This document shows, piece by piece, positions 1-56,264 of a stretch of DNA of 56,264 nucleotides; positions within the stretch are counted from its first letter, which is position 1, and each line of letters starts with the position of its first letter. A program made the position numbers and the translations under genes. The DNA is from a virus: IMG/VR virus record IMGVR_UViG_3300047455_000186, positions 1 to 56,264 of that record. One strand, 5' to 3'. Under the pieces are notes generated by a model. The model was not told the DNA's origin. It did no database searches and worked only from the letters and a program-made list of their open reading frames with translations.

Positions 1-2
1 CA

Positions 3-1655
3 CAAGTAGGGACCGTGAGTTTTACAATAAATGAAGTTGTAGAATTTCCTGCATTTAAAATATCAAATGGGTTGGGCAATAACTGTGGTGCTGATGATGT
101 TGCTCCTTTATATACAGGAACAGCTGGCGGAAGTTACGTATGGGAAGGACACTATTGTGATCCAGATCATGCTGCAACGGATGTGACCATTACTACTTTT
201 TATGATGTAGGGGGAGCATGGGTTGCTGGGTTGCCCGCTAACTGGGCGTTTGCCAAAGATGACGTAAGTGGAGTAGCGGTAGATTATAGGTTTACACTAG
301 AATCATCAAACGTCGCTTCCGGCTTAACTAGAATAAAATTAGAAATAGAAGATGCCGGCGGAAATGTTGGAACGCCTTATATATTAGAAATTGGCGCTGC
401 ATTTGATACGCTGACTAAAACAGAGGTATTATTAGATTATTCTGGATCAGCACCAAACGCTACAGGTGGCGACTGGATATATCCTGGCGTTACATACGAT
501 AATATATGGGACGGTAAGAAATTTGAAAATTTAAGTACCGATACATATAACGGCCACACAACAACTGAAACTGCCACTGCAACTAGTGTTTCCCCCAGCG
601 GCGGTACTTTTGCGGCATTATACCCCTCAGCTACTTTTAGAATAGAAAAAACTACCTTCACCGACCCTTTAGAATTCTATTATAATTTAGAGCTTGACAG
701 CGGTGCTTTAACACCTACCTCTAATAATATAGACCCTGGGTTGACAATAGAATTTGACGCGGCTACTTTAAATTCTGCTTTTTCAAAAACAGGAACTGGT
801 GATCTTATATGGACACTAGAAGTTGAAGATATATTAAGAGCTCCTCTTGCGACTGGCAATATTACCAATATATCACCCAACGTAACCGGAGCTGGCCACA
901 CTTGTAATGATGGAGGAATGGCTCTAATAGCTTGGGGTTACGACACCGCTGGTACATATCACTCTTTCTTACTAAGAAGATTTGATATTGCAAACAACGG
1001 CGGCAGGCCTATCCAACACCAAACGCCCAACGTAGGTAGTCAGTTTTTTGCATCCAAATCATGGCAAGCGCCGTATGCGTACATATCAACACCGGCAGCA
1101 GTTGCAGGGCAATGTACTACTCCTGGCGCAACCTCGACATGGTGGCAAAGAGGCGGCAGTGGATGGCAGCTTGATGACACTGATGTAGATGAAACTAATG
1201 CTGGAGCAATATGGGATAAAAATAACATTCTTGCTAATTTACCAAATCAATCAGGTACAGGGCAAAATAATTACTCCTATATACCCGCCCTTCAAAACGC
1301 GAATTACCAAGCCAACAATTCTGTTGCTGGTTTATATAGGATGGATAACGCTACAGCAGCAACTATAGCGTCTACTATAACAAGCGGAAAAATAAACTTT
1401 ATGGTTGTTGGTCTTGGGTTTGCTAATGGCCCGCAATCTGGCGGAACCCCTGCTACCTGTGATCCAACAAAAGAGTACCAAGCTTGGTTGCATGGTGACG
1501 CGTGTCAAATGAGAATATTTACAGAAAACGCTGCCAGTACAAATCAAATAGAAATAAAAGACGGAGCTAATAGCTTCCAAGCAGGGGACGGTAAGTATGT
1601 TGAAATAGACGTATATGCAACTCCTGGATCAAACGCAACAGTATTTTCATTTTAA
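3..1655 (+). CDS. Tail adhesin/fibre-like protein, 5' end cut by window
   Basis: The frame is open to the left edge; codons before the GTG at 15 read Q-V-G-T and join smoothly to the protein, so the gene probably starts outside the window. What remains is about 550 residues of Gly/Thr/Asn/Ser-rich beta-structured sequence. Residues near 50-130 (counted from the GTG) have D-P-D-H, L-P-A-N-W and E-D-A-G-G-N-x-G-T, a pattern of cadherin/Ig-like modules that recurs in the C-terminus of the 1926-aa stabilization protein at 23804. It precedes three further fibre genes in the same direction. Likely a surface-exposed host-recognition or fibre-attachment protein; no enzymatic motif was seen. Function is inferred from composition and neighbours. 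Confidence 0.6.
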   Translation, partial: QVGTVSFTINEVVEFPAFKISNGLGNNCGADDVAPLYTGTAGGSYVWEGHYCDPDHAATDVTITTFYDVGGAWVAGLPANWAFAKDDVSGVAVDYRFTLESSNVASGLTRIKLEIEDAGGNVGTPYILEIGAAFDTLTKTEVLLDYSGSAPNATGGDWIYPGVTYDNIWDGKKFENLSTDTYNGHTTTETATATSVSPSGGTFAALYPSATFRIEKTTFTDPLEFYYNLELDSGALTPTSNNIDPGLTIEFDAATLNSAFSKTGTGDLIWTLEVEDILRAPLATGNITNISPNVTGAGHTCNDGGMALIAWGYDTAGTYHSFLLRRFDIANNGGRPIQHQTPNVGSQFFASKSWQAPYAYISTPAAVAGQCTTPGATSTWWQRGGSGWQLDDTDVDETNAGAIWDKNNILANLPNQSGTGQNNYSYIPALQNANYQANNSVAGLYRMDNATAATIASTITSGKINFMVVGLGFANGPQSGGTPATCDPTKEYQAWLHGDACQMRIFTENAASTNQIEIKDGANSFQAGDGKYVEIDVYATPGSNATVFSF

Positions 1656-1658
1656 TAT

Positions 1659-2369
1659 ATGGCAAGAATAAGTACCTATGCACTTGATGCAAAGCCTGAG
1701 ATTAATGATAAGGTTATAGGAACAGACAACGGAATCGGGGAAGCTCAGAGAACAAAAAATTATTCTTTAAGAGAGGTAATGGCTTTGTTTAATGAGCGAA
1801 ACCTTGTTGCTGTTGCAGATCAAGTTATATTTAAATTTCAAGATGATATAACAGAGGGGCGCGAAACTGGTACAATTAGCTTTGAGGCTGGAGGTGGCGA
1901 TGGAGCGACCATGTCTAGCTTTTCAGATATAATAGTTAGCTACAAAAACAGCGGAGATATACTTATTTCAGATTATATAAAAACATTTTTAGACAGGGAT
2001 ATTATTATAGCAGAGATGGGTAACATAAACAACTTTGTTACATGCAAGCTTGTTGATATTGAAGAAGACTTTGAAACTGGTTTTTTTAAGTTTTCTTTTT
2101 TTATACGAGAAAGCAATGGTAATATAAATGCTGAAAAACATTATATAATAAGTGAATACTCCAAAGGCGGAGACAAGTTCTTTGAGTACAGCCAAGAGCA
2201 AGCTAGTACGCTTTGGACGATACAACACGATTTAAACAAAAAACCTTCAGTTACAGTTTCAGCGCCCTTTTCAGATGAGGAAGTGGTGGGTAAAGTAAAA
2301 TACGAAGATAACAACAAATTAACAATAACTTTTAACGCCGCATTTTCCGGCAAAGCTTACTTAAACTAA
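1659..2369 (+). CDS. Short tail fibre protein
   Basis: 236 aa. The N-terminus (M-A-R-I-S-T-Y, then D-K-V-I-G-T-D and T-K-N-Y-S-L) is the attachment segment often seen at the start of marine-phage fibres. The C-terminus has W-T-I-Q-H-D-L, then a V-K-Y-E-D-N-N-K-L-T-I-T-F strand and ends S-G-K-A-Y-L-N, a typical receptor-binding tip of a trimeric fibre. It starts 3 nt after the upstream adhesin with no Shine-Dalgarno sequence. Probably part of the host-recognition apparatus. Recognition rests on these terminal motifs; the middle is not recognised. Confidence 0.65.
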   Translation: MARISTYALDAKPEINDKVIGTDNGIGEAQRTKNYSLREVMALFNERNLVAVADQVIFKFQDDITEGRETGTISFEAGGGDGATMSSFSDIIVSYKNSGDILISDYIKTFLDRDIIIAEMGNINNFVTCKLVDIEEDFETGFFKFSFFIRESNGNINAEKHYIISEYSKGGDKFFEYSQEQASTLWTIQHDLNKKPSVTVSAPFSDEEVVGKVKYEDNNKLTITFNAAFSGKAYLN

Positions 2370-2373
2370 CAAC

Positions 2374-4164
2374 ATGGCAGATATTAAATACTTAGTCGGA
2401 TTAGATGTAGATGGGAACATTAATCTTAACACAAAAGAATTGCAGTTCGCATCAATACACCCCCTTGCTGCAAACCCAGCTTCCCCATCTCCTTCAATTG
2501 GTCAAACCTATTGGAATACCGTTAACGACGAACTAAGGGTGTATAACGGATCCGTTTGGATTGCTGTTGGGGCAGATACAAATTATGGCCAATGGCAAAT
2601 CACTGACGGGACTCAAACAGATGACGTAACAACTGATCAAATTGTTAAGTTTGCCGCGGGAGCAGCCGGAACAGCAGGAGCGGGACTATCGGGGAGCGGA
2701 ACAGCTCTTGACCCTTACGTGATTACTTACAGATTTCCAAACGACTTTTTAACAGGCCTTAGCTTTGACGATACTAACGGTATACTTACCGCTACTGTTT
2801 CTAATCAAACAAACGTTACTGTAGATCTTGACGGGAGATATGCACTAGCAAGCGATATTCCTACTAATATAGTAGAAACAATAACAACTACAGACGGTAC
2901 GTATATAAATTTAACGCCAAATTCTCCCACCGATGGTGCGGTAACAGTTACGGCTGAGTTATCAGGGGTTGACGGTATTGCGGCAGAAACATCAGCAGGA
3001 AACGGCGTAAGATATTTATCAAAAAACAATAAGTGGGCTGAAATATCTTCTATACCTGGAACTTATGAGTGGGAAATACAAGGTGACACAGGTGGTCCAA
3101 CAGCTGTAGCTTCAGGTGATGCTATTGATTTTGCAGGAGGAACTAATGTTACAACTGCTTTTTCGGGTACTACGCTGACTATTAACTCTACAGATCAGTT
3201 CCAAGGAACGCTTACTGGTATAACAGAGGGACCTGGTATTACAGTAACCGCATCATCTACTTCGCCTACTGTGGCGGTAGATTACTTAGGCGTTGACAAC
3301 TATATATTAGAGCCCAACTCCCAAGTAATCGCAGATGCTGATGATATAATAAACTTCAGCGATGACACTGACAATAATGTAAAGAAAACCGCTTTAGGTG
3401 ACATACCGATTGCAGCTTTGACAGAAGTTAAAACTTATATTGATAACTCTGTTGCGGGTGGGCTTATTTATCAAGGGGGCTATAATGCAGCAACTAATAC
3501 GCCGGATCTAGATGTTTCGCCAAGTTCATCAATTGAAAAAGGTTGGACATATACCGTAACGGCTGACGGTAGCTTCTTTACAGAGCAAGTTAGAGTTGGT
3601 GATTTACTTATTGCGGAAATAGACTCGCCTACATCTCTGAGTGATTGGACAACAGTTCAGAACAATATTGACTTAGCTAGTTCGACGCAGATTGGTATTG
3701 GCAATGTCGCGGCCTCCACATCCGACTCTTTACTGGGCGTAAATGTAAGTTATTCATCAGGTACAGCGAGTGTTGGGTTAGATATAGACGGCCTGCCAAA
3801 CTTTGGTAGTCTTATAGGCACAGACACAGCTTCTATAAAAATACCAGTATTTGACGGGGACCAAGACGACCGAAACGAGAGTATAGAACTTGAGCAACTT
3901 TTTAGTTCCAGATCAACAAGTGTATTAATCGGTAATGGTTCTGCAACTGGTATTCAAATCAAAAACTCTGGTGCTTCGGGCGCAAATAAAAATCATGGGC
4001 TAGGGACTAATTCAAATGGTTTTTTAGTTCAGCTTGTTGATACTTCAACTGGAGAGACGGTTTATGCCGATGTTCAGAGGGGTGCTTCGGGTGTTATTAA
4101 TATTACTTTCAATACAGCCCCCGCAAGTAATGGAATACGAGTGCTAATACAAAATGTAAACTAG
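2374..4164 (+). CDS. Tail fibre protein
   Basis: 596 aa. Residues ~1-70 hold a fibre head with S-I-G-Q-T-Y-W-N and L-R-V-Y-N-G-S-V-W, a small motif common near the N-terminus of phage fibres. The middle is repetitive Thr/Gly/Asp beta-sequence with several T-V-A-V-D / V-T-V-D-L-type strands. The last ~60 residues (V-Q-L-V-D-T-S-T-G-E-T-V-Y-A-D-V through I-Q-N-V-N) form a tip like that of the preceding gene. It lies 4 nt after that gene. The shared tip architecture suggests the two assemble as related fibres or as alternative adhesins. Confidence 0.7.
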   Translation: MADIKYLVGLDVDGNINLNTKELQFASIHPLAANPASPSPSIGQTYWNTVNDELRVYNGSVWIAVGADTNYGQWQITDGTQTDDVTTDQIVKFAAGAAGTAGAGLSGSGTALDPYVITYRFPNDFLTGLSFDDTNGILTATVSNQTNVTVDLDGRYALASDIPTNIVETITTTDGTYINLTPNSPTDGAVTVTAELSGVDGIAAETSAGNGVRYLSKNNKWAEISSIPGTYEWEIQGDTGGPTAVASGDAIDFAGGTNVTTAFSGTTLTINSTDQFQGTLTGITEGPGITVTASSTSPTVAVDYLGVDNYILEPNSQVIADADDIINFSDDTDNNVKKTALGDIPIAALTEVKTYIDNSVAGGLIYQGGYNAATNTPDLDVSPSSSIEKGWTYTVTADGSFFTEQVRVGDLLIAEIDSPTSLSDWTTVQNNIDLASSTQIGIGNVAASTSDSLLGVNVSYSSGTASVGLDIDGLPNFGSLIGTDTASIKIPVFDGDQDDRNESIELEQLFSSRSTSVLIGNGSATGIQIKNSGASGANKNHGLGTNSNGFLVQLVDTSTGETVYADVQRGASGVINITFNTAPASNGIRVLIQNVN

Positions 4165-4191
4165 CATAATAAATATAATAAAATTTAGTAT

Positions 4192-6879
4192 ATGGCTAAT
4201 CGTTTTTTAAATAACATAACGATTAATGATGAGTACACTCTGCCAAGTGCAGATGGTACAATAAATCAGATAATCACAACAAATGGAGCGGGGCAACTCA
4301 GCTTTGTAGACCAAAGCACCGTCGCTGCGGGAACTGCAACTTACGCGACCACCGCAGGCACCGCTACATACGCAACCAGCTCGGGAAGTTCAGATACCGC
4401 TAAATCATTGATTATATCTGTTAAAAATTCTACAGGTACTACAATCCCGGCTGGGTCAGTTGTGTGTTTTGATAACTCTGTTGCTACGCCTTCCGGAAAT
4501 GTTATACCTGTAAAACTAGCAGATAGTAATGGCACTGATTCGATGCCTGGTGTAGGTATTACAACCGGCGCGATATTAGATACCTCTACGGGTCAAGCGA
4601 TAATGTTTGGCCATGTCTCAGGGTTTGACACTTCTTCTTATTCTACTGGGGATACTTTATATGTTAGCGATGTACCTGGTGAGTTCACGACTTCAAGACC
4701 GCGTAATGTAAGATATATTCAAAAAATTGGTATAGTAGTAAAAGTACACGCTTCTAATGGATCATTAGAAATATTTGGAGCAGGTCGTGTAAATGATGTG
4801 CCAACACCTTTATATATAGACCACCCTAACCAAAGAGTTGGTATTGGTGCTTCTTTCCCGTCTGAAATATTAGATATAGAAGGAGCAGATCCCTCGGTAT
4901 TAATAAAAAATACTACGTTTGGCTCAGGAGAATCTTCTTTAGTTTTTAAAACAGCAATGGGAGCTACTAATTCTTTTGCCTTAGATTCGACTAATGATTT
5001 AAATTACAAAAACACCCTGGGTGCATCAATTTTTACAATAGAGAACGGCGGCTTCGTTGGGGTTGGAACTACAGACCCAAGATGTCCTTTGCAAGTGTCT
5101 TCAGACGAAATTGATACTGATTTTTTAATAGAATCGGGTAACACACAAGCCAGGATGTCGATAAACAATACTTCGACGGGTGACTCGCAAATTAATTTTC
5201 AGCTGGGTAACACTAGTAGATTTACTATGGGTGTGGACAATTCCGATAGTGATAAGTTTAAAATATCAGGGGGCGCAGCCTTGGGGAGCAGTGATATGAT
5301 AGTTTTAGATTCCACGGGCAACGTGGGGATTGGGACAACTAGTCCTAGTGAAAAACTTCACGTTGTTGGCTCAGCTCTTATTGAGGGCTCAAGTACAGAA
5401 TTAAAAGTAAAAGGAAGCGGGAGCTACGACACAGCTAATATTGTTATGGGTAACGCTGCTCATGATAGCTTTTCAATAGATACTCGAAACGATCCAGGCG
5501 ATAATAAAACAACTCTCAGTTTTGATTCTTATCTGACAACGGGTACATCAGCAATAACGCTTGGCGATAATTATGTAAATTTAAGTACAGCCGGCTCAAC
5601 CCGGTTGGTGATCAATTCTTCGGGCAATGTCGGGATCGGGACGGGTAGTCCTGATACAAAACTTGATGTTGCAGGCAGAGCTGTTATAGGAACTGGTAAT
5701 ACACTTACTAACGCAACTAACGCTACCGTAATAGGTAATAGCAATAACCTTACAAGCGATACTATTGTCGATAACTACACAAATTTGGTTCTTGGGGATT
5801 ATGGCGCGGGTCGTTATGCCAATACTGTAATTAGCGATAGAACATTAAGATTGGGTAGAGCAGATATTATTTCTAATTCTTCTTCCAACACAACTGGTAT
5901 ATTAAATTTTAATGATTCTGCAGAGGCTAACGCTGCTTACTCTAACGTAGGTGGGTTCGTAGGCTACTTCCCGCCGCCTACAACTACAAATGGGTATTAC
6001 TTTTTCAGCGCCTTCAGCGAAAACGTACAAGGTAGTGCTTTCCAGGCCGGAGGAAGTCCAACAGCTTCCAGAATGAACATGTCAATGGATCCTAACTTAG
6101 ATTGCGTTGGCTATAAATTTGATTCTAATACTAGTAGCGGAGGCGGTGTTTATTACACTGCAAGTCAAAACAACGCTAACGCTTCTTCTAGAGGTATTGT
6201 AACTTTTGATTGTAGACATCAAAACCAAAACTACGAAGCGCCAGACGGGCACAGCTTATTTGAAATAACTTCTGGTTATGGCAGAACTAAATTCATTGTA
6301 AAGCAAGCGAATGGCCAATCTAATGTTGGAATTGGAACTTCGAGCCCTCAGGCGCAGCTGCATATAGGTGATTCACAAAGTAATGATTCGGGACTGAGGT
6401 TTACAACAATAAACGGAGGTAATAACGATGCGGTTAACATGCACTTCTTAGGAACTCAGCCATTTTCTCCTTTTTATATATCTAGGAAAAATACAGGTGG
6501 AGCTGAAATACAACTCCAGTATGACGGGGATATAATATTAAATGGCAATAACGGCGATAATGTTGGGATTGGCACAACCCAACCACAACAGCAACTTCAC
6601 GTAGCTGGTACATCTTTATTTGGTGGTAATATTTATTTTGGAACAGGCACGTCTAATTATATAAATGGAACCGGGGGTGGTTTTAATGTTTACGCTAATA
6701 GCAATTTAAAATTCGCTGTTAAATACGGAGGACACACAGAGGTGTATGACGATTTAGAAGTGGACGGGGACATGCTCTGCGAGGTTGTTGGTAAAGGCTT
6801 AGTGTTAAAATCGCCAAATGGAACAAGATATAGAATAAAAGTAGACAATAGCGGTAATTTATCAACAGAAACATATTAA
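4192..6879 (+). CDS. Long tail fibre with repeated N-V-G-I-G-T-x-x-P motifs
   Basis: 895 aa. Six copies of a V-G-[IV]-G-[TA]-x-x-P motif start near residues 216, 289, 377, 479, 711 and 790, usually followed by L-H/D-V-x-G. This repeat is widespread in phage fibres and bacterial surface proteins, often upstream of an endosialidase-type (S74) chaperone. No S74 domain is apparent here: the protein ends with a short tip (G-K-G-L-V-L-K-S-P-N-G-T-R-Y to S-T-E-T-Y). An A-T-Y-A-T-T-A-G-T-rich stretch at residues 45-65 looks like a flexible or coiled shaft. Most likely a trimeric fibre for receptor binding. Confidence 0.8.
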   Translation: MANRFLNNITINDEYTLPSADGTINQIITTNGAGQLSFVDQSTVAAGTATYATTAGTATYATSSGSSDTAKSLIISVKNSTGTTIPAGSVVCFDNSVATPSGNVIPVKLADSNGTDSMPGVGITTGAILDTSTGQAIMFGHVSGFDTSSYSTGDTLYVSDVPGEFTTSRPRNVRYIQKIGIVVKVHASNGSLEIFGAGRVNDVPTPLYIDHPNQRVGIGASFPSEILDIEGADPSVLIKNTTFGSGESSLVFKTAMGATNSFALDSTNDLNYKNTLGASIFTIENGGFVGVGTTDPRCPLQVSSDEIDTDFLIESGNTQARMSINNTSTGDSQINFQLGNTSRFTMGVDNSDSDKFKISGGAALGSSDMIVLDSTGNVGIGTTSPSEKLHVVGSALIEGSSTELKVKGSGSYDTANIVMGNAAHDSFSIDTRNDPGDNKTTLSFDSYLTTGTSAITLGDNYVNLSTAGSTRLVINSSGNVGIGTGSPDTKLDVAGRAVIGTGNTLTNATNATVIGNSNNLTSDTIVDNYTNLVLGDYGAGRYANTVISDRTLRLGRADIISNSSSNTTGILNFNDSAEANAAYSNVGGFVGYFPPPTTTNGYYFFSAFSENVQGSAFQAGGSPTASRMNMSMDPNLDCVGYKFDSNTSSGGGVYYTASQNNANASSRGIVTFDCRHQNQNYEAPDGHSLFEITSGYGRTKFIVKQANGQSNVGIGTSSPQAQLHIGDSQSNDSGLRFTTINGGNNDAVNMHFLGTQPFSPFYISRKNTGGAEIQLQYDGDIILNGNNGDNVGIGTTQPQQQLHVAGTSLFGGNIYFGTGTSNYINGTGGGFNVYANSNLKFAVKYGGHTEVYDDLEVDGDMLCEVVGKGLVLKSPNGTRYRIKVDNSGNLSTETY

Positions 6880-6888
6880 ATAAAAGAA

Positions 6889-7233
6889 ATGGCAATAGTA
6901 TATAATTGGAATTGTAAAACAGTAGATGTACACCCTCAAGAAGAGGGAGAAATAAATGTGGTATATAATGTGCATTGGATTTTAACCGGCACCTCAGACA
7001 GGCTCGACCCAGAGGGTAACCCGTATCAAGCAACAACTATTGGCACACAAGTTGTACCTTTAAACCATGACACTGAATTTATACCTTTTGAAGATTTAAC
7101 AAATGAAATAATAGTTGATTGGACTAAAGAATCTATGGGAGAAGAAATGGTGGCTGATATAGAATCTGGCGTACAACAAATAGTTAATTTAAAAATAAAT
7201 CCAATTTCTGTAACTATGACGATAGGGGGTTAA
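6889..7233 (+). CDS. Conserved small phage protein, unknown function
   Basis: 114 aa, soluble, acidic, no membrane segment. Residues 1-35 include Y-N-W-N-C-K-T-V-D-V and V-V-Y-N-V-H-W-I, a start I associate with small proteins next to fibre genes in marine phages. The C-terminus has E-I-I-V-D-W-T-K and ends in I-N-P-I-S-V. It follows the long fibre by 9 nt, so it may be a virion or fibre-assembly accessory. No enzymatic motif seen. Confidence 0.6.
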   Translation: MAIVYNWNCKTVDVHPQEEGEINVVYNVHWILTGTSDRLDPEGNPYQATTIGTQVVPLNHDTEFIPFEDLTNEIIVDWTKESMGEEMVADIESGVQQIVNLKINPISVTMTIGG

Positions 7234-7318
7234 GTAAGAAACACTAAAACTACGTAATATATAAAGTATACCCGGCACGGGAAAGTGCAAACCAATAATA
7301 ACATAAAAACCAAAACCA

Positions 7319-7609
7319 ATGACGTTTTATTACGAGACTAATTCGTGGACTAGTCAACCACAACAAGACGAAAACCGAATTAAACTGTGGAACCATATAG
7401 CCGACAAAGTAAATTGGCGCATAGTTCAACTACCAAACGGTTATTACCAAACAGAATACCAAGATCTTCGGAATGAAGAAACCTGGAAGGATGTTACGCG
7501 GCGCGAAACAATGGAGGCCGCTGAAACTTCAATAGATAAAACTATTGAACACTACAAAAAGAAAGTTGAATTTTTGAACGGACCCAAAGTAGTTAAGACC
7601 TTTAAATAA
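7319..7609 (+). CDS. Conserved small phage protein, unknown function
   Basis: 96 aa, soluble, charged. The central segment L-P-N-G-Y-Y-Q-T-E-Y and a later D-V-T-R-R-E-T-M-E-A-A-E-x-x-I-D-K-T-I-E-H form a pattern I recall from small cyanophage and flavophage proteins, probably an N-terminal beta-hairpin followed by a helix. An 85-nt spacer precedes it (7234-7318): AT-rich with a weak 4-bp CCCG/CGGG hairpin but no convincing promoter or terminator. Function unknown. Confidence 0.6.
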   Translation: MTFYYETNSWTSQPQQDENRIKLWNHIADKVNWRIVQLPNGYYQTEYQDLRNEETWKDVTRRETMEAAETSIDKTIEHYKKKVEFLNGPKVVKTFK

Positions 7610-7628
7610 GTACGCTGCTAGCAAAGAG

Positions 7629-7652
7629 TTAATTAAATTAAATTAAATTAAA
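7629..7652 (+). repeat. TTAAA tandem repeat leading into groEL start codon
   Basis: TTAA followed by four perfect TTAAA units ends exactly at the A of the groEL ATG (7652). Shorter versions precede the ORF at 12561 (two units, 12547-12556) and the primase on the minus strand (just upstream of 51375). It replaces any purine-rich ribosome-binding site, so it may be a translation enhancer of the A/T-rich kind used by Bacteroidetes, or part of a promoter. Confidence 0.5.
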
Positions 7653-9205
7653 TGGAATACAATAATCCGAGCGAAATAGTAAAAACGCTCACTTTCGGCA
7701 GTGATGCTAAAAAACAAATTATCCAAGGCGTTGAAAAATTATCAAATGCTGTAAAGAGCACATTAGGCGCTTCAGGTAAATGTGTAATATATGAAGATGC
7801 CCTTGGTAGGCCGGTGATAACAAAAGACGGTGTAACCGTTGCAGAAAGCGTAGTCTTATTACATCCGGTTGAAAACATAGGGGCAACCTTAATAAAGGAA
7901 GCTGCTAGTAACACTGTAAAAGAAGCTGGAGACGGCACAACAACATCAACTGTGTTAGCACATTCGTTGTTAAAAATTGCAAACAAAAAATTAGATGAAG
8001 AAGAAGTTAGAGAACTTAAAGCAGGCATTATTAGTGGCGCTAACAAAGTTAAAGTATATCTTGATAAGTCCAGTACTCAAGTTGAAGGCGAAATGCTTAA
8101 AAATGTTGCTATCATTAGCTGCAATAACGACGAAGAGCTTGGAACCAAAATTGGCAAAGCTTATGAAAAAGTTGGAAAAAATGGCGTCGTATTAATGGAG
8201 GAATCCGATACAAACGAAACTTATGTTGAGTTTGTTGACGGAGCACAATTTGACAGCGGGTTAAAAACAACACATTTAGCTACTGATAAAAATAAAGGGA
8301 TAGCTGTATTAGAAAATCCTTTTGTACTTATAGTATCTTCACCGATACCGAATATTAGAAGAATACAGAATGTGCTTGAGCACACTATAAAACAAAAAAG
8401 AAGCTTACTAATTGTAGCTGACGTAGAGCAGCAGCCTTATGCAACTCTTTTAGCAAATAAAGTTAAAGGTAATATAAAGGTAAATATAGTAGATCCGCCG
8501 GGGTTTGGGCCAACCAAGCAGCAGACGTTAGAAGACTTAGCGATGTTGACGGGGGCGAAGATCATAAATGAGGAGTTAGGAGACGATTTAGATTTAATAG
8601 ACCCTAATGTACTAGGCAATGCGTTTAAAGCTGTTACGGACGATAAAAACACTGTTTTACAAGTAGAAGAGATTAACGAAGAAATTGCTTTGCGCATAAT
8701 TGACGTTGAAAAACAAATAGAAGAAGAATCTAACCCGTTTTTTAAGAAAAAATTAGAACAAAGATTGTCAATGCTCACTGGCCAAGTCGGTATTGTATAT
8801 GTTGGGGCAGATTCTAAGGTAGAGTTAAAAGAAAAGAAAGACAGGGTCGAAGACGCAATACACGCTACTAAAGCAGCTTACAAAGAAGGTATAGTTGCTG
8901 GTGGAGGTGTAGCTTTATTAAACGCCTCTACATTATTAAAAGCTAAAAATAAAGGCGAAGAGATATTGCTAGAAGCAATAAGATCACCATACGAGACTAT
9001 ATTAGAAAATGCCAATATACCTATTGCATATCCTCAAATTAAAAATAGAGGTATAGATGTTAAAACAGGTAAAGATGTTAATATGATTAAGGCTGGAATT
9101 ATAGACCCTGTATTAGTTACTAAGTCAGCATTGAAAAACGCTGTAAGTGTAGTAACGACTATAATATCTGCGGATTGTGTAATCAGTAATAAAAGGTTGG
9201 CATGA
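7652..9205 (+). CDS. groEL: Phage chaperonin GroEL
   Basis: 517 aa, about 30 shorter than E. coli GroEL, mainly because the Gly-Gly-Met C-terminal tail is missing. The protein forms rings that fold client proteins using ATP. Equatorial nucleotide-site elements are present: T-L-G-A-S-G (residues 37-42; the usual P-K is changed to A-S), T-K-D-G with D59, G-D-G-T-T-T with D94, the catalytic Asp D401 in V-E-D-A-I-H-A-T-K-A-A, and G-I-V-A-G-G-G. The apical domain has V-D-P-P-G-F-G and L-A-M-L-T-G. All positions needed for ATP hydrolysis seem intact, so it is probably active. It overlaps the downstream groES by ATGA, reversing the usual bacterial groES-groEL order. Likely helps fold abundant virion proteins. 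Confidence 0.95.
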   Translation: MEYNNPSEIVKTLTFGSDAKKQIIQGVEKLSNAVKSTLGASGKCVIYEDALGRPVITKDGVTVAESVVLLHPVENIGATLIKEAASNTVKEAGDGTTTSTVLAHSLLKIANKKLDEEEVRELKAGIISGANKVKVYLDKSSTQVEGEMLKNVAIISCNNDEELGTKIGKAYEKVGKNGVVLMEESDTNETYVEFVDGAQFDSGLKTTHLATDKNKGIAVLENPFVLIVSSPIPNIRRIQNVLEHTIKQKRSLLIVADVEQQPYATLLANKVKGNIKVNIVDPPGFGPTKQQTLEDLAMLTGAKIINEELGDDLDLIDPNVLGNAFKAVTDDKNTVLQVEEINEEIALRIIDVEKQIEEESNPFFKKKLEQRLSMLTGQVGIVYVGADSKVELKEKKDRVEDAIHATKAAYKEGIVAGGGVALLNASTLLKAKNKGEEILLEAIRSPYETILENANIPIAYPQIKNRGIDVKTGKDVNMIKAGIIDPVLVTKSALKNAVSVVTTIISADCVISNKRLA

Positions 9206-9459
9206 AAGCGATAAATCACTTTGTAATTGTAGATAAGATAAAAGAAGCGCCGTCAAAAGTAGGCGGACTAGAACTTACTGAAAAACAAAATAAAGATGTA
9301 CGTTACATTAAAGGCAGGGTTATTAGCGTAGGCGACCAGATAGACATGCTCCAAGATGGAGACTTGGTTAGGTATGATCGACACGCAGGGCATGGCATTG
9401 AATGGAAAGATCATTTGTATTATGTTTTAAAAATTTCAGATATAGTACTTATAGAATGA
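9202..9459 (+). CDS. groES: GroES-like co-chaperonin
   Basis: 85 aa, shorter than E. coli GroES (97). It shows the co-chaperonin plan: N-terminal beta-strand (H-F-V-I-V-D-K-I), a mobile-loop region with G-G-L-E-L-T (compare G-G-I-V-L-T of GroES) that would bind the GroEL apical domain, R-V-I-S-V-G-D, D-G-D-L-V-R-Y-D, and a C-terminal strand Y-V-L-K-I-S-D-I-V-L-I-E. The ATG lies inside the groEL stop (ATGA), so the two are translationally coupled. Likely partner of the phage GroEL, perhaps also of the host one, as with T4 gp31. Confidence 0.85.
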   Translation: MKAINHFVIVDKIKEAPSKVGGLELTEKQNKDVRYIKGRVISVGDQIDMLQDGDLVRYDRHAGHGIEWKDHLYYVLKISDIVLIE

Positions 9460-9896
9460 GGCTAAGCGGGCAAGACTTGCAAGATATGAATTTATTAAAG
9501 TATTACAGGCTTATCAGAAGATGGGCCTGTAAAACTTACAATTTAAAAGATGCTGATTTGGAGCTGCTTATTTATTTAGATTGCAAAAAGCTTTTTACAC
9601 GTAATGATTTTATTAATGGCGTATACACTTATAGCTGGGATAAAAACAGATGGGAGCGGCTGCGCAGAGAAGGGTGGATTGATGTTTTTAAAGAGCGCAA
9701 TAGAACAACCTCAAAATACGCGGCGTATAAAACGTCAAACAAGTGTAAATTACTTATTAAAAGAATATATAGAATAATGTTGGCCGAAGAAGATTTGCCA
9801 ACGTCTGAAAGAAGTGCATTTTATAAAAACAAAACATATACTGATAAAGTCTTTAACAAGGCTATTGAAGATATGATTAACGATAAAGAACGATAG
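9456..9896 (+). CDS. Putative winged-helix DNA-binding protein
   Basis: 146 aa from the ATG at 9456, which overlaps the groES stop (ATGA); a longer in-frame start at 9402 lies inside groES and is not preferred. Residues ~10-40 hold a helical stretch (Y-Y-R-L-I-R-R-W-A-C-K) followed by L-K-D-A-D-L-E-L-L-I-Y-L and then W-E-R-L-R-R-E-G-W-I-D-V-F, an arrangement like MarR-type winged helices with a recognition helix and wing. The protein is strongly basic. I recall near-identical proteins in flavobacterial phages. It could regulate late genes or bind packaged DNA; the function is inference. Confidence 0.6.
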   Translation: MRLSGQDLQDMNLLKYYRLIRRWACKTYNLKDADLELLIYLDCKKLFTRNDFINGVYTYSWDKNRWERLRREGWIDVFKERNRTTSKYAAYKTSNKCKLLIKRIYRIMLAEEDLPTSERSAFYKNKTYTDKVFNKAIEDMINDKER

Positions 9897-9897
9897 C

Positions 9898-10047
9898 ATG
9901 AAAAAAGGAATAGGACCAAACAATTTAGGAGCGCCAAAATCTCCTACAAAAATATTAGGTGCAATTGCTGGAGCAGTAGCGCCGGCATTAATTAAAGGCG
10001 CGGCGGGTGCGTTGGCTGGAAAATTAATGGGCGGTAAAAAAGAGTAA
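9898..10047 (+). CDS. 49-aa Ala/Gly-rich protein with S-P-T-K
   Basis: Begins 1 nt after the upstream stop, and its TAA shares an A with the next ATG (TAATG at 10045-10049). The N-terminal half carries K-S-P-T-K, a version of the S-P-x-K motif found in several small proteins here. The C-terminal half (G-A-I-A-G-A-V-A-P-A-L-I-K-G-A-A-G-A-L-A) is a glycine-zipper-like hydrophobic helix with a basic end, G-G-K-K-E. Possibly membrane-active or a minor virion component. No further recognition. Confidence 0.6.
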   Translation: MKKGIGPNNLGAPKSPTKILGAIAGAVAPALIKGAAGALAGKLMGGKKE

Positions 10048-10424
10048 TGGCATTTAAGTTAAAGTCTAAAGGCGAAATATTCGGCATCAACGAAGAGTTA
10101 TCTGAGTTTGGTAGACCAGTGTTTGAAAAATCTTTGGACAATGGCGTTATAGCTGAAGCGAATAGAGACGGCACTACTTTTATAAACAAAAATGTCTCTG
10201 CTCAACAAAAAAAAGAAGCGGTAGATCACGAAAACGTACACCACGATCAAATGCTTCAAAATAGATTGCAATATAGCAATGAGGAAGTGATTTGGAAAAA
10301 AGACACTAGATCTCCTGCTAGAAAATACGAAAGAGTTGGAGGAGCGCTTTTTAGCGCGGGCCAAAAGCTACAAGAAGGACACGCTTCATTTGAGTGGGAA
10401 GATGAAGCTTATAAAAACGATTAA
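10047..10424 (+). CDS. Small HExxH (zincin-like) protein
   Basis: 125 aa. A canonical zinc-protease helix H-E-N-V-H lies at residues 61-65 within V-D-H-E-N-V-H-H-D-Q-M, and candidate third-ligand acids follow at E79/E80 and E113/E117. There is no signal peptide. Its ATG overlaps the previous stop. Known HExxH proteins are mostly metallopeptidases; here it could mature virion proteins or act on cell wall or host protein. The protein is shorter than most zincins, so activity is uncertain. It sits among the small S-P-x-K proteins. Confidence 0.6.
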   Translation: MAFKLKSKGEIFGINEELSEFGRPVFEKSLDNGVIAEANRDGTTFINKNVSAQQKKEAVDHENVHHDQMLQNRLQYSNEEVIWKKDTRSPARKYERVGGALFSAGQKLQEGHASFEWEDEAYKND

Positions 10425-10425
10425 A

Positions 10426-10731
10426 ATGAAAGCAACACCTATAACGCAAAAATGTAAAAGTTCACCAATGAAGATGAACATGGCTTTGGTAGAAGGAAAC
10501 GCCCAAACTTTAGATAGATTTGAAGATTCTATAGGAGGTATGGTCAGCACAGCTCTAGATAAAGATAAAAAGACTCAGCAAGTAGCTCCAGAAAAAGCAG
10601 CTACAGCCGAGCCACCAAAAGTGGACTATACTAAAAAATTTAAAGAAATGGGGGAAGATCTATCTAAAAAAGATTTTAATATAGAGATACCCGATATGTC
10701 AACAGCAATAAAAAACCTATCCGGATTTTAA
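10426..10731 (+). CDS. Small protein with C-K-S-S-P-M-K-M motif
   Basis: 101 aa from the ATG at 10426, just after the preceding TAA; the longer in-frame start at 10336 overlaps the HExxH gene by ~90 nt and gives an unlikely N-terminus. Residues 9-18 read C-K-S-S-P-M-K-M-N-M. The rest is hydrophilic with a central E-K-A-A-T-A-E-P-P-K linker, and it ends with a short amphipathic helix. Probably a minor structural protein; function unknown. Confidence 0.6.
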   Translation: MKATPITQKCKSSPMKMNMALVEGNAQTLDRFEDSIGGMVSTALDKDKKTQQVAPEKAATAEPPKVDYTKKFKEMGEDLSKKDFNIEIPDMSTAIKNLSGF

Positions 10732-10742
10732 AAACTAACAAA

Positions 10743-11714
10743 ATGAATAAACCAATCACATCAAGAGTGCAGCACGCTACTGATAAAGGCATGGTTCGCC
10801 AACCGCTTTTAAACATGGGCTCCCCTGTAAAACAAAAAGTAAAGCTTGAAAACAAAGCTAAAGAAACTATAGAGCAAACGGATTCTTACCAAGGCGGCAA
10901 ACTAGGCGTTCAAACATCAAAAACTACAGTTAAGCCGGATAAACTTGTAAAGGGTAAAGAAATAATGAAAACTGTTAACACGGATACTTACGACGGGTCC
11001 GGTGGATACGCTTCTGATAAGGATTGGAATGCGTTCTTAAAAACGCCTAAAGGAAAAGCGTATTTAGAGAAAAACACTAAGCAGGTTGGCACAGGAACAT
11101 ACGAGCCTGATACTTATACCCCAGGCACTACAACCAAAACTACAGATTTTAATTCATACAAAGTAGCTGTTAAAGGCGACGCTAAGCGCCCATGGCAAAG
11201 ACGATTTGACAACAGAGGTATCAAGATTGGTGGAAGAGAGACTAGACAAGCTGGAAATAAAATTGATAAGACAAATAGAAAGCTTAGTGAATACGCTAAA
11301 TTTGATACAAACAAAGACGGTAAATTTAGCGCAGCGGAAAAAAGTGTTATGGGTAAAGGCGGATTTTTAGGTTTAGGAAAATCACAAAAGAAGTTTGAAA
11401 AGCTTGGGCGAAAGCTTGCCGAAAATAAAGCGGAATATGAAGGATTTAAGGGTGGTAGAGATGCTGCTATTGCTCAATCTATACAATCAGTTAAAATGGG
11501 TAACAAGATTGATCTAGGAGAAAGAGATGCGCGTTTAAGCGACGCAGGTGGTTTTGATAAGCAAAGAGAAGCTTTATCAAACTCTTCAAGCTCAAAAATG
11601 AAAAGTAGTCCATATAAGATGATGCCAAAAAGCCCAGCTATGAAAGCTTTAATTGGTAATCAAAAAAATTTACCTGACGCTTTAAAACAAAAAATCTTAA
11701 ATTCAAAAGGATAA
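10743..11714 (+). CDS. Basic EF-hand protein with several S-P-x-K motifs
   Basis: 323 aa, Lys/Gly-rich and probably largely disordered. Residues 188-199 form a textbook EF-hand loop: D188, N190, D192, G193, S196, E199 in D-T-N-K-D-G-K-F-S-A-A-E. S-P motifs occur near the N-terminus (G-S-P-V-K) and C-terminus (K-S-S-P-Y-K-M and K-S-P-A-M-K). The region 40-140 is rich in T-T-K-T and G-T-Y-x-P-D-T-Y-T segments. It lies among small proteins upstream of the holin. A calcium-stabilised structural protein is plausible; not recognised further. Confidence 0.6.
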   Translation: MNKPITSRVQHATDKGMVRQPLLNMGSPVKQKVKLENKAKETIEQTDSYQGGKLGVQTSKTTVKPDKLVKGKEIMKTVNTDTYDGSGGYASDKDWNAFLKTPKGKAYLEKNTKQVGTGTYEPDTYTPGTTTKTTDFNSYKVAVKGDAKRPWQRRFDNRGIKIGGRETRQAGNKIDKTNRKLSEYAKFDTNKDGKFSAAEKSVMGKGGFLGLGKSQKKFEKLGRKLAENKAEYEGFKGGRDAAIAQSIQSVKMGNKIDLGERDARLSDAGGFDKQREALSNSSSSKMKSSPYKMMPKSPAMKALIGNQKNLPDALKQKILNSKG

Positions 11715-11718
11715 TATT

Positions 11719-12015
11719 ATGGCTTATATTCAAAACTCCCCGTTTAAAAAAAGCGGGGCTTGGGCCAGAAAAGAAGGCCAATCAGAAACTGGAGGGCTTA
11801 ACCAAAAGGGTGTTGATGCTTACAGAAGAGAAAACCCGGGGTCTAAATTAAAAACAGCAGTAACAACTAAACCTTCCAAATTAAAACCGGGTAGCAAAGC
11901 CGCTAAGCGTAGAAAATCATTTTGCGCTAGAATGAGTGGTGTAAAAGGTCCAATGAAAAAACCAAACGGTAAACCAACAAGAAAGGCTTTAGCGTTAAGA
12001 AAATGGAATTGCTAA
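11719..12015 (+). CDS. Conserved basic phage protein (DUF6321-like)
   Basis: 98 aa, strongly basic. After N-S-P-F-K-K (residues 6-11), the conserved core runs G-G-L-N-Q-K-G-V-D-A-Y-R-R-E-N-P-G-S, then A-A-K-R-R-K-S-F-C-A-R-M-S-G and the terminal A-L-R-K-W-N-C. This matches a small-protein family widespread in marine phages that I associate with DUF6321; the number is from memory and should be checked. The two Cys (S-F-C-A-R and W-N-C) are conserved in that family. Function unknown, possibly nucleic-acid binding or virion-associated. Confidence 0.75.
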   Translation: MAYIQNSPFKKSGAWARKEGQSETGGLNQKGVDAYRRENPGSKLKTAVTTKPSKLKPGSKAAKRRKSFCARMSGVKGPMKKPNGKPTRKALALRKWNC

Positions 12016-12155
12016 TGGAGATAAAAGGATTAGGGGATACCATAGAAAAATTTACAAAAGCAACTGGAATAAAAAAGCTAGCCGATAAAATCCCTGGCGG
12101 GTGCGGTTGTAATAAAAGAAAAGAAAAGTTAAATAAAATGTTTCCATACAAATGA
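12015..12155 (+). CDS. 46-aa C-G-C protein
   Basis: Begins in a TAATG junction with the preceding gene (12013-12017) and ends in an ATGA junction with the holin (12152-12155). Its signature is G-G-C-G-C-N-K-R-K-E-K-L-N-K-M-F-P-Y at the C-terminus, a conserved ending I recall from many marine phage small proteins next to a holin. The N-terminal half is an amphipathic helix (K-F-T-K-A-T-G-I-K-K-L). Possibly a lysis or membrane-associated accessory; inferred from position only. Confidence 0.7.
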   Translation: MEIKGLGDTIEKFTKATGIKKLADKIPGGCGCNKRKEKLNKMFPYK

Positions 12156-12550
12156 AAAAAATTTGGGAATGGCTTACCGGTAATGTTATAAAAGAAGTTG
12201 GTGATGTCATTGATAAATTAACCACAACTAAAGAAGAAAAATTAGAAGCTCAGCGGTTAATAACTGAGATTCTTGAAAAAGCAGATAAAGAAGCACAAGA
12301 GCAAGTAACAGCAAGATGGCAAGCGGATATGAATTCAGATTCGTTTTTATCTAAAAACATAAGGCCCATGGTTCTTATATATTTAACTGTTATCTTTACA
12401 GCACTATGTTTTTTTGATGGCAATATAGGAGAGTTTAAAATAGCAGAAGACTATATACCAATTTTTCAATCTTTATTAATAACAGTTTACGGGGCGTATT
12501 TTGTTGGGCGTACCTGGGAAAAAGCAAAAAAATCCAGCAATAACAATTAA
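12152..12550 (+). CDS. Holin (GTA/3-TM holin-like)
   Basis: 132 aa. An amphipathic N-terminal region (1-60, W-E-W-L-T-G start, then an E/K-rich helix) is followed by S-K-N-I-R-P-M-V and two clear membrane segments, residues ~73-89 and ~104-122, ending G-R-T-W-E-K-A-K-K. This matches the 'holin of 3TMs, for gene-transfer release' type, whose first helix may lie along the membrane. It would permeabilise the inner membrane so the endolysin can reach peptidoglycan. The endolysin is ~30 kb away at 42951, so lysis genes are split. Confidence 0.75.
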   Translation: MKKIWEWLTGNVIKEVGDVIDKLTTTKEEKLEAQRLITEILEKADKEAQEQVTARWQADMNSDSFLSKNIRPMVLIYLTVIFTALCFFDGNIGEFKIAEDYIPIFQSLLITVYGAYFVGRTWEKAKKSSNNN

Positions 12551-12560
12551 ATTAAATAAA

Positions 12561-12821
12561 ATGAGTAAAGTAAAAGATTTAGTATCAAAAATAGAAAACG
12601 ACGAATTATCAGATTTGCAAGAGCTTGTAAAAAACATTAACCAATACCAATTACAAATTGGTGGTTTTGAAGCACAGAAGCATGACTTATTACATCAATT
12701 AGTTGGTATTAAGCAAAGCTTAAATGACTTACAAAAAAACCTTGAGGATAAATACGGGAATGTTTCTATAGATATCCAAAGCGGGGAAATCAAAGAAAAT
12801 GACTCTCCTAAGAAAGATTAG
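12561..12821 (+). CDS. Small coiled-coil protein
   Basis: 86 aa from the ATG at 12561, which follows a TTAAATTAAATAAA leader; the in-frame start at 12501 is inside the holin. Residues 5-65 are heptad-like (L-V-S-K-I-E-N-D-E-L through L-N-D-L-Q-K-N-L-E), then K-Y-G-N-V-S-I-D-I-Q-S-G-E. No signal peptide or membrane helix. I recall similar proteins next to holins in marine phages. Role unknown; it may oligomerise or partner with the holin. Confidence 0.7.
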   Translation: MSKVKDLVSKIENDELSDLQELVKNINQYQLQIGGFEAQKHDLLHQLVGIKQSLNDLQKNLEDKYGNVSIDIQSGEIKENDSPKKD

Positions 12822-13017
12822 TATAGGTAAAGACTATAAAAATGACGCCATGCACTACTCTGTTGGACAGGAAGTGTATGGTGGTCATACTATAGTTAAC
12901 ATTATAGAGGAAGAAGAAAAGTACTCTGTCTATATACAAAAAGGCAATGATGTTATACCCTGGAAAGATTTTAATAAAAATATGGCAATAGCCATTGAAT
13001 ATAATATTGAATACTAA
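12799..13017 (+). CDS. Small conserved phage protein
   Basis: 72 aa. It overlaps the previous gene by 23 nt; no later in-frame start preserves the well-formed N-terminus L-L-R-K-I-S-I-G-K-D-Y-K-N. Then M-H-Y-S-V-G-Q-E-V-Y-G-G and alternating beta-strands (S-V-Y-I-Q-K-G-N-D-V-I-P-W). It looks like a small beta-barrel. The A of its TAA is the A of the next gene's ATG (13017). Function unknown. Confidence 0.65.
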   Translation: MTLLRKISIGKDYKNDAMHYSVGQEVYGGHTIVNIIEEEEKYSVYIQKGNDVIPWKDFNKNMAIAIEYNIEY

Positions 13018-13607
13018 TGAATGGGGTTTTTGATTTTATTATAAAACCAGTTAGCAAAAGATACAATAATTCTAAAACAATTGATAATACAGAGCTAATA
13101 TTAAATACCGATTTACAGGATCATAATTTTGTTTCAAGGATAGGTGTTGTAATGGGTTTACCTATAAATAACCAAACAGGTATATGCTTAGGCGATGAAG
13201 TTATTGTGCATCATAATGTTTTTAGAAGATACAGAGATATTAGAGGTATTGAAAAAAATAGCAGAAGCTATTATAAAGATGATTTATATTTTGTAAATGA
13301 AATGCAAATATACGCTTATAAGCATATAATTAAATGGATACCATTAACGGGATATAACTTCGTTGCCCCTATAAAAGAAGACAAAATGTTTTCTATTGAT
13401 TTTGAAAAACCTTTAAAAGGCATATTGAAATATAAAGATCCAGCTTTAAAAAGTATAGAGCCTGGGGATATAGTCGGTTTCCGACCTGGTATGGAATATG
13501 AGTTTATTATTAATAAACAAAAATTGTATCGCATACCAACCAATCAAATTACAATTAAATATGAATATCAAGGAAACGAAGAAGAATATAATCCAAGCTG
13601 GGCATAA
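13017..13607 (+). CDS. Putative tandem GroES-like beta-barrel protein
   Basis: 196 aa. Two segments look like the C-terminal half of a GroES barrel. In residues ~40-113, a V-V-M-G-L-P strand is followed by L-G-D-E-V-I-V-H-H-N, then Y-Y-K-D-D-L-Y-F-V and Q-I-Y-A-Y. In ~133-185, K-G-I-L-K-Y is followed by E-P-G-D-I-V-G-F-R-P, Q-K-L-Y-R-I-P and N-Q-I-T-I-K-Y. GroES itself has G-D-x-V-x-F, x-Y-L-I-M and D-I-L-A-I at matching places. It lies just upstream of the terminase genes. It could be a second, diverged co-chaperonin or a virion barrel protein; motif-level inference only. Confidence 0.5.
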   Translation: MNGVFDFIIKPVSKRYNNSKTIDNTELILNTDLQDHNFVSRIGVVMGLPINNQTGICLGDEVIVHHNVFRRYRDIRGIEKNSRSYYKDDLYFVNEMQIYAYKHIIKWIPLTGYNFVAPIKEDKMFSIDFEKPLKGILKYKDPALKSIEPGDIVGFRPGMEYEFIINKQKLYRIPTNQITIKYEYQGNEEEYNPSWA

Positions 13608-13836
13608 AGCAGTTGAAGAATTAATTAAAGTAGCTAAAGAGGCTATAGTCGATTCAGATGATGATATATCTGCTGACAGGCTTAAGAACGCAGCTGCTAC
13701 AAAAAAGTTAGCTATATTTGACGCTTTCGAGATATTATCTCGTATACAAGATGAAGAAGCTATATTAGAAAATAAACCTAAAGAAGAAGAGAAAGCAAAA
13801 ACTTTTTCAGGGTTTGCAGAAAGAAGATCTAAATAA
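13561..13836 (+). CDS. Probable terminase small subunit
   Basis: 91 aa from the ATG at 13561, overlapping the upstream gene by 47 nt and sharing the final A with the TerL ATG (13836). Mostly helical: H-K-A-V-E-E-L-I-K-V-A-K-E-A-I, then S-A-D-R-L-K-N-A-A-A-T-K-K-L-A-I-F-D-A-F-E-I-L, ending S-G-F-A-E-R-R-S-K. Small terminases are short, helical and encoded directly before TerL; they bind the phage DNA end and regulate the large subunit. No HTH was confidently identified, so the call rests on position and overall form. Confidence 0.6.
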   Translation: MNIKETKKNIIQAGHKAVEELIKVAKEAIVDSDDDISADRLKNAAATKKLAIFDAFEILSRIQDEEAILENKPKEEEKAKTFSGFAERRSK

Positions 13837-16046
13837 TGTACGAGCAAAATTTATATAGAGTAGATACTCCTATAAAAGCTAATACAATAGCTAGATTAAA
13901 TAAATCAAAAAAGTGGAAGTACGGTTATAACAAAGAACACGATGTTGTAGTTATAAGTAAGACTGGGCAAATCGGTGAAATATATAATATTCAAAATTTA
14001 AGAATTGCATTACCAAAAACTCCCGCTAAAATAGACAAGTCACAGGATAAATGGGCTGCAGATGAGTACCCTAGCGAATTAAAAAGAATACAAAGCGTTT
14101 TTGATTGGCGAGAATATCCGGAAGACTTCAAAGAAAAATGGGAACCATATATAGATGAACAATTCAAACGCAGAGAAGAAGGCCATTGGTTCAATAATAA
14201 AGGCATGGCTACTTACATTACTGGCACTCACTTTATGTACTTGCAGTGGAGCAAGATTGACGTTGGGAAGCCAGACTTTAGGGAAGCAAACAGACTATTC
14301 TTTATATTCTGGGAAGCTAGTAAAGCAGACCCACGATGTTATGGAATGTGCTATCTTAAAAACCGTCGTTCAGGATTTTCATTTATGTCTTCAGCAGAAA
14401 CCGTTAACCTGGCGACAATTACGTCAGATGCACGGTATGGTATCTTGTCTAAGTCTGGAGCGGATGCTAAGAAAATGTTCACAGACAAGGTTGTACCAAT
14501 ATCCGTCAACTACCCGTTCTTTTTCAAGCCAATCCAGGACGGTATGGACAGACCCAAAACCGAACTTGCCTATAGAATACCAGCCAGTAGACTCACTAGA
14601 AAATCCATACAAAATAAACAAGACCAGGAATTATTGGAGGGGCTCGACACCACAATCGACTGGAAGAACACAGGCGACAACTCATATGATGGAGAGAAAC
14701 TTAAACTCCTCGTCCACGATGAATCGGGTAAATGGGAAAGGCCGGACAACATCCTCAACAACTGGAGGGTTACGAAAACAACATTAAGGTTAGGTAGTAG
14801 AGTTATAGGTAAATGTATGATGGGGTCGACATCTAACGCTTTAGATAAGGGAGGTGAAAACTTTAAAAAACTTTACAATGACTCGGACGTTACAAAAAGA
14901 AACCGCAATGGACAAACTAAGTCAGGATTATATTCTTTGTTCATTCCTATGGAATGGAATTACGAAGGATTCATTGACAATTATGGAATGCCTATATTCG
15001 AAGACCCACCAGCAGATTGCGTTGGCCCACACGGAGACGCTATCGAAGTCGGGGTTATTGAACATTGGAACAATGAGGTAGAAGGATTAAGAGGCGACCA
15101 GGATGCTTTAAATGAGTTTTATAGGCAGTTTCCGCGCACAGAAGAGCATGCGTTTAGAGATGAAACTAAAAATAGTATATTTAATTTAGTAAAAATATAC
15201 GAGCAAATAGATTATAACGAAGATCTGTCAAGCACTAATGTAGTAAATATTGGTAGCTTTTCGTGGGAAAATGGAATAAAAGATACTAAGGTTAAATTTA
15301 CACCAAACCCTAACGGTAGGTTTAAAATAACTTGGGTCCCTAATTATGAATTGCAAAATAAGCAATACACAAAAAACGGTTTTAAATTTCCAGGGAATGA
15401 ACATATTGGCGCTTTCGGGTGTGATAGTTATGACATATCAGGGACAGTTGATGGCAAAGGGTCTAAGGGAGCATTGCATGGGCTAACTAAGTTTAGTATG
15501 GAAAATGCCCCACCAAATTCATTTTTTTTAGAATACATTGCAAGACCTCAAACTTCTGAAATGTTTTTTGAAGATGTGCTTATGGCTTGTGTATTTTATG
15601 GAATGCCCATATTGGCTGAAAATAACAAACCTAGGTTGTTGTACTACTTTAAAAGAAGAGGATACAGAGGCTACTCAATGAATAGACCAGATAAGATATG
15701 GAATAAGTTATCGGTAGCCGAAAAAGAAATAGGCGGAATTCCAAACTCAAGTGAGGATATTAAACAAGCCCACGCAGCCGCTATAGAGGCTTATATAGAT
15801 AAATATGTAGGCTTAAAAGCAGATGGGCAATATGGGGACATGTATTTTAACACCACCCTAAACGATTGGGCAAAATTTGATATAAATAAAAGAACAAAGT
15901 TTGATGCGGCTATAAGTTCAGGGCTTGCTATAATGGCTTGTAATAGACATTTATATAGACCAGTTGCTCCTGTTCAAAAACAAAAGTTAAATTTAAATAT
16001 TGCTAAATATAAAAATAGCGGTACAATATCGAAAATAATAAAATAA
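13836..16046 (+). CDS. Terminase large subunit
   Basis: 736 aa, the DNA-packaging motor at the portal: an N-terminal ATPase drives translocation and a C-terminal nuclease cuts concatemers. A leading segment (1-100) precedes the ATPase, with a deviant P-loop in Y-L-K-N-R-R-S-G-F-S (K175 to S182) and G-I-L-S-K-S-G-A-D-A-K-K. The nuclease's first acidic cluster is A-F-G-C-D-S-Y-D (D530, D533). It lies directly upstream of the portal. Bases ~14200-15100 use many more C-ending codons than the flanks; the reading frame is intact. The length is larger than T4 gp17 and similar to crAss-like terminases. Confidence 0.92.
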   Translation: MYEQNLYRVDTPIKANTIARLNKSKKWKYGYNKEHDVVVISKTGQIGEIYNIQNLRIALPKTPAKIDKSQDKWAADEYPSELKRIQSVFDWREYPEDFKEKWEPYIDEQFKRREEGHWFNNKGMATYITGTHFMYLQWSKIDVGKPDFREANRLFFIFWEASKADPRCYGMCYLKNRRSGFSFMSSAETVNLATITSDARYGILSKSGADAKKMFTDKVVPISVNYPFFFKPIQDGMDRPKTELAYRIPASRLTRKSIQNKQDQELLEGLDTTIDWKNTGDNSYDGEKLKLLVHDESGKWERPDNILNNWRVTKTTLRLGSRVIGKCMMGSTSNALDKGGENFKKLYNDSDVTKRNRNGQTKSGLYSLFIPMEWNYEGFIDNYGMPIFEDPPADCVGPHGDAIEVGVIEHWNNEVEGLRGDQDALNEFYRQFPRTEEHAFRDETKNSIFNLVKIYEQIDYNEDLSSTNVVNIGSFSWENGIKDTKVKFTPNPNGRFKITWVPNYELQNKQYTKNGFKFPGNEHIGAFGCDSYDISGTVDGKGSKGALHGLTKFSMENAPPNSFFLEYIARPQTSEMFFEDVLMACVFYGMPILAENNKPRLLYYFKRRGYRGYSMNRPDKIWNKLSVAEKEIGGIPNSSEDIKQAHAAAIEAYIDKYVGLKADGQYGDMYFNTTLNDWAKFDINKRTKFDAAISSGLAIMACNRHLYRPVAPVQKQKLNLNIAKYKNSGTISKIIK

Positions 16047-16049
16047 CGT

Positions 16050-18476
16050 ATGGCTGAGTCAGTTGTAAAAAGTTTTTTTCCTAGCCAAGTTGCTAGTGAC
16101 GAAGAAAAAATGTCATCAGAGTATGGCCTTCGGGTAGGTAGAGCTATTCAGGACGAGTGGTTTAAATCAGACTCCGGCACTTCGAGATATAGAAGCAATC
16201 AAAATACATTCCATAATTTAAGGCTATATGCTAGAGGTGAACAACCAATACAAAAGTATAAAGATGAATTATCAATAAACGGTGATCTATCTTATTTAAA
16301 TTTAGATTGGAAACCCGTTCCTATTATATCAAAGTTTGTTGATATATTAGTTAACGGTATAGCTGAAAGAGCTTTTGATATAAAGGCATATTCACAAGAT
16401 CCTTACGGGGTGAGCAAACGAACAGCTTACATGGAATCTATCATACGTGATATGCAAACGAAAGAGCTAAATGAATTTGCGGAAGCTGAATTTGGTATTA
16501 ATCTTTTTGAAAATGATCCAGAGCTTTTACCTGACAGCCAGGAGGAGTTAGAGCTGCATATGCAACTGACATATAAGCAAGCTGTTGAATTAGCGGAAGA
16601 GCAGGCAATACAAACTTTGTTAAACGGTAATAATTATGATTTAACAAAGAAAAGAGTTATATACGACCTATCTGTTATAGGTATTGGAGCTGTAAAAAAT
16701 AGATTTAGCAAATCCGAGGGTGTCGTTGTTGATTATGTTGACCCCGCTAATTTAGTTTATTCGTACACTGAATCACCGTATTTTGATGATATATACTATT
16801 GCGGTGAAGTTAAAAGCATACCTTTAAATGAATTAAAAAAGCAATTTCCTGATTTAACGCAAGAAGATCTTGAGCAAATATCCAAGCAAGGCTTTCAAAA
16901 TAACGGCTTTTACGATAGAACAATAAGAAATTACGATCAGTCTGATAGCAATACGGTACAAGTATTGTACTTTAATTTTAAAACTTACATGAACGAAGTT
17001 TACAAAGTTAAAGAAACAGCTACAGGCGCAAGTAAAATACTTGTTAGAGATGATCAATTTGATCCACCCATAGAGGAGCTTGAAAAGAATTTTGGTAAGT
17101 TATCTAGATCTTTAGAAGTTTTATATGAGGGCGTTTTAGTTTTAGGCACTAATTATTTGCTTAAATGGGATATGGCAAAAAATATGATGCGACCAAAAAG
17201 CGATCATACTAAGGTGCTTATGAACTACAGCATTGTAGCTCCAAGAATGTATAAAGGTAAAATAGAATCTATAGTCAGCCGCATAACAGGGTTTGCCGAT
17301 ATGATACAGCTGACGCATCTTAAATTACAGCAAGTAATGTCAAGAATGATACCTGACGGCGTTTATCTTGATGCAGATGGTTTGGCTGAAATAGATTTAG
17401 GTAATGGAACAAACTACAACCCGCAGGAGGCATTAAACATGTTTTTCCAAACAGGTTCGGTTATAGGTAGGTCTATGACCCAAGAGGGAGACATGAATCC
17501 TGGCAAAGTCCCTGTGCAAGAAATAGCAAGCGGGTCTGGCGGTCAAAAATTGCAGTCTTTAATATCTACGTATAACTATTATTTACAAATGATACGTGAC
17601 GTAACGGGACTTAATGAAGCTAGAGATGGTAGTGCCCCAGACTCAAGAGCTCTTGTTGGCATTCAAAAAATGGCAGCGGCAAATTCTAATACAGCAACAA
17701 GACATATATTAGATGCTGGTCTTTTTATAACCGCTCAAATTGCAGAATGTTTGTCATTAAGAATATCAGATATATTAGAGTATTCACCATCAAGAGACGC
17801 GTTTATACAAAAAATAGGTGGTCATAATGTTGCTACATTAAAAGAAATGTCTGATTTGCATCTTTACGATTTTGGTATATTTTTAGAATTAGCTCCAGAT
17901 GACGAAGAGCGTTCTATGCTGGAGAACAACATACAAACCGCATTATCCGCGGGACTTATAGATTTGTCAGACGCTATTGATATAAGAGAAATAAAAAATC
18001 TTAAACTAGCAAACCAAGTTTTAAAAATACGCAGGAAGCGTAAGCAGGAACAAGATCAATTAATCCAGCAAGAAAATATTCAAGCACAAGCACAAGCAAA
18101 CGCCCAAGCGCAAGAGGTAGCTGCCGCCGCTGAAGTACAAAAGAATCAAGCTTTAACTTCTCAAAAAGCTCAGCTATTACAAATGGAAAATAATTTTGAA
18201 TTGCAAAAAATGCAAGCTGAAGTTGCAGCTAAAAAAGAGTTGATGGCTCAGGAATTTCAATATAATATGCAGTTAAAAGGTGTCGAGACATCAGGTCAAG
18301 CACAGAAAGAAACGCAAAAAGAAGACAGAAAAGACGAAAGAACTAAGCTGCAAGCAACGCAGCAAAGTCAACTTATAGAACAAAGAAAAAACAATACACC
18401 TCCACAAAACTTTGAATCCAGCGGAAACGACATTATTGGCGGAGGATTTGACTTAGGTTCTTTCGAGCCTAGGTAA
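16050..18476 (+). CDS. Portal protein
   Basis: 808 aa, follows TerL by 3 nt. Portals form the dodecameric ring at one capsid vertex through which DNA enters and leaves. Recognisable features: an N-terminal head region with N-T-F-H-N-L-R-L-Y-A-R-G-E-Q, a W-K-P-V-P-I-I-S-K-F-V-D segment, and a central V-T-G-L-N-E-A-R-D-G-S-A-P-D-S region typical of long podovirus portals. Residues ~650-760 are a long Gln/Ala-rich coiled coil, resembling the barrel extension of P22-like portals. Size and arrangement are like crAss-like portals. Confidence 0.9.
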   Translation: MAESVVKSFFPSQVASDEEKMSSEYGLRVGRAIQDEWFKSDSGTSRYRSNQNTFHNLRLYARGEQPIQKYKDELSINGDLSYLNLDWKPVPIISKFVDILVNGIAERAFDIKAYSQDPYGVSKRTAYMESIIRDMQTKELNEFAEAEFGINLFENDPELLPDSQEELELHMQLTYKQAVELAEEQAIQTLLNGNNYDLTKKRVIYDLSVIGIGAVKNRFSKSEGVVVDYVDPANLVYSYTESPYFDDIYYCGEVKSIPLNELKKQFPDLTQEDLEQISKQGFQNNGFYDRTIRNYDQSDSNTVQVLYFNFKTYMNEVYKVKETATGASKILVRDDQFDPPIEELEKNFGKLSRSLEVLYEGVLVLGTNYLLKWDMAKNMMRPKSDHTKVLMNYSIVAPRMYKGKIESIVSRITGFADMIQLTHLKLQQVMSRMIPDGVYLDADGLAEIDLGNGTNYNPQEALNMFFQTGSVIGRSMTQEGDMNPGKVPVQEIASGSGGQKLQSLISTYNYYLQMIRDVTGLNEARDGSAPDSRALVGIQKMAAANSNTATRHILDAGLFITAQIAECLSLRISDILEYSPSRDAFIQKIGGHNVATLKEMSDLHLYDFGIFLELAPDDEERSMLENNIQTALSAGLIDLSDAIDIREIKNLKLANQVLKIRRKRKQEQDQLIQQENIQAQAQANAQAQEVAAAAEVQKNQALTSQKAQLLQMENNFELQKMQAEVAAKKELMAQEFQYNMQLKGVETSGQAQKETQKEDRKDERTKLQATQQSQLIEQRKNNTPPQNFESSGNDIIGGGFDLGSFEPR

Positions 18477-18508
18477 TAATAATAGTAATAATTATATAAT
18501 ATTTTATC

Positions 18509-19711
18509 ATGTTAGAAAACCAAGAAGAGGTTCTTGACTCCCAAGAAGAAGTCCAAGAGCAGCCTGCTGCTGAAAATAAAGCACCAGAGCAAAATGCAGA
18601 TTCACCTGTATCCCAGGATGATGAAGGCACAATAAAAGTAGATTTTACTAAACTCAATAAAGAAGAAGATGCCGTTCAAGAGCAAAGCGCAGATGACAGC
18701 GATGCTGTTGTCGGAGAACCCCAAGACAGTAGCAACAGCGAAGAAGTGGTTGAAGAATTACGGGAGCCCGAACAAGAAGAATCAACTGTTCTCGAAGAAG
18801 TAACTGAAGAAGAAGTTGTTGAACAAGTAGAGGAGCTCACTGAGCAAGTTGAACAAGCTATAGTCCAAGCCGACGCTGGCGTTGATTTGCCAGAAAATAT
18901 TCAAAAAGTTGTTGACTTTATGAATGACACGGGTGGAAGTTTAGAAGACTATGTAAAGCTTAATACCGATTATTCTGCATTAAACGAAGCGCAGCTTATT
19001 AAAGAATATTATGAAACCACTAAACCTCACTTAGACAAAGAAGACATAGAGCTTCTTATGGAAGACTTTTCATATGACGAAGAGTTAGATGAACCAAAAG
19101 AAATACGTAAAGCTAAAATTGCTTTTAAAGAAGAAGCTGCTAAAGCAAAGCAACATCTTGAAAAACTTAAAAACAATTATTACGAAGAAATTAAAGCTGG
19201 GTCAAAATTAAATCCAGAACAACAAAAAGCCGTTGACTTTTTTAATAGGTACAATAAAGAACAAGAAACCGTTAAAAAGGAAAACGAACAACAAGCAAAA
19301 ATATTTTTACAGCAAACTGATACTGTTTTTAGTGAGAATTTCAAAGGTTTTGATTATTCTGTTGGAGACAAAAGGTATAGGTTTAAAGTTAAAGATACCA
19401 CAGAGGTTAAAGACACCCAAAGCGACATCAATAATTTCGTCAAGAAGTTCTTGAACGACAAAAATGAAATGATAGACGCTAAGGGGTATCACAAATCTCT
19501 ATTTACAGCAATGAATGCTGATGCTATTGCTAATCACTTTTACGAACAAGGTAAAGCTGATGCAATGAAAAGCAGTATTGAAAAATCTAAAAACGTAGAC
19601 ATGGATCCGAGAGGGACTCATGAAAAGGTAACTACGGCAAATGGTTGGCAAATACGCGCAGTTCCAAACAATAGTGTTAGTGGTTCAAAGTTGAAAATTA
19701 AAAAAAGATAA
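18509..19711 (+). CDS. Probable scaffolding / capsid assembly protein
   Basis: 400 aa between portal and MCP. The first ~125 residues are extremely acidic (runs such as E-E-V-L-D-S-Q-E-E-V and E-E-V-T-E-E-E-V-V-E). The middle (130-260) is helical and Lys/Glu-rich. The C-terminus is basic with K-L-K-I-K-K-R, the kind of tail with which scaffolds contact capsid protein. Position, charge and coiled-coil character fit a scaffold; crAss-like phages carry an uncharacterised structural gene here (gp77-like). No protease motif was seen. Confidence 0.6.
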   Translation: MLENQEEVLDSQEEVQEQPAAENKAPEQNADSPVSQDDEGTIKVDFTKLNKEEDAVQEQSADDSDAVVGEPQDSSNSEEVVEELREPEQEESTVLEEVTEEEVVEQVEELTEQVEQAIVQADAGVDLPENIQKVVDFMNDTGGSLEDYVKLNTDYSALNEAQLIKEYYETTKPHLDKEDIELLMEDFSYDEELDEPKEIRKAKIAFKEEAAKAKQHLEKLKNNYYEEIKAGSKLNPEQQKAVDFFNRYNKEQETVKKENEQQAKIFLQQTDTVFSENFKGFDYSVGDKRYRFKVKDTTEVKDTQSDINNFVKKFLNDKNEMIDAKGYHKSLFTAMNADAIANHFYEQGKADAMKSSIEKSKNVDMDPRGTHEKVTTANGWQIRAVPNNSVSGSKLKIKKR

Positions 19712-19733
19712 TTAACCATTAAAAAATAATAAA

Positions 19734-21170
19734 ATGGCATTTGCAACTACGCCAACCACGTTGGCAAACTTAAGTCACTTAACCCCACGCCCTATTAAAG
19801 GGTTGTTTGGTGACAACTATCTTTCTGTAGGAGAGATGGATTTTACACAACAATTTCTACCTGAAGTATACGAAAAAGAAGTAGAGAGATACGGTAATCG
19901 TACTATCTCTGGATTTTTACGTATGGTTGGGGCAGAAATGCCTATGGCTTCTGACCAAGTAGTATGGTCTGAGCAAGGGCGTTTACACATCGCTTATGAT
20001 GACGTAGAAGTAGTAGACACAACTAATTTAACTTTCCCAGCTGGTCACTTGATTGGTCCAGGAATGACAATCGTTGTATCTAAAGGATTTACAACTCAAA
20101 AAGCATATGTGAAGGCTGTAACAGGGCAGAATGTAGAAGTAGACACTTACGGTGAAGTATCAGGTATTACAGTTACCGGTACTGATGTAAAAGTATTTGT
20201 TTACGGTTCTGAGTATTCTAAAGGAACTTCACAAGCTGGTAATTCAGTTGACGCTTCTTTCACAACTTTCAACAACAAGCCAATTATTCTTAGAGATAAG
20301 TATAATGTGAATGGTTCTGATGTTGCTCAAATTGGTTGGGTAGAAGTAACTACTGAAGCTGGAACTTCTGGATACCTATGGTACTTAAAGTCTGAGCACG
20401 AAGCTCGTATCCGTTTCGAAGATCAACTTGAAATGGCTATGGTTGAGGCAGAGAAATCATTAAATATCGATGGGACTACAAGAGATATCGCGCAAGCTGC
20501 TGGATTCGGTGGCGGTGGTACAATAACTGGTTCTGACGGTTTATTTTCTGTACTTGAAACTCGTGGTCTTGTATACAATGATGCTAATTTTGGAGAGGTT
20601 CCACCAGCAGGTGGTGGTGCACCAAGCCCAGGTTTAGCTGAATTTGACACTATATTAGCTGAGCTTGACAAGCAGGGAGCAATTGAAGAAAACATGCTTT
20701 TCTTAGACCGAGCTACTTCTTTATCAATTGATAATATGCTTGCACAGCAAAATACTTATGGAGCTGGCGGTACATCTTACGGTGTATTTGACAACTCTGC
20801 AGATATGGCATTAAACTTAGGTTTCTCTGGATTCCGTAGAGGTTCTTATGACTTCTATAAAACTGACTGGAAATATCTAAACGATTCTACTACTCGTGGA
20901 TTAGTTGCTGATGTGGATGGCGTTTTGGTACCAGCTGGAACTTCAACAGTTTATGATCAACAATTAGGGAAAAATATCTCACGACCATTCCTACACATCC
21001 GCTACAGAGCTTCTGAAGCTGATGACCGTAGATTAAAGTCTTGGGTAACTGGTTCAGTTGGTGGTAACTTCACAAGCGACGCGGATGAAATGAATGTTCA
21101 TTTCTTATCTGAAAGAGCGCTATGTGTACAAGCTGCTAATAACTTCGTATTGTTGAAATCAACAGTCTAG
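19734..21170 (+). CDS. Major capsid protein
   Basis: 478 aa, likely HK97-fold, forming the icosahedral shell. The start M-A-F-A-T-T-P-T-T-L-A-N-L and segments such as G-N-R-T-I-S-G-F-L-R-M-V-G-A, L-W-Y-L-K-S-E-H-E-A-R-I and L-G-F-S-G-F-R-R-G fit podovirus-type MCPs of this size. Arg codons include many CGT/CGC, unlike the AGA/AGG-rich neighbours, consistent with high expression. A terminator-like hairpin follows (21186-21230). Identity rests on position, size and sequence character, and is strong. Confidence 0.88.
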   Translation: MAFATTPTTLANLSHLTPRPIKGLFGDNYLSVGEMDFTQQFLPEVYEKEVERYGNRTISGFLRMVGAEMPMASDQVVWSEQGRLHIAYDDVEVVDTTNLTFPAGHLIGPGMTIVVSKGFTTQKAYVKAVTGQNVEVDTYGEVSGITVTGTDVKVFVYGSEYSKGTSQAGNSVDASFTTFNNKPIILRDKYNVNGSDVAQIGWVEVTTEAGTSGYLWYLKSEHEARIRFEDQLEMAMVEAEKSLNIDGTTRDIAQAAGFGGGGTITGSDGLFSVLETRGLVYNDANFGEVPPAGGGAPSPGLAEFDTILAELDKQGAIEENMLFLDRATSLSIDNMLAQQNTYGAGGTSYGVFDNSADMALNLGFSGFRRGSYDFYKTDWKYLNDSTTRGLVADVDGVLVPAGTSTVYDQQLGKNISRPFLHIRYRASEADDRRLKSWVTGSVGGNFTSDADEMNVHFLSERALCVQAANNFVLLKSTV

Positions 21171-21185
21171 TATTACTTTAATGTA

Positions 21186-21230
21186 GTAATTACCCTCGTT
21201 GAATCTACGGGGGTAGTTATTACTTTTATT
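21186..21230 (+). terminator. Rho-independent-like terminator after MCP
   Basis: GTAAT + TACCCTCG (21186-21198), a 9-nt loop (21199-21207), then CGGGGGTA (21208-21215), a 3-nt bulge GTT and ATTAC (21219-21223), followed by TTTT and a T-rich stretch to 21240. The inner stem is 8 bp including one G-U; the outer stem is 5 bp beyond the bulge. It would let MCP mRNA accumulate above the downstream tail genes. Confidence 0.65.
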
Positions 21231-21252
21231 AACATTTTTATTATATTATATT

Positions 21253-22074
21253 ATGGCTAAGAAAGCTAAAGCAGAAGAAACAATTGAGGTTGCACCTCAG
21301 CCAGTTGTTGCAAAAAAAGCAGTAACTCAACCAACTGAACCTAGTTGGGAAATTAAAGATAGATTATACACGTTAAAAAGCAATAAGCGACCTTTAGTAT
21401 TTACAATACCTTCACGGCATACGGCTAAGCGACCATTACTTTGGTTTGACAAAGAACAAGGGTATCAAAGAGAGCTAAAATACGCTACCAATCAAAGGTC
21501 TCCATTTGTTGATGAACAAAAAGGGGTATCTACACTTGGCAGAATTGTAATGAGAGACGGTGCGCTGCGTGTACCAAAAGAAAACCAAGTTTTACAAAAA
21601 TTACTTTCTTTATATCATCCATTTAGAGATGAGGTTTACGAAGAATACAAACCCGTACAACAAGCGGCTAGTCAGTTAGATTGGATTGAAGCAGAAATAG
21701 CGGCTTTAAACTTAGCTAAATCACTTAGCATTGATGAGCTAGAAGCTGTATTAAGAGTTGAGTTTGGCAATAAAGTAAACGAGCTGTCTAGCAGCGAATT
21801 AAAAAGAGATGGATTAATTTTTGCTAAAAGAAAGCCATTGTTATTTACAGAGCTAGCGCAAGACGATAATGTGCAGCTAAGAAACTTTGGTATTAAAGCG
21901 GTTGAAGCTAGGATTATTCAGCTGTCCGCAGATCAAAGAACATTTACATATGGCGATGCCAAAAGAAAACTTTTAACTATACCATTTGATGAAAACCCAT
22001 ACTCGGCATTAGCCGCTTGGTTTAAGACAGATGATGGTGTTGAAGTTTACAAGGCAATTGAAAAACGACTTTAA
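21253..22074 (+). CDS. Head-associated structural protein, unknown
   Basis: 273 aa, right after the MCP terminator. Basic, Lys/Pro-rich N-terminal arm (1-35), then L-Y-T-L-K-S-N-K-R-P-L-V-F-T-I-P-S-R-H and R-P-L-L-W-F-D-K-E-Q-G-Y-Q-R-E-L, which I recall as conserved in marine phages, and a helical C-terminal half. Between MCP and ring proteins the usual occupants are capsid-decoration or head-tail proteins. No enzyme motif seen. Confidence 0.55.
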   Translation: MAKKAKAEETIEVAPQPVVAKKAVTQPTEPSWEIKDRLYTLKSNKRPLVFTIPSRHTAKRPLLWFDKEQGYQRELKYATNQRSPFVDEQKGVSTLGRIVMRDGALRVPKENQVLQKLLSLYHPFRDEVYEEYKPVQQAASQLDWIEAEIAALNLAKSLSIDELEAVLRVEFGNKVNELSSSELKRDGLIFAKRKPLLFTELAQDDNVQLRNFGIKAVEARIIQLSADQRTFTYGDAKRKLLTIPFDENPYSALAAWFKTDDGVEVYKAIEKRL

Positions 22075-22090
22075 TAGTCACTCATAGTGG

Positions 22091-22115
22091 TTAGGCCATC
22101 TTTGAGGTGGCTTAA
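22091..22115. promoter_or_regulatory. Intergenic hairpin between structural genes
   Basis: TTAGGCCATC pairs with GGTGGCTTAA over 10 bp (two G-U pairs) around a 5-nt loop TTTGA, in the 60-nt gap between the genes at 21253 and 22135. The following bases are AT-rich but have no U-run, so this could be a weak terminator, an mRNA-processing or stability element, or, because of the symmetry, a protein-binding site. Confidence 0.5.
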
Positions 22116-22134
22116 TTACTATAAATAATAAAAT

Positions 22135-22893
22135 ATGGCTGTAAGCATAGATACTGTTTATCAAAGGGTATTATCAATACTTAATAAAGAACAACGAGGG
22201 TATGTTACGCCTCAGGAATTTAATTTATTTGCAAATCAAGCACAATTAGATTTATTCGAACAATACTTTTACGATATAAATCAATTTGGTAGATTACCAG
22301 GTAATGACACTGAGTATTCAGACATGTTGAAATTACTTGATGAAAAAATAGCTATATTCGAAACACGTGACAATCTTGTGTATTCAATAGCGGATAATTC
22401 ATTTACTCTCCCGCAAGATATGTACCGTCTTGGTACTGTGATATACAAAAACTCTACAACAAAACTAATATTAGATCCAGCTTTAGGGCCAGAAACACCT
22501 CAAACAACGATAGAGGAGGTTACTGTAGAAAGGATTAATGCAAACGAGTTTTTATATATAAACTCTTCTCCACTTACAAAACCTAAAAACGTTAGACCTA
22601 TATATGTAGCCGACAACAAAGGACTCAAAGTATATGGAGATCAAGAAATACAATTGGATGTAGATCTAACTTATATAAAGCAACCCGCTAAGGTTGAATG
22701 GAAATACCAAATGGTATTAGGTGAAGCATTATATGATTCAACCTACTCTGTGGATTTCGAGTTGCATGCTTCTGAAGAAACTGAATTGGTTATAAAAATA
22801 CTTGAGCTAGCAAGTTTGGCATCAAAGGAATTAGCTGTTACTCAAATAGCTACACAAGAAGAGGTTAGAAATACACAACAAGAAAAATCATAA
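22135..22893 (+). CDS. Ring / head-tail connector protein (putative)
   Basis: 252 aa. N-terminus R-G-Y-V-T-P-Q-E-F-N-L-F-A-N-Q-A-Q-L-D-L-F-E followed by Y-D-I-N-Q-F is a conserved start of small structural proteins in this phage type. The middle has L-P-Q-D-M-Y-R-L-G-T-V and then D-V-D-L-T-Y-I-K-Q-P. It precedes a tubular-like protein and the stabilization protein, the place of ring (adaptor) proteins between portal and tail in crAss-like phages. Confidence 0.55.
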   Translation: MAVSIDTVYQRVLSILNKEQRGYVTPQEFNLFANQAQLDLFEQYFYDINQFGRLPGNDTEYSDMLKLLDEKIAIFETRDNLVYSIADNSFTLPQDMYRLGTVIYKNSTTKLILDPALGPETPQTTIEEVTVERINANEFLYINSSPLTKPKNVRPIYVADNKGLKVYGDQEIQLDVDLTYIKQPAKVEWKYQMVLGEALYDSTYSVDFELHASEETELVIKILELASLASKELAVTQIATQEEVRNTQQEKS

Positions 22894-22896
22894 TAA

Positions 22897-23802
22897 ATGG
22901 GATTACTTACTCAAAACAACGAACAATATTACCTCGGCGCAGATGGCCAGTGGAACAGCTGGGATGAGAATTATGGGGATTACCAATTTACTACGATAAA
23001 AGATGTTATTAACAACTTTATAATTTCTTATGTTGGCGAAGGTAAAATAATTAGCAAAATAAAAAGAACCGATGTTTTGTTTCACGCGATGCGGGGAATA
23101 CAGGAATTTAACTTTGACATCTTACCTTCTAACAAGGCTGTTGAAATAGAAGTTGGACCACAACTATACTTTGTCTTACCGCAGGATTATGTAAATTACG
23201 TAAAATTAACCTGGAATGACAACGGGGTTGAGCGCATTATATATCCCACATCTAAAACAAGTAACCCTTTACCAATACTTCAAGATCACAATTACGAATA
23301 TTTATTTGATCAGCAAAACAGAGAAATTCTGGAATCTCAAGAGTCTAACACATGGCATGATTTTAGGCAGCGCGGTAATGGCGCTGGTAATGACCTAAGC
23401 GAGCGCGAATTAGATTTAATTAAAAGAGGTAACATTGGGCAAAGATACGGCTTAGACCCGCAATATATGCAATCTAATGGCGTGTTTTTTATAGACCCAA
23501 TACAAGGGTTGATTAGATTTAGCTCAGATATGTGCAACCGCATAGTTACTTTAAAATATGTTTCCGATGGATTAGCTACGGATGAAGAAATGGTAATTCA
23601 TAAGTTAGCGGAAGAAGCTTTATATAAGTATATTGCTTACGCTATTTTATCCGTTAGGCCAAACATACCAGAATATGTTGTGCAAAGATTTAAAAAAGAA
23701 TCTTCAGCAGCTAAAAGAAACGCTAAATTAAGATTATCAAATATAAAATTAGAAGAGATTACTCAAATAATGAGAGGTAAATCTAAGCAAATAAAACATT
23801 AA
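22897..23802 (+). CDS. Ring / tail tubular protein (putative)
   Basis: 301 aa. Key elements: A-M-R-G-I-Q-E-F-N-F-D-I near residues 64-75, Y-F-V-L-P-Q-D-Y-V-N-Y-V-K-L near 91-106, and the helical C-terminal E-A-L-Y-K-Y-I-A-Y-A-I-L-S. This plan is seen in tail tubular/adaptor proteins (T7 gp11-like or crAss R1) encoded just before the stabilization protein. Its stop is 1 nt before the next ATG. Likely joins portal to tail nozzle. Confidence 0.65.
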   Translation: MGLLTQNNEQYYLGADGQWNSWDENYGDYQFTTIKDVINNFIISYVGEGKIISKIKRTDVLFHAMRGIQEFNFDILPSNKAVEIEVGPQLYFVLPQDYVNYVKLTWNDNGVERIIYPTSKTSNPLPILQDHNYEYLFDQQNREILESQESNTWHDFRQRGNGAGNDLSERELDLIKRGNIGQRYGLDPQYMQSNGVFFIDPIQGLIRFSSDMCNRIVTLKYVSDGLATDEEMVIHKLAEEALYKYIAYAILSVRPNIPEYVVQRFKKESSAAKRNAKLRLSNIKLEEITQIMRGKSKQIKH

Positions 23803-23803
23803 T

Positions 23804-26800
23804 ATGGCAGAATTCTTGCACACCTTTCGTGGCGGTAAAATGAACAAAGACCAAGACGAAAGATTAATACCAGAAGGCCAGTATAGAGATGCTTTAAATT
23901 TAGAGATATCCACATCTGAAGGATCGGATACGGGTGCTTTACAAAATATAAAAGGTAATACTGAGGTTTTAAATAAATTATATAATCCAACCACGAATTC
24001 TTTTATAGAATGGGGAAGTGATTATATTAATAGTTTAACTAACGCCATATGTATAGGTAGCTTTGTAGACACGTTGACTAATAAAATATATTGGTTTATA
24101 TCCTCTAATGAAGTTAGTGTTATTGCGCAATTTTCAGATTCAGATAAAATCGTTTCGCCACTCTTAGTTGAAGACAAAACAATATCAAACTTTTTAAACT
24201 TTAGAAAAGAAAACTTAATAACAGGTGTAAGTGTTATAGATAATGTTTTATATTGGACAGACGATCAGACTGAGCCTAAAAGGTTAAACATTGATGACTT
24301 TCAAAATTCTACACCAAACTTTACAACTCATTCTAAAATATATACCAGAGACTTCGTAGAAGAAGATATTGCTGTAATAAAAAAATCCCCATTAACCTCC
24401 CCTAATATAGCAATGTTTGCCAGCGTTATTGGCGGCCCGGGTACAGGTATAACTCCTGTAACTTCTGAATACACTGTAACAGATCAAGAAAACTTTACAT
24501 TTATACCAGCTAACGCTGATCCAGAAGACTACATTTCTATGCCCACTTATGCCGAGGCGCAAGAAAATCCGGCTAATTATCCCGCTGGGATTACAGGGCA
24601 AGTAACTATAACTACCAGCGCCGCCCCAACTTGGGCCGCGGGAAGTATAGTAAATTTAGTGGGTAGTCGCATAAACGACTCAAACGAAATAAACGAGTTT
24701 GGCATTAGAGCGGAAGTTGTATCCGGGTCAGGAACCACTTCTATTACTATAAATATTTTATCCATATCTCAAGATATAATTAAAGCCTATGATGATCTTG
24801 GTAATATAGAGCCAATTGTTTGGGAAATTCTATTAGAGGAAGACATGCCTATGTTTGAGTTTAGGTTTGTACGTTTTGCATATAGATGGAAATATAAAGA
24901 TAATCAGTATTCTACTTTTTCACCTTGGACAGAGCCAGCGTTTTTAGGTAATGAATTTAAATATGTATCGTCTGATGCTTACAATATTGGTATGACCAAT
25001 AATATAAGAAAGCTAGATATATTAGATTTAACGTGGGGTAACGACGACGTCAAAGAAATTGAGATTTTATATAAAGAGTCTATATCTAATGCTGTTTATC
25101 TGGTCGATACAATTGACGATAAATCAATAACTTCTTTTAGTATAAAATCTGAAATTATTGGCGCGGTCATTGATTCTAATCAAATAATAAGACCATGGGA
25201 CAACGTGCCTCGTAAAGCTAAGGCGCTAGAGATAACGAAGAATAGAATAGTATACGGTAACTATTTGCAAAGCTACAATGTGCCCGCTGTAATAGATATC
25301 AGTGTAGACAAGCAAGCGCTAACGCATCCCAGCGCTAATGACGAGGATTTGTTAAGAATGCCTTACGATTCTATAAAGTCACTAAGAACGTACCAAGCCG
25401 GCCTTTTGTATCTAGATGAGTACGGCAGAGAAACACCTGTGTTTACAAATAATAACGCGTCTATAGCGATACCTAAGTCAGATGCCTCATCCGTAGTTAG
25501 CTTGAAATTTCTAGCTAATCACGCACCTCCTTCGTGGGCAACTCATTTTAAATATTTTATAAAAGAAACATCAAACGAATATTACAATTTAGCACTAGAT
25601 CGCTATTACGATGCTGAAGACGGTAATGTTTGGTTAAGCTTTCCTTCTTCGGAAAGAAATAAAATAACAGAAGAATCTTACCTAGTATTAAAAAAACAGC
25701 ACGACACAGATGTATATGTTGCAGAAGAAGCAAGGTATAAGGTTTTAGCTATAGAGCCTGAAGCTCCGGATTTTATTGCAACATTTAATAGATCTGTAGC
25801 TTTTGCCAGAGTGCAAATTGAGACGGGGTTTGAACCAGATTTTATTAGGCTAGAATTTAATGGGCCATCGGGTGTAAACAACCTCCCGTTCCAAGAAGCC
25901 TTTACATCAGAGCATTTGCTTGTAATAAGATTTGGCGGATCAAGAACAGCAGAATACAGAATAGCAAGTGGAGGCCCAACCGGGGCAGGCAGTCTTTACG
26001 AAGTTTTAATAGACGAACCACTAGGAGAAGATGCGAACTTTTTAAGTAATTTAGCGCAGGGCGCAACGGTTTCAATAAATGTTTTTAAAGAAGTTAAGGA
26101 AAACAAACCAGAATTTGAAGGTAGATTTTTTGTAAAAATCAATAAAGATTTTGCGTTTCAGGAAAATATAATTAAACCTTTTGACGCTATGCAAAAAGTG
26201 TACGGCGTTCTTGGCGAGCAGCGTATAAACGTATTTCTACAAAGCAGCAATACAGAAGGTAATGGAAATAGATTTGGGTGGAATTATCAAGATCCAGGAG
26301 AAGATGATGACCCCTGGTTTGAACTTTGTGGAGATGATTTTGCTAAGGAAAAAGTCATGGGCTTTGGAGCTTGGGGAGGCAATGGCTCCAACAAAAGTGA
26401 GAATACGAGAGAATGGTATAACCCACCAACAAACGGGGAATCATCGTTTGGATTTGGATGTGCTGGAGTTGGGGGTAGTGATTATTTAGGCCCTTTAGCT
26501 GGTGATATTGGCCAAAGCAACGGGCTATTGCAGCCGGGTGTTATGGTAAGATTTATAGACAGCAGAAACGGCGACAAAAGCAACGTGTATGGGGTTGAAG
26601 ATGTAGAGGCTTATAGATCAAGAAGAGGCAAGAAGATTAACGTTGGAATATTTAATTGCAAACCAGATCCTGACGATGGTAACCACATGTATACTTTAGC
26701 TGTCAAGCTAGAAGAGCCACTCGGTCCTAATGGAAATATAGACTTCTTTGCAAAATTTCAGGGAGATAGAAATTCATTAGATAAAGATAGAGGCGGTTCT

Positions 26801-29584
26801 CTCCCTCACGTACAAGTTCTAGAAGAGGTTATTGGAGCGGGCAACAGAACTTTAACATCAACCAACCCGGCTATTTTTGAAACAGAGCCTAGAGAGGCAG
26901 TCGATTTAGATTTATATTATCAAGCCTCTGATGCGTTCCCAATAAATGAGCATGGAGTAGAGAAGACTTTGGATTGGCATAACTGTTATTCTTACGGTAA
27001 CGGAGTCGAGTCAAATCGCATAAGAGATGATTATAATCAACCTGTAATAGACAAAGGACCAATAGTTTCCGCTCCACTGGATGAGCCTTACGGAGAAGAA
27101 AGAAAGCCTAACGGTCTTATTTACTCGGGCATATATAACTCTAACTCTAACATAAATAATTTAAATCAATTTATACAAGGGTTACAAATAACCAAGGATC
27201 TTAATCCTATATACGGCGGCATTAAAAAATTACATACAAGAGATACTGATCTTGTTACTTTTTGTGAGGATAAAGTATTAAAAATACTAGCTAATAAAGA
27301 CGCGTTATTTAATGCTGATGGTAATACTAATCTTACTGGCACAAATAATGTACTGGGACAATCTGTTCCATTTGCCGGAGAGTTTGGTATATCAAATCAT
27401 CCAGAGTCTTTTGCTAAGTTTGGATATAGAGTTTACTTTACGGATCAAGCCAGGGGCGCTGTTTTAAGGTTATCAAGAGATGGTATAGAGGAAGTTTCTA
27501 GATATGGAATGGGCGATTTCTTTAGTGACAACCTAATAACTAATAATAAATTAATAGGTTCTTACGATGTTACCTCAGGCGAGTACAACTTAACCCTCTC
27601 TAATTTAACCACAGAGTGGCAAGATAAATTATCTGTAAAGGTTTTTGACAGATTAAACCAAGATCCAGATTGCCCAACTCCTACTCAAAAGTTACCGACT
27701 ACTAAAACTACAATATCTTTCGCTGAAAACATAAATGGCTGGTCTAGTAGAAAAAGTTTTATACCTGAAAGCGGTGCTTATTTAAATGATAATTATTATA
27801 CATTTAAATCAGGAGCTATTTGGCAACATAAAAGTAATGAAAATTATAATAGTTTCTACGGTATTGGCCCGCAAAGCAAAAACGGCAAATACTACGAAAG
27901 CTCTGTTGATTTAATAATAAACGACGCTTCCCCTGTAGTTAAAGGTTTTAAAACATTAAACTACACCGGTACTGAGTCTTTAGAATACGTTTATTCTGTC
28001 GTCGATGGAGCAAATGACCTAAAAGAATTCTCTATAGCTGAAATTGTAGCACAAGGGTTAATACCAACTGGAGTTACAACTACTCCAGGATGGTATGCTA
28101 ATTCAGTGTATACTGATTTACAAGAAGGGCAAGTTAAAGAATTTATAACAAAAGAAGGTAAGCACTTTAATTACATAAAAGGGTTATCAACGTTTTTCAA
28201 CGACAACTGTGATACAAATGTTAGCTCACCTGAGTTTTCTGTGCAAGGTATAGGGAGAGCGGATCAGCTGACTGGTGACACAGAGCCTACTGCTTTTTAT
28301 ATAAATGTATGCATAGATCCTACATGTTATGTTGAAGAAGAGCTGCCTAATGTTGTAGATCAATTTTACGAAGGCACAGAAGATATCCCTTTAAACATAC
28401 AGTTGCAAGGGCCTACTAATTGTTCACAAAGCGTTACATATAGCTTAGTATTGGACTCTACCTCTGGAGGTAATTTAACATTAAACTCAAATGGCTCTTT
28501 TATATTTAACCCTGATTTAAATTTCTTTGGATACGCAGGAACGTTTGTTGTTGAGGCATGTTGTGGCACTATATGTAATAATTTTACAGTAACTTTAGAA
28601 TTTATTGAAGTGCCTGAGTCGCCTTATTTTGTAAGCACAGCTCCTTCTCCAAATTTATTACCAGGAGATTGCTTTACATATAATCCTATAATATTAGCAG
28701 ACCCAGATCATGAACCACCAGTTTTATTTATTCAAAGACCTGTTCCTAATTTACCAGCATGGATGGCACAGCCTGAACCGCTAAATGATGGTACGGGTAA
28801 TTGGTATATACCAGATAGTTGTGTGCCAGAAGGGCAGCAACCAGGGGTTATAGATTTTACTATGACAGTAGAAGACCCCGACGGAAACACAGGTACGCAA
28901 CAAGTTGTGGGTGATACCCTCGCGGCTGCTGTAGCTAATTTAGAGTTTTTAATAACAACAAGGTTAGCTCAAACAAGTAGAACTTGGGTTGATCCAAACG
29001 CAATTGATCCCGTTCCTGTTCCAATGGCTGCCGTAGCTGGCAGTAATCACGGATGTGGCAGAGGTACCTATATGTTAACCGGTAATGGCGTGACATTTGC
29101 TAGGGTTTATGTTGGTAATACATTTAATGACTTAACACCTCAAGGGGACCATTGTTTTGATTCATTTACTACAGACTCTAATGGCAATCCGAATAGCCCA
29201 ACTGGAGATGTATTATGGACTGGTACAATACCCTCTGCTGTTGCGCAAGGTATTACAGATACTGATTTAAGGCACCAACCACCATTTCAAAAATATATTA
29301 CCGCAAATGACACGTTTGACGACACCAGAGACAGATACAATTTAGTAACTATAGATATTGAAACAGCGCAGCAAATAATAGCTAACTCTCCTGATCCTAA
29401 TAATCCAAGCTATATTGTTTTCGGATTAGTCCCAGATACTTATGTTGCAAACGGGGTGTTAAACACACACGGAGACGGCGTTACAATGCAAATATTTAAA
29501 GAAGAACAAGAAGTTTATTCCGCTGTGCAACCAAATAACTCTGCACTTACATTGGATGTTTTAACTGGAGATATAATACCTTAA
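23804..29584 (+). CDS. Tail stabilization / muzzle-like protein with adhesin-like C-terminus
   Basis: 1926 aa. The N-terminus H-T-F-R-G-G-K-M-N-K-D-Q-D-E-R-L-I-P and Y-R-D-A-L-N-L-E-I-S-T-S-E-G-S-D is the hallmark of phage 'stabilization' (muzzle, gp44-like) proteins, which close the tail tip. The core (to ~1450) is rich in beta-strands expected of a beta-propeller tube. The last ~400 residues have extra Ig/cadherin-like modules (A-D-P-D-H, L-P-A-W-M, V-E-D-P-D-G-N-T-G-T), matching patterns in the partial adhesin at 3-1655. At ~1900 residues it is longer than most family members, apparently through this extension. Confidence 0.8.
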   Translation: MAEFLHTFRGGKMNKDQDERLIPEGQYRDALNLEISTSEGSDTGALQNIKGNTEVLNKLYNPTTNSFIEWGSDYINSLTNAICIGSFVDTLTNKIYWFISSNEVSVIAQFSDSDKIVSPLLVEDKTISNFLNFRKENLITGVSVIDNVLYWTDDQTEPKRLNIDDFQNSTPNFTTHSKIYTRDFVEEDIAVIKKSPLTSPNIAMFASVIGGPGTGITPVTSEYTVTDQENFTFIPANADPEDYISMPTYAEAQENPANYPAGITGQVTITTSAAPTWAAGSIVNLVGSRINDSNEINEFGIRAEVVSGSGTTSITINILSISQDIIKAYDDLGNIEPIVWEILLEEDMPMFEFRFVRFAYRWKYKDNQYSTFSPWTEPAFLGNEFKYVSSDAYNIGMTNNIRKLDILDLTWGNDDVKEIEILYKESISNAVYLVDTIDDKSITSFSIKSEIIGAVIDSNQIIRPWDNVPRKAKALEITKNRIVYGNYLQSYNVPAVIDISVDKQALTHPSANDEDLLRMPYDSIKSLRTYQAGLLYLDEYGRETPVFTNNNASIAIPKSDASSVVSLKFLANHAPPSWATHFKYFIKETSNEYYNLALDRYYDAEDGNVWLSFPSSERNKITEESYLVLKKQHDTDVYVAEEARYKVLAIEPEAPDFIATFNRSVAFARVQIETGFEPDFIRLEFNGPSGVNNLPFQEAFTSEHLLVIRFGGSRTAEYRIASGGPTGAGSLYEVLIDEPLGEDANFLSNLAQGATVSINVFKEVKENKPEFEGRFFVKINKDFAFQENIIKPFDAMQKVYGVLGEQRINVFLQSSNTEGNGNRFGWNYQDPGEDDDPWFELCGDDFAKEKVMGFGAWGGNGSNKSENTREWYNPPTNGESSFGFGCAGVGGSDYLGPLAGDIGQSNGLLQPGVMVRFIDSRNGDKSNVYGVEDVEAYRSRRGKKINVGIFNCKPDPDDGNHMYTLAVKLEEPLGPNGNIDFFAKFQGDRNSLDKDRGGSLPHVQVLEEVIGAGNRTLTSTNPAIFETEPREAVDLDLYYQASDAFPINEHGVEKTLDWHNCYSYGNGVESNRIRDDYNQPVIDKGPIVSAPLDEPYGEERKPNGLIYSGIYNSNSNINNLNQFIQGLQITKDLNPIYGGIKKLHTRDTDLVTFCEDKVLKILANKDALFNADGNTNLTGTNNVLGQSVPFAGEFGISNHPESFAKFGYRVYFTDQARGAVLRLSRDGIEEVSRYGMGDFFSDNLITNNKLIGSYDVTSGEYNLTLSNLTTEWQDKLSVKVFDRLNQDPDCPTPTQKLPTTKTTISFAENINGWSSRKSFIPESGAYLNDNYYTFKSGAIWQHKSNENYNSFYGIGPQSKNGKYYESSVDLIINDASPVVKGFKTLNYTGTESLEYVYSVVDGANDLKEFSIAEIVAQGLIPTGVTTTPGWYANSVYTDLQEGQVKEFITKEGKHFNYIKGLSTFFNDNCDTNVSSPEFSVQGIGRADQLTGDTEPTAFYINVCIDPTCYVEEELPNVVDQFYEGTEDIPLNIQLQGPTNCSQSVTYSLVLDSTSGGNLTLNSNGSFIFNPDLNFFGYAGTFVVEACCGTICNNFTVTLEFIEVPESPYFVSTAPSPNLLPGDCFTYNPIILADPDHEPPVLFIQRPVPNLPAWMAQPEPLNDGTGNWYIPDSCVPEGQQPGVIDFTMTVEDPDGNTGTQQVVGDTLAAAVANLEFLITTRLAQTSRTWVDPNAIDPVPVPMAAVAGSNHGCGRGTYMLTGNGVTFARVYVGNTFNDLTPQGDHCFDSFTTDSNGNPNSPTGDVLWTGTIPSAVAQGITDTDLRHQPPFQKYITANDTFDDTRDRYNLVTIDIETAQQIIANSPDPNNPSYIVFGLVPDTYVANGVLNTHGDGVTMQIFKEEQEVYSAVQPNNSALTLDVLTGDIIP

Positions 29585-29585
29585 T

Positions 29586-31382
29586 ATGAGTAATACAGTA
29601 AACGTAGGAAATTTTTCAGTAGAATGTTTTCATTCTCTAGATTTTATAAGAGTAGGCGAGCCGCTAGACGATTACCAGCAGGTAATACTCACGTTAGTGC
29701 CTGATGCGGGATATTCTATAGACGCAAATAATTTTAGCGTAATATTACCATATCCCAATTATGTTTCTTCTGTGGCGTTTACGCAAAGCAATATAAACCC
29801 CGCAAATGTTATATGCACTGTAATATTACAGCAGGGAGCGGTTATGCCTAACCACGATATAATAATAGACTTATGTGTAAAAGGAATAGCTACTACAGCC
29901 GAAACGACAGTATCAGGGACAGTAACGTACGCACAAGCTATAAATGTATTACCCGCAACCTTGAACGCCTCATATTCGTCGCCTGGTAACTTTGGTCAAA
30001 CAAAAAACGTGTTTACTCAAGTGATATCAGCTGAGCCTGGTACTTATTTCGTCAATACCCCTGTTATAGCTATAACAAGTGGTAATATGGCTGACTACAG
30101 TGTATCGTATTCACACTCTACAAACGCCCAAAACCAAGTAATAAGCACGACTATAGAAGTATTTTATACTTTTGGGAACTCAAGTATTGCTGGAGATTCG
30201 TGGGAAATAGCAGCGGTAGCCTTTGCCCCGTCGTTAAAAATAAACTCTTACTCTTTTGATTCTTCAACGCTGCCACAAGCGGGTGATACAAGGGCGTATA
30301 CCGTATCGGGTGATATTGGCGCTGAATACATATTGACATCCAATAAACCTATATTTTCCGGTAACACTATATACAATGGAACAATACAATCTACCGGTAG
30401 CGATATTGTTATGGCAACATTCCCAGCTGTAACAAATAATGAGGTGTATAGCATAACAATTGACGGTATATTTTCCGGAAGCTTTAGCCAGCAAACTACT
30501 GTCAGTTTAAATCAATATATTTCTATAAGCGTAACATATAACACGTTTACAGCTAGATCTATAAGTGTTTCTCCTGCTAATTATATTTCAACTGGACTAT
30601 CAAAACAGCCCGGAACACCTCTTAGTCTTTCTTTTAATATAACCAATAACACGGGGAATACGTTAATTGCACTGTCCCCTATAACTGATGCTTATATTAT
30701 AAATCTACCGGAATATCCTATAACTTTCGACGGTGGTGGATCCAGCGATGTCCAAAAAGTAACAGACGTAACCGGCATAACAGCTGGAATGAGCTTTTAT
30801 GATACTAATTTGCCAGACGGGGTAACAGTATTGACTGTAGATGCAGTTTCAAAAGAAATAACCTTTAGCGACACAATAACAGTTGTAAATAATTCCACCG
30901 CGACGTTGAGCTTAGCTAATAACAATCAAGTTTTCCTAACTAATATAGATATGGAAAATGACCCTGGAGATCCCAATAACTGGACATTAACCAGCGAGGT
31001 ATATACTCAGGCTTATGGATGGGATGACGTAACGTTTACATTTGACCTAGACGCTATACTGGTAGTTCCTGATCCTTCTCCTAGTGTAACTACGCAACCA
31101 GGAACAGTCGGCGCAGATCCGATAACTGGCTCCCCTGTTCTAATTGCAGGCGGGACAAATATAAATGCAAATGGCGGAACAATACAAGTGAAAGGAATAC
31201 AAGCTAAAGACACCACTGCTGGCACGGAATATCAATTTTATAATTGCAATTGCAGCAGAGATACAAGCGACTTTACAGCTGAATTCCCCTTGCTCTCAGG
31301 CCATAGCTATGAATATAATGCGTATGTATCTAATATAGGTAGCGTTGGAGTAGGGGCAACATTAACATATACACACCCTTAA
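29586..31382 (+). CDS. Tail-associated beta-rich structural protein
   Basis: 598 aa, starting 1 nt after the stabilization gene. Entirely beta-type, Thr/Ser/Asn-rich and acidic, with repeated V-T-Y / I-T-S-G-N / S-F-D-S strands suggesting several Ig-like or fibre-like modules. C-x-C (N-C-N-C-S) appears near residue 555, and it ends A-T-L-T-Y-T-H-P. No signal peptide or enzyme motif. Probably a tail appendage or fibre-attachment protein. Not recognised more precisely. Confidence 0.55.
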   Translation: MSNTVNVGNFSVECFHSLDFIRVGEPLDDYQQVILTLVPDAGYSIDANNFSVILPYPNYVSSVAFTQSNINPANVICTVILQQGAVMPNHDIIIDLCVKGIATTAETTVSGTVTYAQAINVLPATLNASYSSPGNFGQTKNVFTQVISAEPGTYFVNTPVIAITSGNMADYSVSYSHSTNAQNQVISTTIEVFYTFGNSSIAGDSWEIAAVAFAPSLKINSYSFDSSTLPQAGDTRAYTVSGDIGAEYILTSNKPIFSGNTIYNGTIQSTGSDIVMATFPAVTNNEVYSITIDGIFSGSFSQQTTVSLNQYISISVTYNTFTARSISVSPANYISTGLSKQPGTPLSLSFNITNNTGNTLIALSPITDAYIINLPEYPITFDGGGSSDVQKVTDVTGITAGMSFYDTNLPDGVTVLTVDAVSKEITFSDTITVVNNSTATLSLANNNQVFLTNIDMENDPGDPNNWTLTSEVYTQAYGWDDVTFTFDLDAILVVPDPSPSVTTQPGTVGADPITGSPVLIAGGTNINANGGTIQVKGIQAKDTTAGTEYQFYNCNCSRDTSDFTAEFPLLSGHSYEYNAYVSNIGSVGVGATLTYTHP

Positions 31383-31384
31383 TT

Positions 31385-31717
31385 ATGGATGAAATAACAC
31401 TAATATTCCCAGAGCCTATACAAGTTTCGGTTCAAATAGGAGATACCGCTTATTATACAAATGATCCAAATGGTGAAACAATAAATAAAATTGGTATTGT
31501 AACAGCAATAGATTACTCTAATAATGCTATTACATGCGAAATACAACCCGCCGCACAAAGACCATCACTTACTAGCTTTATATTGTTCAGTAAAACAAAC
31601 TCAACAAATATAAATTCACTTACAGGCTACTATTTAAACGCCCAATTTAAAAACAATTCTTTAAATAGTGTAGAAATGTTTTCTGTGGGGACAGAGATTT
31701 TTGAGAGTAGTAAATAA
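31385..31717 (+). CDS. Small structural protein, unknown
   Basis: 110 aa, starting 2 nt after the preceding gene. Beta-strand-rich, with V-S-V-Q-I-G-D-T-A-Y-Y-T-N and K-I-G-I-V-T-A-I-D near the N-terminus and L-T-G-Y-Y-L-N-A-Q-F-K-N-N-S in the C-terminal third. The latter is a pattern I associate with small tail proteins next to stabilization genes. Function unknown. Confidence 0.5.
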   Translation: MDEITLIFPEPIQVSVQIGDTAYYTNDPNGETINKIGIVTAIDYSNNAITCEIQPAAQRPSLTSFILFSKTNSTNINSLTGYYLNAQFKNNSLNSVEMFSVGTEIFESSK

Positions 31718-31750
31718 CACGTAATAATAAAACTATAAATAAATAAAGAT

Positions 31751-32410
31751 ATGTTACCAATATTAGGAGCTGTCAAGGGGCTCGCTGGAATTGCCGGCGG
31801 CATAATTGGTAGCGGTAAAAGAAAAAGAGAATTACGGGATGCTCAAACAGCATACAACAGGCAGATGGCTAATTTTAAAAATTTAGATACATCTAACGCG
31901 TATGCTAACATGGAAAATACCATGGAAGACTTAACTGTAAATCAAGGCCAAGCGCAATTTGCAGCAGAACAGCAACAGCAAGCCTTGGCGAATACCATGT
32001 CTGGTTTGCAGGGAGCAGCTGGCGGATCTGGAATTGCAGCATTAGCACAATCGTTAGCAGGCCAACAATCTCAAAATTTAAGAACTGCATCTGTTAGCAT
32101 AGGTCAGCAAGAGCAGGCAAACCAAATGGCAGAACGCAACATGGCAAGCCAGCTTGATATGCAAGAGCGCGCGGGTGAATTGCAATCTAGGCAAGCTAAA
32201 AAATCTCAAACAGAAACGTTGTTGGGCATGTCTCAGCAAAGACTTGGTGCGGCAAAGGCAGCAAAAGCAGCAGCTACAAAGTCAATAATAGGTGGGGTTA
32301 CTGGTTTAGCAGGAGCCGTATTACCGTCAATACCAGGCTTGGCCGAAATGGGTGGCGGAAGTGGAGACTTTGGCTTTATGGAAAATATGATGGGCGCACA
32401 GTCAGGATAA
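31751..32410 (+). CDS. Internal virion protein (T7 gp14-like, putative)
   Basis: 219 aa. Gly/Ala-rich hydrophobic segments at both ends (residues 3-20 and ~170-200) flank a Gln/Ala-rich helical middle (A-E-Q-Q-Q-Q-A-L-A-N and Q-E-Q-A-N-Q-M-A). This resembles T7 gp14, the small ejection protein that inserts in the outer membrane during DNA entry (196 aa). It is first in a run of three that ends with a giant protein, as in T7 gp14-15-16. Assignment is by analogy of composition and order. Confidence 0.6.
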   Translation: MLPILGAVKGLAGIAGGIIGSGKRKRELRDAQTAYNRQMANFKNLDTSNAYANMENTMEDLTVNQGQAQFAAEQQQQALANTMSGLQGAAGGSGIAALAQSLAGQQSQNLRTASVSIGQQEQANQMAERNMASQLDMQERAGELQSRQAKKSQTETLLGMSQQRLGAAKAAKAAATKSIIGGVTGLAGAVLPSIPGLAEMGGGSGDFGFMENMMGAQSG

Positions 32411-32420
32411 AAAAAAATAT

Positions 32421-33671
32421 ATGGCAAATCAACAATTAATACAAGGAGAATTATTTGCTGCAACTGGGGGGCTTAAAGATGGAGGCTTTTTAGATGTGGG
32501 TGGTATTGTAGGCGCTGAGCTTGAAAAAGCTAATAAAGGTATACAGGCAGGTAGAGAAAGAGCAAGGCGACTTATAAAAGAACAAGAAGTCAAAGCTAAA
32601 GCTGTAGATAAGCAAATAGCGGGGTATGTTAATAAAATGAAATCAAATGTTGATTTAACAGGCGTTTCACCAGAACAACAAAAAGCTATTCAAAGCTATT
32701 TAGTTAACCAAAAAAATGAATACGTAAAAGCTGCTAATGAAATAGTTAACTATTCTGCTAGTGACCCAGAGTACATGCAATACGCTGATATAATGAATTC
32801 GGTAAATAATTCTTTTGTCAACCTGTCTAATACATTAAAAACGTATAAAGCAAATCAAGCAGAATTTGTTGACGACTTTCAAAACAATAGGTTATCCAAT
32901 GGTGACTTAGTGCGCAAAAAGCAAGCGGGAGAAATATATGACCCAAAAACAATCTTTAGTATAGAAAATGGGGATTTTGTTTTTAACACTTCAGATGGCA
33001 ATAAAGTTAATTTTAGAGATTTTAAAAATCCATCCGAAAAAGCTTTTAAGACAGCAACGTCTATAGCAAACATCGCTAACACAGTATATAAAGCAGGAGC
33101 AAAGCTTAATCCAACGCAAGCATCAAGTATAAGACTGCAGCTTGAAGAGGCATTTAATACAAATCCCGACGCCCTGCGCTCTATAGCGGCTGACGGTTTT
33201 TTCAATGGTCAACCCATGGCTATTAATCAAGAAGCCTTAAATAATGTTGAAAACACGGATGAACTCCAAGCAATAGTTATAGATCAATTAATGGAGGGCA
33301 TTTCATCAAGCGCGTTACAGGGCTATAATGACAAACAAGCTAAAATTAATAGAGGAAGCGGGTCAAGCACATCGGGTTATAAATCTCCAGAAACAAAGTA
33401 TTTAACATCTGCAGAATCGCCAACTGGTAAGGCTGGTAACTTTGCTATTTATTTGCCTAAAGATCCAAATGGTAAAATTAAATATGTGCCTATTGGAGGA
33501 ACCAACAATACTAACAATACGTCGACAACCACCACCACACCTACACCTACAATAGATGTAGATATATATGGAGAAGCAGAGAAGTTTATTAAAAAAACAT
33601 ATCCTAATCTTAAAGAAGGAAGCCAAGAGTTTGCAGACAAAGTGATGGAAAAATATAATTCATTGAAATAA
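32421..33671 (+). CDS. Internal virion protein (second ejection protein, putative)
   Basis: 416 aa. Mostly helical and charged: residues 35-130 are Lys/Glu/Gln-rich (R-A-R-R-L-I-K-E-Q-E-V), followed by a soluble domain and a Thr-rich linker (T-S-T-T-T-T-T-P-T-P, near 363-373) before a short C-terminal helix. Position 10 nt after the gp14-like gene and 2 nt before the giant protein suggests the middle member of an ejection complex. No enzymatic motif seen. Confidence 0.5.
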   Translation: MANQQLIQGELFAATGGLKDGGFLDVGGIVGAELEKANKGIQAGRERARRLIKEQEVKAKAVDKQIAGYVNKMKSNVDLTGVSPEQQKAIQSYLVNQKNEYVKAANEIVNYSASDPEYMQYADIMNSVNNSFVNLSNTLKTYKANQAEFVDDFQNNRLSNGDLVRKKQAGEIYDPKTIFSIENGDFVFNTSDGNKVNFRDFKNPSEKAFKTATSIANIANTVYKAGAKLNPTQASSIRLQLEEAFNTNPDALRSIAADGFFNGQPMAINQEALNNVENTDELQAIVIDQLMEGISSSALQGYNDKQAKINRGSGSSTSGYKSPETKYLTSAESPTGKAGNFAIYLPKDPNGKIKYVPIGGTNNTNNTSTTTTTPTPTIDVDIYGEAEKFIKKTYPNLKEGSQEFADKVMEKYNSLK

Positions 33672-33673
33672 TT

Positions 33674-36600
33674 ATGTCAAAATATAAATTAGCAAGCGGA
33701 GAAGTTGTTGATACTAAGGACTATACTGAAAATCAACTTACTTACTTTAAATACAAAAATCCTGACGCAGGCATTGTGGAGGATTTTCAAAACGGAGCTG
33801 TGGGGACGGATGCGCCTGCAACTCCAGTAATGCCAAGTCGAGCATCCATAATTGCGGGTGCTCCTCCTGCAAACGAACCCCCAAAAAAAGATGGGGATTA
33901 CAATTTTCTACTTGGTTCTGTGGAATCAGTAGAGAATCGTAGTAATGGAATAGTAGCACCTAACTCATATTTAATTGAAAACCCTGAAGAACGATTAGTT
34001 TTAGAGGAGTACACAAATAAAAGAGGAAGAAAAGTAAAGAAATACGCTGAGCCATCTCAGGAAGAAATACTTAGGGAAACCATAGATAACTTAGATGAAC
34101 CTGAATTTATTAGTAATTCAAGGGGTAGAAAAGTAAATAATCCTAAATACGTAAAGCCAGAAAATAGACCTTCACTAGAGGTTCAGACCCAGGCTTATAT
34201 AAAAGACAACGATTTAGACATTGAGTTTACCAATAATTATTTTAATCCTAAAGGCGAAACTTGGTTTGTAGATAAGTACTTTGGTAAAAAAGAGCTTGCC
34301 AAAGCTGGTTTAACAGAACTTGAGATGCAGGACTTCCAGGGTATGTTAATGCGGGATGATTTTATTGATGGTTTCGAAGAAGATGTTGCTGATGGTGTAT
34401 ATGGCGAGCTTGGCGGTATGATATATACAGGAGACGATAAAAAAGTTATACAAGTAACTAAAGAAAGAACTTTAGCTAGGAAGCTTAGCCAATACATGGC
34501 AGACCGGGACGACAGGCTAAACAATAAAATGCTTGTCAATAATATACTTGAAAACCCGGGTGACTTTGATCAAAGCATGTCGTTAGACGAAGTTAGAGAA
34601 GAAGCTTACAAAAATAGCAATATTGGCTATACAGGGTATGATCAAGAGGCTGTAAAAGCATACTTAGGCCAAAATTTTCCAGCATTAATGGAAAAAAATG
34701 CAAAAAATCAAGAAAAGAAAAACGAAGCTTACTTAAAAAGACGAGCTTGGAACGCAAGCACAAACACAGCTGACCAAGGGGTGGCTAATTTAGGTGAGTT
34801 TATTAAAGGTTTAGGCACTGGTTTTTATAAAAAGCTAGACGAAACCGCAATATGGATAGACGATACTATAGGTATATTTGGCGGCAACGAAAGGGCCAAG
34901 CAAATGCGTTTATTGAATATAGAAGATGAAATAGCGGACACTGATTCGCTAGAATACTTTTATGCTAGTGGTAAAGGCACGACTATTGGTAGCGACACAT
35001 ATATTAAAGACGAAAGAGGCAATATATATAACACAACAGAAGGCGTAAATGTAAGTCAAATATTAACTCCATTAGAGCTAAAATCTATTTCACAAACAAT
35101 TGACGCCGAAGGCAAACCAATGGACGACTTTAGTTTTCGTGGTGGTGCTATTATGGGTGGTGAAGTAACTGGCGGTATTGTTTTTGATGTAATAGGCACA
35201 AAAGGCTTGGGTACCGCTAGGGTAGCGGCATCAGCTGGTTACTTATCAAAAGCAAATAAATTAAGGTCAGCCAAAGGTTTAAAAGACATAAGCACAAGAG
35301 CGAGAGGAGCTAAAGGTAGGTTTATAAGTACCAAAGAAACTTTCGGAATGAAATTGCCATTTAATGCGCAAATGGTTGACGCTAGCATGTACTACTCCTT
35401 TGTAGGTGCTGTTACTGGGTATGAAAACACCATGAAAGCAGCTATGCAGGCAGGCCTCTCTAATGAAGTTGCTGAAAAATTAGCAGACGAAGCTCAGTTG
35501 TCAATGATGGCTCTTTACGGGGTTACAACTCCTATTAACCCAAGAATTGCTTTTGTAAACAAACTTGATGATATACTTATAAAAAACAAAGTTTTTGCAA
35601 CTGCTGTAAATGAGTATAAAAAAACAGGTAGTCAATTATCCTTTATCGAAAGTATTAAAAATCAAATTAAACAAACAGGCTTAACAACCACAGGTAAAGG
35701 AGTTGCGTTTGTTAAAGAAGGAACCAAAGAGTTTATTCAAGAAAACGTACAACAATTTGGGGAGGTCGAACTTGTTAATGAAAAAATAAACGAATCGGCT
35801 GGTATGGAATTAATGACCGCTGATTATAGCAAAGATGATTTTATTAACACATCTATATTATCTTTTGCAGCAGGCGGATTATTAGGCGGCTTAAGCGCCC
35901 CAGGATCACGTGTTAATTCTAATAAAAGATTACAAAATTTATATATACTTTCCCGCGATTTAAAAGGCACAAAAAAACGCTTTGACAGAATGATTGACGC
36001 TGGCAGATTGTCACAAGAAGATGCAGACGGTATACTAGAGCAGGCCAAAGCGGTTGGGAATTCAAGCAATAAGTTTCCTGCTTGGATGTTAAAGACTCCA
36101 GATGCCCTTATAGAAGCTGCGGTTGTGCAATCTAAAATAGAGGCAGCTACTAACGAAAGATCTCAGCTGGCGCCTCCTATGCGCACCGATGTTGATGCTC
36201 GCTTAGAAGGATTAAACAACGAATTGTTAGCTATAAGAAATAAAGCCGCTGATGAGTTAGTTGTTAAAGAAACCGAAACTATACAAGGTATTGTTGGTAA
36301 AGAAAATGTAACAGTTTATAATTCTAAAGCAGAAATGGAAGCTGCTGGATTATCAGACCTGGATATGAATTCAGATGGGTTTATTGAGGTTGATGGCAAA
36401 ATAATTATAAACAGAGAGCAAGCGGCTAATGCGCAAGCTATATCGGTCGCTTCACATGAGTTACTGCATAAAGTATTAAAGTCTGAATTTAAAAATAATC
36501 CTGAAATGAAAAGGGTTGTTGATGAATTTAAGCAAATACTAAAAAATAAAGGTGTATTTCAGCAAATTGAAACGCGAGCAGAGATGTATCGCCAGGAGGG

Positions 36601-39600
36601 AATAGGAGATGTAGATGGCGCCGATATGGACGAGTATTTTACATTCTTTTCTGATGCTATATCCAAAAACGAAATACCTTTCCAGGCGTTAGAAGAGTCA
36701 CAATGGGTTAAAATAGGTAAAGCTATAGCCAATTTGTTTAACACTAGATTTGGAACTAAGAACTTAAAGTTCAATAGCGGACAACAAGTATTTGATTTTA
36801 TTAAAGACTACCAAGCTGGTATTGAAAAAGGCAAACTTACGGGTCAAGCTAAAAAGAAATTAAAGGCAGGCGCTGAAGTTGAAGGCACAAATAAAAAATC
36901 TGTTAGTGACGCTGCTAAAAAAAGCAACGCTAAACTTGATGCGGTACCCAAAGACAAGGTTACAGGCGCTGTAGCGCAAAACACTATAGCTACTGAGTTA
37001 CCTAAAATGGTAAAAGCACAAATAGCCAAAAGGTTTAATTTACCGCCGAGTCAATTAAATGAATTTACCGATGATGTTATATTTAAAATGTACGCAGGCC
37101 AAGAAACCACTAAGTATGACGGAAGAGGAACATTAAGTGGATTTTTAGGAGGCAGAATAAAGTTTAGAATTGAAGACGTTGTAAGAGAGGAATATAAAAG
37201 ACCACAACAAGAAAGATTATATTTAGGTACTGTTGATAATTTGCAGGCATCAGATCAAAAAGATCTTGAAGGTAAAAAAACAGCAAAACAAACAGTGCAA
37301 AAACCTGAATTTGTAAACTTAGTTGAAAGCAAAGTATTGCCAGATGAAATGGCTGCTAAAGTAAAGCAAAAAGTTGTATCTACAACTCGTGTACTTAGAT
37401 CTAGAATTGATGCTGCCGTTTCCTTAAATAGAACAGTAACTCCTTTAATAGCTGAAATTAAAAAAGAAATTGGTAAGCAAGCAGACATTGAATTTAAGAA
37501 AATGCTTGGAGCTAAAAAGAATAATGAGCTTAGGGATAATTTACTTAAACTTAAAAAACCCATTCTTGAAAACCTTACAACTACATTTTTAATGCAAGCC
37601 ATGCCGTTTGCAATACAAAAACAAGTTGATGGTAGATTTACTTCTGATTGGCAAGGGCAAAAAATTGATAGAGAAAGCGTAGAGACTGATAAAGCGGGTA
37701 GGACTTCAGGTGCAGAAATTGTAAGAAGAATACCTAACCCGGTAAACAATGTAAGCGATCAGGATTTCTTAGGTTACATGTTCAAAGGTGAAGAAGTTAT
37801 TCGTGGCCGTAAGGAAGCTTTAGCAAAAGCGTTAGCAGAAGAATACGCTTTTGATTTATACAACCAAGAGTTGAAAAATGAAGATAGCGAAATTCGTCAA
37901 GCGTTTGAAGCTAATCAAACAAGGCTCGGTGTTGAATTATCTGAAAATCTAGCACAAGAATTTTCAAGGCAATCCGAAAGAGGCAATGTAAAAAGATCAG
38001 TATCTAGGCTAAGCAAAGAAGATGCTATAAAGTGGGAAGCTGGTAAAGATAAATTCTTTGTGGATATCAAAGCATTACTTAATTCTAATGGCGCCATTAA
38101 AGAAAACGCTATAAAGAAAGCGCATAAAAATAATTATCCTGATTTTACAGAAGCTCAACATAAGGCCATATCTAAGCAATTTTTTAGATTACTTAAGCCA
38201 TTAAAAGGTATAGATGTTGAAACTTCACTCAAAGAAGAGGGGAAAACATTTGAAGAATATTTAGTAGATATAGCTAAAGATATAGATACCAATGAAACAA
38301 TAGCTAAAATGACTGGCGTTGAAGGATCTATTGCTTCTTTGTTTGAAAATTACAATAATGTAATGGACGCACAAACGGCGATTGAAGATGTATTAAAAAC
38401 TTTAACTATACAGGAAGCGGTTGCTTTTACAAGTACCTCATTTGCTAATTCAGGTAGAATTGGATTATGGGTTGATGGGGAATTGGATTTTAGCAAGACG
38501 CATCGCTCCGATTTATACTCAGGCAAAGAGCAAGTTATAGAGGCACTTAACAGAGCAGGCTTTAAAATTAAAAGCATATCCAATGCTGAAATAACGCTAC
38601 AAGACGGTACTGTATTAAAAAGAGAGTACTCGGCAACAGGCAATGTTCTTAAGGGACATCTAACCGGTAAATTTGACGCGGAAGCTGACAAGGCTAACGC
38701 AAATGCGGCTTGGAAGTACACAACCGCAATGATTAAAGGTATTAAAAATTCGACTCCAGAGGTTCAAGCTATGGTTATGGCTTCGCTAAATTCAGGTACA
38801 AATACAGCTTTAAGAGCGGCCGCGCCTGTTACATATAGAAGTTCAGTGTTGCCTTCTCAAATAACAAAAGACTATAGGTATGAGCATGGAGTTCCAGCAA
38901 GAGTGGTACTTGCTCATTTGTATCAATCAATAGTAAATGGTGATACTAGCATAGATATAAAAGCTTTAAAGGCAGATTATCAAGTAGCTATTATCCCAGT
39001 TGAGATGGATAAAGTTATAGGCAAATCAGGTTATCAGCAAGTTATGATAGCAGGGTATAAGCCAGGCGAAACGCCTTGGTGGAAAAGATATTATAACTTT
39101 GCAACAAGAGGCAAAATACAATACGCGTTAGAATCATTAGAAGACGGGTCTATTATCGGACAACAATATGCTGACTACTTTAATCAAAAAGGTGTTAAGC
39201 CTGAGGTTAAAGCAAACGCTGAGGCTGAGGTTAAAAAAATAACTACCCAGCAAAAAGCTATTAACAACGCTCGCAAGCGTTCTTATACTAAAAATCCTAA
39301 AGGTATTAGTGTATACGATTTTGATGACACACTTGCATTTAGCAAAAGTCAAGTTATAGTTATAATGCCTGCTGAAAAATCCATGCTTGATATCGCAGCA
39401 AGAAGATTATTTGGAGAAACAGCTCTTAAAAACAAACCAGGCTTTTTGAAAACGTTCGACAGCCTTAATGAAGAGCAACAAGCAAAAGTTTTAAAAGACG
39501 TACCCGGAGCAACAAAGAGAATTACGCCTGCTGAATTTGCTAAGAAGGGAGAAGAGCTAACGGCACAAGGAGCTAAATTTGATTTTAGTGAATTTAACAA

Positions 39601-42151
39601 AGTAGTCGAAGGAACACCGGGTCCATTAGCACCGAGGCTTAAAAAAGCAATTGAAAAATTTGGTAATAAAAATATATTTGTATTAACAGCGAGACCGCAA
39701 GAATCGGCAGTTGCTATACACGCATTTTTAAAAGGCCTAGGTTTAGAAATACCGCTTGAAAATATAACTGGACTGGCTAATGGTGCTCCAGCTGCAAAGG
39801 CTGCTTGGATGGTGACAAAAGTAGCTGATGGCTTTAATGACTTTTATTTTGTTGATGACCATCTTGGTAATGTTAAAGCAGTTAAAGATATTCTTAATAC
39901 TTTTGATGTAAAAGGCAAAGTACAACAAGCCAGAGTAAAAAGATCAGTAACATTAAGCAAAGAGCTTAACGATATGGTTGAGCGTAACAAAGGCGCTAAA
40001 TCAGAAGCTATTTACTCTAAAATAAAAGCTAGAAAAGACGGAGCTAAAAAAGGCAGGTTTAAATTCTTTGTTCCTTATGGCGCTGAAGACTTTAGGGGTT
40101 TAACATCATATACATTAGCTGGCAAAGGCAAGCAAGGGGAAGCTGATCAAAAATTCTTTGAAGACAATTTAGTAGTGCCGTACATGAGAGGTATATCTGC
40201 TATGGAAAAAGCTAGGCGAGCTCTTAAAAATGATTTCGCTATGTTATTAAAAATGTTTCCTGGAATGAAAAAACGTTTAGGTAAACAAATTGGCGATACA
40301 GATTACACTGTCGATCAAGCGGTGCGTGTGTATTTATGGACACAGCAAGGGCAGGAAGTCCCTGGTATATCTAAAAGAGACCAAAAGAAATTAAATAGCC
40401 TTGTGGCAAATGATCCTGATTTATCAGCGTTTGCCGACGGCCTTCAAACAATATCAAAGCAAGAACAATGGCCAACCCCCGCAGAATACTGGGCAGCAGG
40501 GTCTGTGTTAAAAGATATTAATCAAATAAACGAGGTTGGAACAAGATCTGAATACTTACAAGAATTTAACAATAATGTAGATATTATATTTGACGAAAAC
40601 AATTTAACAAAGCTGGAAGCTACATATGGCACTCGTTATGTAAACGCCTTAAAGAATTCTATAGCTCGAATGAAGTCCGGTCGCAACAGACCAGCGCAGC
40701 CTGGCGCTTACGAACAGCAATGGTTGAACTGGGTTAATAACTCTGTAGGTACTATAATGTTCTTTAACCGCAGATCAGCAGCAATGCAGATGTTGTCATT
40801 TGCTAACTTTGTAAACTGGAGCGATAACAATCCATTAAAAGCTGGTATTGCATTTGCAAATCAACCGGCATATTGGAGCGCATGGTCAAAAATATTTAAT
40901 TCCGACAAACTTAAAGAACGTCGCGGTGGTTTAAAATCTGATGTACAAGAGCAAGAAATTGCTAACCAAGCTAAAAATAGTAAAGACAAAGCAAGCGCTG
41001 TGATTGCATACTTATTAAAAATAGGTTTTACGCCTACGCAAATTGCGGATAGTTTTGCTATTGCAACAGGAGGAGCTACATTCTTAATTAACAGAACAAA
41101 AACTTATAAAAAGCAAGGTTTATCAAAGGCGGAAGCGGAAGCAAAAGCATTTGAAGACTTTAGTGCCATCTCCGATGAGACACAACAATCAGGTGATCCT
41201 ATGTTGGTATCTGCACAACAGTCGAGCCATTTAGGACGTCTTATATTGGCTTTCCAAAACACGCCGATGCAATACACTAGATTGATGAAAAAAGCTGGCC
41301 AGGACCTTATAAACGGTCGTGGAGATGCTAAGACTAATATTAGCAAGATAGTCTATTACGGGTTTATACAAAACCTTATATTTAGTGCGCTGCAAAATTC
41401 ATTATTCGCTATGTTACCAGGATTTGATGATGAAGAAGAAGACGATGAACAATACGAAAAAACTATTAATACAAAGACTGAAAGAATTGTTAATTCTATG
41501 GTAGACACTATTCTTAGAGGATCTGGATTAACAGGGGCGGTAGTATCAACATTAAAAAATGTTATTAATAGATATTATAAAGAAGAGAAAAAAGGATTTA
41601 CAGCAGATCATGCTTACACATTATTAGAGTTAGCAAACGTATCTCCACCTATAGGATCTAAAATGAGAAAAGTATACGGGGCAATTCAAACTAAAAAGTT
41701 TGATAAAGACGTTATAGCCGCGCAGGGTTGGGATGTTACATTACACGGTAGATTTAATATATCTCCTAATTACGAAATATTAGCATCACTTTCATCCGCT
41801 GGATTAAACTTGCCACTAGATAGAGCGTTAGCCGAAATAGACGGTATATCTGAAGCCCTTGATGCTAGGAATACATCTTATCAAAGATTAGCTTTAGGAT
41901 TAGGATGGAGAACATGGGATGTAAAAGCCAACAAGGAAGAGGAAGAACTAGTAAAAGCTGTAGCAAAAATTAAAAGAAAAAAAGCTGGTATAGAAAAAGC
42001 CAAAGCTACAAGAGCACAAAAGAAAAAAGAAGAGCAAGGGAGAGTGGCTAACATGACTGAAAAAGAATACAACGAATACATGGACGCCAAGATATTAAAA
42101 AGAAGAGAGGCCGCTAGAAAAGCCGCTGAAACTAGACGACAAAATAAATAA
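33674..42151 (+). CDS. Giant polyvalent virion protein with zincin and HAD motifs
   Basis: 2825 aa, a probable ejected inner-core protein. Visible parts: (a) low-complexity N-terminus; (b) a hydrophobic segment at ~722-740; (c) a zincin motif H928-E-L-L-H932 within S-V-A-S-H-E-L-L-H-K, preceded by an EF-hand-like D-M-N-S-D-G-F; (d) a basic helical region at ~1150 (G-R-G-T-L-S-G-F-L-G-G-R); (e) HAD phosphatase motifs D1882-F-D1884-D-T1886, L-T2005-A-R-P and V-D2061-D2062; (f) a hydrophobic helix at ~2558-2582; (g) a Lys/Arg-rich helical C-terminus. Combining many domains in one long protein is known for phage 'polyvalent' proteins delivered with the DNA. Functions for the two catalytic motifs are inferred. 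Confidence 0.75.
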   Translation: MSKYKLASGEVVDTKDYTENQLTYFKYKNPDAGIVEDFQNGAVGTDAPATPVMPSRASIIAGAPPANEPPKKDGDYNFLLGSVESVENRSNGIVAPNSYLIENPEERLVLEEYTNKRGRKVKKYAEPSQEEILRETIDNLDEPEFISNSRGRKVNNPKYVKPENRPSLEVQTQAYIKDNDLDIEFTNNYFNPKGETWFVDKYFGKKELAKAGLTELEMQDFQGMLMRDDFIDGFEEDVADGVYGELGGMIYTGDDKKVIQVTKERTLARKLSQYMADRDDRLNNKMLVNNILENPGDFDQSMSLDEVREEAYKNSNIGYTGYDQEAVKAYLGQNFPALMEKNAKNQEKKNEAYLKRRAWNASTNTADQGVANLGEFIKGLGTGFYKKLDETAIWIDDTIGIFGGNERAKQMRLLNIEDEIADTDSLEYFYASGKGTTIGSDTYIKDERGNIYNTTEGVNVSQILTPLELKSISQTIDAEGKPMDDFSFRGGAIMGGEVTGGIVFDVIGTKGLGTARVAASAGYLSKANKLRSAKGLKDISTRARGAKGRFISTKETFGMKLPFNAQMVDASMYYSFVGAVTGYENTMKAAMQAGLSNEVAEKLADEAQLSMMALYGVTTPINPRIAFVNKLDDILIKNKVFATAVNEYKKTGSQLSFIESIKNQIKQTGLTTTGKGVAFVKEGTKEFIQENVQQFGEVELVNEKINESAGMELMTADYSKDDFINTSILSFAAGGLLGGLSAPGSRVNSNKRLQNLYILSRDLKGTKKRFDRMIDAGRLSQEDADGILEQAKAVGNSSNKFPAWMLKTPDALIEAAVVQSKIEAATNERSQLAPPMRTDVDARLEGLNNELLAIRNKAADELVVKETETIQGIVGKENVTVYNSKAEMEAAGLSDLDMNSDGFIEVDGKIIINREQAANAQAISVASHELLHKVLKSEFKNNPEMKRVVDEFKQILKNKGVFQQIETRAEMYRQEGIGDVDGADMDEYFTFFSDAISKNEIPFQALEESQWVKIGKAIANLFNTRFGTKNLKFNSGQQVFDFIKDYQAGIEKGKLTGQAKKKLKAGAEVEGTNKKSVSDAAKKSNAKLDAVPKDKVTGAVAQNTIATELPKMVKAQIAKRFNLPPSQLNEFTDDVIFKMYAGQETTKYDGRGTLSGFLGGRIKFRIEDVVREEYKRPQQERLYLGTVDNLQASDQKDLEGKKTAKQTVQKPEFVNLVESKVLPDEMAAKVKQKVVSTTRVLRSRIDAAVSLNRTVTPLIAEIKKEIGKQADIEFKKMLGAKKNNELRDNLLKLKKPILENLTTTFLMQAMPFAIQKQVDGRFTSDWQGQKIDRESVETDKAGRTSGAEIVRRIPNPVNNVSDQDFLGYMFKGEEVIRGRKEALAKALAEEYAFDLYNQELKNEDSEIRQAFEANQTRLGVELSENLAQEFSRQSERGNVKRSVSRLSKEDAIKWEAGKDKFFVDIKALLNSNGAIKENAIKKAHKNNYPDFTEAQHKAISKQFFRLLKPLKGIDVETSLKEEGKTFEEYLVDIAKDIDTNETIAKMTGVEGSIASLFENYNNVMDAQTAIEDVLKTLTIQEAVAFTSTSFANSGRIGLWVDGELDFSKTHRSDLYSGKEQVIEALNRAGFKIKSISNAEITLQDGTVLKREYSATGNVLKGHLTGKFDAEADKANANAAWKYTTAMIKGIKNSTPEVQAMVMASLNSGTNTALRAAAPVTYRSSVLPSQITKDYRYEHGVPARVVLAHLYQSIVNGDTSIDIKALKADYQVAIIPVEMDKVIGKSGYQQVMIAGYKPGETPWWKRYYNFATRGKIQYALESLEDGSIIGQQYADYFNQKGVKPEVKANAEAEVKKITTQQKAINNARKRSYTKNPKGISVYDFDDTLAFSKSQVIVIMPAEKSMLDIAARRLFGETALKNKPGFLKTFDSLNEEQQAKVLKDVPGATKRITPAEFAKKGEELTAQGAKFDFSEFNKVVEGTPGPLAPRLKKAIEKFGNKNIFVLTARPQESAVAIHAFLKGLGLEIPLENITGLANGAPAAKAAWMVTKVADGFNDFYFVDDHLGNVKAVKDILNTFDVKGKVQQARVKRSVTLSKELNDMVERNKGAKSEAIYSKIKARKDGAKKGRFKFFVPYGAEDFRGLTSYTLAGKGKQGEADQKFFEDNLVVPYMRGISAMEKARRALKNDFAMLLKMFPGMKKRLGKQIGDTDYTVDQAVRVYLWTQQGQEVPGISKRDQKKLNSLVANDPDLSAFADGLQTISKQEQWPTPAEYWAAGSVLKDINQINEVGTRSEYLQEFNNNVDIIFDENNLTKLEATYGTRYVNALKNSIARMKSGRNRPAQPGAYEQQWLNWVNNSVGTIMFFNRRSAAMQMLSFANFVNWSDNNPLKAGIAFANQPAYWSAWSKIFNSDKLKERRGGLKSDVQEQEIANQAKNSKDKASAVIAYLLKIGFTPTQIADSFAIATGGATFLINRTKTYKKQGLSKAEAEAKAFEDFSAISDETQQSGDPMLVSAQQSSHLGRLILAFQNTPMQYTRLMKKAGQDLINGRGDAKTNISKIVYYGFIQNLIFSALQNSLFAMLPGFDDEEEDDEQYEKTINTKTERIVNSMVDTILRGSGLTGAVVSTLKNVINRYYKEEKKGFTADHAYTLLELANVSPPIGSKMRKVYGAIQTKKFDKDVIAAQGWDVTLHGRFNISPNYEILASLSSAGLNLPLDRALAEIDGISEALDARNTSYQRLALGLGWRTWDVKANKEEEELVKAVAKIKRKKAGIEKAKATRAQKKKEEQGRVANMTEKEYNEYMDAKILKRREAARKAAETRRQNK

Positions 42152-42153
42152 CT

Positions 42154-42375
42154 ATGTATACACCTATAACTAAAAAAGCAAAATGCAAAAGCATTTATAA
42201 AGACTCTATGGACATTTCTATGAATGCTGACGGTTCAGGCGGTGCCTTTAAGTCCCCTATTAAATTAAAAGACGCATGCTATCGTAAAGCCAAGGCTAAG
42301 TACGACAAGTTTCCCTCGGCTTATGCTTCTGGTTATATAGCTAAATGCAGAAAAAGAAAGGGTAACATAAAATGA
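42154..42375 (+). CDS. Small basic protein with S-P-I-K and Cys motif
   Basis: 73 aa, 2 nt after the giant gene. Contains K-A-K-C-K-S near the start, G-G-A-F-K-S-P-I-K-L-K-D, and the conserved tail A-C-Y-R-K-A-K-A-K-Y-D-K-F-P-S-A-Y-A-S-G, then A-K-C-R-K. The Y-A-S-G-x-x-x-K-C-R-K ending is widespread in marine phage small proteins. Four Cys/Lys-rich clusters suggest nucleic acid or metal binding. Function unknown. Confidence 0.7.
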   Translation: MYTPITKKAKCKSIYKDSMDISMNADGSGGAFKSPIKLKDACYRKAKAKYDKFPSAYASGYIAKCRKRKGNIK

Positions 42376-42533
42376 TAGAAGCTTTGCGACATGCACTTGG
42401 TTTATGTGGTGAGCATTGGCATCCTAATGTATTCACGGCCGTTGCATCTATTCCTTTTGTAACCACTGCTGTTTATTACATAAAATGTAAATGCGGCGTA
42501 TGGTTTAAACATGATAAAAGTTGTAATAAATAA
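42372..42533 (+). CDS. 53-aa small protein with single membrane-like helix
   Basis: Starts in an ATGA junction (42372-42375). G-L-C-G-E-H-W-H-P-N-V-F-T at residues 10-22 is a conserved-looking metal-type patch; residues ~21-37 (F-T-A-V-A-S-I-P-F-V-T-T-A-V-Y-Y) could cross a membrane; the tail is K-C-K-C-G-V-W-F-K. It belongs to the small-gene cluster leading to the endolysin. Unknown function, possibly lysis-related. Confidence 0.6.
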   Translation: MIEALRHALGLCGEHWHPNVFTAVASIPFVTTAVYYIKCKCGVWFKHDKSCNK

Positions 42534-42535
42534 TT

Positions 42536-42799
42536 ATGGGATTTCAAATGAAAGGATCTCCGTTTAAAGTACGAAAAACGGAAAAAGGCTTAGCCCTTAA
42601 GCGTTGGTTTAAGGAGGAGTGGAAAACACCTAAAGGCAATGAAGATTATACCAAAGGCGAAAACACATTTCGCCCAACCAAAAAAATATCCAAGGATACA
42701 CCGTCTACATGGAGCGAACTAACTCCTGCTGAAAAAGCTCGTGGTCAAAAAGAAAAAAATACCAAGGGAAGAGTAAGCAGATATAAAAAGAAAAAATGA
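42536..42799 (+). CDS. Small basic protein with G-S-P-F-K motif
   Basis: 87 aa, very basic. It starts M-G-F-Q-M-K-G-S-P-F-K and then has L-A-L-K-R-W-F-K-E-E-W-K-T-P-K, F-R-P-T-K-K, P-S-T-W-S-E-L-T-P-A-E-K-A-R and ends K-G-R-V-S-R-Y-K-K-K-K. I recall this architecture as a small conserved family in environmental phages (resembling DUF5872, unverified). The charge suggests DNA or RNA binding. Confidence 0.7.
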   Translation: MGFQMKGSPFKVRKTEKGLALKRWFKEEWKTPKGNEDYTKGENTFRPTKKISKDTPSTWSELTPAEKARGQKEKNTKGRVSRYKKKK

Positions 42800-42951
42800 G
42801 CTTGCAAGAAATAAAATTATACGCTATAAACGGCAGCACATTAGGTGTAACAACTTTTACTCAAATAGAAGATGGTTTAAAAATAATGCTATTGCTGGTT
42901 ACTATAGGATATACTATAGCAAAATGGAAAGACATTAAAAAGAAAAAGTAA
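42796..42951 (+). CDS. 51-aa single-membrane-helix protein before endolysin
   Basis: ATGA junction with the preceding gene (42796-42799) and TAATG junction with the endolysin (42949-42953). Residues 28-43 form one hydrophobic helix (L-K-I-M-L-L-L-V-T-I-G-Y-T-I-A), followed by a positively charged cytoplasmic-type tail K-W-K-D-I-K-K-K-K. Size, topology and direct coupling to the endolysin suggest a second holin, antiholin or spanin-like component; position-based inference. Confidence 0.65.
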   Translation: MSLQEIKLYAINGSTLGVTTFTQIEDGLKIMLLLVTIGYTIAKWKDIKKKK

Positions 42952-43307
42952 TGATGAAATATTTTAATTATTCGGAATTTGATAGCCCTGATGTGCAGGG
43001 TTCTGGCCAGATGATGGATAAAGATTTTTTAGAAATACTGGATCAAGCTAGAGATCGCTTTGATAAACCCATTAATATTAATTCTGGCTTCCGTACACCA
43101 CAGCATAACCAAGATATTGGAGGGGTAGAATCGTCCTCACATTTAAAAGGTTTAGCAGCGGATATTGATTGTCGCAAATCAAAAGATAGATTTGAACTTA
43201 TTGATATATTTTTAGACTTAGGTATAAACAGGATCGGCGTTGCAGATACTTTTATCCACATTGATGTCGACCCTGATAAATCACCTAATGTAATTTGGAC
43301 ATATTAA
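42951..43307 (+). CDS. Endolysin, M15 peptidase family
   Basis: 118 aa, a single-domain peptidoglycan peptidase. The M15 zinc site is complete: S-x-H-x-x-G-x-A-x-D (S62/H64/D71) and H-x-D (H103, D105) with F-I-H-I-D-V-D, and the S-G-F-R-T loop at 45-49. M15 endolysins (T5 Lys type) cut the peptide crosslink or L-Ala-D-Glu bond. No signal peptide, so export needs a holin. Starts with two ATGs; the first overlaps the upstream TAA. It is the last gene of the plus-strand cluster. Confidence 0.9.
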   Translation: MMKYFNYSEFDSPDVQGSGQMMDKDFLEILDQARDRFDKPININSGFRTPQHNQDIGGVESSSHLKGLAADIDCRKSKDRFELIDIFLDLGINRIGVADTFIHIDVDPDKSPNVIWTY

Positions 43308-43308
43308 C

Positions 43309-43734
43309 TTAGTCGCAAGATTCGTCTAAACGAATAAACCATTCGTCTATTATAGGCAAAAAATACCATTCTTCATTACAATAATTTCCTTCATTTCCTA
43401 TTATAATTTCATCCTGCCCATAAAATCCACCGGACACTGTTAATATTCTTTGCTCATTAATAGTTTCTATAAACCAATCATATTCTGCAGTAGCATCATC
43501 AATAGACCAATTAAATTCATTAGCAGCGTTGATTGGTATAGAGTACATACTGCCCTGGTTTGAGAACTCCCCTGTTCCTTGATTAACAATCCAAGCCCAA
43601 CTTCTAAATGATTTTTGAATCCAAGTCCCTTCGAATATAAATTCTTCTTGTGTTTGTGAAGGCGATTGTAAAATAAGGCTTTCTTCTGTACAAGAAATTG
43701 TAAATACTAATAATAATAATAATAATTTTTTCAT
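43309..43734 (-). CDS. Phage lipoprotein, candidate superinfection exclusion factor
   Basis: 141 aa with a clear lipoprotein signal peptide: M-K-K, a run of Leu/Val and lipobox T-I-S-C with C15. The mature start is C-T-E-E-S; acidic residues after the lipid-bearing Cys resemble the Bacteroidetes signal that sends lipoproteins to the cell surface. The rest is Trp/Tyr/Asp-rich and probably a small beta-sandwich. It lies alone behind the nrdA terminator and ends 1 nt from the endolysin stop. Phage outer-membrane lipoproteins often block receptors (T5 Llp type); function here is inferred. Confidence 0.75.
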   Translation of the reverse strand: MKKLLLLLLVFTISCTEESLILQSPSQTQEEFIFEGTWIQKSFRSWAWIVNQGTGEFSNQGSMYSIPINAANEFNWSIDDATAEYDWFIETINEQRILTVSGGFYGQDEIIIGNEGNYCNEEWYFLPIIDEWFIRLDESCD

Positions 43735-43740
43735 AATTTA

Positions 43741-43775
43741 ATAAAATAAAAAAAGGAGCGCCACCACAGCGCCCC
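43741..43775 (-). terminator. Rho-independent terminator after nrdA
   Basis: On the minus strand GGGGCGC (43775-43769), loop TGTGGTG, GCGCTCC (43761-43755): a 7-bp stem with one G-U pair, then seven T (43754-43748) and ATTTTAT. A textbook intrinsic terminator 19 nt after the nrdA stop (43794). On the plus strand no T-run follows, so it works in one direction. Confidence 0.85.
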
Positions 43776-43793
43776 TAATTAACAACTAACTAA

Positions 43794-45512
43794 CTAACCA
43801 TCACACGCAAGGCAATCTTCACTCATCGCTTGCTGTGCAATATCTCCACGAAGAACACTCTCTGTTCTCGTATAATACAAAGTCTTTATTCCGTTCTTCC
43901 ATGCTTGCATGTGCACCTGGTTAATCCATTTTGGTGTAGCAACGCTTGGAAACGCGAGATTCAAACTAACCGACTGATCTATGTACTGCTGGCGAATGCC
44001 TGCTTGATTTACTAGCTCTAGTTGGTTTATTTCTTTAAAGGTTTTAAATACTTCTTTGGCTGGTATATCATGAGCTAACACTATATCGTCTAGCTCTTTA
44101 ATATCTTGTACACTACCGCCATCAGCAAGTATCTTATCCCATATTTCATTTGTATTTAACTTATGCTTTCTTAAAAGCTTTAAGAGCGTGGGGTTCTTCC
44201 TAATGAACGTACCCTTCGCACTTTGTTCCGTGAAAACATTAGCGGCCCAAGGCTCAATACCAGGACTAACGTTACCGCTAAGCTTACTATTAGACACAGT
44301 AGGAGCAACAGCCCTAAGATGGGTGTTACGATAACCAGTGCCAGCACACCAAAGAGGTTCGCCGTAAATTTCCGCAAGGTCCATAGATGCTCGTTCGCTT
44401 TCGATTTTGATTTGCGAAAATATTTTCCTAGTTTCAAATTGAGCAAGTAAACCTTCAAAAGGAATTCCCTTTTCTTGGAGATACGTGTGCCATCCGAGCA
44501 CACCCAATCCAAGCGCTCGTCCCTTTGAAGCAGAACGAACGGCATTTTCAAAACCTCTAAGTCCTTTGGCCCTTTGAATAAATTCCTCCATAACGCCGTC
44601 AAGAAACCACGTGGCGTCGTATATAAGGTTAGTACCTTTCCATTCTTCATATTTAGCTAAATTTAATGATGATAAGCAACAAACAAAGCTATGACTCTCA
44701 TCTGTGTGTAATGTTATCTCACTACAGATATTTGTCATATGTACTTTTAATCCGTTTTCTTTATATGCTTTTGGATTTGCCTTGTTAGTGTTTCCTTTAA
44801 ACATGATATACGGTTCTCCAGTTGCCTTTCGCTTTCTAAGTAGTTTACTCCATCTATTTCTAGCATTCGCATCTCCTTGTTCAAGCTTACGCATAAACTT
44901 ATCGCCAACAACTGCGCACTGATGTAGATTAAGCGATTGTCTGTTAACATCGCCTTTAGGTTCTCTGATTTCCAACCACTCCTCGAAGTCCTCGTGGTCA
45001 ATGTTGATATTAACACTGGCAGCTCCCCTTCTGACTGATCCTTGATTAGTTGCAAGAATTGTTGAGTCGTATATTTTGCAAAAGGGGACAACCCCGTCTG
45101 ATGTTCCATTACCTGTAATTGTTGCGCCAGCGGGTCTGATTTGATTTACGCCAATGCCAACTCCACCGCCGTGCTTAGCGAGTAGCATCATCTCTAAATT
45201 CTTTTGCCCTATATCTTGTATTGAGTCAGCAACATCAATACCAAAGCAACTAATAGGCAGACCGCGATCGGTGCCAGTATTACTAAGAACCGGTGAAGCC
45301 AAGCATAGCCAGCCGTTCCAGATATATTCAAAAAAAGTTTCCGCCATTTCTGGCTTATATAATCTGCGAGCAACTGTCTTAGCAACCCGCATGTAAGCGT
45401 CTCTCGGTGATTCGTCGTACAATAAATATCCCCCGGATATAGTCTTCTTGTATACGTCGTTATTACCCCATGCCGGGTAATCCTCACCTTTTTTCCAGTT
45501 TTCATTCCACAT
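43794..45512 (-). CDS. nrdA: Ribonucleotide reductase class I alpha subunit
   Basis: 572 aa from the ATG at 45512, whose A is the last A of the upstream TAA; a longer in-frame start reads into the neighbouring gene. Reduces NDPs to dNDPs with NrdB. Catalytic features: L-P-I-S-C (C89), N261-x-C263-x-E265 in M-T-N-I-C-S-E-I, the second active-site Cys in V-C-C-L-S (C278), L-Y-Y-T-R near 550 for radical transfer, and the C-terminal C-L-A-C shuttle pair. No N-terminal ATP-cone, so no overall activity switch; about 190 aa shorter than E. coli NrdA. Confidence 0.96.
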   Translation of the reverse strand: MWNENWKKGEDYPAWGNNDVYKKTISGGYLLYDESPRDAYMRVAKTVARRLYKPEMAETFFEYIWNGWLCLASPVLSNTGTDRGLPISCFGIDVADSIQDIGQKNLEMMLLAKHGGGVGIGVNQIRPAGATITGNGTSDGVVPFCKIYDSTILATNQGSVRRGAASVNINIDHEDFEEWLEIREPKGDVNRQSLNLHQCAVVGDKFMRKLEQGDANARNRWSKLLRKRKATGEPYIMFKGNTNKANPKAYKENGLKVHMTNICSEITLHTDESHSFVCCLSSLNLAKYEEWKGTNLIYDATWFLDGVMEEFIQRAKGLRGFENAVRSASKGRALGLGVLGWHTYLQEKGIPFEGLLAQFETRKIFSQIKIESERASMDLAEIYGEPLWCAGTGYRNTHLRAVAPTVSNSKLSGNVSPGIEPWAANVFTEQSAKGTFIRKNPTLLKLLRKHKLNTNEIWDKILADGGSVQDIKELDDIVLAHDIPAKEVFKTFKEINQLELVNQAGIRQQYIDQSVSLNLAFPSVATPKWINQVHMQAWKNGIKTLYYTRTESVLRGDIAQQAMSEDCLACDG

Positions 45513-45784
45513 TATGTAAAGTATAGTATTGTGTAAGCTATTGCTACGTTTAAATTGACTGCCACTAAGTTCCATTGCTTTGCAACAAATACTTGTGGTA
45601 TTGATATTATGCCGGCAATAATATATACAACTATGCCGGTCGGATCTGGCAGGAGGTGGGGAGCTGTCATCATAAATCCAGTCCCCATATATCCTAACCT
45701 ATTTGCTATCCTCTCGTGAGGCTTTAATCTTCTTTGTCTTACAAGCGCTTTTAATAAACTACGCTTAGTTGTAGAGGTCTTCAT
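45512..45784 (-). CDS. Small membrane protein between nrdB and nrdA
   Basis: 90 aa, TAATG-coupled to nrdA. Basic N-terminus (1-27) with R-R-L-K-P-H-E-R-I-A-N-R-L-G-Y-M-G-T-G-F-M-M-T, then two probable membrane segments (T-G-I-V-V-Y-I-I-A-G-I-I at ~49-60 and V-N-L-N-V-A-I-A-Y-T-I at ~75-85). I recall near-identical small proteins in other marine phages. The role is unknown. Its place within the nrd genes is curious, but no link to reductase chemistry is evident. Confidence 0.7.
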   Translation of the reverse strand: MKTSTTKRSLLKALVRQRRLKPHERIANRLGYMGTGFMMTAPHLLPDPTGIVVYIIAGIISIPQVFVAKQWNLVAVNLNVAIAYTILYFT

Positions 45785-45807
45785 ATATTTCTTCTTCGGT
45801 TATTAAA

Positions 45808-46776
45808 TTACCAAATGTTCTCGAAGTCTTCACCTTCACCAGCTTTCGAATAGTCCGTCGGCCGAACCGCGAAAAAATCAGTATGAGTGACCCCGCCGGT
45901 AAGATGATAGAACCAATCAAGATTAGCCGCTGCATCTTTGTCATATGCGAAGTACGAGCCAAGATCAACATAACCAAGTTCCACCAGTTTTTCATTTGTT
46001 CTTTTCTTTATAAAGTGTTTTAAATCATTTGACTTAATGCCTTCAATGTCACCCATTTCAAACATCTTATCTATATACTTGCATTCAAGTTTTACCATTG
46101 TTTCGGCAGCGGCAATGATATCTTCTCGACATAAATTCAATAATTGATTATTTTCACTGCACATATCGCGAAACAACTTACAGCCCATTTTACTGTGCAA
46201 AGATTCATCTCTTACGCTCCACTTCATTTGCTGCCCTATACCTTTTAATAAATTCCTTAATTGAAAAGAATAGAGAACAGCAAAAGCAGAATATAAACTA
46301 ACCCCCTCAGCAAAAGCGCTAAAAACAGCAAGAGACTTGCCAATACCAACAGAGCTTGTCCCGCCATAAGCAACCAGGTTATCAAACCTTTCAGCAGTTG
46401 CAGGCTCATGGAGAAAGGCTTCATAATTTTCAAGACCAAGTGTTTCATTTAAATAACTATAGGCTACAGCATGTATTGTTTCTTGTGATCCGAACATCAT
46501 AGCCATTTGCTGTATTTCGTGTTTAGGAAACCATGATACCACTTTTTGTGTCCAGTAATCTGAAACAGCACATTCGGTTTGTGCAAAACCTAATAGTATA
46601 TTGCCTACTAGATTCTTTTCTTCTGGTGTTAATTTTTCTTTCCAATCTTTTATATCGCCTTGCATTGGTATTTCAGTATGTAACCAGAATGCTTGTGCTT
46701 GTTTTAACCAACCTTCCGTATAATAGTCAGGATATTCAAATGGTTTGTACGCTACGCGCTCATCAAACAATCCCAT
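45808..46776 (-). CDS. nrdB: Ribonucleotide reductase class I beta subunit
   Basis: 322 aa, the diiron radical-generating subunit. Metal and radical residues: first helix Glu in T-E-C-A-V-S-D-Y-W, then E-T-I-H-A-V-A-Y (Glu, His and the Tyr expected to carry the radical), E-G-V-S-L-Y and R-D-E-S-L-H. The C-terminus E-D-F-E-N-I-W is probably the NrdA-binding tail. The first metal ligand is Glu rather than the Asp of E. coli NrdB. TAATG-coupled to the small gene upstream. Confidence 0.95.
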   Translation of the reverse strand: MGLFDERVAYKPFEYPDYYTEGWLKQAQAFWLHTEIPMQGDIKDWKEKLTPEEKNLVGNILLGFAQTECAVSDYWTQKVVSWFPKHEIQQMAMMFGSQETIHAVAYSYLNETLGLENYEAFLHEPATAERFDNLVAYGGTSSVGIGKSLAVFSAFAEGVSLYSAFAVLYSFQLRNLLKGIGQQMKWSVRDESLHSKMGCKLFRDMCSENNQLLNLCREDIIAAAETMVKLECKYIDKMFEMGDIEGIKSNDLKHFIKKRTNEKLVELGYVDLGSYFAYDKDAAANLDWFYHLTGGVTHTDFFAVRPTDYSKAGEGEDFENIW

Positions 46777-46925
46777 TATTTATATATTTCAATTGCTAAA
46801 TCTATAAACGGCAAATAAAACACATGCGTTGTTTGATTATCCTCTTCATAACTTCTTGCGCCAAATAATATACCTGGATAAAATCCAAATGATACTGCCC
46901 AGGCCGGGTTTTTTTCTTTATCCAT
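46776..46925 (-). CDS. 49-aa conserved phage protein (G-F-Y-P-G-I-L-F-G)
   Basis: Ends in a TAATG junction with nrdB. The sequence contains N-P-A-W-A-V-S-F-G-F-Y-P-G-I-L-F-G, Y-E-E-D-N-Q-T-T-H-V-F-Y-L-P-F and a short acidic end. The G-F-Y-P-G-I-L-F-G motif is one I recall from many phage small genes, often close to nucleotide-metabolism genes. No known activity; short but strongly conserved-looking. Confidence 0.65.
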   Translation of the reverse strand: MDKEKNPAWAVSFGFYPGILFGARSYEEDNQTTHVFYLPFIDLAIEIYK

Positions 46926-47091
46926 ATACTTTTATATTGTATTTATCCATTATTTCTACTAATTCTTTGTATTTTACTTTACCTCGTACGTCCCAGCTCC
47001 ATTTAATAAACTTATCAATTTGACGCTCAGCATACTTTTGTCTTGCTAACCGTTTCGCTTCGAAAGGATTATGCTTATTGTCTCGTCGCAT
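46918..47091 (-). CDS. 57-aa basic protein overlapping the nuclease gene
   Basis: Starts at 47091, 46 nt inside the end of the nuclease gene in another frame, and ends 8 nt into the 49-aa gene. Helical and very basic: R-R-D-N-K-H-N-P-F-E-A-K-R-L-A-R-Q-K-Y, D-K-F-I-K-W-S-W-D-V-R-G-K-V-K-Y-K. The W-S-W-D-V pattern and clean termini suggest a real protein. Function unknown. Confidence 0.6.
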   Translation of the reverse strand: MRRDNKHNPFEAKRLARQKYAERQIDKFIKWSWDVRGKVKYKELVEIMDKYNIKVYG

Positions 47092-47507
47092 TCTTTTTGA
47101 TTTTGTGGTTTGTACAATGTTACATTAGGGAATTGACTCATAACTAATCTTTTAAACAACTTCCAACGCATTGGGAAAGATTCATTAGCTCTGCCTTTTG
47201 TTTCAATTATAAAATCTTCGCCAATAAAATCAGGTGTGTACTTAATAGGTAATATGCGTTTGCATCCTCTGTTCTTATAATCTCCTTTGCCATTAGCTTG
47301 CCTTTCATACACTTCATTATCAAAATGAAAACCAGCAAGCAAAACAAATGTTTCACCTTCGTATTTGGCTTTAACTTTTGCTTTTTTTAAGGCCATATAC
47401 ATATAACGCTCAAGACCTGAAGCAAAGTTGATACCATCATATGATACCTTCTTTGCTTGTACCGGGCCACGCTTTTTGCTTTTTCTTTTATAGGGTTGTC
47501 TCCTCAT
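47046..47507 (-). CDS. T7 endonuclease I-type Holliday junction resolvase
   Basis: 153 aa. PDDEXK nuclease core: E33 in G-L-E-R-Y-M-Y, D93 in K-Y-T-P-D-F-I, E102-T-K104 in I-I-E-T-K-G, with a basic N-terminal arm (R-R-Q-P-Y-K-R-K-S-K-K-R). T7 endonuclease I has E20, D55, E65 and K67 in the same order. It would resolve branched DNA before packaging or degrade host DNA. It overlaps the next small gene by 46 nt. Confidence 0.85.
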   Translation of the reverse strand: MRRQPYKRKSKKRGPVQAKKVSYDGINFASGLERYMYMALKKAKVKAKYEGETFVLLAGFHFDNEVYERQANGKGDYKNRGCKRILPIKYTPDFIGEDFIIETKGRANESFPMRWKLFKRLVMSQFPNVTLYKPQNQKECDETISIILSKRNG

Positions 47508-47751
47508 GGATTTCTATATTTCTTAATAATGCTTCCTGCATTTCTTCCGTGCTTGATTCTTTTAATTTTTGCATGTATAGCACAGCATCCATTAATTCTT
47601 CTTGCAAGTGATTAATCCAAGCAAACAAATTTGATTTGTCATCGTTAAGCGTTACGCCGTACTTTGCAAAGCCTACGTCTGATCTTGATACAAATTTATT
47701 TACAACACGTTCTACAACGGGATCTCTAAACTCTATTTCTTTTTTAGTCAT
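47488..47751 (-). CDS. Small possible NTP-pyrophosphohydrolase-like protein
   Basis: 87 aa, ATGA-coupled to the preceding GIY-YIG/MazG gene. Residues 20-65 read V-S-R-S-D-V-G-F-A-K-Y-G-V-T-L, then W-I-N-H-L-Q-E-E-L-M-D-A-V-L-Y-M (E51, E52, D55), a pattern similar to small all-alpha NTP-PPases of the MazG/dUTPase-2 superfamily. Only part of the usual EExxE...ExxD motif is visible, so activity is uncertain. Next to a MazG enzyme and a ThyA-family enzyme it may act on dNTPs. Confidence 0.55.
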   Translation of the reverse strand: MTKKEIEFRDPVVERVVNKFVSRSDVGFAKYGVTLNDDKSNLFAWINHLQEELMDAVLYMQKLKESSTEEMQEALLRNIEIHEETTL

Positions 47752-48569
47752 AACATTTCTTTTAATAAATCAGTAGCTTGGTCAGCAGTTATTCCTGTTT
47801 TAACAAATGTACCATTGTGCATTACGCCAGTTCTATTTGCTATTTCAACATAAGCGCCATCAATACAGTCTTCTATATTGTAACCCTCTTGAAAAGCTAA
47901 ATTAGTTAATACAACAACCATATCACCTATAGCGTCTTGTATTTCAGGCTTGTCATTGACAAGTAACGCAGCTGCCAGCTCGCCAGCTTCTTCTATAAGT
48001 TTAACATATTGCGTATGTGAATTGCCATTTTCATATATACCTCTTTCAGCAGCCCACGATCGTATTAAATCGAATCTTTCGCAGCCCGTGTCGTTGCTTA
48101 TACATTTTTCTTTTGGAGTATGCTCTAGATTAAAAAAGGCCTCATAGAAAGCCTTATTGTAAATATAGCTTCGATCATCATTGTACATCGAGGTTCTTGC
48201 ATTTTGCATTATCCAGGTTATATGTTCTTTTTTTAGTTTAAACTTATAATCTGGAGTTTCCCATTCTAATCCTATGTTATCCATAAGATTTCCTTTAAGC
48301 TTATTTATAGGAACAGGGAATGTTGTTGTTTGTTCTGTTGGATTTACTCTCATATTTGATTTAAATAAATTTTTATATAATGTTCTGTCTTTTCTGTAGC
48401 CATAAGACTGTTGAAGTTCTATCTCTTTGTTAGATATTAAATTAATATCATCACTTGTAAATAAAACTTCGTATTCGCCTGGCGCATAACCTTGTTGCTC
48501 CGTAACTCTCTTATTAAGATTACGTGTAACTCCGATTTTTTTACCAGGAATGTGATAAATGTTGTACAT
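47748..48569 (-). CDS. GIY-YIG nuclease-like domain fused to MazG pyrophosphohydrolase
   Basis: 273 aa from the ATG at 48569; a GTG start at 48590 overlaps the preceding stop and is not preferred. N-terminal ~1-75: a GIY-YIG-like fold, Y-N-I-Y-H-I then K-I-G-V-T-R-N-L-N-K-R, and a later Glu (E49/E51). C-terminal ~165-255: MazG-like, E193-E194-A-G-E197 with E209-I-Q-D212 and D216 (EExxE/ExxD), which hydrolyses NTP to NMP and PPi. The middle (95-150) is not recognised. It may act on a nucleotide or on DNA containing one. The fusion is unusual. Confidence 0.75.
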   Translation of the reverse strand: MYNIYHIPGKKIGVTRNLNKRVTEQQGYAPGEYEVLFTSDDINLISNKEIELQQSYGYRKDRTLYKNLFKSNMRVNPTEQTTTFPVPINKLKGNLMDNIGLEWETPDYKFKLKKEHITWIMQNARTSMYNDDRSYIYNKAFYEAFFNLEHTPKEKCISNDTGCERFDLIRSWAAERGIYENGNSHTQYVKLIEEAGELAAALLVNDKPEIQDAIGDMVVVLTNLAFQEGYNIEDCIDGAYVEIANRTGVMHNGTFVKTGITADQATDLLKEML

Positions 48570-48576
48570 ATTTTTG

Positions 48577-49398
48577 TTAGTTACCAACACTTAAATCTGC
48601 TTTTATTGCAGGTAAAGGATTGTATTTAATTAGTTTAATATCTTCGGCCTCTGGAATATATAAGTGATTGTTATTGTTAAACAAACCTTTGCGTAATTCT
48701 AATTTAGGCAATACTCTTTTTGGTCTATCTAAATATACTTTAGCTTGTTCTAAATGATTATTATATAAATGGCAATCGCCAAGTTGACCAATAAGTTTAC
48801 CAGCTTTTAAGTTAGCTCCTTTAGCTAACATTTCCAGTAGTAAACCGTACATTGTAATATCGTATGGTAAACCTAAAAATACATCAGCTGATCTTTGCTG
48901 CCACATAAGATCTATAACACCATTGTTTATATAAACTTGAAAAGCATAATGGCAAGGAGGCAATACCATATCATTCATCTCGTGTGGAGCCCATGCGCTA
49001 ACCATAAGACGTCTAGAGTCTGGATTAGTATTGATGCTATACACAAGATTTTTAAGCTGATCTACGCCATTAAAATCACGCCATTGTTTTCCATATACAG
49101 GGCCAAGAGTTTCATCTGTTCTGCCTGAGCGTTCATAATCTGGTCTCCAGTATTTAACACCGTTATCTTCTAAATACTTAAGATCAGTTCTACCCTGTAA
49201 TATCCAAAGCAATTCTGTTCTTGCCGCATTAAAACTTATTCTTTTTCCTGTAAGTATAGGGAACCCAAGTGACATATCATGCTTAATCGTTCTTCCGAAG
49301 ACAGACTTCGTCCCAGTCCCTGTTCTATCCGCCTTGTCAGATCCTCCGTAGAGAATTCCTGCCATAAGTCCTCTATATTCATTTTCTATATTTATCAT
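48577..49398 (-). CDS. ThyA-family enzyme, probable dCMP (hydroxy)methylase
   Basis: 273 aa, family certain. Folate-dependent pyrimidine C5 transfer. Conserved: K52-R53, R25 in D-R-T-G-T-G, S-R-R at 128-130, catalytic Cys C149 in L-P-P-C-H, R169 in Q-Q-R-S-A-D, and G-D-C-H-L-Y for sugar binding. The residue that thymidylate synthases keep as Asn (E. coli N177, in G-L-P-F-N) is Asp D180 here (G-L-P-Y-D-I). Asn to Asp is known to switch TS to dCMP and is found in T4 gp42, dCMP hydroxymethylase. The enzyme may therefore make hm-dCMP or 5-methyl-dCMP, not dTMP. Alternative: an atypical thymidylate synthase. Confidence 0.9.
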   Translation of the reverse strand: MINIENEYRGLMAGILYGGSDKADRTGTGTKSVFGRTIKHDMSLGFPILTGKRISFNAARTELLWILQGRTDLKYLEDNGVKYWRPDYERSGRTDETLGPVYGKQWRDFNGVDQLKNLVYSINTNPDSRRLMVSAWAPHEMNDMVLPPCHYAFQVYINNGVIDLMWQQRSADVFLGLPYDITMYGLLLEMLAKGANLKAGKLIGQLGDCHLYNNHLEQAKVYLDRPKRVLPKLELRKGLFNNNNHLYIPEAEDIKLIKYNPLPAIKADLSVGN

Positions 49399-49654
49399 AA
49401 TAATATTTACACATTTTGTAGTATTCTACCCATATTGTTTTTCTACAATACTTGCTTGGCGATATATTTGGTTTTTCCCATTTTTGATATGGGCCTAAGC
49501 TAATAGCTATATGCCAGTGATCAGTATCGTTTTGTATACCATAAGGCGATATTCTTATGTTGTTTTTAACGCAATATCTATATGCTTTCCATTCTACGTC
49601 GCTAGCTGTATAAGGAGGCATTGGTTTCGCCCGTTTGCCATATAAACTTGGCAT
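49379..49654 (-). CDS. Small conserved phage protein, unknown
   Basis: 91 aa. TAATG-coupled to the primase stop (ATG at 49654) and overlapping the ThyA-family gene by 20 nt. Tyr/Trp/Lys-rich: P-P-Y-T-A-S-D-V-E-W-K-A-Y-R-Y-C, N-D-T-D-H-W-H-I-A-I-S-L-G-P-Y-Q-K-W-E, and a basic end. I recall this kind of protein in flavobacterial phages. No enzymatic motif is certain. Function unknown. Confidence 0.6.
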   Translation of the reverse strand: MPSLYGKRAKPMPPYTASDVEWKAYRYCVKNNIRISPYGIQNDTDHWHIAISLGPYQKWEKPNISPSKYCRKTIWVEYYKMCKYYYDKYRK

Positions 49655-51375
49655 TATTCCCAGGGCATTTTCTCGCCAGCAAGATTAACTTGCTCGTGAG
49701 GAATAAAACAACCGGACTTTGGTTCCCATTTAAAATGAGCTTCAGCTCCATTCTCGCCTAAGTTTTGAAACTTAACTTTAAGTACTTTAGCCTTAACAGT
49801 TTTAGCTTCATAATCTCTGTGAACTAATAACCCATGATAACTAGCATCGTACCATTCACCGCCACCTTTAATATTATACATTGACGGCTCTTCAATTTTG
49901 CCATTGCCATCTTTGTACATCTTAGTTGGGTGCGCTACAATAAAAACTAGCACATCATACTTCTTAGCAAAGATTTCAATCTTAGTTAAGTATTCCATAG
50001 TATAACGATTAACGTCTTCTGTTTTACAATCAACGTCTCTAACCTTATTATATGGATCAATAACCAAACATTTAATACCTTTACGTTTAACAAGCTCAGC
50101 ACCTTTCTTCAATACAGATTCTAACGTGTAGCGTTCCATATCTATATGGAAGTAATTAGTATTACAATGATCTGCTACTTGATTCCATCGATCAGTACCA
50201 ATATCATCTCTACTCGGCATGCCTTGCCAAGTTTTACGCATTAGCTTATGAGCGTGTAAATATGTTGGAACATTTTCTGGCGAAGCGAATGCCGTTTTCC
50301 AACCGTAATTAGCGTTATACCCAACAACCATTTGGTCGACAAAGTCACTCTTCCCGGAGCTAGGGATACCAGTGACAGTAATAAATTGACCAGTGTAAGT
50401 TGAGAATATGTCATCAAAATTTTGTAAGCCAATTTGGAATCCTGGTTTAAAGCCATTACGAACAAAGTCGGTAACTTCGTCTTCAATATCCCTGAACGTT
50501 GTAACATTCTCCAGCGGTACTGGCTTGCTTCGCGAAATACGCTCTGCCAATTTTTCTTTTCCATGCTTTATTAAATATTCGTTAGCGTCTTTGCAATCAT
50601 CAAATGTCGCTATATAACATACCTCAGAGCCTAATCTACGTATTAACTCTGTTTGCAAGGCTTGACCAGCTTCGTCTGAATCTACGGCCAATATAACCTT
50701 CTCTTTGTCTTCGAAATAATCTATACAATTGTCTAAGTAATCTAAGTTGTTAGTATTAAGTGTTGCGCCATTAGGAACAGATATTGCATTTGTTATACCA
50801 GCTTCATGTAACGCTAAGACGTCCATTTCACCTTCAACAATAATACAATATTCCCACCCTACAATGCTATCTATATTGTAGAATACTTTTTCAGCACCCT
50901 TATATAATTTAAAGTTCTTTCTTCCATCACGGTATTTAACATTAGTTAATTCGCCGCCCATAAAATAATTGAACTTTATTACATTCTCGGTTTTACCGGT
51001 CTGAGGCATATATTCAGGGCCCTCCTCAATCTTTAGATCGAAGAGAGTTTCCTGAGATATACCACGAGTTTTAAACCATTCAATTACTTTATCACTTACA
51101 AATTCAGGCCTATCTGGATCTGTTTTAATTTCAGGCTTAACATATATTTTTTCAGCTTTGCCTTTACGTTGATAAGTATGCAATTGAAATGATTTATTAC
51201 AATTATGACAAGTACCGAGACCCCGTTCCCAATCGTAAGAAGCGCATTTTGCTTTTTGATTCTTGGGTTTTCTATCGTGGGAGCACACAGGACATATGCC
51301 CTGCGCCTTACCCTCTTCAAGCTTATGTATATTGAACTGGTCAATAACAAATCCATTGATCTCTGTTGTCTGCAT
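49654..51375 (-). CDS. T7 gp4-type primase-helicase
   Basis: 573 aa, a bifunctional replication protein. Zinc finger C28-x-x-C31 ... C56-x-x-C59 at the N-terminus; TOPRIM primase with E181-G-E183 in I-I-V-E-G-E-M-D-V and D232-S-D234-E in A-V-D-S-D-E-A-G; RecA-like helicase with Walker A G336-I-P-S-S-G-K342-S and Walker B L-V-I-D-P-Y. This matches T7 gp4: primer synthesis plus 5'-3' helicase at the fork. The TTAATTAAATTAAATG leader replaces a Shine-Dalgarno. Neighbours are SSB and recombination genes. Confidence 0.95.
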   Translation of the reverse strand: MQTTEINGFVIDQFNIHKLEEGKAQGICPVCSHDRKPKNQKAKCASYDWERGLGTCHNCNKSFQLHTYQRKGKAEKIYVKPEIKTDPDRPEFVSDKVIEWFKTRGISQETLFDLKIEEGPEYMPQTGKTENVIKFNYFMGGELTNVKYRDGRKNFKLYKGAEKVFYNIDSIVGWEYCIIVEGEMDVLALHEAGITNAISVPNGATLNTNNLDYLDNCIDYFEDKEKVILAVDSDEAGQALQTELIRRLGSEVCYIATFDDCKDANEYLIKHGKEKLAERISRSKPVPLENVTTFRDIEDEVTDFVRNGFKPGFQIGLQNFDDIFSTYTGQFITVTGIPSSGKSDFVDQMVVGYNANYGWKTAFASPENVPTYLHAHKLMRKTWQGMPSRDDIGTDRWNQVADHCNTNYFHIDMERYTLESVLKKGAELVKRKGIKCLVIDPYNKVRDVDCKTEDVNRYTMEYLTKIEIFAKKYDVLVFIVAHPTKMYKDGNGKIEEPSMYNIKGGGEWYDASYHGLLVHRDYEAKTVKAKVLKVKFQNLGENGAEAHFKWEPKSGCFIPHEQVNLAGEKMPWE

Positions 51376-51384
51376 TTAATTTAA

Positions 51385-51456
51385 TTAATCTTCTATTAGT
51401 GTTACATTACCATTACTGTCTTTAGTTATACTAATGTAATCGTTTTCGTCTACCAT
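51385..51456 (-). CDS. Possible 23-aa peptide gene
   Basis: ATG at 51456 lies in the end of the 30-aa zinc-ribbon gene; stop at 51385, 9 nt before the primase start. Encodes a 23-residue acidic peptide containing E-N-D-Y-I-S-I-T-K and G-N-V-T-L-I-E-D, with a beta-hairpin-like D-S-N-G turn. Frame, spacing and lack of frame breaks suit the tightly packed operon, but it could be chance. Tentative. Confidence 0.4.
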   Translation of the reverse strand: MVDENDYISITKDSNGNVTLIED

Positions 51457-51542
51457 TCTTCTCTGCATTTGGGACATATGTCGCAGAAGTCATGCTCCTC
51501 TTCGGACATTTCTTCCATACATATCTCGCATGTGTATAGCAT
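51450..51542 (-). CDS. 30-aa double C-x-x-C zinc-ribbon peptide
   Basis: Starts in a TAATG junction with the SSB-like gene (51544-51540). Four Cys form two C-x-x-C knuckles: C-E-I-C near residue 5 and C-D-I-C-P-K-C near 20-26, separated by an acidic M-E-E-M-S-E-E-E-H. This is a plausible minimal zinc ribbon. Likely a small metal-binding accessory of replication proteins; no family known to me. Confidence 0.65.
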   Translation of the reverse strand: MLYTCEICMEEMSEEEHDFCDICPKCREEW

Positions 51543-51856
51543 TAAAAAGGTAGATCATCTGCAGGTGCCGCTTGCCCCACTGGAGCAGCTTGCATTGGCT
51601 GGTCTTGTCTTGGTGCGGCGGCAACGTTATCGCCGTTAGTCCAAACAACTTGAACATTACCTAAGTAAATTTTCTTTTGTTTAGCTTCGCGCTCCTCTTT
51701 TGATTGTGCCACAACTATCGGACCTTGATTATTGAATTGATCAAGCTCGTCATTAATAGTAATTGTTACAGGTAAATACTTACCCTTCTTACCAGTAATG
51801 ATTTTGTCTGCCGGTATTTCCGATAAATTGATACTCGCTTTAATTATACTTGCCAT
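51542..51856 (-). CDS. SSB-like protein
   Basis: 104 aa. N-terminal beta-rich domain with K-A-S-I-N-L-S-E-I, then K-G-K-Y-L-P-V-T-I-T-I-N-D-E-L and K-I-Y-L-G-N-V-Q-V-V-W; Gln/Ala/Pro-rich linker; acidic C-terminal tip D-D-L-P-F, the partner-binding end typical of bacterial and phage SSBs. It is shorter than E. coli SSB and compact, so a specialised phage ssDNA-binding protein. It lies between the small genes and the recombination pair. Confidence 0.75.
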   Translation of the reverse strand: MASIIKASINLSEIPADKIITGKKGKYLPVTITINDELDQFNNQGPIVVAQSKEEREAKQKKIYLGNVQVVWTNGDNVAAAPRQDQPMQAAPVGQAAPADDLPF

Positions 51857-52035
51857 TATGTATATTGATTTAACTGATTAAACATTCTTTGCAACTGATC
51901 TTTTGTTGCGCCGCTATTCCGCCTTAAGTTATCTACGGCTTTTACATGGTTCTGGTTGGTGTAAAAATTATTTACACTTGTTTCCATTCCTGTTACTGTG
52001 CATACTTTTGTTTGGTTTTTTCTGGTTCTTGCCAT
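51856..52035 (-). CDS. 59-aa conserved phage protein
   Basis: Its TAA shares an A with the SSB-like ATG (TAATG at 51858-51854) and it starts just after the exonuclease stop. A basic N-terminus (A-R-T-R-K-N-Q-T-K) is followed by V-C-T-V-T-G-M-E-T-S, N-F-Y-T-N-Q-N-H-V-K-A-V-D-N-L-R-R and a helical end. I recall near-identical proteins in marine phages beside SSB genes. Function unknown. Confidence 0.7.
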   Translation of the reverse strand: MARTRKNQTKVCTVTGMETSVNNFYTNQNHVKAVDNLRRNSGATKDQLQRMFNQLNQYT

Positions 52036-52037
52036 TT

Positions 52038-52769
52038 TTAAAGGGTTTTATTAATAAAATGATTTGTTGGATCGAAGTCCGGGTTTTGGTAAAACAATTT
52101 ATATTGTTCTGCCGCTTGTTGAACTTTGTCTGCACCTCTTGAATAAAATTCAGGAGAGCAATCAAATATTCCTATTTGGTGTGTATTCTTGTCTATAACT
52201 ATAAACAACATTTCGTAGCCAAATAGTTTACTATAAATGTAAGCTTGCGAGTCGTAATTATACTTTGAGGCGGACCAGCGAAACTTTTCAATGTCACCCG
52301 TCGTTTTCAGATCAATAACTAATCCTTCTTCGTGGTTAACAATATCCGCTTTGCCTTTCCATTGTAATCCTTCTAACTCTGTAATTCCAGGCTGTTCATA
52401 TATTACATCTTTGCCACGAATCAAACCACGACAGACATCGTTCTCCAACATTATGTCTGTCATTAATTCTATTTGATCCACTTCTTTTTGTAATAAACAC
52501 AGCTCACCACCTGAAATCTCTTTATACGCTTTAGTATTCCGTGTTGAACTTTCCACTATCTTATACTTCTTAAGCTTGTCCGGCTCTAGTATTGCAGTGT
52601 GAAAGTAACCGCCAACCAAAAATGCAGATGACGGTTTTAATGGAGTGCCAAGCGCTAAAGGGTTTGTAAGTAAGGTGCTAATGTCGCTATTAGACAAGTA
52701 TTGTTTACCAAACTTGCCATAATAGTTTTCATCGTCTCTTAACTTTTCAATAGCTGCTTTGTTTTTCAT
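52038..52769 (-). CDS. PDDEXK exonuclease (RecE/YqaJ-like)
   Basis: 243 aa. Nuclease signature: H57 in G-G-Y-F-H-T-A-I-L-E, D142 in G-K-A-D-I-V, D153-L-K155 in V-I-D-L-K-T-T, and Y-D-S-Q-A-Y-I-Y after it. This set is typical of recombination exonucleases (exonuclease VIII, YqaJ, DUF3799-type). It would chew 5' ends to give ssDNA for ERF. It follows the ERF gene directly; with it and the SSB it forms a complete single-strand-annealing module. Confidence 0.85.
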   Translation of the reverse strand: MKNKAAIEKLRDDENYYGKFGKQYLSNSDISTLLTNPLALGTPLKPSSAFLVGGYFHTAILEPDKLKKYKIVESSTRNTKAYKEISGGELCLLQKEVDQIELMTDIMLENDVCRGLIRGKDVIYEQPGITELEGLQWKGKADIVNHEEGLVIDLKTTGDIEKFRWSASKYNYDSQAYIYSKLFGYEMLFIVIDKNTHQIGIFDCSPEFYSRGADKVQQAAEQYKLFYQNPDFDPTNHFINKTL

Positions 52770-53306
52770 TTAAAGTGTTGTTAACGCTTTTTCAACTTCA
52801 GCGCTTAGTTTGTACTTCTTTTTAATTGCATCAAGCTTTCCGCCTTTTTGCACATAATCCTTTGCTTTAGCAAATGCTGGATCTTTAGTTGATGTTAATG
52901 TTGCACCCGCGCCTTTGCCGTGGTTATTAGTAGCATCGCTATCTTGGGTGTCATCTATTAGGAATAAATTACCTAACGCATACTTCTTTCCATAACTCGA
53001 CGCACTACCAAACTGCTGAGGTGTTTGCATACCTTTTTGATTAATGTCGACACCAACTAAAGCCGTAGCGTGTATAGCATTTTCGCCATCAGATACAGTT
53101 GCCGTTGTTTGCATTATAGGCATATTGTGGTTGTCGATTAGTTCTTCATTAATCGTTACTGATACTCCTAACTCTAATAGAAAGGGTTTTGTTGCTTCGA
53201 GAATGTCTTCGGCTGATCTGAAGTAGTATTTGCCGAATGAATTAAATCTTGATTTTTTAGATTTAAATTTTGTCTGGATCGTTGCCAGTTTTTCATTTAT
53301 GGTCAT
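52770..53306 (-). CDS. ERF-family single-strand annealing protein
   Basis: 178 aa. The ERF core begins with F-G-K-Y-Y-F-R-S-A-E-D-I, with G-V-S-V-T-I-N-E and T-A-T-V-S-D-G, and then Q-Q-F-G-S-A-S-S-Y-G-K-K-Y-A-L and L-I-D-D-T-Q-D-S-D-A. These match P22 ERF-type recombinases that anneal complementary strands. The C-terminal ~45 residues are a basic accessory domain. Works with the adjacent exonuclease and SSB-like protein. Confidence 0.9.
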   Translation of the reverse strand: MTINEKLATIQTKFKSKKSRFNSFGKYYFRSAEDILEATKPFLLELGVSVTINEELIDNHNMPIMQTTATVSDGENAIHATALVGVDINQKGMQTPQQFGSASSYGKKYALGNLFLIDDTQDSDATNNHGKGAGATLTSTKDPAFAKAKDYVQKGGKLDAIKKKYKLSAEVEKALTTL

Positions 53307-53369
53307 AGGGTTTTCTTATTTGGTATATTAATATAATTACACATTTTTATTTGTATTTAAGTTCATAAC

Positions 53370-54122
53370 TTACAGATAATCAATCACTTGGTTTGCGTCA
53401 GTGTTAGCGATAAGTTTATTTATAGCCTCCCTTTTTATCTGTGAAACACGTACATTTGCAGTGTTTACATTTATATTTAATTTGCCCGCTATATAATTAG
53501 CGGAGTGCTTGTCGCAATCCAAACCATATGATAATCTCAATACTTCATATTCAATACCTGTTAAGTGTTGTTTCATTAAACTTAACAAATAAGCATTGAG
53601 TAAATTTATATTGTATGGCTCAGAATTATCTGGTATTTGAAACAATGGGTTTTCTTCCTCTGTATTATAATTGGCATCTATACTAGAGAATATAGAATTA
53701 AAAAACATAGTAACGATTTTTTCGTCTTTAGGATTTTTACGTATTTCATTTAACTTGTGTTCAGGAATACGTATATCGCCCCGGTTAATATCAATTGCAC
53801 GTCTTATAGCCCCTTTAATTCTTTTGCTAAAAAAGCTTTTTAAAGTTTTTTCAATATCTTCAGAATCAATGAGCTTATCCCATTCTAATTTATCTACCGC
53901 TAACGTTAAACCCTTGTTGCCCTCTTGTATTAAATCATTTATACTTAATACACCAGAGGCTTGGTCAGAGGTCGCAAACTTACGGGCTAAGTTTTCCACA
54001 AGAGGCATGAACTTTATAATCATTTCATTTCTTGTGTAGTAATCATAAAACTTATTTTCAGGCATAGACCGTTTAAGATCTTCTTTGTACCTTATATAGT
54101 TTTGTACATTGTACTTTTTCAT
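53370..54122 (-). CDS. Phage sigma-70-family factor
   Basis: 250 aa. Region 2: I-I-K-F-M-P-L-V-E-N-L-A-R-K-F-A (~35-50) and I-N-D-L-I-Q-E-G-N-K-G-L-T-L-A-V (~61-76), then K-G-A-I-R-R-A-I. Region 4 (~186-240): L-T-G-I-E-Y-E-V-L-R-L-S-Y-G-L, A-N-Y-I-A-G-K-L and V-R-V-S-Q-I-K-R-E-A. It would redirect host RNA polymerase to phage promoters, likely for middle or late genes. It overlaps the upstream HTH gene by ATGA, so the two are coupled. Confidence 0.85.
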   Translation of the reverse strand: MKKYNVQNYIRYKEDLKRSMPENKFYDYYTRNEMIIKFMPLVENLARKFATSDQASGVLSINDLIQEGNKGLTLAVDKLEWDKLIDSEDIEKTLKSFFSKRIKGAIRRAIDINRGDIRIPEHKLNEIRKNPKDEKIVTMFFNSIFSSIDANYNTEEENPLFQIPDNSEPYNINLLNAYLLSLMKQHLTGIEYEVLRLSYGLDCDKHSANYIAGKLNINVNTANVRVSQIKREAINKLIANTDANQVIDYL

Positions 54123-54739
54123 AGTTGTTGATTAAGTAATTCTTTTTCTTTTTTAAGTTCGTTACTCATATTACGATATATAGTTCTTGTAGAACACTTA
54201 AGCGCGTCAGCAAGTCTTGCAACTGTTATTTTAATTTGACTATCATTTGTAAGTAGCATTGCATCATATATTTCGCTTTCAGATATTTTAGATCTACCAA
54301 CCAACTTGCCTACTATAGATAGCTTTTGTCGCATATCTAAGCCAGTAAAATCTTTGAATATAACTTTACGTAGTTTATTAGGCGGCGGTGTATCTAATTC
54401 CATTAATGAAACATCGTATATCATGCTTTCTCTAAGCTGATCTGAAACATTGAATGTTACAAACCCTGTGCGCTTATTACATATGTATTTAACAAGCCCT
54501 GCAAAGGCTTCTTGATCCAGTTGAGGATTAAGATACCATAACACATACAAATGCCATTTAAGGCTCTTATAGGTGTTTATTTTAGCCCGTGAATTAAAGA
54601 GTGTATAGCATTGATGCGTGCCACTCTCGTAATACCAGCCCCAGTCAAACGATTCGGTTGGTTCATCTGTTGTTGGATTTTGCCGGTATATAATACGATG
54701 CTGGTTTAGGTATTTGGTATTTCGGTCGTAGTATGACAT
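54119..54739 (-). CDS. Transcription regulator with C-terminal HTH
   Basis: 206 aa. The C-terminal ~35 residues (I-T-V-A-R-L-A-D-A-L-K-C-S-T-R-T-I-Y-R-N-M-S) form a clear helix-turn-helix. The N-terminal part is unrecognised but has an aromatic patch (F-D-W-G-W-Y-Y) and may sense a ligand or partner. Encoded immediately before, and coupled to, the sigma factor, suggesting joint control of gene expression. Confidence 0.7.
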   Translation of the reverse strand: MSYYDRNTKYLNQHRIIYRQNPTTDEPTESFDWGWYYESGTHQCYTLFNSRAKINTYKSLKWHLYVLWYLNPQLDQEAFAGLVKYICNKRTGFVTFNVSDQLRESMIYDVSLMELDTPPPNKLRKVIFKDFTGLDMRQKLSIVGKLVGRSKISESEIYDAMLLTNDSQIKITVARLADALKCSTRTIYRNMSNELKKEKELLNQQL

Positions 54740-54778
54740 TAGGTTCTTACTATTAATTATATATTAGCTATCGTCGCA

Positions 54779-55000
54779 CTAGTAGATTAAAATCTTTAAT
54801 CTTCTGTTGTACTTCTTTAAAAGCTTTGCTTTATTTTCTATATTGCCACCAAAAATAGTTATGTTTTTATTAAAACTATATTCGCTTTGAAAAGCTGCTT
54901 TCACTATCTCGTTATGCAAGATAGATATTCTATTTTCTAGAAACCTTACGTGTTCCGCTTTTCTTCGTTGCCTTTTTAATTTTTGTATTAATGTTCGCAT
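54779..55000 (-). CDS. Small basic helical protein, unknown
   Basis: 73 aa, starting 13 nt inside the end of the gene upstream on the minus strand. Arg/Lys-rich helices (L-I-Q-K-L-K-R-Q-R-R-K-A-E-H, then K-A-K-L-L-K-K-Y-N-R-R-L-K), likely nucleic-acid binding. Downstream, 38 nt of AT-rich spacer precedes the HTH gene. No family recognised. Confidence 0.55.
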   Translation of the reverse strand: MRTLIQKLKRQRRKAEHVRFLENRISILHNEIVKAAFQSEYSFNKNITIFGGNIENKAKLLKKYNRRLKILIY

Positions 55001-55479
55001 AATTCGTTGATATAATGTGGTCGTATAATTTTTTGCTCATTTTTATTTTTTACTTTATGTTTATCTTGTTCATAATAATTCCAGTATGCAGCTAAGCTAC
55101 TAGGCTCTTTGTATTCGTCAGGCATACATTGAGGTGGTTGGATAAATCCATTATCGGGCATACCTGAAGGCGGGTACATTAAAGCTTCACGACACTTAGC
55201 AATACTAAGGTGATGCTTATTGTATCTAGCTGTATACTCTTTACCTAGTGCAAGCATGTGATCGTACAGCCAATTGTAGTGGTGTATGCTATCACGTACC
55301 CATATAGTACTTGGATGATTAAGGTGTGCTTTCTTGTATGGCACGTTGTCGCCGTTGTTGTATACATGATGTGCAGTGCATAACATTTGCGCCGACTCCA
55401 GAATCATTTTAACCTTATGCTTGTCGTAAAAGAAGCTAGCTGCTTTAGCTGGGTCTGGGTGTAAATAAAATATATTCAT
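54988..55479 (-). CDS. Putative pyrimidine-dimer glycosylase-like protein
   Basis: 163 aa. N-terminus M-N-I-F-Y-L-H-P-D-P-A-K-A-A-S-F-F-Y-D-K-H-K-V-K, L-E-S-A-Q-M-L-C-T-A-H-H, then H-P-S-T-I-W-V-R-D-S, a 'P-P-Q-C-M-P-D-E-Y' region and W-N-Y-Y. This is the phage group often annotated as pyrimidine dimer DNA glycosylase (Pyr_excise/T4 endonuclease V-like). It would remove UV lesions from phage DNA. Catalytic residues were not verified. It begins in a TAATG junction with a 35-aa gene. Confidence 0.65.
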   Translation of the reverse strand: MNIFYLHPDPAKAASFFYDKHKVKMILESAQMLCTAHHVYNNGDNVPYKKAHLNHPSTIWVRDSIHHYNWLYDHMLALGKEYTARYNKHHLSIAKCREALMYPPSGMPDNGFIQPPQCMPDEYKEPSSLAAYWNYYEQDKHKVKNKNEQKIIRPHYINELCEH

Positions 55480-55586
55480 TAAAACCTTTTGTTGTTAACT
55501 CTATTATAATGTTTGTCTAATAATAGGTGAGCGACTTCCTCGCTTATCATATTTTCGTTGTATAGTTGCCATATTAATTTACTCAT
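55479..55586 (-). CDS. 35-aa peptide gene
   Basis: Begins 8 nt before the end of the ligase gene and ends sharing an A with the next ATG (TAATG at 55481-55477). Encodes an Asn/Leu-rich helical peptide with M-S-K-L-I-W-Q-L-Y-N-E-N-M and E-E-V-A-H-L-L-L-D-K-H-Y-N. Perfectly nested in the coupled operon, which supports its being real. Function unknown. Confidence 0.55.
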   Translation of the reverse strand: MSKLIWQLYNENMISEEVAHLLLDKHYNRVNNKRF

Positions 55587-56264
55587 AGTTACGTAGTGTT
55601 TTATACAGAGGATGACGATAGCTACCAGCTTTTGTACGTTCAAAGTATGTAAACGTAGCGCGCTTGCCTATATAATCATGTACATTGTCTAGAATGTATC
55701 GACGATCATCAAAGTTGTAGCCTTTGCCGATAGGGCAGCCAAACTCAACGCCATCGTCATCTTGCATAAGAAACTTACCGATTAGACCGGTAAATTTACC
55801 TTTGCCCGCTTCGTAGCCAACAATAGTAGCTTCGGTGTCGTGAAAGTCTTTAAACTTTTGAAGGTTGTAAGAACGTTTGCATTCATACGGTTTGTCAAGA
55901 CGCAGTATAGAACCCTCGTAGCCATTAGCTAAGAAAGCATCGTTGTGCATGTTTAAAGCCTCTTCGTATTTATCAACTAGGTATGTGTTAGTAAATTTAA
56001 CACAATAGCTTTCCGGCAATTCATTTTTAAGCCACGTAATTCGGCTAGAAAATTTAGCACGGCGTAGCGCAGGACCAGGAATGTAGTCGTAGCAATGAAA
56101 CTGCACATAGCCGGCAGACTCAACTCGATCGCCCTCGGAGGGTTTAGTCTTACGAACAAGTGAAATGATTTTTTCGAAATCATCTTTTAGGTCGTGGTTG
56201 TATAGTTCGCCGTCAAGTATCACGTCAGGATACGTTTCGAAGAACGGTTCGAGGTTTGCGGTAA
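55579..56264 (-). CDS. ATP-dependent DNA ligase, 5' end cut by window
   Basis: Coding reads through the right window edge: codons upstream of the GTG at 56223 translate N-L-E-P-F-F-E-T-Y-P-D, which continues the protein, so the gene starts outside and the GTG is not the start. Visible motifs: adenylation motif III D-G-E-L-Y-N-H, motif IV Y-E-G-S-I-L-R, motif V L-Q-K-F-K-D-F, and an OB-fold C-terminal part with G-K-G-Y-N-F-D-D-R. It seals nicks in phage DNA replication. Motif I (Lys) would be beyond the edge. Confidence 0.88.
   Translation of the reverse strand, partial: TANLEPFFETYPDVILDGELYNHDLKDDFEKIISLVRKTKPSEGDRVESAGYVQFHCYDYIPGPALRRAKFSSRITWLKNELPESYCVKFTNTYLVDKYEEALNMHNDAFLANGYEGSILRLDKPYECKRSYNLQKFKDFHDTEATIVGYEAGKGKFTGLIGKFLMQDDDGVEFGCPIGKGYNFDDRRYILDNVHDYIGKRATFTYFERTKAGSYRHPLYKTLRNYE

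Follow-up and report, generated by a model that had tools for sequence, protein, structure and literature searches.

An apparently phage-specific groEL-groES pair and a predicted tandem-domain co-chaperonin in a family of marine viruses

Introduction

Among the co-chaperonins encoded by phages, gp31 of T4 is a Cpn10 without roof loops, and it has as its client gp23, a protein of about 56 kDa (PMC6318259). Viral GroEL genes were surveyed in the virioplankton, where, as far as the survey is cited in PMC9611531, gene order was linked to the GroEL phylogeny (Marine et al., 2017). Tandem co-chaperonins, on the other hand, have been reviewed as chloroplast-specific, and CrCPN20/23 combine with CPN10 into seven-domain hetero-oligomers (PMC5780408). 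The groEL-groES pair of phages is already known, and the analysis presented here adds a large marine family to this known kind. The window that was analysed is the whole length (56,264 bases) of a virus record. It carries the pair and, a few kilobases downstream, a gene for a second co-chaperonin-like protein (Table 1), which lies outside the interval described in the first-pass annotation of this DNA and was missed there.

Table 1. Features of the window discussed in the text
Feature	Position	Strand	Product and remarks
groEL	7652..9205	+	517 aa (55.9 kDa); predicted group I chaperonin, divergent, no GGM tail; profiles, ORF
groES	9202..9459	+	85 aa (9.8 kDa); without roof hairpin, mobile loop GG-LEL
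Third cluster gene	9456..9896	+	146 aa; ATGA overlap with groES stop
Holin	12152..12550	+	late/lysis region context
Second co-chaperonin-like protein	13017..13607	+	196 aa, Cpn20-like; profiles, AF2, Foldseek
Terminase large subunit (TerL)	13836..16046	+	context
Portal protein	16050..18476	+	context
Major capsid/virion structural protein	19734..21170	+	478 aa, 51.8 kDa; candidate main client

The chaperonin genes

The groEL product is a real but divergent GroEL, because it passes the cut-off of NCBIfam PRK00013 (449 bits against 397) but not that of the GroEL equivalog model (437 bits against 582). The PHROG groEL profile matched it at 9.5e-135 and PF00118 at 159 bits, and the GroEL models align to residues 11-514, covering the equatorial, intermediate and apical domains. 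For the residue comparison, 124 distinct GroELs of the family were set against 125 bacterial GroELs in E. coli numbering. The first-pass annotation had stated that all ATPase residues are kept, and T30, G32, K51, D52, D87, T89-T91, I150, D398, G415 and D495 are indeed present in the window protein; throughout the family these positions are 100% conserved, with the exception of G415 (97%). Two further departures that it had described turned out to be family traits: the GGM tail is found in 0/124 family proteins versus 98/125 bacterial ones, and the motif TLGASG in place of TLGPKG reflects the replacement of P33 by A in 100% and of K34 by S in 99% of the family. Full-length homology together with the ATP-binding and hydrolysis residues D52, D87, D398 and T89-T91 identifies the protein, at the level of sequence, as a group I chaperonin that is apparently ATPase-competent.

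The groES reading frame shares the ATGA at positions 9202-9205 with groEL, and both frames are intact. Its product scored 36.3 bits against Pfam Cpn10 (cut-off 21.1) and matched the PHROG GroES profile at 4.2e-12. The best solved-structure matches of its AF2 model, built from an alignment that, as for the tandem protein below, left out rows from annotated phage records, were all Cpn10, with the loop at low confidence. The modelled protein is a Cpn10 beta-barrel with a mobile loop. The columns of the E. coli GroES roof (48-55) are missing in 100% of family GroES proteins, and a shortened roof occurs in many bacterial GroES as well. In the mobile loop, LEL stands after GG at the place of the IVL tripeptide, as in most of the family, and 88 of 124 paired loci have an acidic residue in the middle of the tripeptide. 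The third gene of the cluster follows in each of the 138 relative loci whose flank is long enough; no confident family could be assigned to its product, which by eye has a winged-helix-like sequence.

Several positions that are altered in the family are those that serve, in E. coli, in GroES and substrate binding, in the R197-E386 and D83-K327 salt bridges and in inter-ring contacts. Y199 is replaced by L or I, L234 by Q (100%) and V264 by A, M or S, while L237 is retained; the contact residues that differ strongly from E. coli are Y199L, L234Q and V264A in GroEL and V26E in GroES. R197 became S or C and E386 mostly K; D83 became K or R, K327 is often D, and G375 is substituted. The loop at 424-440 is shorter by seven residues, with the E434 loop deleted in 124/124 proteins, conservation is lost at R452 (residue 452 is E in the window) and at S463/V464, and most members have a shorter 456-482 loop. 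Our reading of these sequence changes is that the GroEL-GroES interface is altered and co-adapted, and that the ring-ring contacts are possibly weakened. Because the contact residues diverge so strongly from those of E. coli, the activity of this GroEL with its GroES is something that we infer. Two stronger claims were tried and set aside. Co-evolution of GroES 26 with GroEL 264, 259 and 204 gave a strong raw association, which for the pair 26-264 comes down to no more than two changes on the tree, and a plain single-ring claim drawn from R452E and the shortened loops was reduced to a possibility, since the columns concerned are variable and poorly aligned.

Distribution, gene order and origin

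Scans of IMG/VR yielded 140 distinct relative contigs besides the window, with 63-100% GroEL identity. In all 161 relative loci that they provide, the two genes share a strand and groES comes after groEL, in most cases with an overlap; the locus L067 is an exception, with a gap of 255 bases. The first-pass description of a complete pair with groEL in front and an ATGA overlap is thus borne out by reading frames, profiles and relatives alike. The same annotation had called such a pair uncommon. It is a phage-encoded GroEL with its own GroES, as stated, but within this lineage it is not rare: besides the 140 of 140 relatives, it is found in 14 of 15 Elemovirus-type loci, all with groEL before groES (the remaining one ends at the contig edge), and in MW202828 and Maribacter phage Panino in the same order. 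The pair is also present in phi38:1, where groES comes first and one gene separates it from groEL, and in immuto, which like DAC23 has the order groES-groEL. In Panino (L084), the product of the CDS 5691-5957 is annotated as hypothetical, and profiles identify it as a GroES, which fits the mention of GroES by its authors. Among 18 other phage loci, mostly from Vibrio, Staphylococcus and giant phages, 12 had no detectable groES within the fetched flanks.

The order had further been taken as evidence against simple copying from a bacterial operon. This argument is weak, because Planctomycetota often carry groEL before groES (29 of 54 sampled GroEL loci, in a bacterial sample biased toward scan matches), and the non-host origin holds through the phylogeny instead. 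Many Planctomycetota/Phycisphaerae loci (e.g. L089, L106, L141) show this reverse of the usual bacterial order. In the sampled cellular Bacteroidota, groES precedes groEL wherever both genes lie together.

The closest cellular GroELs are about 42-43% identical to the window protein. In a tree of 123 rows the family formed a single clade (100), the stem of which measures about 1.1 changes per column, and a careful tree of 56 rows contained a split at 99/98 with the bacterial GroELs and immuto on one side and the family, phi38:1, Panino, elemoF and MW202828 on the other. The branching inside this phage group is unsure because its branches are long. A phylogeny against bacterial and phage GroELs had been proposed in the first-pass annotation as a check on a recent host copy, and no such placement was seen. 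Both genes are under purifying selection: for groEL, dN was 0.04-0.14 and dS 0.7-1.5, with dN/dS of about 0.05-0.1 in seven comparisons, and for groES dN/dS was below about 0.12 in the four pairs with computable dS, dS being saturated in three of seven. The presence of the pair in all 161 loci and a dN far below dS in both genes, wherever dS was computable, rule out chance as the reason for the pairing.

A predicted tandem-domain co-chaperonin

The 196-aa protein is predicted to consist of a tandem of Cpn10 domains, the first at about residues 1-103 and the second at about 105-183, followed by a conserved tail. It matched phrog_13932, 'co-chaperonin GroES', over its full length (7.6e-13), and the window GroES matched positions 112-197 of the same profile (2.2e-4). 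BLASTP found no similarity between the window GroES and the 196-aa protein, and the link is made through profiles and folds. In profile comparisons with GroES, the C-domain reached a probability of 94.6% and a score of 46.4, where 40 column shuffles gave at best 15.5, and the N-domain, which is weaker, a score of 27.6 (best shuffle, 16.1). The AF2 model (pLDDT 77) repeats in the C-domain (strands 113-118, 133-139, 152-155, 161-165, 168-174 and 178-182) the pattern of the GroES model (strands 7-12, 35-43, 55-59, 64-68, 71-77 and 81-84). For the whole chain, the top PDB matches in Foldseek were Chlamydomonas CPN20 and CPN23 (7ekq chains R and Q, named Cpn20 and chaperonin 23), with a TM of only 0.54 against CPN20 and 13% identity. 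Matches in BFVD include phi18:3 cpn10, and phage homologues are annotated as cpn10. According to these models, a single chain holds a pair of Cpn10 domains arranged head to tail, the assignment of the N-domain being the weaker one.

A mobile-loop-like motif is retained in the N-domain only, where G-x-E-L-L-L-N-T-E-L-Q-N resembles the phage GroES loop G-G-L-E-L-T-E-K-Q-N. The C-terminal tail YQGNEEEYNPSW is not part of a Cpn10 domain, is predicted to be disordered and is missing in MW202828 and elemoF. The tandem protein occurs in 49 of 61 relative loci with sufficient flank, and homologues were found in 77 phage records, among them Elemovirus, Callevirus, Panino and MW202828. A search of 296 Bacteroidota genomes, run without a positive control, returned 0 matches. 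A literature search found no paper joining cpn20, bacteriophage, tandem and co-chaperonin; this is not proof of novelty, and no double-barrelled Cpn20-like lid seems to have been reported from phages so far. Convergent fusion is probably the explanation of the likeness to plastid Cpn20, rather than common descent.

Genome context and host

The pair sits between a tail-fibre-like gene and a block encoding holin, terminase, portal and capsid proteins, in which the gene of the 196-aa protein immediately precedes TerL. TerL, portal and capsid match Bacteroidota podoviruses, namely MW202828 (TerL 62% identical), Elemovirus, Cellulophaga phages and Panino; a Shine-Dalgarno-like leader precedes only 3 of 27 plus-strand genes; and the contig of one relative (GroEL 67% and capsid protein 56% identical) was binned in a Sphingobacteriales MAG. 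These three observations, none of them proof, suggest that the host is most likely a member of the Bacteroidota. Contigs of related phages (L088, L338 and L339) were binned in the Sphingobacteriales MAG SW22112_bin_1, a hint at the host. Elsewhere in the window, positions 10047-10424 encode a 125-aa protein with an HEXXH motif (HENVH) and a weak PHROG metallo-protease match (0.019), present in 118 of 134 relative loci; an ORF of 2825 aa at 33674-42151 has no PHROG family match; and a predicted RNA polymerase sigma-factor-like protein (phrog_351, 1.6e-18) is encoded on the minus strand at 53370-54122, among replication genes.

Proposed function and alternatives

Sequence, fold, conservation, gene order, selection and phylogeny, as reported above, lead us to regard it as likely that the locus encodes a complete group I chaperonin of an old phage lineage, serving late in infection as a dedicated cage for virion proteins and provided with two kinds of lid; the clients, the timing, the ring state and the sharing of lids are the conjectural parts of this proposal. 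GroEL would be made together with GroES from the overlapping pair within the late (tail, lysis, packaging) block, would hydrolyse ATP and would capture non-native phage proteins, the most plausible clients being the 52-kDa capsid protein, similar in size to T4 gp23, and other virion proteins. These would be enclosed beneath a GroES lid purpose-built for the phage GroEL, and since this lid appears roofless like gp31, the top of the cage may be more open. The tandem subunit may either join GroES in a mixed ring or act as an alternative lid during head assembly and packaging. A mixed cap totalling seven Cpn10 domains, plastid-like, of independent origin within the Bacteroidota phages and linked with the assembly of heads and with packaging, is a tentative idea with a small chance of being right. 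The chaperonin of phi38:1, sister of that in the window, has been detected as a protein in infected cells (PMC13288928).

The origin and the working mode of the pair could be read in other ways. Recent capture of a groE operon from the host, which the phage would retain as a spare, would account for the full length of the group I chaperonin and for the GroES that comes with it, and the tree does place the GroELs of Acinetobacter MD-2021a, of Vibrio phages and of huge Bacteroidota phages with those of bacteria. For the window this origin is exceedingly improbable and was rejected, because the best cellular identity is about 43% and the family stands apart in the tree on a long stem; the opposite gene order of cellular Bacteroidota also speaks against it, although it is not the basis of this conclusion. 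By sequence, the window pair appears to belong to an old phage-specific lineage. An open single ring working independently of GroES, of the type of phiEL, OBP and AR9 and with groES as a leftover, would agree with the altered inter-ring positions (the E434 loop, R452, S463/V464 and the 456-482 loop), yet it is quite unlikely: groES is present and conserved in every relative and is under purifying selection, whereas the GroELs of phiEL and OBP are far more distant (about 25-29% identity, along a portion of the protein) and lack a neighbouring GroES, and the phiEL chaperonin shows no binding to E. coli GroES (PMC7185714).

The role of the tandem protein and the identity of the clients leave room for two further explanations. 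The 196-aa protein might belong to the virion or to the packaging machinery, with the Cpn10 fold re-used for a purpose unrelated to GroEL. Its gene lies directly before TerL in Elemovirus and Callevirus, with the portal gene nearby and always away from groEL, and the non-Cpn10 tail and the confinement of the loop motif to one domain point the same way, but its matches at E<=1 are confined to sampled phage groups having both GroEL and GroES, and the motif that it retains resembles the mobile loop of phage GroES; we consider this explanation doubtful, while granting it a real share of the probability. It is rather unlikely that the chaperonin serves chiefly replication or host takeover proteins: groES and groEL of phi38:1 do lie among replication genes, and in immuto-type phages the pair is beside DNA polymerase genes (PMC11348598), but in the window family it lies in the tail-lysis-terminase-portal-capsid block. 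If the proposed chaperonin with two lids is real, a phage that has both a GroEL and two differing lids would offer a natural way to test what gives rise to Cpn20-type fusions and how even-numbered lid subunits are used on a ring of seven-fold symmetry, and cultured relatives (Cellulophaga phage phi38:1 and Flavobacterium Elemovirus) make the system testable.

Comparison with known systems

One close counterpart is Elemovirus (Flavobacterium phage vB_FspP_elemo), in which groEL also precedes groES, with an overlap of 1 base, and a second co-chaperonin of 180-196 aa, annotated as 'co-chaperonin GroES' and not described as tandem in the record, is likewise encoded directly before TerL. It differs from the window in that its GroEL is 37% identical and its pair is on the strand opposite to the neighbouring structural genes. 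The viral chaperonins of the virioplankton, as far as the citation in PMC9611531 conveys, are similarly marine and of group I, with an order tied to phylogeny (Marine et al., 2017). Like the window GroES, T4 gp31 lacks the roof, and it is a fold match (1g31), but it is longer and partners the GroEL of the host, whereas the window phage has its own. The chaperonins of phages EL (gp146), OBP (gp246) and AR9 are, by sequence, also phage-encoded GroEL-like ATPases; these are giant phages of much lower similarity, and the records of EL and OBP have no adjacent groES. Finally, chloroplast Cpn20 (Chlamydomonas CPN20/CPN23) offers the parallel of a tandem Cpn10 chain alongside a single-domain Cpn10 (PMC5780408), whereas the protein of the window, 13% identical to it, belongs to a phage genome and carries the mobile-loop-like motif in its N-domain only.

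Follow-up and report, generated by a model that had tools for sequence, protein, structure and literature searches.

The window analysed here, a 56,264-base IMG/VR virus record, encodes a ThyA-family protein (ThyD) that probably modifies dCMP at C5, yielding a product that is built into phage DNA. Judged from sequence comparisons, ThyD very probably acts on dCMP, and there is a good likelihood that the virion DNA of phages carrying it contains a modified cytosine. The window terminates within a DNA ligase gene and, therefore, part of the genome is missing. The features that concern us are as follows.

43794..45575, minus strand: NrdA-like ribonucleotide reductase large subunit (profile/annotation)
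45808..46776, minus strand: NrdB, ribonucleotide reductase small subunit, dNTP supply (profile/annotation)
47046..47507, minus strand: DUF1064 / resolvase-like nuclease (77/80 ThyD loci)
47488..47751, minus strand: 87-aa conserved protein with the motif R..G..KYG..W..H.QEE..DA..Y (78/80 ThyD loci)
47748..48590, minus strand: GIY-MazG, a 280-aa protein with a GIY-YIG-type N-domain (T5orf172/MUG113) and a MazG pyrophosphohydrolase domain (profiles; GTG start as called)
48577..49398, minus strand: ThyD, ThyA-family predicted dCMP C5-methylase of 273 aa (ATG start, Pfam, fold, Cys149)
48859..48861, minus strand: Asp180 codon GAT, equivalent of Asn177 of E. coli thymidylate synthase (TS) (alignment; Asp in 81/81)
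48952..48954, minus strand: catalytic Cys149 codon (81/81)
49379..49654, minus strand: 91-aa conserved protein between primase-helicase and ThyD (63/80 loci at E of at most 1e-5)
49654..51375, minus strand: primase-helicase, the upstream border of the slot described below (77/80 ThyD loci)

ThyD has the marks of the TS superfamily, namely a Pfam domain well above its cut-off (PF00303, 281.5 bits over residues 7-271, cut-off 24.3), the TS fold and the catalytic Cys; it also matched TIGR03284 at 275.1 bits. The standard fold claimed in the sequence-only reading was recovered in the predicted model (mean pLDDT 90.2), whose top VIA-align match was Mtb ThyA (4fog; Z 36.5, rmsd 1.3 over 258 residues). 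What ThyD lacks is the Asn that true TS enzymes have at E. coli position 177. Read on the minus strand from 48880 to 48850, the gene contains ggt tta cca tac gat att, codon 180 being GAT (48861-48859), and in the alignment D180 pairs with N177 of E. coli TS. Asp occupies this position in all 81 family members, that is, the window and the best 80 of 279 relatives from IMG/VR viral contigs, which were fetched independently of the Asp. Also invariant in these 81 are C149, R25, E62, W84, Y102, R129, R130, R169, S170, D172, H210 and Y212. The Pfam match, the codon, the E. coli alignment and the family conservation together confirm the earlier claim of a ThyA-family reading frame with Asp at the TS Asn position, and the Asp said to stand at the same place in T4 gp42 was seen in the alignment as well. 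A broader set comprised 248 distinct sequences of at least 220 aa; the position holds D in 141, N in 105 and a gap in 2, a ratio that carries no meaning because the set was partly gathered by D- and N-patterns. Within it, every sequence more than 50% identical to the window ThyD that has a residue there has D, and the best sequence with N is 47.1% identical. ThyD has matches in 3,833 records of known phages, and all are below 60% identity.

An enzyme tree was built without the Asp/Asn column from 77 of the 248 rows, namely the window, one in eight of the 114 family rows, each of the 26 remaining Asp rows and 35 of the 105 Asn rows. The ThyD family forms one group on it (16 rows, all Asp, support 100) and the nearest group consists of three Asn-type TS, whose loci hold 0 of the 19 other window genes tried; T4 gp42 and the Xp12-group proteins are distant. 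Given that ThyD nests among TS enzymes and far from gp42, the Asp would have arisen within TS, apart from gp42. As a correction to the sequence-only reading, ThyD does not group with T4 gp42, and close kinship of the two is ruled out by the active-site residues together with the tree. That reading had also taken clustering with true TS enzymes as a sign against its proposal. Such clustering is what we found with regard to kinship, but it leaves the dCMP function unrefuted, since it was within the TS tree that the Asp arose.

Cytosine modification is backed by two lines of evidence independent of each other, the first being the genomic position of ThyD. The gene lies in an operon-like order (primase-helicase, 91-aa protein, ThyD, GIY-YIG/MazG, 87-aa protein, DUF1064, NrdB, NrdA) and overlaps its neighbors by 14 bases (GIY-MazG) and 20 bases (91-aa gene). 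It falls between primase-helicase and GIY-MazG in 76/76 loci with both flanks, and in related phages this slot is occupied by ThyD, by another TS-like enzyme that we call DY (one such gene is at L506:5044-5817) or by a gp42-like enzyme. The sample not selected by enzyme comes from relatives whose terminase is 77-96% identical to that of the window. Of 19 longer records searched, three carry a PF00303 gene, and these three, the only ones reaching the primase-helicase, hold the three different enzymes: ThyD in G008 (locus L016), DY in G082 and the gp42-like enzyme in G089. The DY enzyme of G082 is Asp-type, has Tyr at 147 and is about 35% identical to ThyD; the gp42-like enzyme of G089 (L493:18504-19205) has SNY, FDTPC and Asp177. 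Further loci were gathered by enzyme search, 80 gp42-like (of 573 relatives) and 40 DY. The gp42-like enzyme stands between primase-helicase and GIY-MazG in 80/80 fetched loci and carries the published hydroxymethylase signature (Asp177, Asp at Cys-3, Ser two before Tyr) in 80/80, while DY stands between the same flanks in 34/34 loci holding both and has Asp in 39/40. The one exception (L673) has Asn and His147, resembles ThyD more than DY and comes from a 12.8-kb locus in which none of the further window genes tried was found. Because the gp42-like and DY loci were collected by enzyme and not by slot, this sampling could overlook an Asn-type TS there.

Exactly one PF00303 gene was found in 45/45 long records (11 ThyD, 20 gp42-like and 14 DY), where the single stop within each gp42-like PF00303 match is taken as the end of the shorter gene, as in G089; the same holds for 34/34 relatives of at least 50 kb. 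A tree of the primase-helicase, made from 152 of 201 possible rows (those with at least 380 residues aligned) by a quick method that warned of long-branch joining, requires 12 changes of slot occupant, and its well-supported branches call for at least 10 changes of the ThyD label. This exchange with two Asp-type enzymes, one of them bearing a full hydroxymethylase signature, supports the earlier suggestion of dCMP specificity and modified cytosine.

Could ThyD still be a thymidylate synthase that makes dTMP, with Asp180 tolerated and the enzyme replacing the ThyX of relatives such as MW202828? Its overall kinship with TS and its otherwise largely intact TS residues would fit, and a TS gene is a frequent companion of ribonucleotide reductase in phages. 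Because MW202828 has a dTMP-making ThyX (L324:9459-10133; PF02511, 105.2 bits), one could also conceive of displacement for dTMP supply. We nevertheless regard this as highly improbable. The Asp is fixed in 81/81 sequences, the other slot occupants are Asp-type too, and 20/20 relatives by the MW202828 terminase (17-65 kb, many of them fragments) have neither PF00303 nor ThyX. Moreover, a TS engineered from Asn to Asp is a dCMP methylase (Liu and Santi 1992, as cited in PMC8670742). The synthesis of dTMP is, in short, hard to fit as the job of the slot because distant enzymes sharing the Asp, one of which has the signature of a hydroxymethylase, exchange there.

The second line of evidence comes from restriction palindromes. 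The window terminase shows 62% identity to its counterpart in the spring-water phage genome MW202828 and 47% to the terminase of the Flavobacterium Elemovirus; we infer a Bacteroidetes host for the window phage. The window also has genes for GroEL (7652-9205, phrog_5725) and a GroES-like protein (13017-13607, phrog_13932), and chaperonin genes are annotated in MW202828 and Elemovirus as well. We counted the 12 C-containing 4-base palindromes in up to 12.8 kb per locus, in loci of at least 9 kb only, and called a palindrome avoided if it occurred at no more than one quarter of its first-order expectation, where that expectation was at least 8. This kept 46/80 ThyD, 65/80 gp42-like and 25/40 DY loci (24/39 without L673), as well as 47/80 MW202828-terminase, 32/44 Elemovirus-terminase and 38/80 window-terminase loci.

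At least one palindrome is avoided in 0/46 ThyD, 3/65 gp42-like and 2/24 DY loci (2/25 including L673) and in 4/38 loci of window-terminase relatives, as against 43/47 MW202828-terminase and 26/32 Elemovirus-terminase loci, so that 4/47 and 6/32 of the latter two types show no avoidance. Pooled, 5/135 Asp-type slot loci compare with 69/79 comparison loci, for which the Fisher value of 1e-38 overstates independence because the loci are related. At a one-tenth cut-off the figures are 0/135 versus 63/79. At a laxer cut-off (O/E 0.4) they are 16/46 ThyD, 19/65 gp42-like and 13/24 DY loci versus 47/47 and 31/32, and the contrast thus rests on strong avoidance because many slot loci score at the laxer cut-off too. 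In six metagenomes with both kinds, 0/7 Asp-type slot loci and 8/8 comparison loci avoid palindromes. A first comparison (0/46 versus 44/47) had set early-gene against terminase regions, and was then repeated with terminase regions as well as with records that were complete or almost so. Among whole genomes of about 60 kb, MW202828 (L083/L324) has no CCGG or GATC, and elemoD (L084/L325) no CCGG, CGCG, GGCC or CATG; in the whole-record scan the window, G082 (40 of 46 kb) and G089 avoid none. Non-palindrome controls were avoided in 1/4,478 tests for ThyD, 16/3,635 for window-terminase and 18/4,564 for MW202828-type loci. As small positive controls, T4 (10 kb) avoids none and the Xp12-like DoCa10 (12.9 kb) avoids one, CTAG.

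No TS-like gene was seen within the fetched stretches of the MW202828- and Elemovirus-terminase loci, and whole longer records contain PF00303 in 0/20 MW202828-type and 1/15 Elemovirus-type cases (34/35 without). The exception, G144 (L690, G144:C1:41000-44500), has a distant TS-like gene that is Asn-type by profile alignment; its locus L552 avoids GGCC, GCGC and GATC, which fits the contrast. The natural reading of the lost avoidance, as these data suggest, is a general protection of C-containing sites in the slot phages, and the weak or absent avoidance in them versus the strong avoidance in related groups lends further support to the proposed modified cytosine. The protection is not attributable to ThyD alone because the GIY-MazG and 87-aa neighbors are common to the protected group.

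It may be that the lost avoidance has another cause, such as restriction-poor hosts or some other anti-restriction gene, and is uninformative on ThyD. The contrast is a single one at clade level, further group-specific genes co-occur, and in other Asp-type lineages outside the group 8/13 loci (those of at least 6 kb among 23) avoid palindromes, so Asp177 alone does not predict protection. Asn-type TS loci, an unmatched mixture, avoid in 32/67 cases, and about half of these loci without Asp thus show none. We consider another cause unlikely, given that the contrast holds within the same samples (0/7 versus 8/8), that it spans three different slot occupants and that the window (ThyD), G082 (DY, 40 of 46 kb) and G089 (gp42-like) records all lack avoidance. 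One of the palindrome-avoiding Asp177 lineages (L107, L184, L140, L093) has a PCCY motif, with a Cys before the catalytic Cys, along with Tyr147 and Phe165.

The lost avoidance also bears on the idea that 5-methyl-dCMP serves solely as a precursor of dTMP, being converted by a host dCMP deaminase, and that the virion DNA stays unmodified. No phage dCMP deaminase would then be necessary, and the PF00383 family is common in bacteria (12/14 control genomes). This route would, however, explain neither the lost avoidance nor the fact that ThyD exchanges with a gp42-like hydroxymethylase, from whose product no dTMP would arise, and we give it very little credence. Incorporation of a modified cytosine into phage DNA remains the reading that we favor.

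Which modification ThyD would introduce is a narrower question, the sequence-only reading having allowed either 5-hydroxymethyl- or 5-methyl-dCMP. The signature of the T4 hydroxymethylase (dCH) comprises Asp145 (Cys-3), Ser94-x-Tyr96 and the absence of a C-terminal tail, and D145N alone kills its activity (PMC6400193). ThyD shares the Asp at position 177 with gp42 but departs from the remainder of the signature: (i) Cys-3 is Leu146 in 81/81, as in TS, where T4 gp42 has Asp and where the gp42-like slot enzymes, as a positive control, have Asp in 80/80; (ii) the residue two before Tyr102 is Pro in 78/81 and Lys in 3/81, not the Ser/Thr of the Ser/Thr-x-Tyr motif, which is Ser in 80/80 gp42-like enzymes; and (iii) the C-terminal TS tail IKAxLSV is kept, with Ile265, Ala267 and Val271 each in 81/81. 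The residues expected of an engineered N177D-type enzyme are present among the 81 as Leu (143) in 81, Val (93) in 80 and Ile in 1, Tyr (94) in 81 and Trp (80) in 81, with the tail kept. Methylation is favored over hydroxymethylation because ThyD is without the hydroxymethylase signature and keeps the methyl-transfer parts of TS. Thus the methyl half of the earlier claim gains and the hydroxymethyl half loses ground; given dCMP activity, we lean toward a methyl product.

ThyD could conceivably be a dCMP hydroxymethylase in spite of its TS-like residues, a possibility that lies inside our main claim. It shares its genome position with an enzyme bearing the hydroxymethylase signature, the occupant of the slot has changed 12 times, and the Glu58 and Trp80 equivalents are retained in ThyD and the gp42-like enzymes alike. 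We hold this to be rather unlikely in view of the Leu at Cys-3, the Pro or Lys in place of Ser before Tyr102 and the tail with Val271, and given that the loss of Asp145 alone abolishes T4 dCH activity (PMC6400193). The role of the slot does not need a hydroxyl, either, because 5-methylcytosine (5mC) protects DNA too.

The neighbors of ThyD offer hints as to how such a pathway might work. GIY-MazG was found in 79/80 ThyD, 80/80 gp42-like and 39/40 DY loci and is predicted to be a dNTP (perhaps dCTP) pyrophosphohydrolase. All 27 of 27 family members match PF03819 (E of at most 0.1, best 3.7e-8) and 18/27 match T5orf172; the window copy scores 21.4 bits against PF03819, just below the cut-off of 22. 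A PDB profile match is to the MazG 1vmg (E 4.1e-8), no Foldseek match was obtained at E of at most 0.001, and no match among 516 phage records spans as much as 80% of the fusion protein. A gp56-like dCTPase adjoining ThyD was considered and rejected, since the profiles give GIY-YIG plus MazG for this 280-aa neighbor. One can only speculate that GIY-MazG is directed against dCTP or against DNA lacking the modification. The 87-aa protein was considered as MazG-like, which is unsupported by Pfam or PDB, there being no convincing match in either. Its best match precedes ThyD, and does not follow GIY-MazG, in L033, L034, L038-L043, L048, L054, L062, L065-L068, L073 and L077. ThyX and dCMP deaminase matches were each found in 0/35 records and DHFR in 0/22. 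Carbamoyltransferase is a known partner on contigs with 5-hydroxymethylcytosine (5hmC); PF16861 was found in 0/23 other Asp records and 0/45 slot records. No DNA polymerase was recognized among the scanned ORFs of window 43309-56264 and the adjoining stretch of the relative G001 (L326), and no glycosyltransferase in ten G089 ORFs without a window homolog (long fibre-like ORFs left out). Two further genes came to light, one for a thioredoxin-like protein in the gp42-like record G089 (L493:11341-11784; PF00085, E 4.7e-7) and one for a pyrimidine-dimer glycosylase-like protein in the window (54988-55479; PF03013, E 1.3e-7; phrog_624).

A plausible scenario, modeled on TS chemistry, is that Asp180 would recognize the 4-amino group and N3 of dCMP, that Cys149 would attack C6 and that methylene-tetrahydrofolate would donate C7. 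Hydride reduction would then give 5-methyl-dCMP, as opposed to hydration to 5-hydroxymethyl-dCMP, reduction being preferred in view of the retained TS-type Leu146, Pro-Val-Tyr and C-terminal tail. The 5-methyl-dCMP would be phosphorylated by host kinases (no deoxynucleotide kinase was seen among the phage ORFs scanned) and built into DNA in place of cytosine, possibly aided by hydrolysis of dCTP by the neighboring MazG-domain protein. The resulting DNA would be expected to withstand many host restriction enzymes and, consequently, the phages would no longer need to lose restriction sites. One observation that stands against the modification reading is that His147 is kept in 81/81 ThyD sequences (the window and the best 80 of 279 relatives), though position 147 ranked with 177 in PMC8670742.

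Our working model, to which we would give an even chance in its entirety, is that an aquatic phage lineage keeps a slot for cytosine modification that has been repeatedly refilled (by ThyD and DY methylases and by a gp42-like hydroxymethylase), that close relatives accordingly have 5mC or 5hmC DNA, and that this shield lifts a selection against restriction sites to which sister phages lacking an Asp-type enzyme are still strongly subject. The laboratory Asn-to-Asp TS would then have a natural counterpart in ThyD. That Asn to Asp switches TS to dCMP, and that this goes with modified cytosine in environmental phages, has already been published (PMC8670742). The ThyD family, the slot exchange and the palindrome signal were absent from the literature searched, which comprised open-licence PMC papers only. 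If the model is true, there is a natural family of TS-type dCMP methylases with which to study a one-residue choice of pyrimidine, phages exchange base-modification enzymes of differing chemistry at one operon position, and lost palindrome avoidance is a sequence-only signal with which to predict modified genomes of uncultured viruses. The question of whether Asp177 alone marks modified-cytosine phages also becomes directly testable, the other Asp lineages suggesting that it may not. ThyD phages form a widespread aquatic group, and a modified cytosine would shield their DNA from bacterial restriction enzymes.

There is precedent for a TS-like enzyme acting on cytosine nucleotides. One close parallel is the engineered TS: N229D of L. 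casei and N177D of E. coli TS are dCMP methylases (Liu and Santi 1992; Hardy and Nalivaika 1992, both as cited in PMC8670742). They share with ThyD a single Asn-to-Asp exchange in the base pocket in otherwise TS-like chemistry, but ThyD occurs in nature, has become fixed throughout a large family of phages and differs by many further substitutions, being about 41% identical to E. coli TS in a structural alignment. According to the same paper, Asn to Asp redirects TS to dCMP, Asp177 marks the TS homologs on modified-cytosine contigs, and positions 147 and 177 are the two residues differing most between modified and unmodified contigs. The MetaGPA Asp177 homologs described there resemble ThyD in having the Asp in environmental phages, whereas ThyD retains His147.

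The DNA of Xp12 has 5mC for all C (PMC9206674) and a dCMP methylase from Xp12 is named in PMC5175136. We infer a link between this 5mC and the type of gene found in DoCa10 and QDWS359. The TS-like protein of these Xp12-group phages shares Asp177 (GLPYD) with ThyD, and its gene is likewise adjoined by an annotated HAD hydrolase/nucleotide pyrophosphohydrolase. It is 25-27% identical to ThyD, with long branches between the two, and is not of the same clade; unlike ThyD, it has Asn three residues before the catalytic Cys, Ser two residues ahead of Tyr, Pro147 and no TS-type tail, and a dCMP deaminase gene adjoins it. T4 gp42 has Asp at 177 and the catalytic Cys, Glu58, His207 and Tyr209 equivalents in common with ThyD, but the two are 24% identical and ThyD is without the Asp145 and Ser94 equivalents and retains the C-terminal tail. 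Finally, the CMP hydroxymethylase MilA (PMC5175136) has an Asp in the base pocket, as does ThyD, but favors the ribose form via Lys and Ala, where ThyD carries the Arg and Ser of deoxynucleotide enzymes.
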